A DNA stretch of 51,985 nucleotides from positions 1 to 51,985 of the forward strand of contig JAILBH010000131.1 in NCBI GenBank assembly GCA_024681195.1, given 5' to 3'. Positions 1-51,985 of the stretch are shown piece by piece. The translations under genes were made by a program, and so were the position numbers. This DNA comes from Treponema sp. (lineage in GTDB: Bacteria; Spirochaetota; Spirochaetia; Treponematales; Treponemataceae). The notes below the pieces were generated by a model that ran no database searches, was not told the DNA's origin, and worked only from the letters and a program-made list of their open reading frames with translations. The stretch's first letter is position 1, and each line of letters begins with the position of its first letter.

Positions 1-90
1 GAGTTTTTCCATGCTCTTTTCGGTATTAAGATCCTGAATTCCCTGGGAACGCTGAGCGAACATAGCACTCATATTGTGATTAATAACCAT
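1..90 (-). CDS. flaB: Flagellar filament core protein FlaB (N-terminal 30 residues only)
   Basis: The reverse strand from position 90 to the window edge reads as 30 in-frame codons beginning MVINHNMSAMFAQR, the classic bacterial flagellin N-terminus that forms the D0 helix; spirochaete FlaB proteins begin almost identically. FlaB polymerises into the core of the periplasmic flagellum. A strong AAGGAG Shine-Dalgarno lies 6 bases before the ATG, so the start is secure. The rest of the gene is outside the window, so which FlaB paralogue this is cannot be told. A sigma-28-like promoter and A-tracts lie upstream. Confidence 0.9.
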   Translation of the reverse strand, partial: MVINHNMSAMFAQRSQGIQDLNTEKSMEKL

Positions 91-155
91 AATAATCTCC
101 TTATAGTTTGGTTAATAGATAAAACACATGGTGGGCTTTCAAACCACAACGTGGT

Positions 156-183
156 TTATCTCATGGGTTTCCACCACCCTTTA
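156..183 (-). promoter_or_regulatory. Sigma-28 (FliA)-like promoter of flaB
   Basis: On the minus strand TAAA (180-183) is followed after 16 bases by TGAGATAA (156-163), which matches the last five positions of the FliA -10 consensus GCCGATAA. The expected start near 149 would give a leader of about 58 bases with a good ribosome binding site. A palindrome AAACCAC-aac-GTGGTTT (141-157) overlaps the predicted start site and could bind a regulator. Sigma-28 control of flagellin genes is established in many bacteria; this site is inferred from sequence only. Confidence 0.55.
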
Positions 184-201
184 GTTGATTTTCGGGTTAG
201 T

Positions 202-245
202 AAAAAAAAAGTTTAGAAAAAAAATGAAAAAAAATTGAAAAAAAA
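202..245. other. Phased A-tracts (probable curved DNA / UP element) upstream of flaB promoter
   Basis: Four uninterrupted runs of 8-9 A occur at 202-210, 217-224, 227-234 and 238-245. The last three are centred about 10-11 bp apart, which is the helical repeat and gives intrinsic curvature. They lie 20-65 bp upstream of the flaB -35 on the minus strand, where A/T tracts commonly contact the RNA polymerase alpha subunit. No gene is seen here. Confidence 0.55.
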
Positions 246-259
246 TAATTGAATTTTTA

Positions 260-420
260 TTGAAAACAGAGAGGCTCCCGGTCGGGAAACGGAGTTCAAA
301 ACCGCGGGCTCGCCCGCTACACGCTGAAGTGCCTTGTAATTATATACATGGCCGCTTTGCGGCCGCACTTCAGAGTGTTTTTGCCCTCCGTTTCCCTCCC
401 TCGCGCCTCTCTGTTTTCAA
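260..420. repeat. 161-bp imperfect palindromic element (MITE/REP-like)
   Basis: The ends are perfect 16-bp inverted repeats: 260-275 begins TTGAAAACAGAGAGGC and 405-420 is its reverse complement. A second pair, GGGAAACGGAG (284-294) and CTCCGTTTCCC (386-396), is nested at exactly the same 8-bp distance from both ends. Nearer the middle lie CTGAAGTGC (324-332) with GCACTTCAG (365-373) and the small hairpin GGCCGC-ttt-GCGGCC (350-364). The element is more GC-rich than the AT-rich flanks. The long 91-517 gap otherwise holds only promoter signals. It may be a miniature mobile or repetitive element, or a folded RNA; copies elsewhere cannot be checked here. Confidence 0.7.
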
Positions 421-481
421 AGACCCAAGTTTTTTTAATTTGATTGGTTGTTTATTTACTAGCTTACTCCTTTATAACTTG

Positions 482-511
482 TTGCTTTATATCGTGTATT
501 TTTGTTATATT
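482..511 (+). promoter_or_regulatory. ctpA promoter with extended -10, predicting a leaderless start
   Basis: TTGCTT (482-487) and TATATT (506-511) are separated by 18 bases, and TG-t directly precedes the -10 (503-505), making an extended -10. Only six bases separate it from the ATG at 518, so transcription would begin at or next to the start codon. There is no Shine-Dalgarno before that ATG. The same layout occurs before lspA. Confidence 0.45.
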
Positions 512-517
512 ATATAT

Positions 518-1993
518 ATGAAAACTTTAAATCGAATCCGTAAAAACATGTATATATGCACTATCAGCATTGCAATTCTTTTTACTTCTTCCTGCTTTGC
601 TCAAAATTCAAATGAAACAAAGGCTACTTCTTTTCAGTATATGAAGAAGCTTAATTCTGTTTTTGATTTTGTTCAGCAGAATTATGTTGATGAGCTGGAT
701 CCAAAGATCCTGTACGAAGGCGCCTTAAAGGGAATGCTTGATGCAATTGGAGATCCTTACACTTTGTATCTGGATCCAGATTACATGCGCGATTTAAATG
801 ATACAACAACCGGTAACTTTGGTGGTGTTGGACTTTCAATTTCTAAACCTGTTGAATCTACAGCCACCAAACCTGCTTACGTAGAAGTTTCTTCTCCAAT
901 AGATGACACTCCTGGAGCACGAGCCGGAATCCACGCCGGGGACTATATAGTAGCAATCGATGGTCAGCCAACTCCAGAAATGACAATGAACGAAGTTTTA
1001 AGTCATTTGCGCGGAGAAATTGGAACTCCGGTAACTGTTACAATTTTGCGCGGAGCAAATATGCGCTTTGATGTAAAGCTTGTGCGCGCTCTTATAGAAG
1101 TTCCAACTGCAAAATACGGCATGATTGAAGGAACAAAAATAGGTTACTGTCGTCTTATTGAATTTACACCGGAAACACCAAACCGCCTTCAGGATGCAAT
1201 GAATCTGTTTCAGAAAAACGGCTACACAAGTATGATAATCGATCTTCGTGACAATCCGGGTGGACTTATTACCAGTGTTGTTGATGTAGCAGACAAGTTT
1301 ATTGATAACGGTCTTATTGTAAGTACAAAAAGCCGCCTTGCTTTTGAAAATCAGGAATACAAGGCAACTCCGGAAAAAACAACAGCAAAAAAGAATCTTC
1401 CTATTATCGTTCTTATAAATCAGGGTTCTGCCAGTGCTTCAGAAATTCTTTCTGGTGCGCTTAAAGATTATCATATGGCATATCTGGTTGGTCAGAAAAC
1501 TTACGGAAAGGGTTCTGTTCAGCAGGTTATTCCGCTTAGTGATGTAGACGGTATGAAAATTACAATGGCACGTTACTACACACCAAGCGATGTTAATATT
1601 GATAAAATTGGTATTCCACCTGATTATGAGGTTAAGAATATAGAAGAAATGACTCCTGAGCAGGAAGAAGCTTATACAAAGCTTATTCAGTCTGATATCA
1701 TTAATCAGACTGTAGAAAAAGCTCCTAACATGAAGGAAGATGAAATTGCTGCTGCAGCAACGGTGATAGCAAAGACTTATCCTATTGAAGAACGTCTTAT
1801 CCGCCGCCTTCTGCGCATTCAGGTTCAGCGAACTCAAACTTCTCCGCTTTATGATTTGGACTACGACATTCAGCTTGTAAAGGCTATAGAAATTATTCAG
1901 AATAATGATTTTAATGAGCTTATGCGTAAGACCAAAACCTTAAAGGAACTTCAGGAGTCGGCTATAGCAGATGAGACAGCTGATAATAAATAA
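518..1993 (+). CDS. ctpA: Carboxy-terminal processing peptidase (S41 family)
   Basis: A periplasmic serine protease that trims or degrades envelope proteins. The 491-residue product has a signal peptide (basic MKTLNRIRKN, hydrophobic core, cleavage probably after CFA near residue 28), a PDZ domain at about 95-175 and the S41 tail-protease core. GSASASEI carries the probable catalytic Ser306, and YGKGSVQ the Lys331 partner exactly 25 residues later, as in the family. The open frame runs back to 260 through the palindromic element, but that stretch looks non-coding, so the ATG at 518 is chosen; ATG 548 is a possible alternative. Its 3' end overlaps rsmE by 23 bases. Confidence 0.9.
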   Translation: MKTLNRIRKNMYICTISIAILFTSSCFAQNSNETKATSFQYMKKLNSVFDFVQQNYVDELDPKILYEGALKGMLDAIGDPYTLYLDPDYMRDLNDTTTGNFGGVGLSISKPVESTATKPAYVEVSSPIDDTPGARAGIHAGDYIVAIDGQPTPEMTMNEVLSHLRGEIGTPVTVTILRGANMRFDVKLVRALIEVPTAKYGMIEGTKIGYCRLIEFTPETPNRLQDAMNLFQKNGYTSMIIDLRDNPGGLITSVVDVADKFIDNGLIVSTKSRLAFENQEYKATPEKTTAKKNLPIIVLINQGSASASEILSGALKDYHMAYLVGQKTYGKGSVQQVIPLSDVDGMKITMARYYTPSDVNIDKIGIPPDYEVKNIEEMTPEQEEAYTKLIQSDIINQTVEKAPNMKEDEIAAAATVIAKTYPIEERLIRRLLRIQVQRTQTSPLYDLDYDIQLVKAIEIIQNNDFNELMRKTKTLKELQESAIADETADNK

Positions 1994-2804
1994 AAATCCT
2001 GATAAAAATGGTCTCGTCATTATAGAAGGAAAAGACTACCGCTATTTAAGACAGGTGCTGCGGGTTAAAACCGGAGATATGGTAAATTTAAGGCTTCCCG
2101 ATGGCACTTTGTGCGGTTCAACAGCTGCAAAAATCGATGAAAAATCAAAGAAAATCACATTGCAGCTGTGTGCGTCAATCGCTGCCTCTTCAGAATCCAG
2201 CATAACAAGAGGTGTGCAGGCTTCAGAACTGGAAGAACAGGCAGCAGGTGGGGATGGAATTGAATACACACTTTTTCAGTTTATTCCAAAGCCCCAGAAA
2301 ATGGAAATTATTGTACGTCAGGCAACTGAATGTGGCGTCAAAAATATTGTTCCCGTTATAAGTGATTATACAGAAAAGGGAAGTGTTGCTGCTTTTGAAA
2401 AAAATCATGGTGAACGGTTTGAACGTATTGTAAAAGAAGCCCGTCAACAAAGCGGCTCTCCTGTTTCTACAACTATATTTGAGCCGGTAACTGTAGAAGA
2501 GGCGTTAAAGCTTTGGCAGGAGCTTGCTGCAGAATGGGCCGGGGCTGCAGGCTTTATTCTTTCTGAACGGAATGACGGGTGCAAGACGGTGCGGCAGGCG
2601 CTGGAGCTGGAGCGTTCTAAACAGGAAGGTTCCGGTCCTAAAAACATTGCAATTGTATGTGGAAATGAGGGGGGGATAAGTCCTGAAGAGCTTGAGCTCT
2701 GGGTAAAAAAAGGTCTTTTCTATCCGGTACATTTTTCCGTAAATATATTAAGGTGCGAAACTGCGGCATTATATGGAATAGCGGCAGTTCAAACAGGTGT
2801 GTAA
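1971..2804 (+). CDS. rsmE: 16S rRNA m3U1498 methyltransferase, RsmE family
   Basis: RsmE methylates N3 of U1498 in 16S rRNA using SAM and has the SPOUT knot fold. The 277-residue protein has an N-terminal PUA-like part (RYLRQVLRVKTGD) and the C-terminal SPOUT signature: GNEGGIS near residue 225 and LRCETAALYGIAA near 260. It overlaps the end of ctpA, with GGAG about 15 bases before the ATG, so translation may be coupled. Compared with typical members (about 240-250 residues) it has an Ala/Ser/Glu-rich linker at about residues 65-95. Confidence 0.88.
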   Translation: MRQLIINKNPDKNGLVIIEGKDYRYLRQVLRVKTGDMVNLRLPDGTLCGSTAAKIDEKSKKITLQLCASIAASSESSITRGVQASELEEQAAGGDGIEYTLFQFIPKPQKMEIIVRQATECGVKNIVPVISDYTEKGSVAAFEKNHGERFERIVKEARQQSGSPVSTTIFEPVTVEEALKLWQELAAEWAGAAGFILSERNDGCKTVRQALELERSKQEGSGPKNIAIVCGNEGGISPEELELWVKKGLFYPVHFSVNILRCETAALYGIAAVQTGV

Positions 2805-2805
2805 T

Positions 2806-3543
2806 ATGTCTATAGAAAGAATTAATTTAATTGGTGTTCCAGTAGATATTTGTGAACCGGACAAAATGGAAGCAGCAATTCTTGAACTGCTTGCAAAGCC
2901 TGGAACAAAGCAGATAGTTTTCCTTTCTGTATGGGATCTGCTTAAGGCCCGCCGCAAGAATGATTTTGCAGAATGTGTAAGAAATGCAGATCTTGTTCTT
3001 CCTGTTTCCAAGAGTATTTTAAGGGGCGCCCGTTTTTTAAAAAAGCCTGTTCCTGTGCGCTATAATCCTTTTACTGCAGTAATCCAGGTTCTTGGAATTC
3101 TTGATTCTCATTATAAATCACTGTACCTTTTGGGTTCACATAAAAAGACCCTCATGAAGGCCGAAAAAAATGTCCGAGATACTTTCCCGGGGCTAAGAAT
3201 TGTTGGCCGTTATGTAGGTTACTATCCAAAACAGGATGAAGATGATATTGTTCAGGCTATTTTTAAGTGCCAGCCATCTTTAGTACTTGTGAGTGATGGT
3301 ATTAAAGACAAGAACTGCTGGGCTTACAAACGCCGCAACCGTTTTTCTTCAAGCATCTTCCTTTATTACAAGGATTGCTTTGGAATTTTTTCTGAACGCA
3401 TTCGCCGCATAAACGAAAAGACCTTTGAAAAAGGCCGCGAAATGTTTGTAGAACTGGCCCATAATCCATTTAAGATTTTCCTTATCTTCCCATATATGAG
3501 ATATAAGATTATACTTTTGTGGTACAGACTGTTTAAAAAATAA
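2806..3543 (+). CDS. WecG/TagA/CpsF (GT26)-like glycosyltransferase, probably degenerate
   Basis: GT26 enzymes transfer a sugar to a lipid-linked acceptor during surface glycan synthesis. The 245-residue protein shows the family layout: NADLVLP near residue 60, a central YLLGSHKKTL nucleotide-binding-like stretch, and FPGLRIVGRYVGYY. The usual LPDG motif with its proposed catalytic Asp reads LPVSKS (65-70), and the later G-x-P-KQE motif is replaced by SDGIKDKN, so activity is doubtful. The C-terminus is basic and aromatic, consistent with membrane association. ATG 2806 is chosen over GTG 2797 because AGGTG lies 6 bases before it. Confidence 0.6.
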   Translation: MSIERINLIGVPVDICEPDKMEAAILELLAKPGTKQIVFLSVWDLLKARRKNDFAECVRNADLVLPVSKSILRGARFLKKPVPVRYNPFTAVIQVLGILDSHYKSLYLLGSHKKTLMKAEKNVRDTFPGLRIVGRYVGYYPKQDEDDIVQAIFKCQPSLVLVSDGIKDKNCWAYKRRNRFSSSIFLYYKDCFGIFSERIRRINEKTFEKGREMFVELAHNPFKIFLIFPYMRYKIILLWYRLFKK

Positions 3544-3567
3544 TTCAGATTTTAGGAGTAGGCTTGT

Positions 3568-4044
3568 ATGAACATAGCTTTTTCAATCCTGGCGGGAATT
3601 TTACTGCTGCTTGGTTTTCTTGGAACCTTTGTTCCTGTTCTTCCTGGTGCTCCTTTGGCCTGGCTTGGCATTCTGCTGGCATTTTTCTCTGATTATAACG
3701 AAATCTCTTTTGTAATTTTGATTGTTACTGCTGTAGCCGCAGTTGTAGTTTCTATTCTTGATAACGTGCTGCCTGTAATGCTTACAAATAAAATTGGCGG
3801 AAGTAAGGCTGCAACAATTGGTTCAACAATAGGGCTTGTAGCAGGTTTTTTCTTAGGCCCGGCCGGTATTATTGCAGGACCTTTTCTTGGTGCCCTGATT
3901 GGGGAACTTATTAATTCCAATGGAGACTTTTTTACTTCATTAAAATCTGCCTGGGGTGCCTTTTTGGGCTTTGTTCTTGGAACCGGAATTAAGATGATTA
4001 CCGTAGGCTTATTTATCTGGATTTATGTACGGAGCTTTTTTTAA
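3568..4044 (+). CDS. DUF456 family membrane protein
   Basis: A 158-residue very hydrophobic protein with about four to five membrane segments and the Gly/Pro-rich loops typical of DUF456 (FVPVLPGAPLAWLG at the N-terminus; FLGPAGIIAGPFLGALIGEL in the middle). The family has no established function. GGAG lies 12 bases before the ATG. The stop overlaps the next start as TAATG, so it is likely translated together with the TrmJ-like gene. Confidence 0.8.
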   Translation: MNIAFSILAGILLLLGFLGTFVPVLPGAPLAWLGILLAFFSDYNEISFVILIVTAVAAVVVSILDNVLPVMLTNKIGGSKAATIGSTIGLVAGFFLGPAGIIAGPFLGALIGELINSNGDFFTSLKSAWGAFLGFVLGTGIKMITVGLFIWIYVRSFF

Positions 4045-4778
4045 TGAATCTTAACAATATTGTAGTAATTCTTGATCATCCCGATGAAAGCCGGAATATT
4101 GGTGCTGCCTGCCGTGCTATGGCAAATAATGACATTAATGAACTTAGAATTGTAGGTGAGCGTTCAAATTATGATATTGAGCATATTCATGTGCTTGCAA
4201 TTCATGCAGGTGGAATATTTGATAAAGCTGTTTTTTATAATTCCATAAAAGAAGCAACTGCCGATTGTGTTGTCTGTGCCGGAACTACCAGACGTCGTGG
4301 AAAAAAGAGAGGAAAGCTTCTTTTGCCCGAAGAATTTGCCGCTCATGTTGATTCCATAACCGAGCAGAACGGAAAAATTGGTCTTGTTTTTGGAAACGAG
4401 CGCACAGGTCTTACCGACGAACAACTGGATCAGTGTACAATGGGAATTACAATTCCATCCAGTGACAACTTTGGTTCATTGAATTTAAGTCATGCAGTTC
4501 AGATTCTGTGCTATCATCTTTTTAGATATAAGCTTTCGGCAAAAGAGGGAGGTTATAAGGGTTATACGCCGCTTCCGCTGGACCGCATAGATAAAACTGT
4601 AGGTGTTATAACCGACAATCTTCAAAAGGTTGGATTTTTTAAAATGCCTGGCCGCGAAGATATGGAAGAATTCTGGCGCAGTCTTTTATCGCGTTCTGCC
4701 CTTTCCGAAAGCGAAGCCCAGTACCTTGAAAAAACATTTACCAAAATTGCGGGGCTTTCATCAAAACAAACAGACTAA
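4044..4778 (+). CDS. TrmJ-like SpoU/TrmH family tRNA 2'-O-methyltransferase
   Basis: A SPOUT-fold RNA ribose methyltransferase of 244 residues. The N-terminus VVILDHPDESRNIGAACRAM contains the RNIG/RNxGA motif with catalytic Arg; LVFGNERTGLTDEQL and SSDNFGSLNLSHAVQ are the SAM-binding knot motifs. The overall order and length fit TrmJ, which methylates position 32 of tRNA, better than TrmH or RlmB. The C-terminal 80 residues are a helical tail as in TrmJ. The substrate is inferred from family resemblance only. Confidence 0.82.
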   Translation: MNLNNIVVILDHPDESRNIGAACRAMANNDINELRIVGERSNYDIEHIHVLAIHAGGIFDKAVFYNSIKEATADCVVCAGTTRRRGKKRGKLLLPEEFAAHVDSITEQNGKIGLVFGNERTGLTDEQLDQCTMGITIPSSDNFGSLNLSHAVQILCYHLFRYKLSAKEGGYKGYTPLPLDRIDKTVGVITDNLQKVGFFKMPGREDMEEFWRSLLSRSALSESEAQYLEKTFTKIAGLSSKQTD

Positions 4779-4790
4779 AATCTATAAATG

Positions 4791-4799
4791 TGCTAAAAT
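4791..4799 (+). promoter_or_regulatory. Possible extended -10 promoter before the 4827 gene
   Basis: TG-c-TAAAAT (4791-4799) is an extended -10; the region 17 bases upstream (CAGACT) is a poor -35. A start near 4806 would leave a leader of about 20 bases including the AGGCGGG Shine-Dalgarno. Confidence 0.3.
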
Positions 4800-4826
4800 A
4801 GTTTAGAACAAAAAAAAGAGGCGGGA

Positions 4827-5867
4827 ATGAAGTTTTACGGGGAACTTTTAATAATCATTCTATTATTGATAGCAAACGGTCGAATCCTTTTTATAAAAAA
4901 TGTAAAAAAGGATTCTCTTGTAATGCTCAGTCCTTTTGCCTTTCTGCTTTCGGTAGTTCAGATTTTTAACTGGAATCTTAATGTTGTAAATCTGCTTACA
5001 CTTTTCTTAAGTCTTCTTGTATTGCTTACAAACTTTCATGCGCTTTTCCGTTATTCAGAACGACTTTATATTGATCATTACAGTATTTTGATGAAGGTGT
5101 GGTCAATCATTACAATTCTTCTTTCGCTGGCGCTTATGACCGGCACAATTATTTTTCAACCTGTTGAATATAATAATAAAGAGCTTAATGTTACAGAAAC
5201 AGTTTTTCGTTATGACGGCAGCTTCCGTTCAGGTTTTAATGAGGCTTCTAATTTTCAAAGTGCAAATCTTTTCTTAACGGAATTTAAACCTGCAGATTCA
5301 ACCGGCAGCGTGCGTGATGTAGTTCTTTTTATTCCGGACAAACGCGCAGATACTTTTTATTACCGTCCTTATCTTCAGTTTTTGGCAAGAGAAGGTTGTA
5401 CAGTTCTTTCGGGAGATTTCTTCTGTTCTGATGGAAAGTGGCGCCATTCAATTGGAGATTATAAACTCCTTAGACGATTTACCATGCTCACAGATTATTT
5501 TGTAAGCCGTCACTCATTTGAAATGCAAAAAGAATTTTATACCTACAATATCTCGCAGGAAATAAAAGCTCTTGTTGAACTTATAAATGAACGTTATGGC
5601 AATGATGTACGTATTTTTGTAGTAACAGATGTTATGGGAACAACTGCCGCTCTTGATTATATGGAACGTAACAGTGAAAAAATTATGCAGGTTTATGACC
5701 TTCAGACTATTCCTGAATATAAGACTCCAGGTTTTGGAATGGTTACTCAGACAGATATTCTTCTTTCAAAAATTCTTGATCAGCCAAAGGATAAAGATGG
5801 TTTTTATACAAAGCTTTTTGTAATGGAAACTAAAAAAGAACTTATTAAGGCAAGGAACGCAAAATGA
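4827..5867 (+). CDS. Membrane protein with degenerate alpha/beta-hydrolase-like domain
   Basis: Not confidently recognised. The first 115 residues hold three or four membrane helices, and the remaining 230 form a soluble domain. That domain reads like an alpha/beta hydrolase: DVVLFIPDKRADTFYYRPYLQFLAREG, then a helix, then RIFVVTDVMGTTAALDYM where a G-x-S-x-G nucleophile elbow would be. The elbow has no Ser, so it is probably not a working hydrolase. AGGCGGG precedes the ATG. The stop overlaps the Nif3-like start as ATGA, indicating translational coupling. Confidence 0.5.
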   Translation: MKFYGELLIIILLLIANGRILFIKNVKKDSLVMLSPFAFLLSVVQIFNWNLNVVNLLTLFLSLLVLLTNFHALFRYSERLYIDHYSILMKVWSIITILLSLALMTGTIIFQPVEYNNKELNVTETVFRYDGSFRSGFNEASNFQSANLFLTEFKPADSTGSVRDVVLFIPDKRADTFYYRPYLQFLAREGCTVLSGDFFCSDGKWRHSIGDYKLLRRFTMLTDYFVSRHSFEMQKEFYTYNISQEIKALVELINERYGNDVRIFVVTDVMGTTAALDYMERNSEKIMQVYDLQTIPEYKTPGFGMVTQTDILLSKILDQPKDKDGFYTKLFVMETKKELIKARNAK

Positions 5868-6631
5868 CATTAAAGGAATTTGATGATTATGTAAACGGTT
5901 TTCTTAAAAAGGAAGAGTATCCTGCTGATATTTCGCTCAATGGGATTCAGATTCAAAACAGCGCTCCGGATTCAAAGCAGATAAAAAAAGTTGCCTTTGC
6001 TGTTGATGCCTGCGAAGCTACTGCAAAAGCCGCTTGTGATTTTGGAGCCGATGTTCTTTTTGTTCATCACGGACTTTTCTGGGGACACTGCCAGACTATT
6101 ACAGGAAGCTTTTATAAAAGAGTTTCTACCTTTATAAAAAACAATCTGGCACTCTGCGCTTATCATATTCCGCTTGATGCAAATGATCCTTATGGAAACA
6201 ATTTTGGTGCTGCAATTCGACTTGGTCTTAAAAACTGCAAACGCTTTGGTGAATGGCGTGGAATGACAATTGGTGTAAAGGGTGAACTTGAGGCTCCTTT
6301 ATCTGTAGAGGAGCTTGCACAAAAGGTGCTGCGTCCCGGAAAAGCTGCAGGCTGTATTCTTAAATTTGGACCACAAAATATTAAGACAGTTGGAATTATA
6401 AGCGGAGGCGCCAGCGAGGATGTTGCCGCTGCTGTAGAAGAAGGTCTTGACTGCTACATAACCGGCGAATTTATGCACGAAGATTATCATTTTGCTCAGG
6501 AAATGGGAATTAATGTAATTGCCGGCGGTCATTATGAAACAGAAACTGTTGGTGTTTCGCTTGTAATGGAAAAGGTTCAGAAAGAACTTGGCCTTGAATG
6601 TAAGTTTATTGATATTCCAACCGGTTTATAA
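5864..6631 (+). CDS. Nif3-like dinuclear metal centre protein (YbgI/GTP cyclohydrolase I type 2 family)
   Basis: A 255-residue member of the NIF3 family of toroidal hexamers with two metals per subunit. The metal ligands are visible: LFVHHGLFWG near residue 65, CAYHIPLDAND near 100, and the C-terminal GGHYETETVGV near 225 that supplies the last His and Glu. The family's physiological role is unsettled despite the GTP cyclohydrolase label. It overlaps the preceding gene by four bases. Confidence 0.88.
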   Translation: MTLKEFDDYVNGFLKKEEYPADISLNGIQIQNSAPDSKQIKKVAFAVDACEATAKAACDFGADVLFVHHGLFWGHCQTITGSFYKRVSTFIKNNLALCAYHIPLDANDPYGNNFGAAIRLGLKNCKRFGEWRGMTIGVKGELEAPLSVEELAQKVLRPGKAAGCILKFGPQNIKTVGIISGGASEDVAAAVEEGLDCYITGEFMHEDYHFAQEMGINVIAGGHYETETVGVSLVMEKVQKELGLECKFIDIPTGL

Positions 6632-6657
6632 TCTATATAGATTATACCCATCAATTC

Positions 6658-6666
6658 TGTTATAAT
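6658..6666 (+). promoter_or_regulatory. Extended -10 directly upstream of lspA (leaderless layout)
   Basis: TG-t-TATAAT (6658-6666) is a perfect extended -10. It ends six bases before the lspA ATG at 6673, so the transcript would start at the ATG. No Shine-Dalgarno and no clear -35 are present. Confidence 0.5.
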
Positions 6667-6672
6667 TACCTC

Positions 6673-7215
6673 ATGGAAAAAGATACTAAATCTAAACTTA
6701 TACCGCTTATTTTGACAGCTGTAGTTATTATTCTTGATCAGATTACAAAGCTTCTTATTGTAAAATTTATTCCTGTTAATACAATTGGTGCTCAATTTCT
6801 GGGTGATTTTTTACGGATAGTTCATGTTCGTAACACTGGAGTTGCCTTTAGCTTTGGCGCCTCCTGGCCAGATGTATTGCGTCGTGTTGCCTTTTCAATA
6901 ATTCCGATTATTGTTCTTGGCGTTGTTATGCATGTATATTTTCGTAACAAGGATTTTACCAGGCTTCAGCAGTGGGCCATCTGTGGAATTGTTGGCGGTG
7001 GCTTTGGAAATATTATAGACAGACTTTTCCGCCCGGCAGGTGTTGTAGACTTTATTGATGTAAAGTTCTATGGACTTTTTGGACTTGAACGCTGGCCAAC
7101 CTTTAATGTTGCAGATTCTGCAGTAGTTGTATGTGGGATCATGCTCGTAATTTCATTTTTGATTTCTATTATCAAAGAAAATAAAAACAAATCAGCAGAA
7201 CAGGAGAACAAATAA
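6673..7215 (+). CDS. lspA: Lipoprotein signal peptidase (signal peptidase II)
   Basis: LspA cleaves prolipoprotein signal peptides in the inner membrane after lipidation of the +1 Cys. The 180-residue protein has four membrane helices, NTGVAFSFG near residue 54 and the two catalytic aspartates in GNIIDRLFRP (Asp116) and FNVADSAV (Asp148). Several lipobox proteins in this window (alpha-2-macroglobulin, the 28469 lipoprotein) would be substrates. No Shine-Dalgarno precedes the ATG. The stop overlaps the next start as TAATG. Confidence 0.95.
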   Translation: MEKDTKSKLIPLILTAVVIILDQITKLLIVKFIPVNTIGAQFLGDFLRIVHVRNTGVAFSFGASWPDVLRRVAFSIIPIIVLGVVMHVYFRNKDFTRLQQWAICGIVGGGFGNIIDRLFRPAGVVDFIDVKFYGLFGLERWPTFNVADSAVVVCGIMLVISFLISIIKENKNKSAEQENK

Positions 7216-7622
7216 TGAACGGTGAAATGGAAGAATTGACTGAGGAAGAAAAAGAACGTCGTAAGCAGGAACAGATTCAATATCGTACAAGACAAAAGAC
7301 TACAAATGTATTTATGTTCTGGAGTACAATTTTAAATATCATTGTTACTTTTGCACTGGTAATAATTCTTCTTGTTGTGTTTTCGGTTATTGCATTAAAG
7401 CTTTTGCCTTTATCTGATGAAGTAAAAACTGTTGTATTTAATGCGTTTTCTATTGTAGCTCTTATTGGCGGTATTGTGCTTGGTTTTAAAATCAATAAAA
7501 TGATTGGCCGCTGGGTAATAAATAAATGGAATCTTAAAGATAAGCTTCGCGATGAAGTTCTTAATCAGTATAAGACACGCGATGAATATGAAGCAACTAT
7601 AAAGAATAAAAAAACAAGGTAG
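7215..7622 (+). CDS. Small hypothetical membrane protein
   Basis: Not recognised. The 135-residue protein has a charged N-terminal arm (EELTEEEKERRKQEQ), two membrane helices at about 35-65 and 75-98, and a basic C-terminal helix (WNLKDKLRDEVLNQYKTRDEY). CAGGAG lies inside the lspA 3' end and the start overlaps its stop, so it is translated with lspA. Inner-membrane location is inferred from the topology. Confidence 0.7.
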   Translation: MNGEMEELTEEEKERRKQEQIQYRTRQKTTNVFMFWSTILNIIVTFALVIILLVVFSVIALKLLPLSDEVKTVVFNAFSIVALIGGIVLGFKINKMIGRWVINKWNLKDKLRDEVLNQYKTRDEYEATIKNKKTR

Positions 7623-7624
7623 CT

Positions 7625-8329
7625 ATGGAAAAAATCGGAATTATCGGAGCGATGGAATCCGAAGTAAAAGAGTTGTGTCGTCAGCTGCAGTATAATACTA
7701 CACAGGAAGTTGCAGGCTTGGTTTATAACTGCGGTATTCTTGATGGTAAATCTGTGGTTGTTGTAAGGAGCGGAATTGGAAAAGTAAATGCTGCTCTTTG
7801 TGCTCAGACTCTGATCCGAGAGTTTGGAGTTACTGCTGTAATTAATACAGGAATTGCTGGGGCACTTGGAGAAGGGCTTAAGATTTTTGATTTTGTTGTT
7901 TCTACAGCTGCCGTTTATCACGATTTTGATACAGTTGCATTCGGCTATAAGCTTGGTCAGGTGCCCGGAATGGTAGAGCAGTTTGATGCAGACCCAAGGC
8001 TTGCCGACCTTGCTGTTAAAGCCTTTGCTTTTACCGATTTTGCAAAAAAATATAAAATCATAAAAGGACTTGTTGCCAGCGGAGATCAGTTTGTTTCTGA
8101 ACGTCAGCAAAAAAAAGATATTCAGGATAATTTTGCTCCTGCCTGTGTAGAAATGGAAGGTTGTGCTGTTGCTCATGCCTGCCACATACACAAGGTTCCT
8201 TTTGTAATTGTGCGCTGCATGTCAGATATGGCAGACGAATCTGTAGAACAGACCTATTCTTTTAATGAAGATTTGTGTGCTGCTGCAAGCGCAAGCCTTG
8301 TAAAAAAGATGCTTGAATTGTGGGGGTAA
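7625..8329 (+). CDS. mtnN: 5'-methylthioadenosine/S-adenosylhomocysteine nucleosidase
   Basis: MtnN (Pfs) hydrolyses MTA and SAH to adenine and the thioribose, the first step of SAH detoxification before LuxS. The 234-residue protein has the family length and catalytic residues: Glu11 in GAMESEV, Glu178 in VEMEGCA and Asp201 in SDMAD. INTGIAGAL is the conserved Gly-rich strand. AAGG lies 6 bases before the ATG, and luxS follows after three bases, forming a functional pair. Confidence 0.95.
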   Translation: MEKIGIIGAMESEVKELCRQLQYNTTQEVAGLVYNCGILDGKSVVVVRSGIGKVNAALCAQTLIREFGVTAVINTGIAGALGEGLKIFDFVVSTAAVYHDFDTVAFGYKLGQVPGMVEQFDADPRLADLAVKAFAFTDFAKKYKIIKGLVASGDQFVSERQQKKDIQDNFAPACVEMEGCAVAHACHIHKVPFVIVRCMSDMADESVEQTYSFNEDLCAAASASLVKKMLELWG

Positions 8330-8332
8330 AGC

Positions 8333-8803
8333 ATGGAAAAAAAATATAACGTAGATTCTTTTAATCTTGATCATACAAAGGTAATTGCTCCATTTGTTCG
8401 TCTTGCTGCTAAAAAGCAGGGGCAAAAAGGCGACATTGTTACAAAATTTGACATAAGGTTTTGCCAGCCTAACAAAGAGTTTATGAGTACCGGAGCAATC
8501 CACACTCTTGAACATCTTATGGCTGAATATATCCGTGATGAGATGGAAGGTGTAATTGATCTTTCTCCTATGGGCTGCCGTACAGGCTTTTATTTTACGG
8601 TCTGGGGCGACCATACAGAAGAAGAAATTGCAGACCATCTTATGAACGTACTCAAAAAGGTTGCTGTCTGGGATAAACCTGTTCCGGCTACTACTGAACA
8701 GGAATGCGGAAACTACCGGGACCACGATCTTGATGGTGCAAAAAAATACGCCGCAAAGTGGGTAGAAGGAATTCAGAAAAAAGGCTGGAGTGCTTTTAAC
8801 TAG
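8333..8803 (+). CDS. luxS: S-ribosylhomocysteine lyase LuxS
   Basis: LuxS splits S-ribosylhomocysteine into homocysteine and DPD, the precursor of AI-2. The 156-residue protein carries the metal site His57 and His61 in HTLEHLMAEYIR and Cys125 in ECGNYRDH. The catalytic Cys82 is in MGCRTGFY. It lies directly after mtnN, so SAH recycling is encoded as a unit; metK sits in a separate operon 18 kb away. Its stop overlaps the next start as TAGTG. Confidence 0.96.
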   Translation: MEKKYNVDSFNLDHTKVIAPFVRLAAKKQGQKGDIVTKFDIRFCQPNKEFMSTGAIHTLEHLMAEYIRDEMEGVIDLSPMGCRTGFYFTVWGDHTEEEIADHLMNVLKKVAVWDKPVPATTEQECGNYRDHDLDGAKKYAAKWVEGIQKKGWSAFN

Positions 8804-10347
8804 TGAATATTCTTCATAAGCTTAAAGAAACGGCAGTATCAGTTTTTCCCGTAATGATAATTGTTTTTGTTCTGGGGCTGACTGTCGTTCCAATCAAACC
8901 TTTGCTTTTAGTCCGTTTTTTGGGAGGCGGGCTTCTTCTTATTTTAGGCCTTACAGTTTTTCTGCTTGGTGTGGATCTTGGAATTCAACCTATGGGAGAG
9001 CGCTGTGGAGCCGAGCTTACCAAAAAAAAGAGGCTTTCTCTGCTTTTAATCAGTGCAGCTGCTATTGGATTTATTGTTACCGCTGCCGAACCTGATATTC
9101 AGGTTTTTGGAGATCAGGTTCGCCAGCAGTTTCCGATTGTAAACAAACTTATTTTTACCTTTGTAATTGCAGGTGGGGTAGGAATTTTTATTACGATTGG
9201 ACTTATGCGGACTGTAATAAATCTTTCGCTTAAGTGGACACTATTTGTTTCGTACACGATTTTATTTGTGATTGCGTTTTTTTCACCGGCTTCGTTTATT
9301 GGAATTGGATTTGATTCAGGTGGTGCAACTACCGGGCCAATGACTGTTCCGTTTATAATGGCGCTGGGACTTGGTGTTTCTTCTGTCCGCGCTTCTAAAA
9401 ACAACAATTCTTTTGGTTTGACGGGGATTTCTTCTGTTGGGCCGGTTCTGGCGGTTTTGCTGTATGCGATTATTCTGAACAAGATTGATGGCGGGGCTCT
9501 GGTTGGAATTGGATCTGGTGGCGCGGCTGCAGCTGCAACTCCAGCCGCAGCTGCAACCCCAGTCGCAACCCCCGTCGCCCCAAGCTTTGGAAAAGTTATT
9601 GCCTCCGTATTCCACGAAGCCTTAGTTTCTATTGCACCATTGTTCGGGCTATTTATATTGTTCCAGCTTACACTTTTACATATGACCGCCCGTCAGGTTG
9701 TAAGAATGATAATCGGTTTTGTTTACAGCTTTATTGGACTGGCAGTTTTACTAATTGGAGTTTACGGCGGCTTTATGCAGGCAGGAAAAGTTCTTGGCGA
9801 AGCGCTTGGAACCTATGCTTTTACAAAAGGCGGCTGGTGGTTATTCCTTTTAATTATTACAGGTCTTTTACTTGGAGCAATTATAGTCTGTGCAGAGCCG
9901 GCTGTCTGGTGTCTTAGTGAACAGGTAGAGCAGGCAAGTGGCGGTACAATCAGACGAAAAAGTCTTCTGGTATTTCTTTCGATTGGAACAGCAATTGCAA
10001 TCGGGCTTTCAATGCTTCGCGCTGTTGTAGGCTTTGACCTTAAATGGATTTTAGTTCCAGGTTATGCAGTGTCTATGCTGCTTATGATTTTTTGTCCGGA
10101 TTTGTTTACCGGCATTGCCTTTGACTCCGGTGGTGTTGCGTCCGGTCCTTTAACTTCTACTTTTGTACTTTCATTTACAATTGGAGCTTCTAGCGGAGGT
10201 GCAGGTGGTAACGACTCTTTTGGAGTAATTGCCCTTGTTGCCATGATGCCGCTTATTGCAATTCAGATAATGGGAATAATTTATAAAATCAAAACTTCTA
10301 AGCGTGACGCCCAGATTGAAAGTGAACACGGAGGTGAAAATGTATAA
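8803..10347 (+). CDS. Integral membrane protein with two DUF1538 domains (putative transporter)
   Basis: The 514-residue protein is two copies of the same membrane module. The first (about 1-235) and second (about 265-500) both contain a conserved block: ATEPD-like AAEPDIQVFG / CAEPAVWCLSEQV, and SFIGIGFDSGGATTGPMT / DLFTGIAFDSGGVASGPLT. This matches DUF1538, a family of unknown function, and the repeat symmetry suggests a transporter. An Ala/Pro/Thr/Val linker (about 238-262), in GC-rich DNA, joins the halves. It starts with GTG overlapping luxS, and the PII gene overlaps its end by 8 bases, suggesting PII gating. Confidence 0.75.
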   Translation: MNILHKLKETAVSVFPVMIIVFVLGLTVVPIKPLLLVRFLGGGLLLILGLTVFLLGVDLGIQPMGERCGAELTKKKRLSLLLISAAAIGFIVTAAEPDIQVFGDQVRQQFPIVNKLIFTFVIAGGVGIFITIGLMRTVINLSLKWTLFVSYTILFVIAFFSPASFIGIGFDSGGATTGPMTVPFIMALGLGVSSVRASKNNNSFGLTGISSVGPVLAVLLYAIILNKIDGGALVGIGSGGAAAAATPAAAATPVATPVAPSFGKVIASVFHEALVSIAPLFGLFILFQLTLLHMTARQVVRMIIGFVYSFIGLAVLLIGVYGGFMQAGKVLGEALGTYAFTKGGWWLFLLIITGLLLGAIIVCAEPAVWCLSEQVEQASGGTIRRKSLLVFLSIGTAIAIGLSMLRAVVGFDLKWILVPGYAVSMLLMIFCPDLFTGIAFDSGGVASGPLTSTFVLSFTIGASSGGAGGNDSFGVIALVAMMPLIAIQIMGIIYKIKTSKRDAQIESEHGGENV

Positions 10348-11008
10348 ACTCATTACGTGTATTGTTCCCCATGATAATGGAGAATTTATTACTAATGCGG
10401 CAAAACAAGCCGGCGCTGCAGGTGGAACAGTCCTTATGGGACGAGGCACTGCTTCTAATAATGTTTTGCAGCTGCTTGGACTTGGAGATACTTCTAAAGA
10501 TCTTACAATGAGTATTGTAGAAGCTTCCCTGGTAGAAAAAGTTCGCACACAGATTATAAATGCATGTGCCGAAAAAAAGACTCACTTTGGAGTAATGGTT
10601 ACAATGGATGTAGACAGCTTTTTTAAGGCGGGTTCAGATAAAAATTCTTTAGAAACTCAGGATGTGAATAACGAAAATGAACAGGAGGGCAAAGCTATGG
10701 CTCAGTACGAAATGATAAATATTATTGTAAACAAAGGTTATGCAGAAGATGCAATGGCTGCTGCAAGAAAGGCTGGTGCCGGCGGTGGAACAATCATTGG
10801 TGCAAGAGGAACTGCCCGCGAAGGTGACTCAACATTTTTTGGAGTAGAAATTGTTCCCGAAAAAGAAATGCTCATGATTCTGGTTCCTCAGGATAAAAAG
10901 CCAGAAATTATAAAGGCTGTTTCGGAGCTTGCCTGTTTTGAAAAAGCCGGAAGCGGAATTATTTTTTGCCAGGCTGCCCGCGATTTTACCCTTCTTGGTA
11001 AGCGCTGA
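10340..11008 (+). CDS. Tandem PII-like nitrogen regulatory protein
   Basis: PII proteins are small trimeric sensors that bind ATP/ADP and often gate a membrane transporter. This 222-residue protein contains two PII-like domains, about 1-95 (YKLITCIVPHDNGEFITNAA, GAAGGTVLMGRGTA) and 120-218 (YEMINIIVNKGYAEDAMAAA, GAGGGTIIGARGTA), joined by a Glu/Asn-rich linker. The ATG at 10340 follows GGAGGTG. A second ideal Shine-Dalgarno and ATG occur at the domain junction (separate entry). It overlaps the DUF1538 gene, its likely partner. The ligand and the regulated substrate are unknown. Confidence 0.85.
   Translation: MYKLITCIVPHDNGEFITNAAKQAGAAGGTVLMGRGTASNNVLQLLGLGDTSKDLTMSIVEASLVEKVRTQIINACAEKKTHFGVMVTMDVDSFFKAGSDKNSLETQDVNNENEQEGKAMAQYEMINIIVNKGYAEDAMAAARKAGAGGGTIIGARGTAREGDSTFFGVEIVPEKEMLMILVPQDKKPEIIKAVSELACFEKAGSGIIFCQAARDFTLLGKR
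10683..10699 (+). promoter_or_regulatory. Internal Shine-Dalgarno and ATG at the PII domain junction
   Basis: AGGAGG (10683-10688) lies 8 bases before an in-frame ATG (10697-10699) that is residue 120 of the tandem PII protein, exactly at the start of the second domain (MAQYEMINI). Initiation here would give a free single-domain PII of 103 residues. It may be a relic of the fusion of two adjacent genes, or a live second start. Confidence 0.6.
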
Positions 11009-13225
11009 TTATTTTACCGTAAAATTGATTTCATCTGATTCATAACCGCAGATAACTGTACAGCTGTGGTTACCACGTTCAACAGGCAGTGTAAAACAGA
11101 ATGGACGGAACACTTGAGTAAAAGCTTCGTTATCATAATAAACATAAAGGCTGTCTTCTGTACCGCCAAATACTTCTACCGTAATTGCCTGCATTTCTTT
11201 TTGTAATTGTGAATAATAAAAAAGTGAATTGTCCTTTGGTGTTTTTATATAAAGCGGAGAATCGCTGTATTTAATCTGAAGCTCAGGTCTTGTCTTTCTT
11301 GCCCACTGCTGATATTCAGGCGGATAAAGTGTTAATAGTTCACCATTCTTTTTTTGATGCCAGCTGCAGTTTTCTTTTGTTGTAAGACTATCTTTTGAAA
11401 TATATTCATAAACACTTGCTGGACAGTCGGGACCAGCCAGCAGACCTGAAAGCGAACAGATTTTCTGGCGTACATAATTTTGCGGTTCAGGAAATTGTCG
11501 TTCAGAAGTCAAAGGCTTTCCTTCTTCCAGATAGTCCAAAACTTTTTTTGCAATCCAGGCAGGGAGGGAACTGCCGGTTTTTCCAACAACTGTTTCTCCG
11601 CTAAAGTTTCCCATCCATACCCCGATTGTATAATCCATTGTAGAGCCAAGCGCAACAATATCCTGATACTGATTAGAAGTTCCGGTTTTAAAAATAGAAG
11701 GATAATTGGTTTCAAAGGTTTGAGAATAGCCGAAACCCAGGGCTCTGGCTCCCTTATCCGAAAGAATTGAAGCTATGATTCGGGCTGTGTCTTCCTGGTA
11801 AATCTGGTTCCCGTAAAAATCTTTTCCATCGCGGGCAAAAATTGCAAAAGCGGTAACAAGCTCTTTGAGTGTAACTTCGCCGGCTCCAAGTGCAAGTCCA
11901 AGATCTGCAAGCTCTCCTCCGTGTTTGAGGGAATCAAAACCAAGGGAATACAGTTTTTCCAGATAATTATTTACGCCGATTGTATTTAAAATGCTTACGG
12001 CAGGAACATTCAGGCTGGAAGCAAGTGCAATCCTGAAGCGTACAGGGCCGTTGTAGCGGTTGTTAAAATTAGAGGGAATATATAGCTTCTGGTCGCCAAA
12101 TTCCTGAGGAATGTCTGCAATTATGGAAGAAGGTTCGTAAAGCGGTTTTCCATCTTCTGTTTTAGTTTCCAGCGCCAGCGCATATAAAAACGGCTTCATA
12201 GAACTTCCGGGCTGATTTTTTACAAGGACTCCATCAATCTGTCCGTTATGAAGCTCATCAAAAAAGTCTGCACTTCCAATCCAGGAAAGTACCTTACCTG
12301 TTTTGTTATCTATGAGTAAAAGACTTGCATTAGAAATTCTACTGCCCTGTGCCTGTTCCAGCGCATCTCTTACAATCCGTTCTGCATAATTTTGCAGCTC
12401 AAGATTTATAGAAAGCGTGAGGCTCTTAGAGTCGGCAGAGGCTTCTTTTGCCGCAACATCCCTTATATAGTGTGGCGCTTCAAACGGATAAGAAAATGCC
12501 CGTTCCGGTAAAAACTGTTCAAACTCGTTTACCGTCAAAGCTTTGTGATAAATCCTGTTGTAAAGAGCACAGGCCCGTTCCGCACAATTATGTCTGTTGG
12601 TAAACGGATTATACAAAGTAGGGTTTCTTGGAATTACTGCAAGACAACAAAGCTGTTCTTTAGAAAGCTCATCAAGGCTGCAGCCATAAAAAGTTCTTGC
12701 TGCAGACGCACAACCGGTCGCCCCCTGCCCAAAATAAAGACTGTTCAGATAAAGCTCCAGAATCTTTTTTTTGCTAAACTTTGTTTCTATAACGTGTGCA
12801 TAAAAAATATCATGGAGTTTACGTTTTACAGTTAAATCTTTGTCGCCACAGATGATTTTTACCAGCTGCATTGTAATTGTAGAGCCGCCGCGCACCACCT
12901 TTTTGTGTTTAAGATTCTGGAACAGCGCATTCACAAGGGCCGGTAAATCCGAACCGTTATGAAAGTAAAACCGTTTGTCTTCCGCCTGAATAAAAATGCG
13001 TTTTAGTTCTTTTGGCAGCTCCTTCCATTCAAGCTTTTCGCGGCGGCTTCCATCTTCCAGTGAACTTATCTGCAAAAGCTGCCCGTTGCAGTCGTAATAA
13101 ACAGTTGAGTAGGGGGAATTTTTAAATTCCTTAAGTTCCTTAAAAGGAAAGAGAAAAAGCCCCAGGTGTGCTGCAATAAGCACACCCAGGATACAGATTA
13201 AAATTATTCTGCTTCGTTTTTTCAT
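11009..13225 (-). CDS. pbpC: Penicillin-binding protein 1C (glycosyltransferase/transpeptidase)
   Basis: A bifunctional peptidoglycan synthase anchored in the inner membrane. The 738-residue protein has an N-terminal signal anchor (about 7-28), a GT51 domain (EDKRF with catalytic Glu at 82, RGGSTITMQ at 112-120), then a transpeptidase domain with SxxK (Ser341-Lys344), SLN (404-406) and KTG (513-515). A C-terminal Ig-like BiPBP_C module (about 650-738) is diagnostic of class 1C. Its ATG overlaps the alpha-2-macroglobulin stop as ATGA. The pairing is known in bacteria, where the two are thought to repair the wall and trap proteases after envelope breach. Confidence 0.93.
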   Translation of the reverse strand: MKKRSRIILICILGVLIAAHLGLFLFPFKELKEFKNSPYSTVYYDCNGQLLQISSLEDGSRREKLEWKELPKELKRIFIQAEDKRFYFHNGSDLPALVNALFQNLKHKKVVRGGSTITMQLVKIICGDKDLTVKRKLHDIFYAHVIETKFSKKKILELYLNSLYFGQGATGCASAARTFYGCSLDELSKEQLCCLAVIPRNPTLYNPFTNRHNCAERACALYNRIYHKALTVNEFEQFLPERAFSYPFEAPHYIRDVAAKEASADSKSLTLSINLELQNYAERIVRDALEQAQGSRISNASLLLIDNKTGKVLSWIGSADFFDELHNGQIDGVLVKNQPGSSMKPFLYALALETKTEDGKPLYEPSSIIADIPQEFGDQKLYIPSNFNNRYNGPVRFRIALASSLNVPAVSILNTIGVNNYLEKLYSLGFDSLKHGGELADLGLALGAGEVTLKELVTAFAIFARDGKDFYGNQIYQEDTARIIASILSDKGARALGFGYSQTFETNYPSIFKTGTSNQYQDIVALGSTMDYTIGVWMGNFSGETVVGKTGSSLPAWIAKKVLDYLEEGKPLTSERQFPEPQNYVRQKICSLSGLLAGPDCPASVYEYISKDSLTTKENCSWHQKKNGELLTLYPPEYQQWARKTRPELQIKYSDSPLYIKTPKDNSLFYYSQLQKEMQAITVEVFGGTEDSLYVYYDNEAFTQVFRPFCFTLPVERGNHSCTVICGYESDEINFTVK

Positions 13226-16200
13226 TCAATTATACAAAGGTAGCCGTCACCGCGTCCAAAGGTTTCGCTTTCGTACATGCATTCTGCCTGAACCGGAGGA
13301 ACAGGATAAACACCGCGTCTTGAAGCACGGAATGTAAAGTTTACATTTGTTGAACCGGAACCAAAGTAATCCCAGAAGAACTGAACTTCGTTGTCGCGGA
13401 TTGTCTTGTTGCTGAGCCAGTGTCTGTAAGAACCGCTGTACTCATCAGAAACAGTTCCTGTTGTAACAAGGGAAGAATCAAGAATTTCGGCTCCCGAAGG
13501 AATTGGAGCGCGGAGTGCAACATAATCATGAGATTTGCTGGATTCAATCTTAATAGATGCCTTGTAAACCTTGCCGGTTGTAAGCTTTAAGAGGCAGTCA
13601 GAATCGTTTGCAGCATTTACAACAGCCCCTGTTTCCGGATCTGTGATTGTATAAACAATATTAAAGCCTTCGTTTCTGGCTCCTATGTATTCATCCGGCA
13701 ATGCATAACGCATTTCTACAGTATAGTAGAGGTTTCCTTCTCCGTTCTTTTCAAAGCCAATTTCCTGAACAGCATCGGTTGCAAGCTTTGCAACAATTTC
13801 ATCTTCAAACGGCAGCTTAAGAGTCTTTGGCTTTGCGTTTGCCCCCTTAAAGCTTTGATTCATAATCTCGCTGCCTGCTAAAGTTACAGTTGCATTGTAA
13901 TTGGTTTCGTCAAGTCTGCGGCCTGTTATATAAGCATAAATTGCTTCGAGTACGCGTGAGGTAGTTGCGGTGTTCTGCCAGTAGCCGTGGCTCTGATCCT
14001 GCAGCAATGTGTACAAAAGCTTGTCTACCATTCCGTCCTTTGGATTTTGTGTTACAAAGAGCTGCATGATGAGGGCAAGCTGTTCCGTATCTGAATTATA
14101 CCAGTCCCAGAGATTTGTGCGGGTTTTTCTCAAAACTGTTGCAGTACGTCCATCCATCTGAATGTATTTGCGGACATCCTGTGCAAGCTCCTTTGCTTTT
14201 TTATCGCCAAGCTTTGCATAAGCAAGACCAAGCAGTGATTCTGCCGAAAGATTCATAGAATCCCGACGGTTATAAAGCCTTTCCATCATAGGCAGAACTC
14301 GTCCGTCTCCAAGGCAGGCAAAAATGTAACACAGATATGCCTTGTTATAATCATACAGACTGTCATCTGTAAAGTTTTGTGCCTGTCTCCATAGATAATC
14401 ACAGAGCTTTGTAATGTCGTAGCCAAAGTCTTCTTTTTCGTAACCACGTTCAATTCCAAGTGCGTAAATATATGCCAGGCGTAAGCTTACATAATAATTT
14501 TCATAGCTTTCATTTGGCCAGTAAGGGAAGGCGCCGCTTTCTAACTGGCTGCGTCCCCAAAGACTCAAATATCGCTTTACGCATTTTTGAACATCTGCAA
14601 TCTGGGAATCAAGTCCAAATACATCTATGTATTCACCAAAAGCAATAAGAGGTAAAACTCTTGAAGACTGCTGTTCAAGACAACCATAAGGATAATCAAA
14701 CAGATAGTTTACAGAGCTGCCAAGAACTCCAAGGCGAGTTGCATCTATTGTAAATGTCAAATCTCCGCGGCTGTCTTTTGCAAAGCCAGGAATTACCAGC
14801 TGTTCAACAGCTTTTCCTTTTTTCTTGTCGTTGTCAATTGTGCCGTAGGTAGCAACTGTTTCGTAGGTATAAGTTTTTTCAATCTTAATAGGCGAGTTCA
14901 ACTTTTCATTCAAAATATCAGAAGTTACAGTATATACCAGTTCTACCGTTCCCTGAGTTTTGGCACCAACATTAAAGTAAACTACAGAAGAGTCTCCGGG
15001 CGCAACATAAACCTTATGTTCCTTTTCTCCTTCTATAAATGCCTCCCCAGGAATTGTAATGCGGCCTTCAAGTTCATCCTGAGCAGTATTTTTTACAGGA
15101 GTTCGTGCTTCAAGACTGATTGTTACATCATGACCCTTTCCATCAAGGTTAGTAATAAGAACTCCACATTCTGCTGTATCCCGTTCGCGCAACCGTCTAG
15201 GCTGCACCTGCTGAACGTTTATAGGATTTTGAACAGTAAATTCTTCTTCCTGAAGGGCAAACAAATCGTCCTTTGCGCCAAAAGCCGTAATTCTATAAGT
15301 TGTAAGGCTGTCTGGAACCTTAAATGTAACCGTAGCCTTTCCGTTTTTATCTGTTACAACAACAGGCTCAAATACAGCTGTAGGGCGGAAATCCTTTCTT
15401 TCATCCTCGTCCTTTTCATCCTCTTCGGCATCTCCACCCTGAAGGTCTTTAATGCTGTAAGTAACCGGATCCATCAAAAGCGCACGTGAGTCACCGCCTC
15501 TTACTCTGAGCGGGAAGTTATAGCGTGAATAAAAGAATTCAATTGGATTAGCAACGTGATAGTTTATAAGATCCAGAACTCCGCGGTCTACAGCCATTAC
15601 AGTAAGCTCTGCGTTGCTCAAAGGTTTGCCGCCTTTGGTTGCAGTAAGAGTAAGGGTTGCAGTTTCGCCTGGTTTGTAAGAAGGCTTGTCCGATTCAACT
15701 TCAATAGAGAAGGCTCTTACATAAGGATTTACAAAAACAGGAGTAACACCAAAGTAACCCTTAGGTTTATCAAGATCCGGTTCGCCATACTGATGAGTTG
15801 GCTCTCCTATGCGAACCGAATAAGAAGAAACAGAAACGTAAATTACAGGAACATAATTAGATGCAACAGGAACTTCAATTACGTTTGCAGGAGAATCAAA
15901 ATGTCTTACTTCTTCGGTAAAGATTCCTTCGCGTTCTACAGTGATAAGATAATCTCCGGAAGGAAGTGGACTTTCCATAAGAATCTGTGCTGTATCTCCA
16001 GGATTATACTGTGACTGATCCGGAGTAAGACTTATTGATTCAGAATTATAATCGTTATATCTGTAAGACTGACCGCCTGTTACATAAAATTCGTAATCGC
16101 AGACTACAATCTTTCCTTCGTTATCGGTTCCGGTAAGCTTTAAGGTGTACCAGCCGGAATTTGCAGGTGTAAGGCTAAAGCTTCCAGTTGAGTTAATTTC

Positions 16201-19200
16201 AACAGTTCCGCTGCCTTCATCAACATCATTTCTTTCATAGCGTGTATAAATTGTGTTATCAACACTCTGTTCATGAACCATAGTCCATTCTTCGCGTGTG
16301 AGCTTATACTCCAGCGCCTTAACAAGTTTTTTAACATTGTCGAGCTTGTTACCCTGTACGTCAGTCAGAATATAAGAAAAATCAAGCTTGGAATTAATTT
16401 TGGCAAAGCCCGAAGAACCGCTTCTTTTAATTCCAACATAGAATTTTGCAGGGTGAACCATTACAGAACTTTGTGTAGAAATTCTCTGATTAGAAATATC
16501 TGTTACATAAGCTTCGGCTCTGTAAATATAAGAAAGACCGTCATTGGTTTTTTCGGAATTACATACAAGAGTTGTTTTTCCTTCTGAGTCAAGTTTTCCG
16601 TCTGCATCTGAATAATAAATTCGCGAAGAATAATCGCTTGCGCCAAAAGAATATCCCTTTGTTTCCGGAGTACTAAAGCTTATGTCAAAGGACTGCTTAT
16701 ACCAGGTGCTTTCATATTCAGCTCCACTTAATGCTCCACCTGCAAGATATTCTGCAGAAAGCTCGGCAGTAAGACTGTCACCTGTGTAATAGGTAACTTC
16801 TGGAATAGTAAGACTTGCGGTAGTCTTTACACGTTCAAACTCTGCAATCTGAAAGCGCACAGTTTCATAATCATATTTGTCCGTGGCGTCATCACGCTTG
16901 TATTTGATATAGTAAGAACCCGGCTCCTGATCATCAGGAATCTTAAATGAACCGTAGAAGCCGCCTGTTTCGGAGAGAGTTCCTGCCATAGGTTCAGTAA
17001 TCTGTTCTCCATCCCACCAGCCTTCTTCTGCAGTAATTACATAAGTTCCTTTATGAGGAATAAGTGCACCAAGAGTCTGGTCTCTGTCTATTCCACGGAA
17101 GGTAACAATTTCTCCAGGTTTATAAACACCGCGGTCTACAAACATAAAGGTTCTTTGTACAGGCTTGCGTGCAGATTGTCTTGAGCCTGTAGAAACTCCG
17201 TCTCTCCAGGTGTTGTGAGAGGTTGGTGTAAATACAGCCTTATCATCACCCTTAGAAACAAATACACTCAAATTATCAGAATAGGTATATTTATATTTTT
17301 CGTTGCTTTCATATTTTTGAATCTGTTCTTCGGTATAATTAATTATTGCAAGACCATTTTTATCGGTTTTTCCCTGTGCCAGAATATGATTTAACGGGTC
17401 ATCACGGAAGTCGCTTATTTCATCAAGAATATAAACGTCTGCATCTGCAACAGGTTTATTTGTAGAAAGGCTTCTTACCATTACAACTGCGCGGTTAATT
17501 CCCATTCGGGTTGTAATTCCAAGATCAGTTACCTGAATTGTAAGAATATCTTTTTCTTCTTTAACCTTTTCTTCATTATCCCAATAGTCAAAGCCCATAT
17601 ATCTTGTGTTGGCATCAAAGCGTACAAAGCCGTAGCCGTTATTAAGATAAGGGTCCAGATTTATTTCTTCAAACTGACGTCTGTCTTTTTGTCCGCGTTC
17701 AACAACAGTTTCGTCCATTATTACAATGTCCTTTGAACTTACATAAAGCGGATTTTCTACAGTTCTGGCTTTATAATAAGAGCCTGCAATAATGTTCTGA
17801 TGCTCATAAATGATTTTGTGCGGGAACTGTGCTTCGAGCATTCTGGCTCCGTAATCAGGATAGTTTACATAAGCTTTTACGGGGCGGGTTTTAAAATTGT
17901 AGTAATAATCATACAGGCCGTCGCTGTAGGTCTGACCATAAATATCTTTAAAGCCGCGGTTTATATAAAGTCTGTATGAAGAATTAAGTTCAAGCGGAAG
18001 GCTGTGAATTGTAAGATAGCGTCCGTTAATTATGATATTATCCTTTGTAATAGGAATTATGTTTTCGCTGCTATCCTTTACATACATAAAGCCTGTAACC
18101 ATATCTTCGCTTACAGCCTGGGTAAATACAACTCTAAGTGGATTTCCTCTGTTTCCTTCTGTATAACGCGCATAGTCGTCAATACTTACACGGTCAAAAG
18201 GTCTTAAGGTCATATAGGTAGATACCCGTGAATCATCCGCTGTTTTAAAAGTGATTTTTGCATTATGAGGAAGCTCTTTTGTAATTGTAATTATAAAGGT
18301 GTTGCTGGTTTGTTTTTCTTTATCGCATTCAGGTTCGTTATTCCACCAGCTGAATGACTTGTTTGTAAAATCTGCTTCTACCTTAAATTCCGAAGCCTTA
18401 AGTTTTATATCATCAGCGGCAATTTCGAGTTTTTGCGCAAGCGACGAAGCCTTTAAAAGATAATTGGTTCTTATAAGAGAGCGGTTTTCATAAGGCGGAA
18501 GAGCTCCTGTTGTAGTGTCGTAAGCGCACTCTGTTTCTTTAATATATCCGCCATAAAGGTTTTGAATCTTAACCGGCTCTGAGCGTGTTGTAAAAATTGT
18601 ATCTCCGCTAATTGAATCTCCGTAAATTGATTTAAGATTTTTGGAAACTGTAATTGTATAATTTACAGAAGGATCACAAGCTTCTTCTGCTTCAAAGGTT
18701 ATGTTTTGAGTACCATACCAGTGGAAGGTTCCCTTAATTGCAGGAGAAATGCTTACAACATCCGATGTAGAAGAAGGAGCCGGAAGTGCTGTAAGAGCCT
18801 TAACCGGTTGAGAAAAAATTACATAAAAGGAAGGGTTGGTTGCTTCAGAAACAACACTGCTTTTTGGCCCCCAGTCTTCTACTTCAAAGGTTTTATACGA
18901 AAGATCTTCATCCTTTTTGGATTTTGTGTCCGAAAAAGCCGAAGTGTCATATTCATTAACTGACTTTCTTTTTGAATTATATTGAGTCACATATTCTTCC
19001 AGCTTTTTTAGCGGCGGAATATATGAGGTAGATTCTTTTCCTTTTTTTGCCTTTTTTGCTTCGGCTTTTTTTTCTGAATCCGATTGGGCCAAAAGCTCGT
19101 CCGGAGTTTCTTTTGTATAATCCGGAGTAAAGAACGAAAGCATAGAATCATAAGTAACTCTTTCTCCGCTGATGTTCATAGTAACAGGAACTCTTTCTGT

Positions 19201-19323
19201 AGTTTTTACTTTTACTACATTAGCCTCGCCCGGTCCGGAAGCCTTTTTATTTTTTCCGCAGCAGGTGAGTGTAAAAATAGAAAATAAAATAACGGTGGCT
19301 GTAAGTAATCTTTTTTTGTTCAT
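13222..19323 (-). CDS. Bacterial alpha-2-macroglobulin lipoprotein
   Basis: A 2033-residue protease-trapping protein. The signal peptide ends in the lipobox LTCC near residue 20, predicting a lipid-anchored periplasmic protein. Many MG-type beta domains follow, including YKPGEIVTFRG and YKPGETATLTL macroglobulin motifs. An acidic stretch (EEDEKDEDER) precedes the conserved A2M domain with TDKNGKATVTFKVPDSLTTYR. The thioester CLEQ (Cys1548-Gln1551) is intact in YPYGCLEQQSSR, so covalent protease capture should work. It is larger than E. coli YfhM (about 1650 residues), with a long N-terminal Lys/Glu/Ser-rich part. AGGAG precedes the ATG. It is co-transcribed with pbpC. Confidence 0.93.
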   Translation of the reverse strand: MNKKRLLTATVILFSIFTLTCCGKNKKASGPGEANVVKVKTTERVPVTMNISGERVTYDSMLSFFTPDYTKETPDELLAQSDSEKKAEAKKAKKGKESTSYIPPLKKLEEYVTQYNSKRKSVNEYDTSAFSDTKSKKDEDLSYKTFEVEDWGPKSSVVSEATNPSFYVIFSQPVKALTALPAPSSTSDVVSISPAIKGTFHWYGTQNITFEAEEACDPSVNYTITVSKNLKSIYGDSISGDTIFTTRSEPVKIQNLYGGYIKETECAYDTTTGALPPYENRSLIRTNYLLKASSLAQKLEIAADDIKLKASEFKVEADFTNKSFSWWNNEPECDKEKQTSNTFIITITKELPHNAKITFKTADDSRVSTYMTLRPFDRVSIDDYARYTEGNRGNPLRVVFTQAVSEDMVTGFMYVKDSSENIIPITKDNIIINGRYLTIHSLPLELNSSYRLYINRGFKDIYGQTYSDGLYDYYYNFKTRPVKAYVNYPDYGARMLEAQFPHKIIYEHQNIIAGSYYKARTVENPLYVSSKDIVIMDETVVERGQKDRRQFEEINLDPYLNNGYGFVRFDANTRYMGFDYWDNEEKVKEEKDILTIQVTDLGITTRMGINRAVVMVRSLSTNKPVADADVYILDEISDFRDDPLNHILAQGKTDKNGLAIINYTEEQIQKYESNEKYKYTYSDNLSVFVSKGDDKAVFTPTSHNTWRDGVSTGSRQSARKPVQRTFMFVDRGVYKPGEIVTFRGIDRDQTLGALIPHKGTYVITAEEGWWDGEQITEPMAGTLSETGGFYGSFKIPDDQEPGSYYIKYKRDDATDKYDYETVRFQIAEFERVKTTASLTIPEVTYYTGDSLTAELSAEYLAGGALSGAEYESTWYKQSFDISFSTPETKGYSFGASDYSSRIYYSDADGKLDSEGKTTLVCNSEKTNDGLSYIYRAEAYVTDISNQRISTQSSVMVHPAKFYVGIKRSGSSGFAKINSKLDFSYILTDVQGNKLDNVKKLVKALEYKLTREEWTMVHEQSVDNTIYTRYERNDVDEGSGTVEINSTGSFSLTPANSGWYTLKLTGTDNEGKIVVCDYEFYVTGGQSYRYNDYNSESISLTPDQSQYNPGDTAQILMESPLPSGDYLITVEREGIFTEEVRHFDSPANVIEVPVASNYVPVIYVSVSSYSVRIGEPTHQYGEPDLDKPKGYFGVTPVFVNPYVRAFSIEVESDKPSYKPGETATLTLTATKGGKPLSNAELTVMAVDRGVLDLINYHVANPIEFFYSRYNFPLRVRGGDSRALLMDPVTYSIKDLQGGDAEEDEKDEDERKDFRPTAVFEPVVVTDKNGKATVTFKVPDSLTTYRITAFGAKDDLFALQEEEFTVQNPINVQQVQPRRLRERDTAECGVLITNLDGKGHDVTISLEARTPVKNTAQDELEGRITIPGEAFIEGEKEHKVYVAPGDSSVVYFNVGAKTQGTVELVYTVTSDILNEKLNSPIKIEKTYTYETVATYGTIDNDKKKGKAVEQLVIPGFAKDSRGDLTFTIDATRLGVLGSSVNYLFDYPYGCLEQQSSRVLPLIAFGEYIDVFGLDSQIADVQKCVKRYLSLWGRSQLESGAFPYWPNESYENYYVSLRLAYIYALGIERGYEKEDFGYDITKLCDYLWRQAQNFTDDSLYDYNKAYLCYIFACLGDGRVLPMMERLYNRRDSMNLSAESLLGLAYAKLGDKKAKELAQDVRKYIQMDGRTATVLRKTRTNLWDWYNSDTEQLALIMQLFVTQNPKDGMVDKLLYTLLQDQSHGYWQNTATTSRVLEAIYAYITGRRLDETNYNATVTLAGSEIMNQSFKGANAKPKTLKLPFEDEIVAKLATDAVQEIGFEKNGEGNLYYTVEMRYALPDEYIGARNEGFNIVYTITDPETGAVVNAANDSDCLLKLTTGKVYKASIKIESSKSHDYVALRAPIPSGAEILDSSLVTTGTVSDEYSGSYRHWLSNKTIRDNEVQFFWDYFGSGSTNVNFTFRASRRGVYPVPPVQAECMYESETFGRGDGYLCIIE

Positions 19324-19332
19324 ATGAGCTCC

Positions 19333-20154
19333 TTAGTTTTTAGCTTTATCCATAGACCATCGCAAAACAGCAACGGCATATTTCATTTGATTTTCGGGCA
19401 TAAAGATATAGTATTTGTTTTCGGGTGCAGTAATTACAAGCACCGTGCTTGTTGCATTAGAAATTCCTTGAATTGATGTAAGTGGAACTTCTACATCCTG
19501 AGTAGCGTTTAAAATAATTATACGTCTGTCGGTAATAACAAAGTTTCCCTCATTATCTTTTTGATTTGTTTCTGTTGCAAAGTTTATTTTTTCGTCGCTT
19601 TCGAGTTCAACGTGCAAAAAGTGAACCATCGGCATTTTGGCATCAGGCGTGAGCGGCAGCTTGTATTTATTTGTGTCTACATAAGGGTTTTCGTAATTAG
19701 ATTTGCCTTTGGAACGCAGGTTCTGCCACAAAATAAGAAAAAGAATAAACAGAAAAAACAAAATAGGGTAGAGTGCACCATTTCCTTTTTTACCCTGAGC
19801 CTGCTGTGCGTTAGAGTTTTGCGGACTAAGACTGCTGTTCTTTTTTTTGTTTTTGCCGGAGCTGCCCTTTGACGATCTGCTTTTTGCAGGTGAGGAGCTT
19901 TGGGTGTCAAATGCTGTGTAGCCGCTGTTTGAACCAAAAGGAAGCCCAATTCCGCTGGTATTAATGGAAGGTCGTACAAAGAAAATGAATGCAATCAGTG
20001 CCGCATAAAAAGCTGTAAGGGAAAGGGAAAGAATGAGTTTAAGCTTCTTTTTCCAGTTTGTATAATACAGCATAAGCACTATTCCAATTGGAATACAAAG
20101 GATTGAAACAAAACATGCAATTGTAATTATTGAAAACAGTCTACTTTTTGTCAT
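19333..20154 (-). CDS. Membrane protein with C-terminal PH-like domain
   Basis: Not recognised as a named family. The 273-residue product has two N-terminal membrane helices (about 5-30 and 38-62), a long Ser/Lys/Asn-rich linker (SSPAKSRSSKGSSGKNKKKN), a third membrane helix near 130-145 and a C-terminal beta-rich domain (NFVITDRRIIILNATQDVEVPLTSIQGI) resembling bacterial PH/YcxB-like domains. The start at 20154 is chosen because GGAG lies 6 bases before it and a strong promoter ends just upstream; the frame opens 48 bases earlier. It leads the operon with alpha-2-macroglobulin and pbpC. Confidence 0.6.
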   Translation of the reverse strand: MTKSRLFSIITIACFVSILCIPIGIVLMLYYTNWKKKLKLILSLSLTAFYAALIAFIFFVRPSINTSGIGLPFGSNSGYTAFDTQSSSPAKSRSSKGSSGKNKKKNSSLSPQNSNAQQAQGKKGNGALYPILFFLFILFLILWQNLRSKGKSNYENPYVDTNKYKLPLTPDAKMPMVHFLHVELESDEKINFATETNQKDNEGNFVITDRRIIILNATQDVEVPLTSIQGISNATSTVLVITAPENKYYIFMPENQMKYAVAVLRWSMDKAKN

Positions 20155-20173
20155 TCTGACTCCATTTTTAATA

Positions 20174-20202
20174 ATTGTAGCACAGAATAATTGTTCCAAC
20201 AA
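20174..20202 (-). promoter_or_regulatory. Promoter of the membrane protein/alpha-2-macroglobulin/pbpC operon
   Basis: On the minus strand TTGTTG (20197-20202) and TACAAT (20174-20179) are 17 bases apart, with TG-c before the -10 forming an extended element. The start would be near 20167, leaving a short leader with GGAG. No terminator is seen before 11009, so one transcript could cover all three genes. Confidence 0.6.
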
Positions 20203-20237
20203 TGGATGAAAAATCGTAATTTTTTTTTAAAAATTTG

Positions 20238-20280
20238 TTGACATACTCTGTCAGTCGTAGTATGATACATATAGTACGAC
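20238..20280 (+). promoter_or_regulatory. padR promoter with operator-like inverted repeat over the -10
   Basis: TTGACA (20238-20243) and TATGAT (20261-20266) have the ideal 17-base spacing. An inverted repeat, GTCGTAGTAT (20254-20263) with ATAGTACGAC (20271-20280), one mismatch per 10-bp arm, covers the -10 and the predicted start. That position would let a bound repressor block RNA polymerase. Autorepression by PadR proteins is common; binding here is inferred. Confidence 0.6.
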
Positions 20281-20283
20281 AGA

Positions 20284-20320
20284 CGTAGTAACGATGAACG
20301 TAGTAACGTTTGGCGTAGTA
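20284..20320 (+). repeat. CGTAGTA direct repeats at 15-bp intervals in the padR leader
   Basis: CGTAGTA occurs at 20284, 20299 and 20314, exactly 15 bp apart, and once more at 20256 inside the promoter operator. The 15-bp unit is roughly ACGTAGTAACGNTNN. They fall between the transcription start and the ribosome binding site. They may be further regulator sites or arise from local repeat expansion. Confidence 0.65.
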
Positions 20321-20323
20321 AGT

Positions 20324-20340
20324 TGTTTATATTATAAACA
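20324..20340 (+). promoter_or_regulatory. 17-bp palindrome just before the padR ribosome binding site
   Basis: TGTTTATA-T-TATAAACA is a perfect inverted repeat around one central base. It ends one base before CAGGAGG. It could be a DNA operator or an RNA hairpin limiting access to the ribosome binding site. Confidence 0.5.
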
Positions 20341-20351
20341 CAGGAGGTGCT

Positions 20352-20687
20352 ATGATTTCAATCAGCAGCGATGTCATCCGTGGCTATAATGACACGATGA
20401 TTCTAAACCTATTGAAAAAAGAGCCTTCCTATGGATATGAGATTTCCAGGAATATAAAGGAAGTTACCGGCGAAAAATACGTCATTAAAGAAACAACCTT
20501 ATATTCCGCTTTTACCAGAATGGAAGAAAACGGCTATCTGGAATCTTATTCACAGGAAGCAGAAAACGGAAAGCGCCGAACCTATTACCGTATTACGCAA
20601 AAGGGTTTGGACTATTACAAAGAAAAATGTGAAGAATGGCAGCTTACAAAAGAAGTTGTAGAGTTGTTCATAAGCAAAGAAAATTAA
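20352..20687 (+). CDS. PadR family transcriptional regulator
   Basis: A 111-residue winged-helix repressor. The PadR pattern is clear: GYNDTMILNLLKKEPSYGYEISRNIKE, then TLYSAFTRMEENGYLESY with the recognition helix, then RRTYYRITQKGLDYY forming the wing. It belongs to the small PadR-s2 class with a single C-terminal helix for dimerisation. AGGAGGTG lies 6 bases before the ATG. It begins an operon with an HAAS-type membrane protein and a DUF4097 protein, a combination seen in Firmicutes envelope-stress modules, and probably controls all three. Confidence 0.92.
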   Translation: MISISSDVIRGYNDTMILNLLKKEPSYGYEISRNIKEVTGEKYVIKETTLYSAFTRMEENGYLESYSQEAENGKRRTYYRITQKGLDYYKEKCEEWQLTKEVVELFISKEN

Positions 20688-20701
20688 GGAGTGATTAGAT
20701 T

Positions 20702-21676
20702 ATGGAAACAATTAAGAATTACCTTGAATCAATGTTCAGGAATCTGCCAAATACAGCAAAGGTACTTAAGGCAAAGAATGAGCTTCTCCAGATGATGGAA
20801 GATAAATATTCAGAACTCAGACGGGAAGGGAAATCAGAAAACGAAGCAGTTGCAACAGTAATTGCAGAATTTGGAAACCTTGATGAGGTTGCTGCTTCTC
20901 TTGGAATTAAGGAAGAAATTGTAGGAGATCAGAATGTTCCTCGCCGCAGCGTTTCTCTTGAAGAAATCCAGGCTTATCTTAAAGATAAGTTCATGGCAAT
21001 TCTTCTTGGAGCAGTTGGAGTTGGCCTTTTTATAAGCTGCCCGGTTCCTGTAATTTTCTTTGGAGATCTTTTTGGGAAAGAAATTACAGGCATTGTGATT
21101 ATGTTTGTATGTATTGCTCTGGGCATTTCTTTTATGATTATCAAAAGAACAATCATGGAACAGTGGCGCTTTTTGAAAACAGAGCTTTGCTCAATCGGTC
21201 CTGATTCAACAGAGTATATTACTACAGAAAAAAGAAAATTCCGTACTGTATATGCTCTTATGTATTCAATCGGCTGCAGCCTTTGTGTATGCTGTTTTAT
21301 TCCAACTATTGTTATAGAAACAGCCTCATTAAGAATTGCAGATTCTCTTGGTCCTATTCTTTTGCTTTTGTTTGTTGCCATTGGTGTAGCTCTTATTATC
21401 ATTTCGCACAAACGCAACAGAGTTTACCAGAGACTTTTGAGCATAAATTCTGAATCTACAATCGGCGGAAGCTATGCAGATTCAAGAGATAAGGCTCCGG
21501 TTTATACAAACAAAACTGTGCGTGTTATAATGTCGGTTTACTGGCCTGTAATTACCTGTATTTATCTTTGTGTAAGCTTTATTACTTTCCAGTGGTGGAT
21601 TACCTGGATTATCTGGCCAATTGCCGGAATTCTTCAGAGAGTTATTGCCGCTGTTGCATCTGAAGTAAACAACTAA
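20702..21676 (+). CDS. HAAS/DUF1700-like (permease prefix) membrane protein
   Basis: The 324-residue protein starts with a helical signalling domain of the HAAS type (about 1-65): METIKNYLESMFRNLP, then KSENEAVATVIAEFGNLDEVAASLG, as found in DUF1700/YdfA-like proteins controlled by PadR repressors. After a linker come about six membrane helices in three pairs (about 95-145, 180-240, 275-320). GGAG lies 12 bases before the ATG. Function is unknown; the operon suggests a sensor or modulator of envelope state. Confidence 0.75.
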   Translation: METIKNYLESMFRNLPNTAKVLKAKNELLQMMEDKYSELRREGKSENEAVATVIAEFGNLDEVAASLGIKEEIVGDQNVPRRSVSLEEIQAYLKDKFMAILLGAVGVGLFISCPVPVIFFGDLFGKEITGIVIMFVCIALGISFMIIKRTIMEQWRFLKTELCSIGPDSTEYITTEKRKFRTVYALMYSIGCSLCVCCFIPTIVIETASLRIADSLGPILLLLFVAIGVALIIISHKRNRVYQRLLSINSESTIGGSYADSRDKAPVYTNKTVRVIMSVYWPVITCIYLCVSFITFQWWITWIIWPIAGILQRVIAAVASEVNN

Positions 21677-21698
21677 TTATCAGTCAGGAGGAATTTAA

Positions 21699-22481
21699 AT
21701 GAAAAGAACAGTATTAATTATTTGTCTGGTTGTTGCAACCCTTATTTGTGTAATTGTTGGAACCTATATCCATCTTGGACCTGCAGTAAAAGGCAGCCGT
21801 AATCTTGGAAGAAAAATTGCTAATTCAGTTACCCGCTCTATCAGAAATGAAATTTATGATAACGATGATGAGGACTGGGATAATGATGACTGGGATAATG
21901 ATGATGGGCTTTTTGCAGAAATGGAAATAGATAATGATATTCCATCCTTTACAAAAATATCTGCCAGAGGTCAGATAATGGCAATTACTGTTGAACGCGG
22001 ACAAGATTATCATATTTCGGCAAAATACAATCATAAAAAGCTTTGTCCGGAATATTCTGTACAGGACGGATGCCTTAAGATTTCACAGTCTAAAGCCCAT
22101 GGCAAATTTGGCGGTAACAATAAATGTAAGCTTGAAATTACAGTTCCTTATGGAGTTACACTGGATTCTTTAGATATAAAGGTTGATGTAGGCGCAATTG
22201 AGCTTAGCGGCTTTGATATCAAGTCAGGAGATATAGATACAGATGTGGGTGCAATTGCAATTTCCCAGGTAGAATTTGACGAACTTGACATCAGCTCAGA
22301 TGTTGGTGCTGTTGCTATAGAACTTATTTCGCCTGCAGAAGAATATACAATTTCGGCTTCTTCTTCGGTTGGTGCAATTTCTGTTGACGGAAAGAATGCA
22401 AAGAGAAGATATTCAAGCAAGGGCTCCACCGGAAAAACTTTGCGCATTCATACAGATGTAGGTGGAGTCGAAATCAAATAA
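21699..22481 (+). CDS. DUF4097 (putative adhesin-type beta-helix) membrane-anchored protein
   Basis: The 260-residue protein has an N-terminal membrane anchor or signal peptide (about 1-25), a strikingly acidic Asp/Trp repeat at about 50-68 (DDEDWDNDDWDNDDG) and a DUF4097 domain made of roughly 20-residue beta-helix turns, each with a DVGAI-like motif (VDVGAIEL, TDVGAIAI, SDVGAVAI, SSVGAISV). In Firmicutes this domain often follows PadR and DUF1700 genes. AGGAGGAATTTAA precedes the ATG. It ends exactly where the convergent binding-protein gene ends, leaving no space for a terminator. Confidence 0.8.
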   Translation: MKRTVLIICLVVATLICVIVGTYIHLGPAVKGSRNLGRKIANSVTRSIRNEIYDNDDEDWDNDDWDNDDGLFAEMEIDNDIPSFTKISARGQIMAITVERGQDYHISAKYNHKKLCPEYSVQDGCLKISQSKAHGKFGGNNKCKLEITVPYGVTLDSLDIKVDVGAIELSGFDIKSGDIDTDVGAIAISQVEFDELDISSDVGAVAIELISPAEEYTISASSSVGAISVDGKNAKRRYSSKGSTGKTLRIHTDVGGVEIK

Positions 22482-23366
22482 TTATTCAGCTAAAAGCTCC
22501 GAAAGAGTATAAACTGAATCAAGACATGCAGAAGTTTGTCTGCAGATAACGGAAGTGTCTATAACGTAGACTCTTCCGTTTTTTATTGCCTGAATCTCTG
22601 ACCAGCCTTCTCTTGCCATTACATCTTCTACAGTAATACCGGTGCTCTGGGGAATCAAAATAACCATAGGGTCTTTTTCTATAATAGTTTCTTCCCTTAC
22701 TTCCATTGTATTTGTATTAATGTATCCAAACACGTTTGCAGCACCAGCTTTTTCAAGAAGATCCGAAATAAGCGATTTGGCTCCGTATGCAGTGTAAGGC
22801 TCGCAGGAAGCCTCGCAGTAAACTGTTACAGGTGTTTCCGGCTTATCAAGTTCCTTAAGCAGCTTAAGCTTTTCTTCAAATTCACTTACCGCAGCCTGAG
22901 CGTCAATATCTCTGTTCAGAATATCACCAATATCAAGAATCATATTCATAATGTCCTGAATGGATCTTGCATCCAGCTCCATCCATTCAACACCCCTTTC
23001 ATCTAATTCCTGTGCAAGCTCTTCATATTTACCGGGTTCAAGAAGAACAAGGTCAGGAAGATAAGAAATGATTGATTCTACAGCTTCTTCTCCTGCAAAA
23101 ATGATTGATTTTCCGCTTTCTTCGGCACCAGGAACGTCCTGGCCTACAGCCGAAATCAAATCATCGGCTCCAAATTCCTTAAGAATATCTATTCCGTCAG
23201 TTGCAAGAACAACAACAGAGCTTACATCCTTTTTTTCAACAATCTGAACTTCCTTTTTTACTTTTCTTACGGCAGTTTTTGGTGCTTTTGCATTAAGGTT
23301 CATTGCCATAAAAAGCATTAATACTGTGCTAAAAATCCTTGTAATTGTTTTAATAGACTTTTTCAT
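22482..23366 (-). CDS. Periplasmic binding protein (BtuF/FecB-like, iron-chelate or cobalamin type)
   Basis: The 294-residue protein has a signal peptide (KKSIKTITRIFSTVLMLFMAMNLNA) and the class III binding-protein layout: VVVLATDGIDILKEFGADDLISAVGQD, LPDLVLLEP, then DPMVILIPQSTG and GRVYVIDTSVICR. The family carries metal chelates, haem or B12 to an ABC importer. No permease or ATPase is nearby, so it is an orphan. It follows pyrE by 9 bases on the minus strand. Lack of a lipobox suggests a soluble periplasmic protein. Confidence 0.72.
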   Translation of the reverse strand: MKKSIKTITRIFSTVLMLFMAMNLNAKAPKTAVRKVKKEVQIVEKKDVSSVVVLATDGIDILKEFGADDLISAVGQDVPGAEESGKSIIFAGEEAVESIISYLPDLVLLEPGKYEELAQELDERGVEWMELDARSIQDIMNMILDIGDILNRDIDAQAAVSEFEEKLKLLKELDKPETPVTVYCEASCEPYTAYGAKSLISDLLEKAGAANVFGYINTNTMEVREETIIEKDPMVILIPQSTGITVEDVMAREGWSEIQAIKNGRVYVIDTSVICRQTSACLDSVYTLSELLAE

Positions 23367-23375
23367 AATTTCCCC

Positions 23376-24062
23376 TTATTTTGAGCCCCACTGCTCGTAA
23401 TACTTATCCAGCTGCTGCTTAAGTTCATCGGTTATTACAGATTTATCACCGTTTGTATAAAGAGATTCAATTACATCTGACATGGTTACAATTGCGGCAG
23501 TCTTAAAACCATAAGTCTGAGCAATAACCTGAAGGGCAGATTTTTCTGAATCAGGGGCACGTTCCTGACGGTCAAGACTTACAATTTCACCAAGAATCTT
23601 AATTCCCCCTTCGGTTTCTTCCAGTGCCTTAATCTTTGGATAAACTTCTTCTATGGATTTTCCGGAAGTTGTTACATCTTCAATAATTACAACCTTGTCT
23701 CCATCCTTGATTTTGTAGCCAAGAATGCTTCCTTTATCTGCACCGTGGTCTTTTTCTTCCTTGCGGTCGCAGCAATATTTTACATCAACTCCATAAAGTT
23801 CCCAGAAGGCTATTGCAGTTGTTACAGCTAAAGGAATTCCCTTGTAGGCTGGTCCAAAGAAAACATCAATATCATTTCCAAAGGTGTCATGAACGGCTTT
23901 GGCATAATATTCACCAAGTTTTTTTAACTGGCTGCCTGTTATATAAGCTCCGGCATTCATAAAGAACGGAGACTGTCTTCCGCTTTTAAGTGTAAAAGAA
24001 CCAAATTTTAAAACCTGGCTCTGAACCATAAAATCAATAAATTCCTTTTTGTACTGTTCCAT
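23376..24062 (-). CDS. pyrE: Orotate phosphoribosyltransferase
   Basis: PyrE makes orotidine 5'-phosphate from orotate and PRPP in pyrimidine synthesis. The 228-residue protein has the PRPP-binding loop VVIIEDVTTSGKS, the flexible catalytic loop DRKEEKDHGADKGSILG, and FTLKSGRQSPFFMNAG near the N-terminus. No other pyr gene is in the window. The ATG has no Shine-Dalgarno, and a good promoter lies so close that the transcript would be almost leaderless. Confidence 0.92.
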   Translation of the reverse strand: MEQYKKEFIDFMVQSQVLKFGSFTLKSGRQSPFFMNAGAYITGSQLKKLGEYYAKAVHDTFGNDIDVFFGPAYKGIPLAVTTAIAFWELYGVDVKYCCDRKEEKDHGADKGSILGYKIKDGDKVVIIEDVTTSGKSIEEVYPKIKALEETEGGIKILGEIVSLDRQERAPDSEKSALQVIAQTYGFKTAAIVTMSDVIESLYTNGDKSVITDELKQQLDKYYEQWGSK

Positions 24063-24071
24063 AATAAGTCT

Positions 24072-24100
24072 ATAATATCAGTCTTTTGTTTATTTAACAA
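24072..24100 (-). promoter_or_regulatory. Internal promoter for pyrE
   Basis: On the minus strand TTGTTA (24095-24100) and TATTAT (24072-24077) are 17 bases apart. The -35 lies just inside the intergenic gap beside the end of the HD gene. Nine bases separate the -10 from the pyrE ATG, so the expected leader is only about 3 bases. Confidence 0.45.
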
Positions 24101-25193
24101 GTTTTACACAGCCGTAAGGACTATCTTCATAAGCAAGAAAATCGTCAATCAGCATTTTTCCATAAGAGGATAGGGTAGAAAGTCTTTGAGTGTTGCCGTC
24201 TTTTGTATGCACCAAAGGGTTAATATATCTTTGCTTTACCTTGAGCGAACAGGAATAATAATCATTTTCCGGGAGTGCCTGATCTGTGTGTTCAATTTTT
24301 GTCATGGTGCGGAAGGTCCAGAAAAGGCGGTTAACCTCGGGATCCAGCTCGCTTTGTTCAAGCTTTTCTATTATCTGTCTTTCGTTTTTAGTCATAAAAT
24401 CTTCTTCTGTAAGGCAGCCGCTTTTTATTGCGCGGTTCATTATCTGTCCCAAAAGATTTAATGTAAGCTTGTTTTCGTTCAACTGAAGGATGTGGCCTAT
24501 AAGACAAAAATGCCTGCAGTATTCTTCGGCAATTTTAAGAGTGCAAAAACCTAATTCTGCTTCGCCGTTTTCGTTCTTAAAAACCCTTATATCCTCGTAT
24601 GTGCGTTTAATGGTTTCGAGCGTCCAGCTGCCGTCCAGCGCCATTCCCGAAGGATACATATATTCAAGACGGTCTGCACTAAGCTGTGGAATTTCGTTGT
24701 CGGCAACAGGATATTTGTGATAATCTTCCACCTGGTCAATACTTAGGCTGTCTTTCTTGAGCAGGGAAAGCAGAGCCTCGTTGCTGCGCAAAAGTCTTGC
24801 ATTGTCAGATTCTGTTGCTGTCTGAGTAAGGGCATCTCCTTTTCTAAAATCAGAAACATGCGAAAAAACCGGAGTAGAAACATCGTGAAGCAGGCCTGCA
24901 ATTGTCTGGGCTTTATCTTGTGTAAAATGCCAGATTATAAGAGCAACTCCAACAGAATGATCAAGTCTGGAATAATAAAACCTGTTTTTGTAAAGCTTAG
25001 TCCAATCTGTTCCGCATAAAAGTCCAACTCCCTCAAGGCGTTTTAAAAGTGGAAGCTCCAGATATTTTTGCAAAAAGTCCGGCCAGTCTGGAGAAAGAAT
25101 TTGATGATATTTTTGGATGCTGTATTCAGATTGCGGATTCAGGGACAGCATTTTGTCCCAGCTATAATCCGCATAAAAATTATTTTGACTCAT
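24090..25193 (-). CDS. HD-domain phosphohydrolase
   Basis: The 367-residue cytoplasmic protein has a clear HD domain: RLDHSVGVALIIWHF gives the first His, AGLLHDVSTPVFSH the HD doublet, and a later DRLEYMY the terminal Asp. Such proteins hydrolyse nucleotides or phosphoesters with divalent metal; deoxynucleotide triphosphohydrolase-like and SamHD-like relatives share this order. The substrate cannot be named. Its start overlaps the mscS stop by 14 bases, so it is translated with it. Confidence 0.8.
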   Translation of the reverse strand: MSQNNFYADYSWDKMLSLNPQSEYSIQKYHQILSPDWPDFLQKYLELPLLKRLEGVGLLCGTDWTKLYKNRFYYSRLDHSVGVALIIWHFTQDKAQTIAGLLHDVSTPVFSHVSDFRKGDALTQTATESDNARLLRSNEALLSLLKKDSLSIDQVEDYHKYPVADNEIPQLSADRLEYMYPSGMALDGSWTLETIKRTYEDIRVFKNENGEAELGFCTLKIAEEYCRHFCLIGHILQLNENKLTLNLLGQIMNRAIKSGCLTEEDFMTKNERQIIEKLEQSELDPEVNRLFWTFRTMTKIEHTDQALPENDYYSCSLKVKQRYINPLVHTKDGNTQRLSTLSSYGKMLIDDFLAYEDSPYGCVKLVK

Positions 25194-26046
25194 TTACCAT
25201 CGAAACATCAAGGCGGTTAAATGGAGTTTCAAGTCCAACGGCGGCTTTTTCCTTCATAATTGCAATGTGAAGATCGCTCTTTGTCTGAAGGAAGTCTTTT
25301 GGGTCAAACCATACTGCAACTGTAATATCAATTCCTGAATCGCCAAACTGATTAATCCATGCAGCTGGAGCCGGGTCCTTCAAAACAGTAGGACAAGTAT
25401 TTGCAGCCTTAAGATAAGTATCCAGTGCCAGCTGCAGATCGTTTCCATAGGCTACAGGGCAGTTTACAGTAAGACGTCGCTTTTTGTGGAACGACTTATT
25501 CATAAGATTTGTATTGATAATTGTAGAGTTTGGAATACGAACCATTTCGTTATCCAGAGTATGCACTGTTACCGAAATAAGGTTAATAGAATCTACAACT
25601 CCGGTAATGCCGTCTACAATAATTGTATCGCCAATTTTAATTGCACCTTCTGTAAGTACAAACAATCCGCTTATAAGGTTACTTACACTTGTTTGAGCAG
25701 CAAAACCAATTGCAACTCCGGCAATTCCTGCAGCACCCCAGATGGCACTAAGCTTAACGCCAAACAGGCTCAGAACATACATTACAATAATTACGTAGAA
25801 TACGTAACGCAAAAATTTTATAAGTATAAGTGAACGTGCCTTAGGAAGCTTCTTTTCGGGAACCTTCTTAATTCCACGGACAATAACCTTGAAGATAATC
25901 CAGAAAATAAAAATGATGATTAATGCACCAATAACCTTAAAAAGATTTTCCCAAGTCAGAAAACCTTTAATCCATGTTAAGAATGAGGAAGTTTGTTCCC
26001 AAAAAGAACTGCTTGCATTTTTAAGTCCTTCAGATACTTCGTCCAT
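25180..26046 (-). CDS. Small-conductance mechanosensitive channel, MscS family
   Basis: The 288-residue inner-membrane channel opens under membrane tension to release solutes in osmotic downshock. Three hydrophobic segments lie at about 35-55, 75-95 and 98-125. The last is the pore helix, AAGIAGVAIGFAAQTSVSNLISG, with the Ala/Gly packing of MscS TM3, followed by the beta domain GDTIIVDGITGVVDSINLISV. Length matches E. coli MscS (286). AGGAG lies 7 bases before the ATG. Confidence 0.92.
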   Translation of the reverse strand: MDEVSEGLKNASSSFWEQTSSFLTWIKGFLTWENLFKVIGALIIIFIFWIIFKVIVRGIKKVPEKKLPKARSLILIKFLRYVFYVIIVMYVLSLFGVKLSAIWGAAGIAGVAIGFAAQTSVSNLISGLFVLTEGAIKIGDTIIVDGITGVVDSINLISVTVHTLDNEMVRIPNSTIINTNLMNKSFHKKRRLTVNCPVAYGNDLQLALDTYLKAANTCPTVLKDPAPAAWINQFGDSGIDITVAVWFDPKDFLQTKSDLHIAIMKEKAAVGLETPFNRLDVSMVNESK

Positions 26047-26050
26047 TTTG

Positions 26051-26707
26051 CTACTCCTTTTGCTGTCGCTGAGCCTGTCGATGAGCTCCGCATATATCGC
26101 TTATTATACACTCATTGCATTTAGGATTTCTAGCCGTACATACATATCTTCCATGTAATAACAGCCAGTGATGTGCATCCATAAGGTATTTCTCCGGAAT
26201 CCGTTCCAGAAGTGACTTTTCTACCTGTTCGGGAGTTGTTCCTTCTGCAAGCCCAATCTTGGGACAAATGCGCAATAGGTGAGTGTCAACCGGCATTACA
26301 GGCTTATGAAAAATCACGTTCAGAACAACATTGGCGGTTTTCCCACCAACGCCTGCAAGCGTCATAAGCTTTTCCTTAGTATCCGGAACCTCGCTTCCAA
26401 AGTTTTGAATAAGCTGCTTAGAAAGTTCAATTATATGTGCCGCTTTGTTCCTGTATAAACCAATCGATTTTATATAAGGAATAAGACCATCCACTCCAAG
26501 TGAAAGCATCTTTTGAGGTGTGTCTGCCACCTTAAAAAGTTCCTTTGTTGCAAGATTAACACTTTTATCTGTAGCCTGAGCCGAAAGCACCACCGCAACC
26601 AGCAGTGTAAAAGGATTTTTATAATCCAGTTCCGATTTTGGATTTGGATTTTCCTTTTTAAAGCGTTCCATTAACTCTATAATCTGATCTTTATTCAGTA
26701 GCCTCAT
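26051..26707 (-). CDS. nth: Endonuclease III (DNA glycosylase/AP lyase)
   Basis: Nth removes oxidised pyrimidines and nicks abasic DNA. The 218-residue protein has the helix-hairpin-helix LAGVGGKTANVV with catalytic Lys123, the catalytic Asp141 in MPVDTHLLR, and an iron-sulfur site Cys190-Cys197-Cys200-Cys206 with the standard C-x6-C-x2-C-x5-C spacing. The last dozen residues (GAHRQAQRQQKE) are encoded by a palindromic-repeat remnant. It follows metK by 5 bases with no evident Shine-Dalgarno. Confidence 0.95.
   Translation of the reverse strand: MRLLNKDQIIELMERFKKENPNPKSELDYKNPFTLLVAVVLSAQATDKSVNLATKELFKVADTPQKMLSLGVDGLIPYIKSIGLYRNKAAHIIELSKQLIQNFGSEVPDTKEKLMTLAGVGGKTANVVLNVIFHKPVMPVDTHLLRICPKIGLAEGTTPEQVEKSLLERIPEKYLMDAHHWLLLHGRYVCTARNPKCNECIISDICGAHRQAQRQQKE
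26065..26088 (-). repeat. Degenerate copy of the coding palindromic repeat at the nth 3' end
   Basis: GTCGCTGAGCCTGTCGATGA, continuing with GCTC on the plus strand, matches the core CTGAGCCTGTCGAAGG repeated inside mnmE, with changes at the ends. In nth it is read on the opposite strand and supplies much of the C-terminal tail after the last cluster cysteine. Confidence 0.55.
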
Positions 26708-26712
26708 TGCTA

Positions 26713-27915
26713 TTAAAGTGCGTTTTTAAGTTCGTTAACTTTATCTGTCTTTTCCCAAGGGAAGCCTTCGCGTCCAAAGTGACCGTAGCTTGCTGTTTTG
26801 GAATAGATAGGAGCTTTGAGGCCAAGAGTCTTTGTAATGCCGGCCGGTGTACAATCAAAAACCTTTTCTACAGCAGCAATAATCTTTGTCTTGTCGCATT
26901 TTTCTGTCCCAAAGGTTTCTACCATAATGCTTACCGGGAATGGAACTCCGATTGCATATGCAAGCTCAACTTCGGCTCTTTCTGCAAGACCAGCGGCTAC
27001 AATATTCTTTGCAATGTAGCGTGCCATGTATGCGGCAGAACGGTCTACTTTACTAGGATCTTTTCCACTGAATGCACCGCCACCATGACGGCCCATTCCA
27101 CCATAAGTGTCTACGATGATTTTGCGTCCGGTAAGTCCGGAATCTCCGTCAGGACCACCAGTTACAAAGCGTCCTGTAGGATTTATGTAATATTTTGTTT
27201 TGTCGTCGAGGAGTCCTGTTGGTCCAAGCACTGGTTTTATGATTTGTTCGATAATTGTCTGTTCAATCTGTTCGTGAGTTATTTCCGGATCATGCTGGTG
27301 CGAAATTACAACTGCATCAATGCGTACAGGCTTGTGACCGTCGTATTCAATTGTTACCTGAGATTTAGCATCCGGGCGGAGCCATGCAAGCTTGCCGCTC
27401 TTACGAAGCTCTGTTGCTTTAAGAAGCAGCTGATGAGAATAATAAACAGGAGCCGGCATAAGGGTAGGGGTTTCGTTACATGCAAAACCAAACATCATAC
27501 CCTGGTCTCCAGCTCCCTGCTGACCTTCGTATTCTTTAAGACCGGTTCCGTCAACTCCCTGGCTTATATCTTCTGACTGAGCATGAAGGCGGTTCATAAA
27601 TTCAAAGGTTTTGTAATCCAATCCCTTATCTTCGCTGTCATAGCCAATTTCTTTTGCAACGTTGCGGGCAATTTCTTCTGCCTTTTTATTAAAGCTTTCT
27701 ATATCTATGTTCTGTTTTTTAAATCCAATTTCGCCGCCTACAAGCACAAAATTTGTTGTAGCAAAAGTTTCGCAGGCAACATGTGCGTCTCTGTCCAGAG
27801 AAAGACAGTAGTCAAGAATAGCATCAGAAATCTGGTCACAAAGCTTGTCGGGATGACCTTCACCTACAGATTCAGAAGTAAAAAGTGAATGATTTTTGTT
27901 TAAGATAGTGTCCAT
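26713..27915 (-). CDS. metK: S-adenosylmethionine synthetase
   Basis: MetK makes SAM from methionine and ATP. The 400-residue protein has all three signatures: [19 protein letters not shown] at the N-terminus with the ATP-site His, [10 protein letters not shown] near residue 110, and [19 protein letters not shown] near 270. The start at 27915 is set by AGGAGG 6 bases upstream; the frame opens 21 bases earlier. It heads a run of six minus-strand genes and has a promoter and structured 85-base leader. The other SAM-cycle genes here are mtnN and luxS. Confidence 0.96.
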
Positions 27916-27941
27916 GAGGGACCTCCTCTTTAGCAAGATTT

Positions 27942-28034
27942 ACCAGCCGCCAGGCAGCCAGTGTCCGTTCTGCAATTTGGATTAAATCGACGGATTTCAC
28001 CTATGATAATAATGAAAAGAAGGGATTTGTGCAA
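27942..28034 (-). promoter_or_regulatory. metK promoter and structured 5' leader
   Basis: On the minus strand TTGCAC (28029-28034) and TATTAT (28006-28011) are 17 bases apart, giving a start near 28000 and a leader of about 85 bases. The leader contains AAATC-cguc-GAUUU, an UCCGU/ACGGA pair and an 8-bp wobble-rich hairpin at 27942-27962 (ACUGGCUG, loop CCUGG, CGGCUGGU). It ends with a strong AGGAGG. It does not match the SAM-I consensus by eye. Sensing of SAM or other translational control is possible but unproven. Confidence 0.5.
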
Positions 28035-28060
28035 GAATTTACTGGTGGAAACACAATTAC

Positions 28061-28105
28061 GCAAGGGCAGGGGGAGTTCAATTTTCCTTGCCCTTGCTTT
28101 TTTTT
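28061..28105 (+). terminator. Intrinsic terminator facing right, between divergent metK and the CBM48 gene
   Basis: GCAAGGGCA (28061-28069) pairs with TGCCCTTGC (28089-28097), followed by eight T. The structure and T-run work only for rightward transcription, yet no plus-strand gene lies just upstream, since metK runs away to the left. It may end a small RNA or attenuate the downstream gene. Confidence 0.75.
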
Positions 28106-28144
28106 AAATAATCCTTTATTTTATTAGCAGGAGTAAAATAATCT

Positions 28145-28462
28145 ATGGGATTAAAAAAGTCTTTTTCCGCAGATAAAACAAAGTGTTCAGTTACATTTAC
28201 AGTGTCGGCCGAAGCTGCACATGGCGCAAAGCAGGCAAATATTGCAGGTGACTTTAACAGCTGGAGCAGTACAAATACTCCTATGAAGATGGAGAAAAAT
28301 GGTTCTTTTTCGGTAACACTCGAGCTTGATGTAAACCGTGAATATCAGTTCCGTTATCTTCTTGATAATTCCCGCTGGGAAAATGACTGGAACGCCGATA
28401 AATATGTTCCAGCCCCATACAGCAACGCAGATAATTCTGTTGTCGAAACCTTCCTAAAATAA
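28145..28462 (+). CDS. Small CBM48/glycogen-binding (isoamylase N-terminal-like) protein
   Basis: The 105-residue protein is a lone Ig-like glycogen-binding domain: VTFTVSAEAAHGAKQANIAGDFNSWSS, then PMKMEKNGSFSVTLELDVNREYQFRYLLDNSRWENDW, with the conserved Trp residues of CBM48/AMPK-beta. Enzymatic domains are absent. It might tether to glycogen or regulate its metabolism. AGGAG lies 11 bases before the ATG. An attenuator-like terminator lies 40 bases upstream. The convergent lipoprotein gene ends six bases after its stop; the AT-only inverted repeat between them is a poor terminator. Confidence 0.85.
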   Translation: MGLKKSFSADKTKCSVTFTVSAEAAHGAKQANIAGDFNSWSSTNTPMKMEKNGSFSVTLELDVNREYQFRYLLDNSRWENDWNADKYVPAPYSNADNSVVETFLK

Positions 28463-28468
28463 AAATCT

Positions 28469-29122
28469 TTATTTTATTTCAATTGTCTCATCCAGAGTAA
28501 GCAGCTTTGTTATTCCAATGCTTTGAACAGTCTTTGTTCCATCCGGATTTTTAAGCGTAATCATAAAGTTGCTTTCCTTTATTTCCTGAGTAATTTCTTC
28601 TCCATAAAAAGCGGTAAGCACTTCAAGATATTCTTCTTCGCTCATTTTTTCGTCATTAAATACCGGTGCAAGCAGCATGTCCATAAATTGAACGGTCTGA
28701 CTGTCTGCATTTGCATAAAAACTCAAAAGCTTTTCGGGTGTAAGCACTGCGTGTAATTTTCCTTTTTCTACAGAAACAATTCCCGAGCTAAAAAGCACAG
28801 ATTTAGATTTTTTATCCAGAGCATTTACACTTATGTCGGCTCCATTTTTGCTCACAGCTTTTACGCTTGAAAAACCGCTTTGAGTCATTTCTTCTTCAAT
28901 CTGTTTTGTATCAAAAATTACAGTTTGAGCATCCTCGGTTCCCAATGCAGGACCTATCAATGCAGCAAAGGCCTTTCCTGCAACCCCGTTAAAAACAGCT
29001 TCAACCGAACCATCCTTTTTAAGCTCTAAAGAAATTTCGCTTGTACAGCCTGTAAAACAAAGGCCTGTTGCAGTAATAAGAAAAAAGGCCGCAATAAAAG
29101 AGAGTTTTGTTTTATTTTTCAT
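28469..29122 (-). CDS. Hypothetical lipoprotein
   Basis: Not recognised. The 217-residue protein has a lipoprotein signal peptide (KNKTKLSFIAAFFLITATG, lipobox CFTGC near residue 26) followed by a mainly beta and helical domain starting SLELKKDGSVEAVFNG. It lies 5 bases downstream of the NlpC/P60 gene on the same strand, so the two are probably co-expressed in the envelope. Confidence 0.7.
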   Translation of the reverse strand: MKNKTKLSFIAAFFLITATGLCFTGCTSEISLELKKDGSVEAVFNGVAGKAFAALIGPALGTEDAQTVIFDTKQIEEEMTQSGFSSVKAVSKNGADISVNALDKKSKSVLFSSGIVSVEKGKLHAVLTPEKLLSFYANADSQTVQFMDMLLAPVFNDEKMSEEEYLEVLTAFYGEEITQEIKESNFMITLKNPDGTKTVQSIGITKLLTLDETIEIK

Positions 29123-29127
29123 AATAA

Positions 29128-30255
29128 TCAGCTCCTTGTATAAAAGGTGGAAAGCGGTAAAGTTACTCTAAGCCCGGTATACATTACAAGCCCGGCAGCA
29201 ACAGATTCCATAAAAGGCAAAGCAGCTCCATCCGGTTTATTAAACACTGTATAACTGATGTCCTGCGCGCCCTGCAATGAAACCTTACCAATTCTCCACT
29301 TTGGTGTAGAGAAGGAGATTCCTATTATACCCGGAAAAACAGAACCTTTTATAACCTTGTCTGAATCTATGAGTTTAACATCTCCGAATGTAAATACCGG
29401 ACCTGCATAAACTCTAATAAAATCATTCATAGAAAGGCTCAAGATTACCGGCAGCTGGAAACAGTCAAGTCCCGTATTAAATCTAAGATTAAATCCGGCT
29501 CCTGGATTAAGCTTCCAGCCTGTATAACTCACATGGAATCCCGCATCAATTCCTCTATATCTGAAAACAAACTGACGCGGAGAAAGTAACGACCAGTCAA
29601 AGAAAACCGAAGTATCAAAAAGCAGCTGATCTTCAAAGCGTACAGAGTCTGTCCTATAAGCAGAATCCGAAGTGCCGTTATAATCAGAATCAAAGTACTC
29701 TTCCTCAAACTCTGTTACAGCAAGCTCTTTTCCTGAGCTGTCGGTTTGTTTTCCGGACGGCAAAAACTGACCTGTAGAAACATAGCGGCCCTTCCAGTAA
29801 TCCTGTGCCAGAGAAGAAACAATTGTTCCTGTGTTAGGACCGTCACTGATTGCAGAAATAAACTGATTGTTTCCTATATAAACACCAATATGCGAGATTG
29901 TAGAAGAACTTGTAGTCTTAAAAAACAGCAGATCGCCAATTTCGCGCTTATCATCAGGAATGATCCTTACATAATTATAGATTGCTTTTGCAGTACGCGG
30001 CAGCTGAACCTTTATAGATTCCCGTGCACAATAATAAATGAGTCCTGAACAGTCAAAAGTATCGGGTCCAACAGCTCCGTATTCATAAGGCGCACCAACG
30101 TGCTTTTTAATTTCTTCAACAAACTGCTCCCTCATAGATTGAGCCTGTCCCGGAGTCATATCATTATTCTGTGCGCAAAGTCTTACACACCCCAGACAAA
30201 AAAGCAAAATCAAACAAAAACAAACCTTATAAACATCCCGCATATTTTTATCCAT
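29128..30255 (-). CDS. NlpC/P60 cell-wall peptidase with C-terminal beta-rich domain
   Basis: NlpC/P60 enzymes cut gamma-D-Glu-diaminopimelate links in peptidoglycan stem peptides. The 375-residue protein has a signal peptide (about 5-28), catalytic Cys69 in TFDCSGLIYYCA, catalytic His122 in SHIGVYIG and a third polar residue after it. From about 195 a beta-strand-rich region with alternating aromatics follows (FVFRYRGIDAGFHVSYTGWKLNPG), ending in LSTFYTRS; it resembles a small outer-membrane-type barrel, an unusual fusion. The ATG at 30255 has AGGG in front. Confidence 0.82.
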   Translation of the reverse strand: MDKNMRDVYKVCFCLILLFCLGCVRLCAQNNDMTPGQAQSMREQFVEEIKKHVGAPYEYGAVGPDTFDCSGLIYYCARESIKVQLPRTAKAIYNYVRIIPDDKREIGDLLFFKTTSSSTISHIGVYIGNNQFISAISDGPNTGTIVSSLAQDYWKGRYVSTGQFLPSGKQTDSSGKELAVTEFEEEYFDSDYNGTSDSAYRTDSVRFEDQLLFDTSVFFDWSLLSPRQFVFRYRGIDAGFHVSYTGWKLNPGAGFNLRFNTGLDCFQLPVILSLSMNDFIRVYAGPVFTFGDVKLIDSDKVIKGSVFPGIIGISFSTPKWRIGKVSLQGAQDISYTVFNKPDGAALPFMESVAAGLVMYTGLRVTLPLSTFYTRS

Positions 30256-30330
30256 ATGTTCCCTATTATATTCGATTTTTTTCCATATTTATACAATTAT
30301 TTATTTTTTTCTTCCTTTATTATCGGAATT

Positions 30331-31956
30331 ATGGAAACTAAACTTGCTGTTTTTGTCAATCAAATAGGCTATGAGCCTAAAAAATCTAAATTTGCCTATG
30401 CTACAGGCCTTAATGGAACCGAATCTTTTTCTCTTGTTGATAAGGCTTCTAATAAAGTTGTATTTACTTCCAAAGCAGCTCGCCCAAAATGCGACCGGGT
30501 TGCCGGCGAGGATGTCTGCTGTCTTGATTTTTCTGATTTTACCACATCAGGAACCTACTTTATCAGCATTACCAGCCGGAACGGACAGACTGTTCAAAGT
30601 TTACCGGTAATTATTCAGGAAAATATTTATCGCCAGGTATATTTTTCTACCTTATATTATTTTTATCTTTCACGTTGCGGTCAGGAAACCCGGGATAATA
30701 TTTATAAGCTTTGGGGACATTCTTCCTGTCATGACACACCTGCCACAATTTATGGAACCGATCAGAAAAAGGAAGTAAACGGCGGCTGGCATGATGCGGG
30801 CGATTATGGTCGTTATGTTGTTGCCGGAAGCAAGGCTGTTATGGATATTCTTCTTGCTTATGAAGCAAGTCCTTCTTTTGACCAGTTTGATATTCTTGCC
30901 GAAGCGCGTTTTGAACTTGAATGGATGCTCAAAATGCAGCGGGAAGATGGTGGAGTCTGTCACAAAGTTTCGTGCTATCATTTTTGCGGTTTTATAAATC
31001 CACAGGATGAAAAGGATGAGCTTGTAATTGCTCCGGTTTCTTCTACAGCTACCGCCGATTTTGCAGGCTGCTGTGCATTTGCCAGCGAGTTTTACAAAAA
31101 AACAGATCCGGACTTTGCAGCTTCTCTTTTAAAAGCAGCGCTCAAAGCTCAAGCCTATCTGGAAAGCCACGACGACGAGCCGTATAAAAATCCTCCCGAA
31201 ATTACAACCGGTGGTTACGGTGACTGGTCTTCTATTGATGAACGTTATTTTGCCTGCGCCGCCTTGTTCCTGCGTACCGGCAAAGAAAAATATCTTACGC
31301 TTGCAATGGAGCTTCGCAATAAGATTGTGCAGGCTCCAAAAGATCCTGAATGCCCATGGAAAAATGTCTGGTTTGAAGGTTTTGGCTGGGGAATGGTTGC
31401 AGGTTATGGAACAGAGCTTTTTCTTCGCGCAAAAGACAAAATTAACGACAAGAAAATTCTAAAGACAATTACAGATTCAATGCTTGATACTGCAGACAGA
31501 CTTCTTTTTACAGTAGACACTGCCTCCTTTGGAACCAGCCTTGAAAAAGTAATGTGGGGAAGCTCCGGTCACGTTTGTGATAACGCTCATGCCCTGCTGC
31601 TTGCCTATGATTTAACGGGCGACACAAAATATTACGAGGCTGCAAAAAAACAGTTTGATTATGTTCTTGGCTGTAATCCTATGAATATCTGCTATGTAAC
31701 AGGCTTTGGAACAAATACAGTCGAACATCCGCATCACAGACCTTCTGCTGCAATGGAAAAAACAATGCCGGGAATGCTTTCCGGTGGTCCTTGCGAAGGC
31801 CTTTATGATGCTGTTGCCAAAGAAAAGCTTGAACCGCTGCATCTGCCGCCATTACGCTGCTTCATAGATGACTGGGGCAGCTACAGCACCAACGAAATTG
31901 CCATTTACTGGAATTCTACATTTGTATATGTTGCGTCAAAATTGAAATTAGTTTAG
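30331..31956 (+). CDS. Glycoside hydrolase family 9 (endoglucanase-type)
   Basis: GH9 enzymes cleave beta-1,4-glucans with inversion. The 541-residue protein has an N-terminal Ig-like CelD_N domain (about 1-95) and an (alpha/alpha)6 catalytic domain. Visible residues are Asp155 and Asp158 in HDAGDYGRY, the HPHHRPS signature near 470 and the acid Glu522 in NEIAIYWN. No signal peptide is present from ATG 30331. The frame opens upstream and ATG 30256 would add a hydrophobic but uncharged leader, which looks non-coding. It may therefore act inside the cell on imported oligosaccharides. Confidence 0.88.
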   Translation: METKLAVFVNQIGYEPKKSKFAYATGLNGTESFSLVDKASNKVVFTSKAARPKCDRVAGEDVCCLDFSDFTTSGTYFISITSRNGQTVQSLPVIIQENIYRQVYFSTLYYFYLSRCGQETRDNIYKLWGHSSCHDTPATIYGTDQKKEVNGGWHDAGDYGRYVVAGSKAVMDILLAYEASPSFDQFDILAEARFELEWMLKMQREDGGVCHKVSCYHFCGFINPQDEKDELVIAPVSSTATADFAGCCAFASEFYKKTDPDFAASLLKAALKAQAYLESHDDEPYKNPPEITTGGYGDWSSIDERYFACAALFLRTGKEKYLTLAMELRNKIVQAPKDPECPWKNVWFEGFGWGMVAGYGTELFLRAKDKINDKKILKTITDSMLDTADRLLFTVDTASFGTSLEKVMWGSSGHVCDNAHALLLAYDLTGDTKYYEAAKKQFDYVLGCNPMNICYVTGFGTNTVEHPHHRPSAAMEKTMPGMLSGGPCEGLYDAVAKEKLEPLHLPPLRCFIDDWGSYSTNEIAIYWNSTFVYVASKLKLV

Positions 31957-31990
31957 CATAGATACAAACTCAATTAATGGAGATTTATCT

Positions 31991-32722
31991 ATGTTAGAAC
32001 TCAAAAATGTAACCAAGTCTTACAACAAAAACACCGTTAAGGCTGTTGATTCCCTTTCTATGACAGTTAACAACGGAGAGATTTTTGGATTCCTTGGACC
32101 AAATGGTGCCGGAAAAACAACTTCAATCAGAATGCTTACAGGTATTCTTCAGCCGGATGAAGGCGAACTTTTGCTTGATGGAATTTCTATTAAAGAACGT
32201 CCTATTGCAGCAAAACGCACCTTTGCATTTGTACCTGATAACCCCGAAACCTTTTCTCGCCTTAAGGCAATAGAATATCTTGATTTTATAAGTGATGTTT
32301 ACAAGGTTCCTGCAGACCAGAAAAAACAGCGCATCGAAGATTATTGTACAAAGTTCGGTCTTCTTGAAAACCTGAACAGCCGCATTTCTTCGTTCAGCCA
32401 TGGTATGAAGCAAAAGCTCTTCCTTATTGCAAGCCTCATTACTGATCCTAACAACTGGATTCTTGACGAGCCGATGGTAGGTCTTGATCCTGAAGCTGCC
32501 TTTACAATTAAGGAAATTATGCGTGAACGTGCTGCAGCCGGTAAGACAGTTTTCTTTTCTACCCACGTAATGGAAGTTGCAGAAAAGCTTTGCGACAGAG
32601 TAGGAATTATTAAAAAAGGAAAAATTGTATTTATTGGGACAGTAGAAGAGCTTCAGCAGCAGCACGGAACAGCCGGCCAGTCACTCGAAGACATATTCCT
32701 TAAGCTTGTTTCGGAGGAATAA
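31991..32722 (+). CDS. ABC transporter ATP-binding protein
   Basis: The 243-residue ATPase has Walker A GPNGAGKTTS, a Q-loop region, signature SSFSHGMKQKL, Walker B WILDEPMVGLDP and the switch His in VFFSTHVMEV. It belongs to the ABC-2 exporter class (CcmA/NatA-like). GGAG lies 8 bases before the ATG. The permease begins 1 base after its stop, so they form one exporter. The substrate is unknown. Confidence 0.92.
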   Translation: MLELKNVTKSYNKNTVKAVDSLSMTVNNGEIFGFLGPNGAGKTTSIRMLTGILQPDEGELLLDGISIKERPIAAKRTFAFVPDNPETFSRLKAIEYLDFISDVYKVPADQKKQRIEDYCTKFGLLENLNSRISSFSHGMKQKLFLIASLITDPNNWILDEPMVGLDPEAAFTIKEIMRERAAAGKTVFFSTHVMEVAEKLCDRVGIIKKGKIVFIGTVEELQQQHGTAGQSLEDIFLKLVSEE

Positions 32723-32723
32723 A

Positions 32724-34454
32724 ATGAAAAATCAGATGTTATGGCCTCTCTTTAAGATTTTTTCCTCTAATTCCTTTTCGCTTGGAATGTTCCTGGAAAA
32801 TTTTAAAAAAGGCATTAAAGGAATTCTGCGTAATATCCTTTATATTGCTCTTTTAGGATATTTTATTGTTGTAGCGGGCGGCCTCTTTATCCTCATTATG
32901 ACAAGAGTCGGAAACGGACTTGTTAATAGCGGTGATATAGAGAAAATGCCTGTATTCATTATTTTTGCAGCTCTTGCGGCAGTTTTATTCTTCGGATTTA
33001 TTTCGGCAGCAACAAACTATTACACCGGTTCCGGCGAAGAACAGTTTCTTTCCATGCCGCTTAATCCGGTAGAAATTTTTGGTGCAAAGGTTGCAGTAAC
33101 AGCTGTTTCTGATTTGATTCTTGGTGCAGCAATCATGCTGGTTGGCGGAATCATTTATGGAATAAAAGCAGGTCTTGTTACACATCCTCTGTTTTACGTA
33201 GGACTTTTAGTAACCATTCTTGCAGTAGAATCAATAGCAGTGCTTGTAATTTACACACTTCTTCTTCTGTTTTTGAATGTAATTCCAAAGCTCCGTAACC
33301 GTTCAATTCTTACAAGTCTTGCAACTGTGCTTTTACTCTGTTTTGTATTTGCCTACAGTCTTTTTTCTTCAAGAATTTCAATGCTCATGGATCAGGAAGA
33401 TGCAAGTACAGCCATATTTGTTCAGATGATTCGTGCATGGTCAGAAAAAGCGCCCATTCTTATGTTCTTTGCAGATGCAATCAGCGGAAAAATTGTTCCA
33501 ATCCTTGTAATGGCTGCAATCTTTGCAGTAATTGTATTTGCATTAATTCCACTTGCAGCTCCTCTTTACATCCGTTCACTTAACGGCTTTTCTGATGTTA
33601 AGACAAAAAAGATTACAACAGAAAAGGCAAAAGATGTTTTGAGCAAAGAACTCAAAACAAATTCCATTTTTCATACGCTGCTTGTACGTGACATAAGAAC
33701 AATCTTCCGCGAGCCTTCGTTCTTTGGTAACGGACCTCTTATGATTATTCTTGTTCCTGTAATGTTCCTTATTTCGTTTACAGTAAGCTTTGCAGCAGCC
33801 AAGGGTTCCGGAATTGCAGAAGTTCGCGCCATGATGATTTCTACATTTTCCGAAAATATGACTCCAGAAGGAATGGTAACTGTAAAATATCTTTTTACCG
33901 TAATTATTGCAGGGATTTGTATCTTTATGGGTAACTGTGCAAACATAGCTTCTACTTCATTCTCTCGCGAAGGAAAAGCAATCTACGACCTTAAGGCAAT
34001 GCCAATTAAGGAAGAGACAATCGTTCTTGTAAAATTCTGGCACGCCATGATTTATTGTCTTGCTTCCATTGTAATAATCTTCCTGTTCTTCTTTGGACTG
34101 GTTAAGTTTCTTTACATTCCATTTACAGCAAGCGACATTTTCTTTATGACAATCAAATATGCAGTTCTTACAATTCTTGCTTCGTTTGTTTTGATTTTTA
34201 TAGAAATGTTTATTGATACAATAAATCCAAAGCTTCAGTGGGAAAATCCTACAGCAGCTTTTAAGCAGAACATGAACGCCGTAGTTTCTACCTTTATTGT
34301 AATGGGCTTTATAGGACTCATTGTTTTGCTCATTGTGTTCCTGCCAAAAAACAATATTGGTTACCTTATTGTTTCTGCAATTATGCTTGTAATAGCTGCT
34401 CCGCTTGGTTACGGCTATTACCGTTATGCTGTAAAAAAGATTCCTAAGATGTAG
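32724..34454 (+). CDS. ABC-2 type transporter permease
   Basis: The 576-residue inner-membrane protein has about 12 membrane helices, beginning with NILYIALLGYFIVVAGGLFI and ending with YLIVSAIMLVIAAPLGYGY. A soluble stretch near 295-325 (DVKTKKITTEKAKDVLSKELK) separates two halves of six. GGAGG precedes the ATG at 32724. It pairs with the ATPase just upstream. Its size is double that of a single ABC-2 half-permease, suggesting that one chain forms the whole channel. Confidence 0.85.
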   Translation: MKNQMLWPLFKIFSSNSFSLGMFLENFKKGIKGILRNILYIALLGYFIVVAGGLFILIMTRVGNGLVNSGDIEKMPVFIIFAALAAVLFFGFISAATNYYTGSGEEQFLSMPLNPVEIFGAKVAVTAVSDLILGAAIMLVGGIIYGIKAGLVTHPLFYVGLLVTILAVESIAVLVIYTLLLLFLNVIPKLRNRSILTSLATVLLLCFVFAYSLFSSRISMLMDQEDASTAIFVQMIRAWSEKAPILMFFADAISGKIVPILVMAAIFAVIVFALIPLAAPLYIRSLNGFSDVKTKKITTEKAKDVLSKELKTNSIFHTLLVRDIRTIFREPSFFGNGPLMIILVPVMFLISFTVSFAAAKGSGIAEVRAMMISTFSENMTPEGMVTVKYLFTVIIAGICIFMGNCANIASTSFSREGKAIYDLKAMPIKEETIVLVKFWHAMIYCLASIVIIFLFFFGLVKFLYIPFTASDIFFMTIKYAVLTILASFVLIFIEMFIDTINPKLQWENPTAAFKQNMNAVVSTFIVMGFIGLIVLLIVFLPKNNIGYLIVSAIMLVIAAPLGYGYYRYAVKKIPKM

Positions 34455-34463
34455 GAGCGCGTT

Positions 34464-37376
34464 TTGAATAAGAAGCGTTTGTTTTCATCAGTTTTTCTGT
34501 TTCTTCTTTTGTTACTGCCAGCCTATTCTAAACAGGGAAAACTGTGGGGAACAAAAGAGCTGCGGGTTACACAAACACAGTGGTTTGATATTATTTATGC
34601 AGAACAAAGTGAACCCACAGCAGCTTTGCTTTATGCTCACGCAGATGATATTTACAGTGAGCTTGCCGCTTCTTATGGTGTTGAACCTTCGTTCCGCATG
34701 CCGGTTGTAATTACCAGCGGTGTGGAACAGTTCAACGCTTATTTTTCATTTTTTCCATATAATCACATTGTAATTTATGACACTGCAGTAATTCCCGACC
34801 TTGCAGTTTTTTCAGAAACTCTTCTTTCTGTTTTTACCCATGAGCTTACCCATGTTTTAACTTATAATTTGCGCAGTCCGCTTTATACCAGTCTTTCAAA
34901 AGTTTTTGGAGACCCGTTTAATATGCATTATTTTACTATTACAAGCGGAATGGCAGAAGGAGCAACTCTCGCCTATGAAAGTTCAAAAGGGGAGGGTAGA
35001 CTTAACGATCCTTATGCCCTGCAGATGGTTCGTCAGGCAAAAATAGAAGGCAAGTTCCCTTCATATTCCGATGTAAAGGGCGCTTCAGACGCTTATCCTG
35101 CAAATTCCTTCTATTATTTTAATGGTTCTTTTGCACAGTACCTTCAACAGGAATATGGAATGCAAAAATATGCGGAATTCTGGTACCGCTGTGTAAATTT
35201 TAAAAACCTTTCGGTTGCAGGCGCCTTCAAAAAAGTCTATGGATTAAAGCTTTCAAAAGCCTGGAAAAATTTTGAAGACTCCGTTTATATTCCACAACTT
35301 TCCGGTTCTGCAAATATGAAAGAGTTTTATCTTAAAGGAGTAAATAATCAGGCCGGTTCCCGCTTTACCAATTTGTGTTATTCACCTCAGGGAATCTACT
35401 ATCTGGATATGAGCACTTCCTGCATTTATTTTATTCCAAAGGAACAGCTCCAATCCAACTCAACTGTTCATCCCAAAAAAGTTCTGGGCAAAGATTATAT
35501 AGATTCCATTACAGTTTCTGCCGACGGACGTTTTTTAACAGTAAGTTTTTATTCCTTCAGCGAGGCGCTCGACAAGCATAAAAGTGGAATCTACGATCTA
35601 CAGAAAAAAAAATGGATTCCGGTTAATCAGACAAATATTGTAAACCCTTGTGTAATAAGTGATTCAGGGGAATATTATTTTGTTTACCAAAGCTATCAGG
35701 CTCAACGTTATTCCATCCAGATTCAAAAGCTGGACCTTAGCGCCCGCACCCCGTCTCTCAAACCGCACAGTTCCAAAGCTTTCAATAATTTTGAAGTTCC
35801 AACCGCTTTTACAGATCTTTCTGACGGCAACTTTGCTTTTATAAAACAGTCGGGACTTGATTTTTCAATCTGTGTTTCAAATTGCGATTTTTCTTCTATA
35901 TTAGAATACTCTCTCCCTGAATCTGGAATGAGGATTTCGGGGCTCAATATAACAGACAGCCTGGATGAGGATATAGTTCTTTCATTTTCATGGGCAACAA
36001 AACAAACCATGCCGCGTTTGGGTATTGTAAAAATAAACTTGGAACAGCAGGAACCTGGCGCACAGTTCCAGCTTTCATCTTTGAATTTTTCGGGCGGCGT
36101 ATATTCTCCTGTAGTTTTGGGAGACAGGCTTTTTTATTCAGGCGAATTTTATAAGGATTCAAGGTTCCTTACGGCTTTGGTGGCAGACTTTTGTTTGATT
36201 GGGGAGAGTGCGGGCACCAGCTCCAACGGCGCGGGCAGCGGCTCCAGCTCCAACCCGGCGGGCAACGGCTCCAACAGCGACACCAGATCCAACCCTCTCC
36301 CATACACCAGCTTCAACCCTTCCCCATATTTTTTTAAGGGCTTTCTTATTCCGGTTTCGCTTTTGCAGAACGACAATTCCATTTCCAACCGTGAATCAAA
36401 ATCCTACATGCTGCCGTTCGGTTTTACTTATTACGCTGCTTTACCATGGGATGCAACTGCCCTTATGCTTTCGGGTGGTTACGGCATAACTTCCAAATCT
36501 GGTGGCCTTGGACTTCAATATTCAAACGGAACCCATACTACCTTGTTTAATTATGCAATAAATTCTCTTGTAGAATTTGATCAGAAAGGCTTCCGCCAGG
36601 CAAATGGAAATCTTTCTGCTTCCACCGGCGTTGATTTTGGAAAAATTTCTTATGCAGGCCTTACCCTTGATCAGAATCTTTTGTATGGAAGAATTTCTCT
36701 TGCAGATAACACCTTTGTAAAATCCAAAACCTCTCTTTCTGCAACCTATACAAACCGTACAAAAACAGGCCCGGGCACCTATGAAAGGGGAGGAATGGCA
36801 CTTTCTGTTGTCCTCACTTATCTTTACGAAAAAGAGCTTGCTCCAAAACCCCGAAATATTTCTAATTTTGCAGACCTTGGCATTGGCTTAAACTTTTATA
36901 TACCAAAGTTAATACCGGTAACCTGCCGCGACAATTTTACTTATAATCTTCCAACAAAGTTAAATACCTCGGCCTTTACCTATGCAGATTCTGCCAGCGA
37001 TGTTTTTGTAGTACAGACTCATACAATTCTTTTTGGAGTTGATATACAAAAGGCAGTTCCTTTACTTTCCTGTCTTTATCTGAATGATTTAATTTTGACC
37101 CTGGATTATACTGGTTATGTAAACGTATGGGATCAGTCTGGAAGCGGAAAAAGCTTCCATATATTCTATCTGGATAAGTATTATTCCCTCATGAAAAACG
37201 GAAAAATGAATTATATAGACTATGCAACCGCCAGGCTTTCTATAGGCTTTACTCCAAACATAGGAAGTTTTGCAAGTTCTGCAGTCAGAAATAACTTTTA
37301 TCTGTCCTATTCCTTTGGAAAAAAGGAAAATTTGCCCAAAAAAGTCTTTAATCTTGGTCTAGAAGCTAAATTTTAG
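34464..37376 (+). CDS. Surface zinc-metallopeptidase-like protein with propeller and barrel-like C-terminus
   Basis: The 970-residue protein has a signal peptide (KKRLFSSVFLFLLLLLPAYS), then a gluzincin domain with HExxH at 126-130 (THELTHVL) and a downstream MAEGATLAYES offering the third Glu ligand. A beta-rich region with TolB-like repeats follows (about 290-590). A Ser/Gly/Asn/Pro linker in GC-rich DNA at about 580-620 precedes a strand-rich C-terminus with alternating aromatics ending LGLEAKF, typical of an outer-membrane barrel. It starts with TTG after TAGGAG. It may be an outer-membrane protease; the peptidase assignment rests on the motif. Confidence 0.7.
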   Translation: MNKKRLFSSVFLFLLLLLPAYSKQGKLWGTKELRVTQTQWFDIIYAEQSEPTAALLYAHADDIYSELAASYGVEPSFRMPVVITSGVEQFNAYFSFFPYNHIVIYDTAVIPDLAVFSETLLSVFTHELTHVLTYNLRSPLYTSLSKVFGDPFNMHYFTITSGMAEGATLAYESSKGEGRLNDPYALQMVRQAKIEGKFPSYSDVKGASDAYPANSFYYFNGSFAQYLQQEYGMQKYAEFWYRCVNFKNLSVAGAFKKVYGLKLSKAWKNFEDSVYIPQLSGSANMKEFYLKGVNNQAGSRFTNLCYSPQGIYYLDMSTSCIYFIPKEQLQSNSTVHPKKVLGKDYIDSITVSADGRFLTVSFYSFSEALDKHKSGIYDLQKKKWIPVNQTNIVNPCVISDSGEYYFVYQSYQAQRYSIQIQKLDLSARTPSLKPHSSKAFNNFEVPTAFTDLSDGNFAFIKQSGLDFSICVSNCDFSSILEYSLPESGMRISGLNITDSLDEDIVLSFSWATKQTMPRLGIVKINLEQQEPGAQFQLSSLNFSGGVYSPVVLGDRLFYSGEFYKDSRFLTALVADFCLIGESAGTSSNGAGSGSSSNPAGNGSNSDTRSNPLPYTSFNPSPYFFKGFLIPVSLLQNDNSISNRESKSYMLPFGFTYYAALPWDATALMLSGGYGITSKSGGLGLQYSNGTHTTLFNYAINSLVEFDQKGFRQANGNLSASTGVDFGKISYAGLTLDQNLLYGRISLADNTFVKSKTSLSATYTNRTKTGPGTYERGGMALSVVLTYLYEKELAPKPRNISNFADLGIGLNFYIPKLIPVTCRDNFTYNLPTKLNTSAFTYADSASDVFVVQTHTILFGVDIQKAVPLLSCLYLNDLILTLDYTGYVNVWDQSGSGKSFHIFYLDKYYSLMKNGKMNYIDYATARLSIGFTPNIGSFASSAVRNNFYLSYSFGKKENLPKKVFNLGLEAKF

Positions 37377-37444
37377 GAATTTTTTTTGCTTTTCTTTAAA
37401 AACTGTTATAAACTATTTAGATGCAGGTATAACTCTATTTTAAC

Positions 37445-37472
37445 TAGAGAATTCTACAATGTATGCCGATAA
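37445..37472 (+). promoter_or_regulatory. Sigma-28-like promoter of the Ig-repeat/OM/HD-GYP cassette
   Basis: GCCGATAA (37465-37472) is an exact match to the FliA -10 consensus; TAGA (37445-37448), one base off TAAA, lies 16 bases upstream, the same spacing as at flaB. Transcription would start near 37479, leaving a 44-base leader with AAGGAG. This links the following three genes to the motility regulon by inference. Confidence 0.6.
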
Positions 37473-37522
37473 TTGAAAAGATAAACTATAATTATTTTTT
37501 CAATACAAGGAGTTCAAAAAAA

Positions 37523-40500
37523 ATGAGAAAAGTAAAAAGTTTATTTGTATTATGCTTACTATGTCTTTCAGCCGCATTGTCATTTGCCCATGGAAAGGGT
37601 GATATCGAAGAAATCGATGTAGATAATGTAAACAGCTGGAAAGAATCATTCGATCTGGAAGGGAAGACTCAAAAAAAAGCGGTAAAGTACAATATTGTCA
37701 TTACTGCAACCGACCTTGGTGGTAACGAGCACGTAGAAGGCCCGTATAACCTTTATGTAGATCCGGAGTCGGACCGTCCTGTTTGTGGTATTACCAACCC
37801 GTATACCAACATGCGCGTTGTAGGTAATCTTAACATTGTCGGTACCTGTGTGGACGATGATGGTGTATCCAAGGTTGAACTCCTCCTTGACGAAGGTACC
37901 GAAAATGAGCAGCTTGTAATAGCAGAAGGAAAAGAATTCTGGTCTTATTATCTTGATACAAACAACCTCGAAGAAGGTCCACATACAATCAAAGTAATCG
38001 GTTATGATATTAATGAAGAACCGGTAGTCAGCAAGCCTGTTGTATTAACCTGGCAGCTCGACCGTAAGCAGCCTCTTACAGCTGTAGAAAACATTGGTAT
38101 GGGACAGCTTGTTTCTGGAAACGTTAATTTTAAGGGAACCGTAATCGATGGTAACGGTATTAAAGAACTCTACTATTCTATTGATAGCGGAAAATTCTGG
38201 ATTCCTGTAAAGCTTTCTAAAACAAAGTCTATGGATACAGTAGAATTCTCGTTCTCTCTTGATACACGCAAGTTCCCGGACGGACCAAACGTATTGTGGT
38301 TTAAAGCTATAGATAACGCAACTTCTGAGGGAGCCTACGCTTTCCTCTATTATATTGATAATACTAAGCCTGATGTTCAGATTGTTTATCCTGGCGACGA
38401 CCCTGTAAACGGTAAATTTACAGTAGCCGGTTTTGCTAAGGATGATGTTGGTGTAACAAACTTAAGCTGGACCTTTGGCGACAAGAGCGGGGAATTTGAA
38501 CTCATCCCTGGTAACCCATACTGGGCACTTACTCTTGATACAATCGGTGCAAAAGACAAGGCAATTAAATTCTCTGTAAAAGCAATTGACCGTGCAAACA
38601 ACGTTGTAGAAGTAACAAAGAACATTGCCCTTAATCAGGAAAACGACAAGCCTCTTATTTCTATTGCAGATCCTGCAGATGGAACAATTTTTGCCGGCGA
38701 CGAAACTCCTGTTTTTGTACGCGGTTTTACAACTGATGATGACAGCGTTAAATCTGTAAAGATTCAGCTCGATGGAAACGAACCAATCATTCAGGATACA
38801 AAGGGTTCTTACTATTATGAATTCTGCAAGGCATCAGAGCTTTCTGCCGGAAACCATAAAATTACTGTAACAGGTATAGATGAAAACGATGTAGAAGGAA
38901 ACCCTGTTTCTGTTCTGATTGTTTCAAAAGGTGCAGCTCCATCCTTTGCCCAGGCTGTTGTAAGCGCCGGAAAAGAAACTGTAGAATTTGTAAACGGAAT
39001 GGAAATCCATCCGGAAGCAGGAAAAACCTTCTCTGTAACTGCATCTTCTCCTCTTGGAATTAATGCAGTTCATATCGAAGTAGCAGGTCAGGAGCCACAG
39101 GACATTACACTCAAGAGTGTTGGTTCTTATACAATTTCTGTTCCTGTAACATCGGGCTTTGCAAAAGGTCTTGTTCCTGTAACAATAACCGTAACAGATT
39201 CTATTGAAAGAGTTTCTGAATACAAGGCTTTGTTCTATGTAACAAATACAGCCGGTGTAACAGTAGAAGATCCAATCATCGTATTTGACGACAGCACAGT
39301 TGCCGAAGACGGCTCAATCATAAACAATTTTGAATTCCCTGCAACAGGCTATCTTATTGGAGCAAAAGCCGCCAAAGTTCAGCTTGTTCCGGATACTCCA
39401 TTTGCCAAGGCAGAACTCAACGGCAACCAGATTAAGCTGGTACCGGGAAACGCAATCGGCGGTTCTGCTCCTGTAGTTGTACGCGTTACAACAGATAAGG
39501 GCAAGGTTGTAGAATCACGTCCTCTTATTTTTAAGAATGATACAGTTCTTCCAAATCTCTTTATCAATAATTATGACAGCACAAGAGCCATCCCGGCTCA
39601 CCAGAATCTTGTTGAACTTACAGGTTCTGTAAAATGCGAAACTGGAGTAGGGGGACTCAAGTACAGAATTCTTGGTGTGGAAGCCACTTTGGATAAGACA
39701 GGCGTTATTTCAAAAGTAACACCTCTTCCTGTTCAGGACAACTTTACACCAATCGAAGTTGGAAAAGATGGAAACTTCTCTCTTAGCATTGGAACTTATT
39801 CCTTTGCAGACGGAATGTATATAGTAGAAATTATTGCCGAAAGTGCCGGCGGTAACCAGGCAGCAAAGGCTGTTGCCCTCAACTGTCTGCCAGAGCTTGA
39901 AGAAGTAAACGGCAAGCTTCCGGTTGCAAAACCACAGGTTATCAGCTGGATCGACGCTTTTGATGTTTACGCAGTTGCAACCTATCAGGGTTATCTTGAT
40001 GCAGAGTATCAGGCTTTTGCACGCGCCGACATGACAGAAGGTGCTAATGCATTAAGCTTTAGCTGTGCAATACCGGACAAGTCTCCAGTTGCTTCTAAAT
40101 ACACTGCACAAAAAGATCCAACTCTTGCAGCTTACTTTGTAAAGGTTGATGACATGGAATACTACAGCGGTATGCCTGTTGTTCTTCCATACGGTGTAGC
40201 AAAAGAACCAAAATATGCAACAATTTATATCGATACTGGTGCTGTAGTAAGCGCTGTAAACTACGAAATTACAGGAGAAGATGTTCCTGGTGGAGACCAG
40301 AAGCAGACTAGTTCAGTTAAACTTGGCAAGCCTGAAGGTACAAGATGGACTGTAGACATTCCTTTGAACAATCTTCCGGCCCGCATTAATAAAATTAACG
40401 TAACTATTAAAGCCGGTTCCCTCTCTCAGACTCTTACAGGTTCTATCAAGGTTATTCGCGACACTTCTGTAGAAGTTACCGATGACGAAGAAAGAATCTA

Positions 40501-43500
40501 CGGTTATGCAGGAGTTGGAACAGTGTTCGACACCCAGGATTCTAACTGGGTTCTTCTTGACGGCTCTAAATATGTATTCTACGCAAATGTAACAGGTCCA
40601 ATCCGCGCAGAGCTTACAGGTGGTGCAGACGGACTGGAGATTCAGACAGAAGGTAAGTTTATAACTCTGGCTGCAACCAAAGATGGAACCTATAAGAATG
40701 TTGTTCTTAAGGTAACAGACCGCTTTGGCGATGTTTATCAGATCCAGCCAATGAACTTCCTTGCAGACTCAGAAAAGCCTGTTCTTAATTTGCAGACTCC
40801 AGAGCTTCACCAGTGGCTCGACAACAACCTTAACATTAGCGGTACAATTGCAGATTCCCTTGGTGTACGCAAGGCAGAATACTCTCTTGATAGCGGAGAA
40901 ACCTGGAACGAAATTCTTCTTAAGGGCGACGCCAAAAAGCTTGGTGTAACCTTCAATGAAAACGTAAATATTACAAGCATGGAAGACGGTCTTGTTAAAC
41001 TTGATCTTCGTGCTTACGACAATGCAGGTCACGTTACAACAGTAAATACTGCCGCATTTAAAGATGTTACTCCTCCAGAAGTTACTGTAGTAGAACCTCT
41101 TTCAATCGATATTGTAAACGGTGAAACCCTCCTTGTATTTGATGTAAAAGATAACGGTTGGTTCAACAGTGTAGAATATCTTATGATTGGACAGGGTAAG
41201 CGTAACGAAAAACGCAACGTAATCCCAATTGAACCTCTTGTAAATACAGTAGTTGGTACCGAAGAACAGCCAATTGACGAAATCATGCAGTTTATCTTTA
41301 AGGATGATGCAGGAAACGCCACAACAATCGAAGGCTGGGACTTTACAATTGATAATCAGTCAGACCTTCCTGTTGCCGAAATCCACGTTCCGGATGAGCT
41401 TCAGGTTCTTACCCGTGACTTCACAATTTCTGGTGTAGTTTACGATGATGATGGTCCTTCAACAATCTGGTATAAGATTGATAACAACGAATACGTTTCT
41501 ATGCCGGAACCTGGAACAAGCTTCTCAATTGAAGTTCCAATTTCTACAATGACAGATAACGAACACGTAATTTCGGTTTATGCAGTTGACGTAAACGGTG
41601 TAAAGGGTGAAGTAGCAGAACGCACCTTCAGAATCTCTCTTGAAGAGCCAAAGGGTGCCGTAGAAGAACCAACAATCGATACCTCTGTACGCGAAGTAAT
41701 CACAATTTCGGGTGTTGCAAGCGATAAGAACGGTATCCAGAAGGTAGAACTTTCTCTTGATAACGGTAACAGCTACAACGATGCAACCGGTACAGAAAAC
41801 TGGTCATACAAAGTAGACACTCGTGCAATTCCTGGTGGAACACAGGTAGTCTTCCTCCGCATTACAGATAATTATGGAATCAGAGGCTTGTATTCAAGCT
41901 TGATAAACATTGATAACGAAGCTCCGGATATTTCTCTTGAGCTCCCGCTTGATGACTCAACTTCTACAGGACAGCTCTTCTTCTCTGGTTATGCATTCGA
42001 TAACGTAGAGATTTCTGATCTGTATATTACAATCAGAAACATGGAAAAAACTTCCGAGGCTATAAAGCGTACAATCCCAATCAATAACATCATTGGTGAA
42101 GTTCTTGATATTTCAGATCTCCAGAACGGCTTCTATAACGTTGAACTTTCCGGAGAAGATAAAGCCGGAAACAGAACAAACGTAAGCCGCAACATCCATC
42201 TTGATAAGTCTAAGCCTCCTGTAACAGTAGATGTCCTTTATCCTTTGAACGGTGAACACAAGAACGGCTGCTTCAATATTTATGGACAGGCCGCTTCAAA
42301 CGTAGCCGAAAGCATTTCTTCTCTTAAGCTGTACGTAGACGGAAAATTTGTAAAAGAAACAGTTCTTTCTGAATCTGGCTTCTTCAAGTTCGAAATCACC
42401 CCAGCCAGCGAAGTAAATACAGGTGAGCTCGACGAAGAAGGAAACCCAATTAAGACAATCGTTTCTGATATGACAGATGGACTCCATGCATACTATGTAG
42501 AAGCCCAGCTCGAAGACGGAAGACACGTTTCTTCTATTACACAGACAATTACTTACAGCTCAGTTGGTCCATGGATTACACTCGACAACTTTACTTACGG
42601 TGACTTTGCCATGAACCGTCCATACCTCAAGGGAACAGCAGGTTACAGCCGCGATCCGGAAGAGGTAATTGCAGCCAAAGCAAAAGACGCTTCAAAAGAA
42701 TTCAAGGATGCCGTAGCTGCCAAGTCAGTTGCAAAGGTTGAATTGAGCTTTGATAACGGTAAAACCTTCGAAGAGCTTTCTACAAAAGAAAAGTGGCTCT
42801 ATCGTGTAGAAAATACAGACTGGACAGAAGGTTACCACTTCCTGCTTATCCGTGCCACAATGAAGAACGGCGAAGTTGCAATTGAACGTACAATTGTTCA
42901 GATTGATAACACAGCTCCAACAGTTAAGCTCATTGCTCCGGGTAACGGTGGCCGCTACAACCAGGCCCTCGAAGTTTCCGGACTTTCAAGAGATGAAGTT
43001 GGACTCGAAAAAGTTCACGTAGCTCTTCGTAAGGGTGATAAGGCTTCTTATGAAGTTCCATCATTCATCCAGGGTCTTTACGTAGACTTCCACTTCTGGG
43101 GTGCTTCTTTGTACGAAGTAGGCGCAGGTCTTACCTTCTTTGATGACAACGTTAAGCTCCAGTTTGTATTTGGTCAGTATACACAGGAACAGCGAGATGC
43201 TGTAAACGCCTTCCTCAAAAAAGAAATTACACCACTGCGTTACGGTGGAAACATCTTTGGTGGTAAGCTGCTTGCAAACATCTCTACAATTCCATTCAGC
43301 TTCTTCCTGGGACACGACTTTGACTGGTTGTCTGCAAGTATTGCCGTAGGTGCTCAGTTCAACTACTTCTCTATTACAAACAGTGGTAAGGGACAAATCC
43401 TTTCTGCAGTACTTGGTCAGCTTGAGTTCCCAAGAGTTCATATCAACGAAGTTAAGGCATTCAGTACATTCTCTATGTACTACGAATTCTCATTATGGTT

Positions 43501-43582
43501 CATCCCTTCAGACGTTGCGGGTGATAATATTAAGAAACTTATTCCACAAGGCTCACTTGGTCTTCGTGTGAATATATTCTAA
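37523..43582 (+). CDS. Giant Ig-like repeat outer-envelope protein with C-terminal beta-barrel-like module
   Basis: The 2019-residue protein has a signal peptide (RKVKSLFVLCLLCLSAALSFA) and well over a dozen Ig-like repeats of about 90-100 residues. Each repeat has a D-G/D-V-x-x-V-E-x-S-L-D-x-G pattern, for example GIKELYYSIDSGKFW, GVRKAEYSLDSGETW, GIQKVELSLDNGNSY and SVAKVELSFDNGKTF. The last 170 residues are rich in aromatic beta strands and end in LGLRVNIF, like an outer-membrane barrel with a terminal Phe. This suggests a long periplasmic or surface rod anchored in the outer membrane. ATG 37523 follows AAGGAG; the frame opens 60 bases earlier, across the promoter. Confidence 0.8.
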   Translation: MRKVKSLFVLCLLCLSAALSFAHGKGDIEEIDVDNVNSWKESFDLEGKTQKKAVKYNIVITATDLGGNEHVEGPYNLYVDPESDRPVCGITNPYTNMRVVGNLNIVGTCVDDDGVSKVELLLDEGTENEQLVIAEGKEFWSYYLDTNNLEEGPHTIKVIGYDINEEPVVSKPVVLTWQLDRKQPLTAVENIGMGQLVSGNVNFKGTVIDGNGIKELYYSIDSGKFWIPVKLSKTKSMDTVEFSFSLDTRKFPDGPNVLWFKAIDNATSEGAYAFLYYIDNTKPDVQIVYPGDDPVNGKFTVAGFAKDDVGVTNLSWTFGDKSGEFELIPGNPYWALTLDTIGAKDKAIKFSVKAIDRANNVVEVTKNIALNQENDKPLISIADPADGTIFAGDETPVFVRGFTTDDDSVKSVKIQLDGNEPIIQDTKGSYYYEFCKASELSAGNHKITVTGIDENDVEGNPVSVLIVSKGAAPSFAQAVVSAGKETVEFVNGMEIHPEAGKTFSVTASSPLGINAVHIEVAGQEPQDITLKSVGSYTISVPVTSGFAKGLVPVTITVTDSIERVSEYKALFYVTNTAGVTVEDPIIVFDDSTVAEDGSIINNFEFPATGYLIGAKAAKVQLVPDTPFAKAELNGNQIKLVPGNAIGGSAPVVVRVTTDKGKVVESRPLIFKNDTVLPNLFINNYDSTRAIPAHQNLVELTGSVKCETGVGGLKYRILGVEATLDKTGVISKVTPLPVQDNFTPIEVGKDGNFSLSIGTYSFADGMYIVEIIAESAGGNQAAKAVALNCLPELEEVNGKLPVAKPQVISWIDAFDVYAVATYQGYLDAEYQAFARADMTEGANALSFSCAIPDKSPVASKYTAQKDPTLAAYFVKVDDMEYYSGMPVVLPYGVAKEPKYATIYIDTGAVVSAVNYEITGEDVPGGDQKQTSSVKLGKPEGTRWTVDIPLNNLPARINKINVTIKAGSLSQTLTGSIKVIRDTSVEVTDDEERIYGYAGVGTVFDTQDSNWVLLDGSKYVFYANVTGPIRAELTGGADGLEIQTEGKFITLAATKDGTYKNVVLKVTDRFGDVYQIQPMNFLADSEKPVLNLQTPELHQWLDNNLNISGTIADSLGVRKAEYSLDSGETWNEILLKGDAKKLGVTFNENVNITSMEDGLVKLDLRAYDNAGHVTTVNTAAFKDVTPPEVTVVEPLSIDIVNGETLLVFDVKDNGWFNSVEYLMIGQGKRNEKRNVIPIEPLVNTVVGTEEQPIDEIMQFIFKDDAGNATTIEGWDFTIDNQSDLPVAEIHVPDELQVLTRDFTISGVVYDDDGPSTIWYKIDNNEYVSMPEPGTSFSIEVPISTMTDNEHVISVYAVDVNGVKGEVAERTFRISLEEPKGAVEEPTIDTSVREVITISGVASDKNGIQKVELSLDNGNSYNDATGTENWSYKVDTRAIPGGTQVVFLRITDNYGIRGLYSSLINIDNEAPDISLELPLDDSTSTGQLFFSGYAFDNVEISDLYITIRNMEKTSEAIKRTIPINNIIGEVLDISDLQNGFYNVELSGEDKAGNRTNVSRNIHLDKSKPPVTVDVLYPLNGEHKNGCFNIYGQAASNVAESISSLKLYVDGKFVKETVLSESGFFKFEITPASEVNTGELDEEGNPIKTIVSDMTDGLHAYYVEAQLEDGRHVSSITQTITYSSVGPWITLDNFTYGDFAMNRPYLKGTAGYSRDPEEVIAAKAKDASKEFKDAVAAKSVAKVELSFDNGKTFEELSTKEKWLYRVENTDWTEGYHFLLIRATMKNGEVAIERTIVQIDNTAPTVKLIAPGNGGRYNQALEVSGLSRDEVGLEKVHVALRKGDKASYEVPSFIQGLYVDFHFWGASLYEVGAGLTFFDDNVKLQFVFGQYTQEQRDAVNAFLKKEITPLRYGGNIFGGKLLANISTIPFSFFLGHDFDWLSASIAVGAQFNYFSITNSGKGQILSAVLGQLEFPRVHINEVKAFSTFSMYYEFSLWFIPSDVAGDNIKKLIPQGSLGLRVNIF

Positions 43583-43613
43583 GGATCAGGAATGTGAAGA
43601 ACTGAGGTAACTT

Positions 43614-44771
43614 ATGGTGTACAAAAAGCGAGTCAAAACATTCTTACTTGGACTTCTCTTTTTTCTGCTTGCAGGAACTGCATTCTCGGTAGAAGAATAT
43701 GTAAGCAAGGTCTATAAGGAAATTGATGTAATTTTCGTAAAAAAAGCAGAGAAGGAGCTTGAAAACATTCTTCGTGAAAACGTTGAAGACAAGTACTACT
43801 ATCTGATGGAAAATTATACAAAGAAAAAGGTACGTCGTCTTATTATCGATAATGAATATGAATTTGCCATGACAGCAATTTATATCATCATAGATAACAA
43901 CATAGACGGAGACTTTGAAGATGAGGATGCTGTAGATCTTTATGCTGCAATTGCCGAAGCTTACGAAATTCAGCAGGCTTACGAAGAAGAGCAGGAAAGA
44001 AAGGCTATAGCAGAAGCTGCCAAAAAAGAAGCCGAAAAAGAAAAGATTCGTACTTCTGTAGAAAAAGAATACAATGTAACAACTACCTCCGAAGGAAAAA
44101 CCGTTTATGTTTCTGCCCGTGATGAACGCACCCAGGACTATAAATGGAATATTAAATTTGGAATGATAGACTTTGGTGTTACAAGCTCTAAAAACCTGCC
44201 TCACCCGGTAATGGGCGAAGGTATTTCTATTGACGCTTCTTATGAATATACAATTCCAAAAACTCTTGTTCTTGGCGGCGACGTATTCTTTGACTTTAAG
44301 TTCATGCAGTTCAACAGCGGTCCTATGAGCTTTAACTTTGAGATTGCTCCAAAGATTGCCTTCCCGGCTCTTTCTTCAAATCTGTTCCTTCGCATAGGCT
44401 TTAGCGATCTTGGAGTTCTTAAAAATAAAGATGCAACAATTCTTGCCAGAAACAAGAATCTTGCCGATATTCAAAATGGGCTTTATGGCTCTGTCGTAAG
44501 CCCGTTAGTTGGTATTCAGTTTGATAATTTAAAAGTTGGAAAAGCAAGCCTGACCTTTGATGCAAATTATCTGCTTTCTGGTGTGATTACAGGTGATTAT
44601 CAGGCATTAAGCTTTAAGGGCTATATGGCAATTCCATTTGCAGAACTGGAACAGGTTAAGCTTGTATTTAATATAGGAGCAAGAGATACACTTCTTATAT
44701 TAAAGCAGGGTGGAGTAGAGAATCATCTTAGCGCTATCTTAGGATTTGGAGTGGAAAATGTTATCAGGTAA
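43614..44771 (+). CDS. Outer-membrane-like protein with N-terminal helical/coiled-coil segment
   Basis: Not recognised as a named family. The 385-residue protein has a signal peptide ending AGTAFS near residue 25, an acidic helical region to about 115, a Glu/Lys/Ala coiled coil (about 118-150, EEEQERKAIAEAAKKEAEKEK) and a beta-strand-rich half (about 175-385) typical of a small outer-membrane barrel, with repeated gly-aromatic strands. GAGGTAAC precedes the ATG. It lies 31 bases after the Ig-repeat gene and overlaps the HD-GYP gene by 14 bases, so the three form one unit. Confidence 0.7.
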   Translation: MVYKKRVKTFLLGLLFFLLAGTAFSVEEYVSKVYKEIDVIFVKKAEKELENILRENVEDKYYYLMENYTKKKVRRLIIDNEYEFAMTAIYIIIDNNIDGDFEDEDAVDLYAAIAEAYEIQQAYEEEQERKAIAEAAKKEAEKEKIRTSVEKEYNVTTTSEGKTVYVSARDERTQDYKWNIKFGMIDFGVTSSKNLPHPVMGEGISIDASYEYTIPKTLVLGGDVFFDFKFMQFNSGPMSFNFEIAPKIAFPALSSNLFLRIGFSDLGVLKNKDATILARNKNLADIQNGLYGSVVSPLVGIQFDNLKVGKASLTFDANYLLSGVITGDYQALSFKGYMAIPFAELEQVKLVFNIGARDTLLILKQGGVENHLSAILGFGVENVIR

Positions 44772-46320
44772 ATATAAGAAATTCTTATTAATTCTCAGTA
44801 TAGTTTTGTTCTCGGCATCACTTTTTGCAGTTGATACATCTGCGCTTGTTAAAAAACAGCTTACCGCTGCAGAAGACGCAATGGATGAAGCAGATATCGA
44901 AACCGCTTACAAAAAAGTAAACGGCGCCCTCCAGATGCTCAACGATGAAACAACTCCGGCACTCAGAGCCTCTGTAGTTTCTGAAGCAAAACTTATCTAT
45001 CAGCAAAAGCTCGAAGGTATTTTGGAAAAATATGATGGTGCAGCCCTCAGCGACATCAACATTATGCTCGAAAAATATCCCGAAGTAAAAAATACAAAGA
45101 TCGAAAAGCTTCTTGGTCAGATTGATGAAAATCAAAAGATTGCTATAGAAAATCAGCGTAAGGCAGAGCTTGCCGCCTCAGAAGCAGCAGCCCAGCGCCG
45201 TCACAACGAAGAACAGCAGTCAATCCGCAAGCAGACACAGGCAATTGAACAGCAGAATTCTGCCCTCGAAAAACAGAACGAAGCCATTTCTAAACAGGCT
45301 GCTTCTAACGCAGAGCTTGCAGAATCTATGAAAACTCAGGCCGAAGAGCTTGCAAAATCTAACGAAAATTCAGAAAAGAATCTTAAGGCAATTCAGGAAG
45401 GCTTTAGCGGCATGCAGGATTCTCTTACAGATCAGGCAGAAGCCATAAAAGAATCTTCAAAGGCACAGTCTAAGTCAACAACAATCATGGTATTCTCCAT
45501 TATTGGAATTGCACTTCTTATTCTTATAATTGTATTTGTGGTAATCATTATTGCACGCAAGAGCATGAAGGCACAGGCTGTCCAGCAGGAACAGTACATG
45601 CAGGCCTTCCGTCTTATTGCCGAAAACACAAGCAATACAAACCGCATTATGCTTGGTGGCGCAACCGATTTGTATGGTCAGGGAGCTCCACTGCGTCTTG
45701 CAGGAACTTCTACCTGGGCTCCGGCTGCTGCTTTGCCTGATGTTACCTTTACCCCGGAAGATGAAGAAGAGCTTAAGGCACTTGCAGTTAAATGTGAAGA
45801 AATTGGTACCAAGATTGACCAGATTACAAACCGCAAGAACAATTCTAAGAACGTAAGTGAGCTTGTTTATAAGCTTTCGATGCAGCTTGGACTTTCACAA
45901 GGCAATTCCATGTTGAATTTCTGTGCTGCCATGATTTACGATGCCGGCTTCTTAGGTGTAGACCCCGAAATCTGGGAAACAGAAACTCTTAGCGATGAAC
46001 AAAAAGAAGAAATGCGAAGCCACGTAAATATTGCCGAAAAATATCTGGACTTTGTTCCTAAAAAATACTGGGAAGTTTTTGATGACGCTTCCAAAAAGCA
46101 TCACGAAAACATGGATGGTTCAGGCTATCCACATGGCTTAAAGGGCGATGAAATTCCACAGATTGCACGCCTTATCCGTGTTGCCGAAACCTACGTTTCT
46201 ATGTCCAGCCGTCGTAACTACCGCCAGGCTCTGGATAAAGAGACCGCAATCGAAAAGCTCCGCGAACAGCCGGAATTCTACGATGGTGCAGTAGTAGATA
46301 CACTGGAACAAATCGTATAA
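44758..46320 (+). CDS. Membrane-spanning protein with periplasmic coiled coil and degenerate HD-GYP domain
   Basis: The 520-residue protein has a signal peptide or anchor (1-24), a periplasmic helical part with a long Gln/Glu/Ala coiled coil (about 125-240), one membrane helix (242-266, IMVFSIIGIALLILIIVF) and a cytoplasmic HD-GYP-like domain (about 365-520). HHENMDGSGYPHGLKG (448-463) is well conserved, and His422 is kept. However, the HD doublet reads YD (394-395) and the usual later AD pair reads AE (477), so metal binding is impaired and it may bind rather than cleave c-di-GMP. ATG 44758 is chosen for the GGAG before it. A terminator closes the operon. Confidence 0.75.
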   Translation: MLSGKYKKFLLILSIVLFSASLFAVDTSALVKKQLTAAEDAMDEADIETAYKKVNGALQMLNDETTPALRASVVSEAKLIYQQKLEGILEKYDGAALSDINIMLEKYPEVKNTKIEKLLGQIDENQKIAIENQRKAELAASEAAAQRRHNEEQQSIRKQTQAIEQQNSALEKQNEAISKQAASNAELAESMKTQAEELAKSNENSEKNLKAIQEGFSGMQDSLTDQAEAIKESSKAQSKSTTIMVFSIIGIALLILIIVFVVIIIARKSMKAQAVQQEQYMQAFRLIAENTSNTNRIMLGGATDLYGQGAPLRLAGTSTWAPAAALPDVTFTPEDEEELKALAVKCEEIGTKIDQITNRKNNSKNVSELVYKLSMQLGLSQGNSMLNFCAAMIYDAGFLGVDPEIWETETLSDEQKEEMRSHVNIAEKYLDFVPKKYWEVFDDASKKHHENMDGSGYPHGLKGDEIPQIARLIRVAETYVSMSSRRNYRQALDKETAIEKLREQPEFYDGAVVDTLEQIV

Positions 46321-46334
46321 AAAACTTATAAATC

Positions 46335-46370
46335 AAAGCCCGTGCAGACCAAAAGCACGGGCTTTTTTTT
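46335..46370 (+). terminator. Intrinsic terminator after the HD-GYP gene
   Basis: GCCCGTGC (46338-46345) pairs with GCACGGGC (46355-46362) across a nine-base loop, followed by eight T and preceded by AAA. It ends the three-gene cassette. Confidence 0.92.
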
Positions 46371-46397
46371 AATTAAAACCCCATTTTCTGCCGATAA
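46370..46397 (+). promoter_or_regulatory. Sigma-28-like motif upstream of the DUF4015 gene
   Basis: GCCGATAA (46390-46397) is exact; TAAT (46370-46373) sits 16 bases upstream and overlaps the terminator T-run. Only seven bases separate the -10 from ATG 46405, so any transcript would be leaderless. The -35 is weak, so this is less secure than the site at 37445. Confidence 0.4.
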
Positions 46398-46404
46398 TTA
46401 ACTT

Positions 46405-48768
46405 ATGGCTATTATATTAATTGTGCTGGCAATGCTGTTTGCTGCCCCTGCAACAACAGTCTATGCCCAGAATTCAAAACCGTTATATCAGCTGCCAAGC
46501 AAGGTTTCTGCTTCGGCAGATTCTCAGCAAGATTCAGATGTATTTTTAGTTGGCTCAGATTCAGGTTTATATAAAGTAACTTCATCAAATAATGTGTTTC
46601 CATTGTGGACACAGTCGCGTGTAGACCAGATTGTACGCGTAAATGTTGCCGGAGAAAACGGTCTTCCAAAAGACGGCTGGTACCTTCGTACCCGCAAAGG
46701 TTTGTTTTTTACCTCCGACCTCAAAAATTTTGAAGAAAAAGATAATGGCCTTCCGTTTTTAACAATCAAAAAATACGACGGCAAAACCGCAACCCTCGAA
46801 AAACAGATTCAGGAGCTCAAAGATTTTAGCGTAAATCCGCTTAATTCCAAAGAAATGGTAACCGCTACCAAAGACGCAGTTTATTATTCCAAAGACGGCG
46901 GAAACACCTGGACCTCCCTTGGTTCAATGAGCAAAAGTACAGCCGGCATAAAAGCAGTAGCCGTAGCCACCATAGAAGGGGAGTCTGTTGTATTCATGTC
47001 TCACCCAATCTTTGGACTTTCCTATATATTCCCGAATAAACCAAAAGCCTTGTGGAACGACGTAGAAGCAGGCTTTTTAAAGATGCAGTCGCTTTCTTCT
47101 CCGGACGAAATTGCAGATATTCTTCCGGTAGTGCGCACAAACGCAAACGGCTCATATTATACCGAGATTTTTATTTCGCAATCCTATCTTCCGTGCCTGT
47201 ACAAATTTAACTGGGCCGAAAAGAAAGGCGAACTCATTTTTAAAGGCACAGAACCTGTAGATTCGTTTGACGGCCTTACCACAATAAATGATGTACTTGT
47301 TTATACCCATCTGGAAGGAATTGGCTCTTTAGATATGGATTCTCTTACAAGCCCCGGTTCTCCTGTTCAGTTTAATGACTGGAACAAGGCTTTTGCAGCA
47401 GTTCCCGGAATGGTAAATTCTGCCTGGGTTCCGCAAAGCCGCAGTGGTTTTTCAAAAGGAATTCTTTTAAACGAGCTTTGGCTTTTGTATCCAGGAACCA
47501 TCAATTCTCCTTATGCCGAAAAGGCAAACGGTAAAAAAGCAATTTATGCCTCTGCCTACCAGTGCCGCAACCAGGAAGGAATAGACAAATTTAAAAAGGT
47601 AGTTAAAGACCGCAATATGAACGCCCTTGTAATAGATATGAAGGATGATTACGGCTTTCTCCGCTACCAGACAAAGGACCCTCTATTGCTCGAAAAAGGC
47701 TCTGTTTCTACCTATGCTGTAGATCTGGAGCACTTTATAGAAGAATTTAAAAAAGAAAACATCTATCTTATTGCCCGAATAGTAACTTTTAAAGACCGTT
47801 CCCTTACCAAATACAGTAACGGAAAGTACGCAGTCTGGGATTCAAAATACAATCGTGCCTGGACAGGAATTAAAGGCTACGAAGATGTTACCGATGAAGA
47901 AGGAAATGTAATTGGAACTCAGACAGAATATTACGATGAAAACTGGGTAGATCCATATTCCGAAGAAGTTTGGGAATACAATATTACAGTTGCCAAAGAG
48001 CTTATAGCCCGTGGTTTTGACGAGATTCAGTTTGACTATATACGCTTTCCAACCGACGGATTAAACCTTAGCAATGCACAGTACCGCTGGAAGAGCAAGG
48101 GAATGGACATGGAAAGTGCCCTTATTTCCTTCCTTTCATACGCCCGCGAAAATATAAATGCACCAATCGGAATAGATATTTACGGAGCAAACGGCTGGTA
48201 TCGCAGCGGCACCAGAACCGGTCAGGATTCCGAAATGCTTTGTGAATACGTAGATGTAATTGGCCCAATGTTTTATCCAAGCCATTTTGAACAAACCTTC
48301 TTAAACTACGCACCTTTTGCCGACCGCACCTACAGAATCTATTATTACGGCTCTTTCCGAAACACAGTTATGGTTCGTAACCGCGCCCTTATCCGTCCAT
48401 GGGTACAGTCCTTCTATATTGGTGTAAGCTACGACCGCCAGTATTATAACGAAGATTATATCAAAAAAGAATTTTTTGGCGTTCGCGACTCAATTAACCG
48501 AGGTTATATGTGCTGGAACAATTCCGGCGAATATGGAGTAACTCCACCAGATGTTACAGATACCGAAACCTTTACGGGAACTGCACCGGAATCCTCATGG
48601 GAATTCAAAAAGCCTGCAATAGGTACAACAATGAAACCTTTTGCCGCTTACCCTGATGATGCAGATCTTTCTATTTTGGACAGCATCCTCAATTTATATG
48701 CCGAAGATGATGAATCTTATTACTCTCCTTTATTGCAGAACAGGGGCGTAAAACGGTATCATAATTAG
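46405..48768 (+). CDS. DUF4015 putative glycoside hydrolase with N-terminal propeller-like region
   Basis: The 787-residue exported protein has a short signal peptide (MAIILIVLAMLFAAPATTVYA). The N-terminal 380 residues include a BNR-type turn (YYSKDGGNTWTSL) and look like a beta propeller. A TIM-barrel DUF4015 domain follows (about 390-720): IYASAYQCRNQEGIDKF, VIDMKDDYGFLRY, FDEIQFDYIRFPTDG with candidate acids, and GIDIYGANGWYR. The family is a predicted polysaccharide hydrolase without a settled substrate. An in-frame stop lies two codons before the ATG, so the start cannot be further upstream. No Shine-Dalgarno is seen. Confidence 0.82.
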   Translation: MAIILIVLAMLFAAPATTVYAQNSKPLYQLPSKVSASADSQQDSDVFLVGSDSGLYKVTSSNNVFPLWTQSRVDQIVRVNVAGENGLPKDGWYLRTRKGLFFTSDLKNFEEKDNGLPFLTIKKYDGKTATLEKQIQELKDFSVNPLNSKEMVTATKDAVYYSKDGGNTWTSLGSMSKSTAGIKAVAVATIEGESVVFMSHPIFGLSYIFPNKPKALWNDVEAGFLKMQSLSSPDEIADILPVVRTNANGSYYTEIFISQSYLPCLYKFNWAEKKGELIFKGTEPVDSFDGLTTINDVLVYTHLEGIGSLDMDSLTSPGSPVQFNDWNKAFAAVPGMVNSAWVPQSRSGFSKGILLNELWLLYPGTINSPYAEKANGKKAIYASAYQCRNQEGIDKFKKVVKDRNMNALVIDMKDDYGFLRYQTKDPLLLEKGSVSTYAVDLEHFIEEFKKENIYLIARIVTFKDRSLTKYSNGKYAVWDSKYNRAWTGIKGYEDVTDEEGNVIGTQTEYYDENWVDPYSEEVWEYNITVAKELIARGFDEIQFDYIRFPTDGLNLSNAQYRWKSKGMDMESALISFLSYARENINAPIGIDIYGANGWYRSGTRTGQDSEMLCEYVDVIGPMFYPSHFEQTFLNYAPFADRTYRIYYYGSFRNTVMVRNRALIRPWVQSFYIGVSYDRQYYNEDYIKKEFFGVRDSINRGYMCWNNSGEYGVTPPDVTDTETFTGTAPESSWEFKKPAIGTTMKPFAAYPDDADLSILDSILNLYAEDDESYYSPLLQNRGVKRYHN

Positions 48769-48770
48769 GT

Positions 48771-50330
48771 ATGGCACTTAATCAGTACACACCCGAAGAA
48801 CCAATCTCGTCTATTGCAACAGCCCTTGCTCCCGCAGCACTGGGCATTGTCCGCGTTTCGGGCAAAAACTGCATCCAACTTGTAAGCAAAGTCTTTTCGC
48901 GCCCCAAAGCCCTTTTAGAAGCCCCCGGCAATACGCTGGTCTATGGTTGGATAATAAACCCAGCGGTCCCTGAGCCTGTCGAAGGGCCTATGTCAAGCGC
49001 GGTCCCTGAGCCTGTCGAAGGGCAGAAAATAGATGAAGTCCTCTGCGCCGTCTACCGCGCTCCCAAATCCTACACCGGCGAAGACATGGTAGAAATTTTT
49101 TGCCACGGTGGCCCTTCCGTAGTAACTGCCATCCAGAACCTCATGCTCAAAAGCGGCTTCCGCCAGGCAAACAGGGGAGAGTACACCTTCCGCGCCTATA
49201 TTAATGGAAAAACCGATCTTACCCGTGCCGAAGCCGTCAAAGAAATAATAGACAGCCACACCGATGATTCCCGCTCCCATGCAGCAGGCCGGCTTGCAGG
49301 TAACCTTTTTAACGAAATTGATTCCATCAAAGAATTAATAGTAAAAACCTTAGCTTCCATAGAAGTAGAAATTGAGTATCCCGAAGATGAAGAAACCATC
49401 TCGGACACCTTTGATAAAGCAGAGCTTGAACAGGCCTGTAACCGCCTGCAGACTCTTGTAGATTCCTGGAAAGGAGAAAAGCTTTACCAGGATGGAGCCC
49501 GCGTAGTGCTTGCCGGCCGCACAAATGCCGGAAAGTCTTCTTTATTTAATGCAATTTTAAAAGAAGAACGCGCCATAGTAAGCGACATAGAAGGCACCAC
49601 CCGCGACTGGCTCGAGTCATGGACAGGCATAAACGGCATCCCTGTCCGCCTTTTTGACACCGCCGGCCTTCGCCAGACCCAGGATATTATAGAAGCAAAA
49701 GGCGTAGAAATTAGCCACAGCCTTGTCCACGATGCCGATGTAGTCCTATATTTAATAGATTCCACCCAAGGCATGAACGACGAAGACCAGACCTTTATAG
49801 CCTCCTGCGAGCCCCCATTAATTATCGTCTGGACCAAATGTGATATGCCGTCAAGCGCGGTCCCTGTCCTTCGACAAGCTCAGGAACCGCAAGCATCAAT
49901 CGCGGTCCCTGAGCCTGCCGAAGGGCCTATGTCAAGCGCGGTCCCTGAGCCTGTCGAAGGGCCCTCGTCATTGCGACCCAGCGCGAAGCGAAGGGGAAGC
50001 AATCTACAACTATCTAAACAAGTCCCAATCTCCGTTAAAACCGGCTCCAACCTCTCCCTCCTCTACACCCAGATAGAGCAAATCCTAAAATCCGGCCTCT
50101 CCACCGACCGCACCCAGGCCGGCCTTGGTTCTGCCCGCCAGAAAGAAAGCGTTGCCGAAGCCTTAGAACGAACCCGCCACGCCCTTGCCGCCGCTTCCGA
50201 CAATTATTCCTTAGATGCCGTAGTTCAGGACTTAGAAGACGCCCTCGACTCCCTTGCCGAAGTAACCGGAGCCATCACCCCGGATGATGTTCTTGGCACA
50301 ATTTTTGCAAACTTTTGCGTAGGCAAATAA
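48771..50330 (+). CDS. mnmE: tRNA modification GTPase MnmE with repeat-derived insertions
   Basis: MnmE with MnmG installs the cmnm5 group on wobble uridines. The 519-residue protein has the N-terminal folate-binding domain (DTIA-like SSIATALAPAALGIVRVSG), a helical domain and a G domain with GRTNAGKSS (near 248), GTTRD, DTAGL and TKCD (near 355), and ends in the conserved CVGK whose Cys is catalytic. Family members have about 450-460 residues. The excess is two insertions, at about 64-86 and 361-412, encoded by palindromic repeats. The second lies between the NKxD-type and SAK-type motifs, on the G-domain surface. Only a weak AGG precedes the ATG. Confidence 0.93.
   Translation: MALNQYTPEEPISSIATALAPAALGIVRVSGKNCIQLVSKVFSRPKALLEAPGNTLVYGWIINPAVPEPVEGPMSSAVPEPVEGQKIDEVLCAVYRAPKSYTGEDMVEIFCHGGPSVVTAIQNLMLKSGFRQANRGEYTFRAYINGKTDLTRAEAVKEIIDSHTDDSRSHAAGRLAGNLFNEIDSIKELIVKTLASIEVEIEYPEDEETISDTFDKAELEQACNRLQTLVDSWKGEKLYQDGARVVLAGRTNAGKSSLFNAILKEERAIVSDIEGTTRDWLESWTGINGIPVRLFDTAGLRQTQDIIEAKGVEISHSLVHDADVVLYLIDSTQGMNDEDQTFIASCEPPLIIVWTKCDMPSSAVPVLRQAQEPQASIAVPEPAEGPMSSAVPEPVEGPSSLRPSAKRRGSNLQLSKQVPISVKTGSNLSLLYTQIEQILKSGLSTDRTQAGLGSARQKESVAEALERTRHALAAASDNYSLDAVVQDLEDALDSLAEVTGAITPDDVLGTIFANFCVGK
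48963..49023 (+). repeat. Two coding palindromic repeats inside mnmE (first site)
   Basis: GCGGTCCCTGAGCCTGTCGA (continuing AGGGC) occurs at 48963-48988 and again at 48999-49023, separated by TATGTCAAGC-type spacer. Both are read in the same frame as AVPEPVEG. The stretch adds about 22 residues to MnmE without breaking the frame. Confidence 0.85.
49867..50005 (+). repeat. Cluster of coding palindromic repeats inside mnmE (second site)
   Basis: An inverted copy lies at 49867-49890 (TCCTTCGACAAGCTCAGGAA). Direct copies lie at 49902-49927 and 49938-49963 (GTCCCTGAGCCTGTCGAAGG core). A different imperfect palindrome at 49967-50005 starts GTCATTGCGACCC and ends GAAGCAATCT; that type also recurs in other bacterial genomes. 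Together they encode about 50 extra residues, including AVPEPAEG and AVPEPVEG. Confidence 0.85.
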
Positions 50331-50334
50331 AAAC

Positions 50335-50364
50335 TTGACAAATCCTTCTTGCACGGAGTAAAAT
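50335..50364 (+). promoter_or_regulatory. Promoter of the terminal outer-membrane protein gene
   Basis: TTGACA (50335-50340) and TAAAAT (50359-50364) are 18 bases apart. The start would be near 50371, giving a leader of about 135 bases, long for this region. Confidence 0.65.
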
Positions 50365-50419
50365 ATAACAACATATTAAACAAAAATGTGGAGAGTGACA
50401 TTTTTTAAAAAAGTGTAAA

Positions 50420-50465
50420 GATAAATCGGTGAGAACTATAATCCATATAGACCAGTCTGTTTATC
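50420..50465 (+). promoter_or_regulatory. Nested inverted repeats in the outer-membrane protein leader
   Basis: GATAAA (50420-50425) pairs with TTTATC (50460-50465), GGT (50428-50430) with ACC (50451-50453) and CTATA (50436-50440) with TATAG (50446-50450), all nested around one loop. This predicts a long interrupted stem in the mRNA leader, about 30 bases before the AAGGAG. Confidence 0.45.
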
Positions 50466-50506
50466 CTTTACCAAAAACTGCTCTCTCTCTGCATAAGGAG
50501 ATTCGT

Positions 50507-51985
50507 ATGAAAAAAATGGTTAAAGCAGCATTAGCCGCTGCTTTGGTATGTTTTTCTTCATCCCTGTTTGCCGCAGAGCCAGTTTCATTCTTAAAGAGTA
50601 CAACTTATAATCTTTTTGAAGACGAAACTGTAGACAATCTCGCCTGGGGTGTAGAAGATGCAGATGGTTTGGTACTTGGAGGATTCCTTCCAGGAGAGGG
50701 CAAGTACAATTTTAATATCGGTGCAGGTGCTGTGCTTGGTTCTATGTGGTGGTCTATCTATGATTTTGGATCATTCGCAGCTGATCAAACAACTACAAAA
50801 TCAGTAAAGCTTGATACAATTGCAAAAGACGGAATTAATACCGATTACACAGAAGCTGATACATATTCTCAACCACATCGTAACAATGCTAACGCTATTA
50901 ATAATGAACTTTATGTTTCTTTTGCTCCAGGTGATTGGGGAATCCAGTCATATTGGAAAATTGCTGATACTTCTGTTGCTGGTGATATTGGTAAATCTAA
51001 ATATCATACAGAAACAAAAGCTACAGGTGCTTCAAGTGACAGTGTTTATAACGAAACAAGACGTAATGCTAAAAATACCTTTGGTGCAAACTTTAAAGGA
51101 ATCGGATTTGCAGATCTTAATGATGCAGATTTGTATTTCCAGTTGAATTCTTTTGAAGTACTTTGGGATTTGGCAAAGACTGCAGAAAAAAGCACACAAG
51201 AAAGTAAATATGCAGGTAAAGCTTATAGCACAACAAAAGTAAAGGATAAGCAGGCTACAAACAAATTTACTCCAGCTTTTGAAGCAGAAATGGGCTTTAA
51301 TCTTCCAGATTTAGGTTCTATGTCTACAAAGTTTGTTCTTACAGAAGCATTTAAGTCTACCTTTGCTATTCAGAACAAAAAGAAGGTAACAGACTTTGTA
51401 GAATATGCTTACACTAACTCTGTTGCTACAACAAAGACAACAACAAAAACAACTGTAACAACAAAAGATGGTGATTCTGGTAATAGATTCACTTGGGATA
51501 ACACCCTTACTCCTACTTTTGTTTTTGATTTTGATGTAGGCGAACGTCTTTCAGTTAAAGCTTCTGCCGGAGCTGCTATTAATGTTAAGAATACCCCGGG
51601 TGATAAGAATGGTTATAAAACTACCGTAACAGAAACAACTACCTATAATGAATTGGCAAAGACAACTACAAAGACTTATTCAAAGTCTGTTGCTCTTGCA
51701 AATACTGCATACCGTCCAACCATAACAGAAAAGGTTATTACAAAAGTTACACCTTCAACATCTCTTGCTCTTGTATATCAGGTAAAACCAGAAAAGTTTA
51801 ACTTGAATATGGGCGTAAAGTGGAATCCATCAACTCTTACCTGGACTTCTTCTAAGACAACAAGACAGACTGCAAAAACAACTTCTTATGGTTATAGCAT
51901 TAACGAAGCTGGAACAAAAACTGTAACAACAGATTCTGTAACTCCTCATACTTCTGCTGAAGATACTGCTGCTGATGACACTCAG
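50507..51985 (+). CDS. Outer-membrane beta-barrel protein, 3' truncated by window end
   Basis: An open frame of 493 codons runs from ATG 50507 to the window edge without a stop. The product starts with a clear signal peptide (KKMVKAALAAALVCFSSSLFA, cleavage near 22) and continues as alternating strands (YNFNIGAGAVLGSMWW, NNELYVSFAPGDWGIQSYWK, LSVKASAGAAINVKN) with long Thr/Lys-rich loops such as TTKTTTKTTVTTK. This is the pattern of a porin-like treponemal outer-membrane protein. AAGGAG lies 6 bases before the ATG. The C-terminal strand is outside the window, so the family cannot be fixed. Confidence 0.8.
   Translation, partial: MKKMVKAALAAALVCFSSSLFAAEPVSFLKSTTYNLFEDETVDNLAWGVEDADGLVLGGFLPGEGKYNFNIGAGAVLGSMWWSIYDFGSFAADQTTTKSVKLDTIAKDGINTDYTEADTYSQPHRNNANAINNELYVSFAPGDWGIQSYWKIADTSVAGDIGKSKYHTETKATGASSDSVYNETRRNAKNTFGANFKGIGFADLNDADLYFQLNSFEVLWDLAKTAEKSTQESKYAGKAYSTTKVKDKQATNKFTPAFEAEMGFNLPDLGSMSTKFVLTEAFKSTFAIQNKKKVTDFVEYAYTNSVATTKTTTKTTVTTKDGDSGNRFTWDNTLTPTFVFDFDVGERLSVKASAGAAINVKNTPGDKNGYKTTVTETTTYNELAKTTTKTYSKSVALANTAYRPTITEKVITKVTPSTSLALVYQVKPEKFNLNMGVKWNPSTLTWTSSKTTRQTAKTTSYGYSINEAGTKTVTTDSVTPHTSAEDTAADDTQ

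Follow-up and report, generated by a model that had tools for sequence, protein, structure and literature searches.

We report a three-gene array of a treponeme that is probably transcribed under the control of sigma-28, to judge from its conserved promoter, and that appears to encode an Ig-repeat rod together with two proteins reaching toward each other across the periplasm. In the reading that we favour, with a probability of roughly 0.45, this sigma-28 operon provides an Ig rod plus an envelope bridge made of ORF2 and ORF3, in which a non-cleaving ORF3 would sense c-di-GMP or a partner and signal outward.

Organization of the locus

The window, that is, the whole stretch of 51,985 nucleotides analyzed here, belongs to a treponeme genome (G000) of 2.27 Mb in 230 contigs. 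The relatives of this treponeme are mostly Treponema from the rumen, the horse, and other herbivore guts. The features discussed below are as follows.

37445-37472, forward strand: sigma-28-type promoter of ORF1, with -35 TAGAGA (37445-37450), N16 after TAGA, and -10 GCCGATAA (37465-37472)
37523-43582, forward strand: ORF1, ATG at 37523, 2019 aa, exported Ig-repeat protein with a type I-like signal peptide (Big_7, E 3e-55)
43073-43579, forward strand: C-terminal region of ORF1, eight predicted strands and a terminal phenylalanine (GLRVNIF); AlphaFold2 pLDDT 64.6, low confidence
43614-44771, forward strand: ORF2, 385 aa, signal peptide, helical N-terminal domain (aa 28-98), long helix (104-152), and predicted 10-strand barrel (176-382)
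44758-46320, forward strand: ORF3, ATG at 44758, 520 aa, signal peptide, periplasmic helical domain and coiled coil, TM at aa 248-266, and cytosolic pseudo-HD-GYP domain
45790-46317, forward strand: pseudo-HD-GYP domain of ORF3, in which N362, Y394, F398, and E477 replace H, H, K, and D, while D395, H422, H448, H449, GYP, and R486 are retained
46335-46370, forward strand: intrinsic terminator, from RNA folding
46370-46397, forward strand: second sigma-28-type promoter, for ORF4, with its box 7 bases 5' of the ATG
46405-48768, forward strand: ORF4, the next gene, DUF4015 glycosyl-hydrolase-like

ORF1, ORF2, and ORF3 are arranged like a transcription unit bounded by the first promoter and the terminator, and ORF2 and ORF3 overlap by 14 bases. 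The terminator consists of an 11-bp stem (46335-46345/46355-46365) followed by a T run (-20.8 kcal/mol, z -6.4); with its loop of 9, it was overlooked by a generic terminator scan and was found by folding. Both the gene coordinates and the stem agree with the original prediction of three adjacent genes closed by a strong terminator.

Sigma-28-type promoters precede ORF1 and ORF4

The exact GCCGATAA box that had been predicted ahead of ORF1 is present at 37465-37472. By number, three copies of GCCGATAA in the window against 1.28 expected are weak evidence by themselves, and no enrichment was detected genome-wide (66 copies in the genome versus 58 of the reversed pattern). As the box is not enriched by count, we rested the promoter claim on its positional conservation. 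The heptamer CCGATAA occurs 5' of ORF1 in 29 of 42 loci, against 0.35 expected from dinucleotide shuffling (maximum 2 in 100), and 5' of ORF4 in 23 of 34 upstream regions, in most of them at an identical distance; these loci are related, and the counts are not independent events. No CCGATAA was found before ORF2 or ORF3 in the 42 loci, nor before other same-strand (0/16) or opposite-strand (0/32) control genes of the same loci, the control counts overall being 0/39, 0/40, 0/16, and 0/32.

When 19 non-redundant ORF1 promoters were aligned on the box, T was found at -20 in all 19, A at -18 in 13, G at -16 in 11, and A at -15 in 16. The 24 promoters of ORF4 have T at -20 in 18, A at -18 in 20, and A at -17 in 21. 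The resulting consensus is TAAA(GA)-N16-(G)CCGATAA, with N16 counted after TAAA. In the window, the -10 of ORF1 contains CCGATAA and its -35, TAGA, matches TAAA in 3 of 4 positions at the fixed spacing. Exact TAAAG-N15-GCCGATAA does not occur in the G000 genome, the spacing after TAAA in this group being N16. Most of the loci devoid of the exact box carry similar sequences instead, for example TAAAGATTTT and GCCGTTAA at sigma-28 spacing in G248 and G302. In G019 and G126, two genomes resembling Treponema denticola, TAAAG precedes ORF1 at the same N16 spacing. The flaB gene of G000 itself combines TAAAGTTTT and GACGAAAA, spaced as in the ORF1 promoter. CCGATAA is also the -10 of the mapped sigma-28 promoter of T. 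denticola flaB2 (PMC9481697), which drives flagellin, whereas the promoters found here precede envelope genes. The FliA gene, TDE2683 in T. denticola, was found in 30 of the 30 genomes tested. The conserved bipartite promoter, the match to flaB and flaB2, and the presence of FliA therefore make sigma-28 control of the ORF1 unit, as originally read from the box, well supported at the sequence level. The same region (37445-37473) can be read as a sigma-70 promoter with a match of 9/12, albeit 22 such sites against 16.7 by shuffling are uninformative; we set this reading aside because the conserved columns are those of sigma-28.

Two putative outer-membrane proteins, ORF1 and ORF2

ORF1 comprises six Big_7 stretches in the Pfam search, and its signal peptide, as read from the sequence, has no lipobox. 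The C-terminal region of about 170 residues is conserved, and the family defined by it was detected in 111 of 146 genomes of the genus and 47 of 198 of the phylum. The last 330 residues were modeled by AlphaFold2 as eight strands with low confidence (blocks at pLDDT about 61-87, mean 64.6), and the best structural analogues of this low-confidence model, OmpA and porins, are weak. Of the protein originally described as a 2019-aa Ig-repeat protein with a barrel-like end, the length and the Ig repeats hold, while the barrel-like end comes from this model. Anchoring of ORF1 in the outer membrane is plausible from the predicted structure.

ORF2 yielded no match in the Pfam search and nothing convincing in a sequence search of the PDB. 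Its AlphaFold2 model, built from 9 sequences with a mean pLDDT of 78.9, contains helices at 28-98, a single long helix at 104-152, and ten strands at 176-382. In the predicted product, a signal peptide is followed by amphipathic strands that close into a barrel, resembling the 10-strand outer-membrane barrels of the OpcA/OmpT type (OpcA, Z 18.4 over 182 residues at 2.8 A; Pla/OmpT, Z about 16-17.6), and the proposal of an outer-membrane-like protein is well supported by this prediction. Unlike OpcA and OmpT, ORF2 has an additional periplasmic helical stalk. The identity to these proteins is about 10%, and therefore only the fold is regarded as common, not the function.

Distribution of the trio and of its parts

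ORF2 is present in 69 of the 146 genus genomes including G000. Among the 68 others, ORF1 lies directly upstream of ORF2 on the same strand, with gaps of 12-76 bases, in 45 and elsewhere in 20; the remaining 3 have no listed place of ORF1, and one of these three, G296, shows a partial ORF1 match at a contig end. In 41 relatives, of which the genes were fetched and read directly, ORF3 follows ORF2 in 39, and of the two exceptions the contig of G326 ends early and G309 has no ORF3 match. The cultured rumen treponeme Treponema sp. C6A8 (L208) is also among the carriers of the trio. G037 and G053, which represent two further, distant families of the phylum, also have the ORF2-ORF3 pair, and the two genes overlap even there; the pair is therefore old. 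In G116, G121, and L214, the pair lies 3' of ORF4 and mnmE. No CCGATAA was found before the pair standing apart from ORF1 in G116 and G121, and sigma-28 control is therefore not essential to the pair. ORF1, for its part, occurs in 43 of the genus genomes searched in which ORF2 was not detected, as well as in other orders; it stands beside ORF4-mnmE without the pair in G070, G081, and G182, and elsewhere beside a second giant Ig-type gene. On the ORF3 tree, the trio label requires 3 changes versus 10.1 for shuffled labels, and a single gain of the trio followed by losses may account for its distribution. Both the pair and ORF1 are thus old, and their combination into a trio is stably maintained in one large part of the genus. 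The originally suggested check for conserved order across relatives comes out in favour of the trio in this part and against it elsewhere, and the trio is not obligatory.

Several ORF3-like proteins occur without ORF2, an observation against an ORF2-ORF3 bridge. Homology to ORF2 could not be demonstrated for a 377-aa gene that precedes a 268-aa HD-GYP gene in G086, G153, and G157.

The main rival of our reading holds that these envelope genes are merely neighbours, regulated together but acting independently: ORF1 would be an adhesin-like surface Ig protein under sigma-28, and the ORF2-ORF3 module, sharing no machine with it, would have moved into the unit of ORF1 in one part of the genus. The loci in which ORF1 keeps its box without adjoining ORF2-ORF3 (G019, G126, G116, and G121) are consistent with this idea, as are the above-mentioned ORF1-ORF4-mnmE loci without the pair and the pairs located after mnmE. 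Nevertheless, the order of the trio in the 45 genomes outlasts the divergence of ORF2 to about 35-40% identity, beyond the neutral expectation, and we consider independent neighbours somewhat unlikely.

Joint reduction of ORF2 and ORF3

In the clade of G310, G228, and G323, ORF2 is reduced to the helical domain (118-119 aa), the barrel and the long helix being lost. The periplasmic part of ORF3 has 123-128 residues in this clade versus 164-255 in the proteins accompanied by full-length ORF2 (two entries without a placed signal peptide or TM are omitted from these lengths). G323 clusters with G310 and G228 on the ORF3 tree (84/84), and the joint shrinkage of ORF2 and ORF3 probably represents one evolutionary event. 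The shorter ORF3 fits a stalk that no longer needs to meet a barrel-borne helix, although this is suggestive only because the clade is probably a single event.

The joint loss of barrel and coiled coil also fits a purely mechanical role, in which ORF2 and ORF3 would tether the outer to the inner membrane and determine how wide or how stiff the periplasm is where the periplasmic flagella rotate, with the HD-GYP fold as a mere cytosolic dock. The barrel, the long helix, and the coiled coil, together with sigma-28 control, would suit such a tether. The pocket residues of ORF3 are, however, strongly invariant (RKNxSxN, DxGFL, H, HHEN, and DG.G), suggesting a ligand or a specific partner, and a tether of this kind is clearly unlikely.

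The HD-GYP-like domain of ORF3

HD_5 was the sole Pfam match of ORF3 above the cut-off (E 3.5e-24). Compared with known structures, the domain matches PmGH (4mcw, E 1e-18) and the 3'3'-cGAMP phosphodiesterase 5z7c (E 1e-21), so that the HD-GYP fold is assigned. The metal ligands of PmGH are E185, H189, H221, D222, H250, H276, H277, and D305 (PMC4159591). When ORF3 was aligned with 16 further HD-GYP domains from the phylum, its N362, Y394, F398, and E477 took the places of H189, H221, K225, and D305, respectively, while D395, H422, H448, H449, G456 Y457 P458, I466, R486, and R489 are retained, among them the equivalents of D222, H250, H276, H277, and R314/K317 of PmGH. The position of E185 is not conserved, the alignment being less certain there. 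ORF3 accordingly lacks the full set of eight metal ligands plus K225 of an HD-GYP phosphodiesterase, and the window's ORF3 possesses GYP and the c-di-GMP-contact residues.

Across 27 ORF3 homologues, the changes of H189 to N, H221 to Y, and K225 to F are near-invariant and D305 is replaced by E in most, whereas the canonical residues are found in most of the 16 control domains. D395, F398, H422, H448, H449, and R486 are invariant in 27/27, and Y394 is altered only in G037, which keeps the HD histidine. One subgroup (L176, L177, L184, L187, and L189) has Asp at the D305 (E477) position and an altered GYP motif, a combination that fits poorly with one simple receptor model.

Alanine substitutions in PmGH left essentially no activity when placed at H189, H221, or K225, whereas those at GYP and the contact residues did not have this effect (PMC4159591). 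The loss of the residues essential in PmGH, combined with the retention of GYP and contact residues, makes a receptor or scaffold more likely than a phosphodiesterase, and a conserved, non-catalytic domain is the simplest reading of these alignments. c-di-GMP is very likely made by this treponeme, whose own genome encodes 19 GGDEF domains. The original description of ORF3, single-pass with its coiled coil in the periplasm and its HD-GYP domain in the cytosol, is upheld in topology and fold, whereas enzymatic action on c-di-GMP is made unlikely by the loss of H189, H221, and K225. Phosphodiesterase activity of ORF3, with a metal site of changed composition and under outside-in control by the periplasm, is highly improbable: the equivalents of D222, H250, H276, H277, GYP, and R314/K317 are retained, G037 keeps the HD histidine, and Asn and Glu could in principle bind metal, but H189, H221, and K225, each needed in PmGH (PMC4159591), are replaced in nearly all members.

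Comparison with known systems and a possible mechanism

A system like ORF2-ORF3 was not found in our search of the freely accessible literature. The LapD-LapG-LapA system of Pseudomonas fluorescens likewise combines a degenerate c-di-GMP domain at the inner membrane, a periplasmic output, and a large surface adhesin (PMC3032553). In contrast to the pseudo-HD-GYP domain, coiled coil, and outer-membrane barrel of the trio, LapD works through HAMP-GGDEF-EAL together with a protease in the periplasm; ORF3 has neither HAMP nor a degenerate GGDEF-EAL among its Pfam matches above the cut-off. By analogy, we favour outward signalling by ORF3, comparable to that of LapD but carried by different components. 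YfiBNR of Pseudomonas aeruginosa resembles the trio in that its three products include a c-di-GMP domain and occupy the outer membrane, the periplasm, and the inner membrane (PMC3375315, PMC4655355), but its domains differ: YfiB is a lipoprotein, YfiR is soluble in the periplasm, and YfiN is a diguanylate cyclase. PmGH and Bd1817 of Bdellovibrio share the HD-GYP fold with ORF3, and Bd1817 is catalytically inactive (PMC4159591). Bd1817 has no GYP tyrosine, whereas ORF3, a membrane-anchored protein, keeps the tyrosine but is devoid of the HD histidine, of the ligand at H189, and of K225.

In the favoured reading, the giant Ig-rod protein and the two-protein bridge would share late-flagellar (sigma-28/FliA) control. 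ORF1 would be exported and its rod held in the outer membrane by the C-terminal barrel. The long helix and helical domain of ORF2 would extend inward through the periplasm from the 10-strand barrel, and the helical domain and coiled coil of ORF3 would extend outward from the inner membrane; the predicted folds and topologies support the earlier proposal that the products together span the outer membrane, periplasm, inner membrane, and cytoplasm. With its HD-GYP fold deprived of catalytic residues, ORF3 would detect cytosolic c-di-GMP (or a partner) without cleaving it and relay its state across the periplasm to ORF2, which would then control how active its outer-membrane partners are or how they are displayed, ORF1 among them where co-transcribed, in pace with flagellar expression. 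The order of the genes, the conservation of the promoter, the folds as predicted, and the lost residues are observed, whereas we infer the contact between ORF2 and ORF3, the binding of a ligand, the direction of signalling, and any effect on ORF1. The boldest form of this idea, an undescribed trans-envelope switch of spirochaetes in which a dead HD-GYP receptor of c-di-GMP in the inner membrane, bridged physically by coiled coil and stalk to its own outer-membrane barrel, controls an Ig rod together with flagellar expression, is in our view unlikely.

Significance

Independently of the mechanism, ORF2-ORF3 has been defined as a conserved gene pair that is marked by a residue signature of its own. 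The promoters indicate that sigma-28 control in Treponema reaches large envelope proteins (ORF1 and ORF4), and such control of ORF1 is testable in the tractable T. denticola. The role of an inside-out receptor is best known for degenerate GGDEF-EAL proteins; if the favoured reading is true, a dead HD-GYP domain would serve as such a receptor, and spirochaetes would tie flagellar gene expression to the remodelling of the outer surface via a dedicated envelope-spanning pair.

Variation beside ORF1 in relatives

In relatives without ORF2-ORF3 (the predicted outer-membrane barrel and pseudo-HD-GYP protein genes) beside ORF1, the Ig-repeat protein gene, a second giant protein gene comes after ORF1. 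The second giant proteins range in length from about 2,100 aa to more than 3,500 aa, and some bear weak Ig similarity to ORF1.

Second giant gene after ORF1, by locus
L109 9138-19901
L111 9544-19899
L112 9711-16193

At L190, L191 and L192 (genomes G310, G228 and G323, respectively), ORF2 is only 118-119 aa without the barrel, and most of the coiled coil is absent from the accompanying ORF3. In three genomes, a gene for a 377-aa exported protein is followed by that for a 268-aa membrane protein carrying a pseudo-HD-GYP domain related to that of ORF3; these genes are possibly a second version of the ORF2-ORF3 pair.

Genes for the 377-aa and 268-aa proteins
L073 5935-7991 (G086)
L074 7667-9723 (G157)
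L075 837-2893 (G153)

Other genes and sigma-28-type boxes

Two further regions of the window were noted.
11009-19323 (-), bacterial alpha-2-macroglobulin (2033 aa), its gene overlapping that of a penicillin-binding protein with a transglycosylase domain; a known, ordinary pairing
30100-31956, GH9 cellulase with an Ig-like domain at the N-terminal side, consistent with a plant-fibre gut habitat

ORF4 (DUF4015) has a separate sigma-28-type box of its own (window 46370-46405), 7 bases 5' of the start codon in most relatives, a distance implying that its mRNA would be nearly leaderless. Further GCCGATAA boxes in the own genome (L204, C89; L205, C60; L206, C21) lie a few to about 50 bases 5' of exported-protein genes, one product being RlpA-like and one lipoprotein-like; these are possible additional sigma-28 envelope genes.
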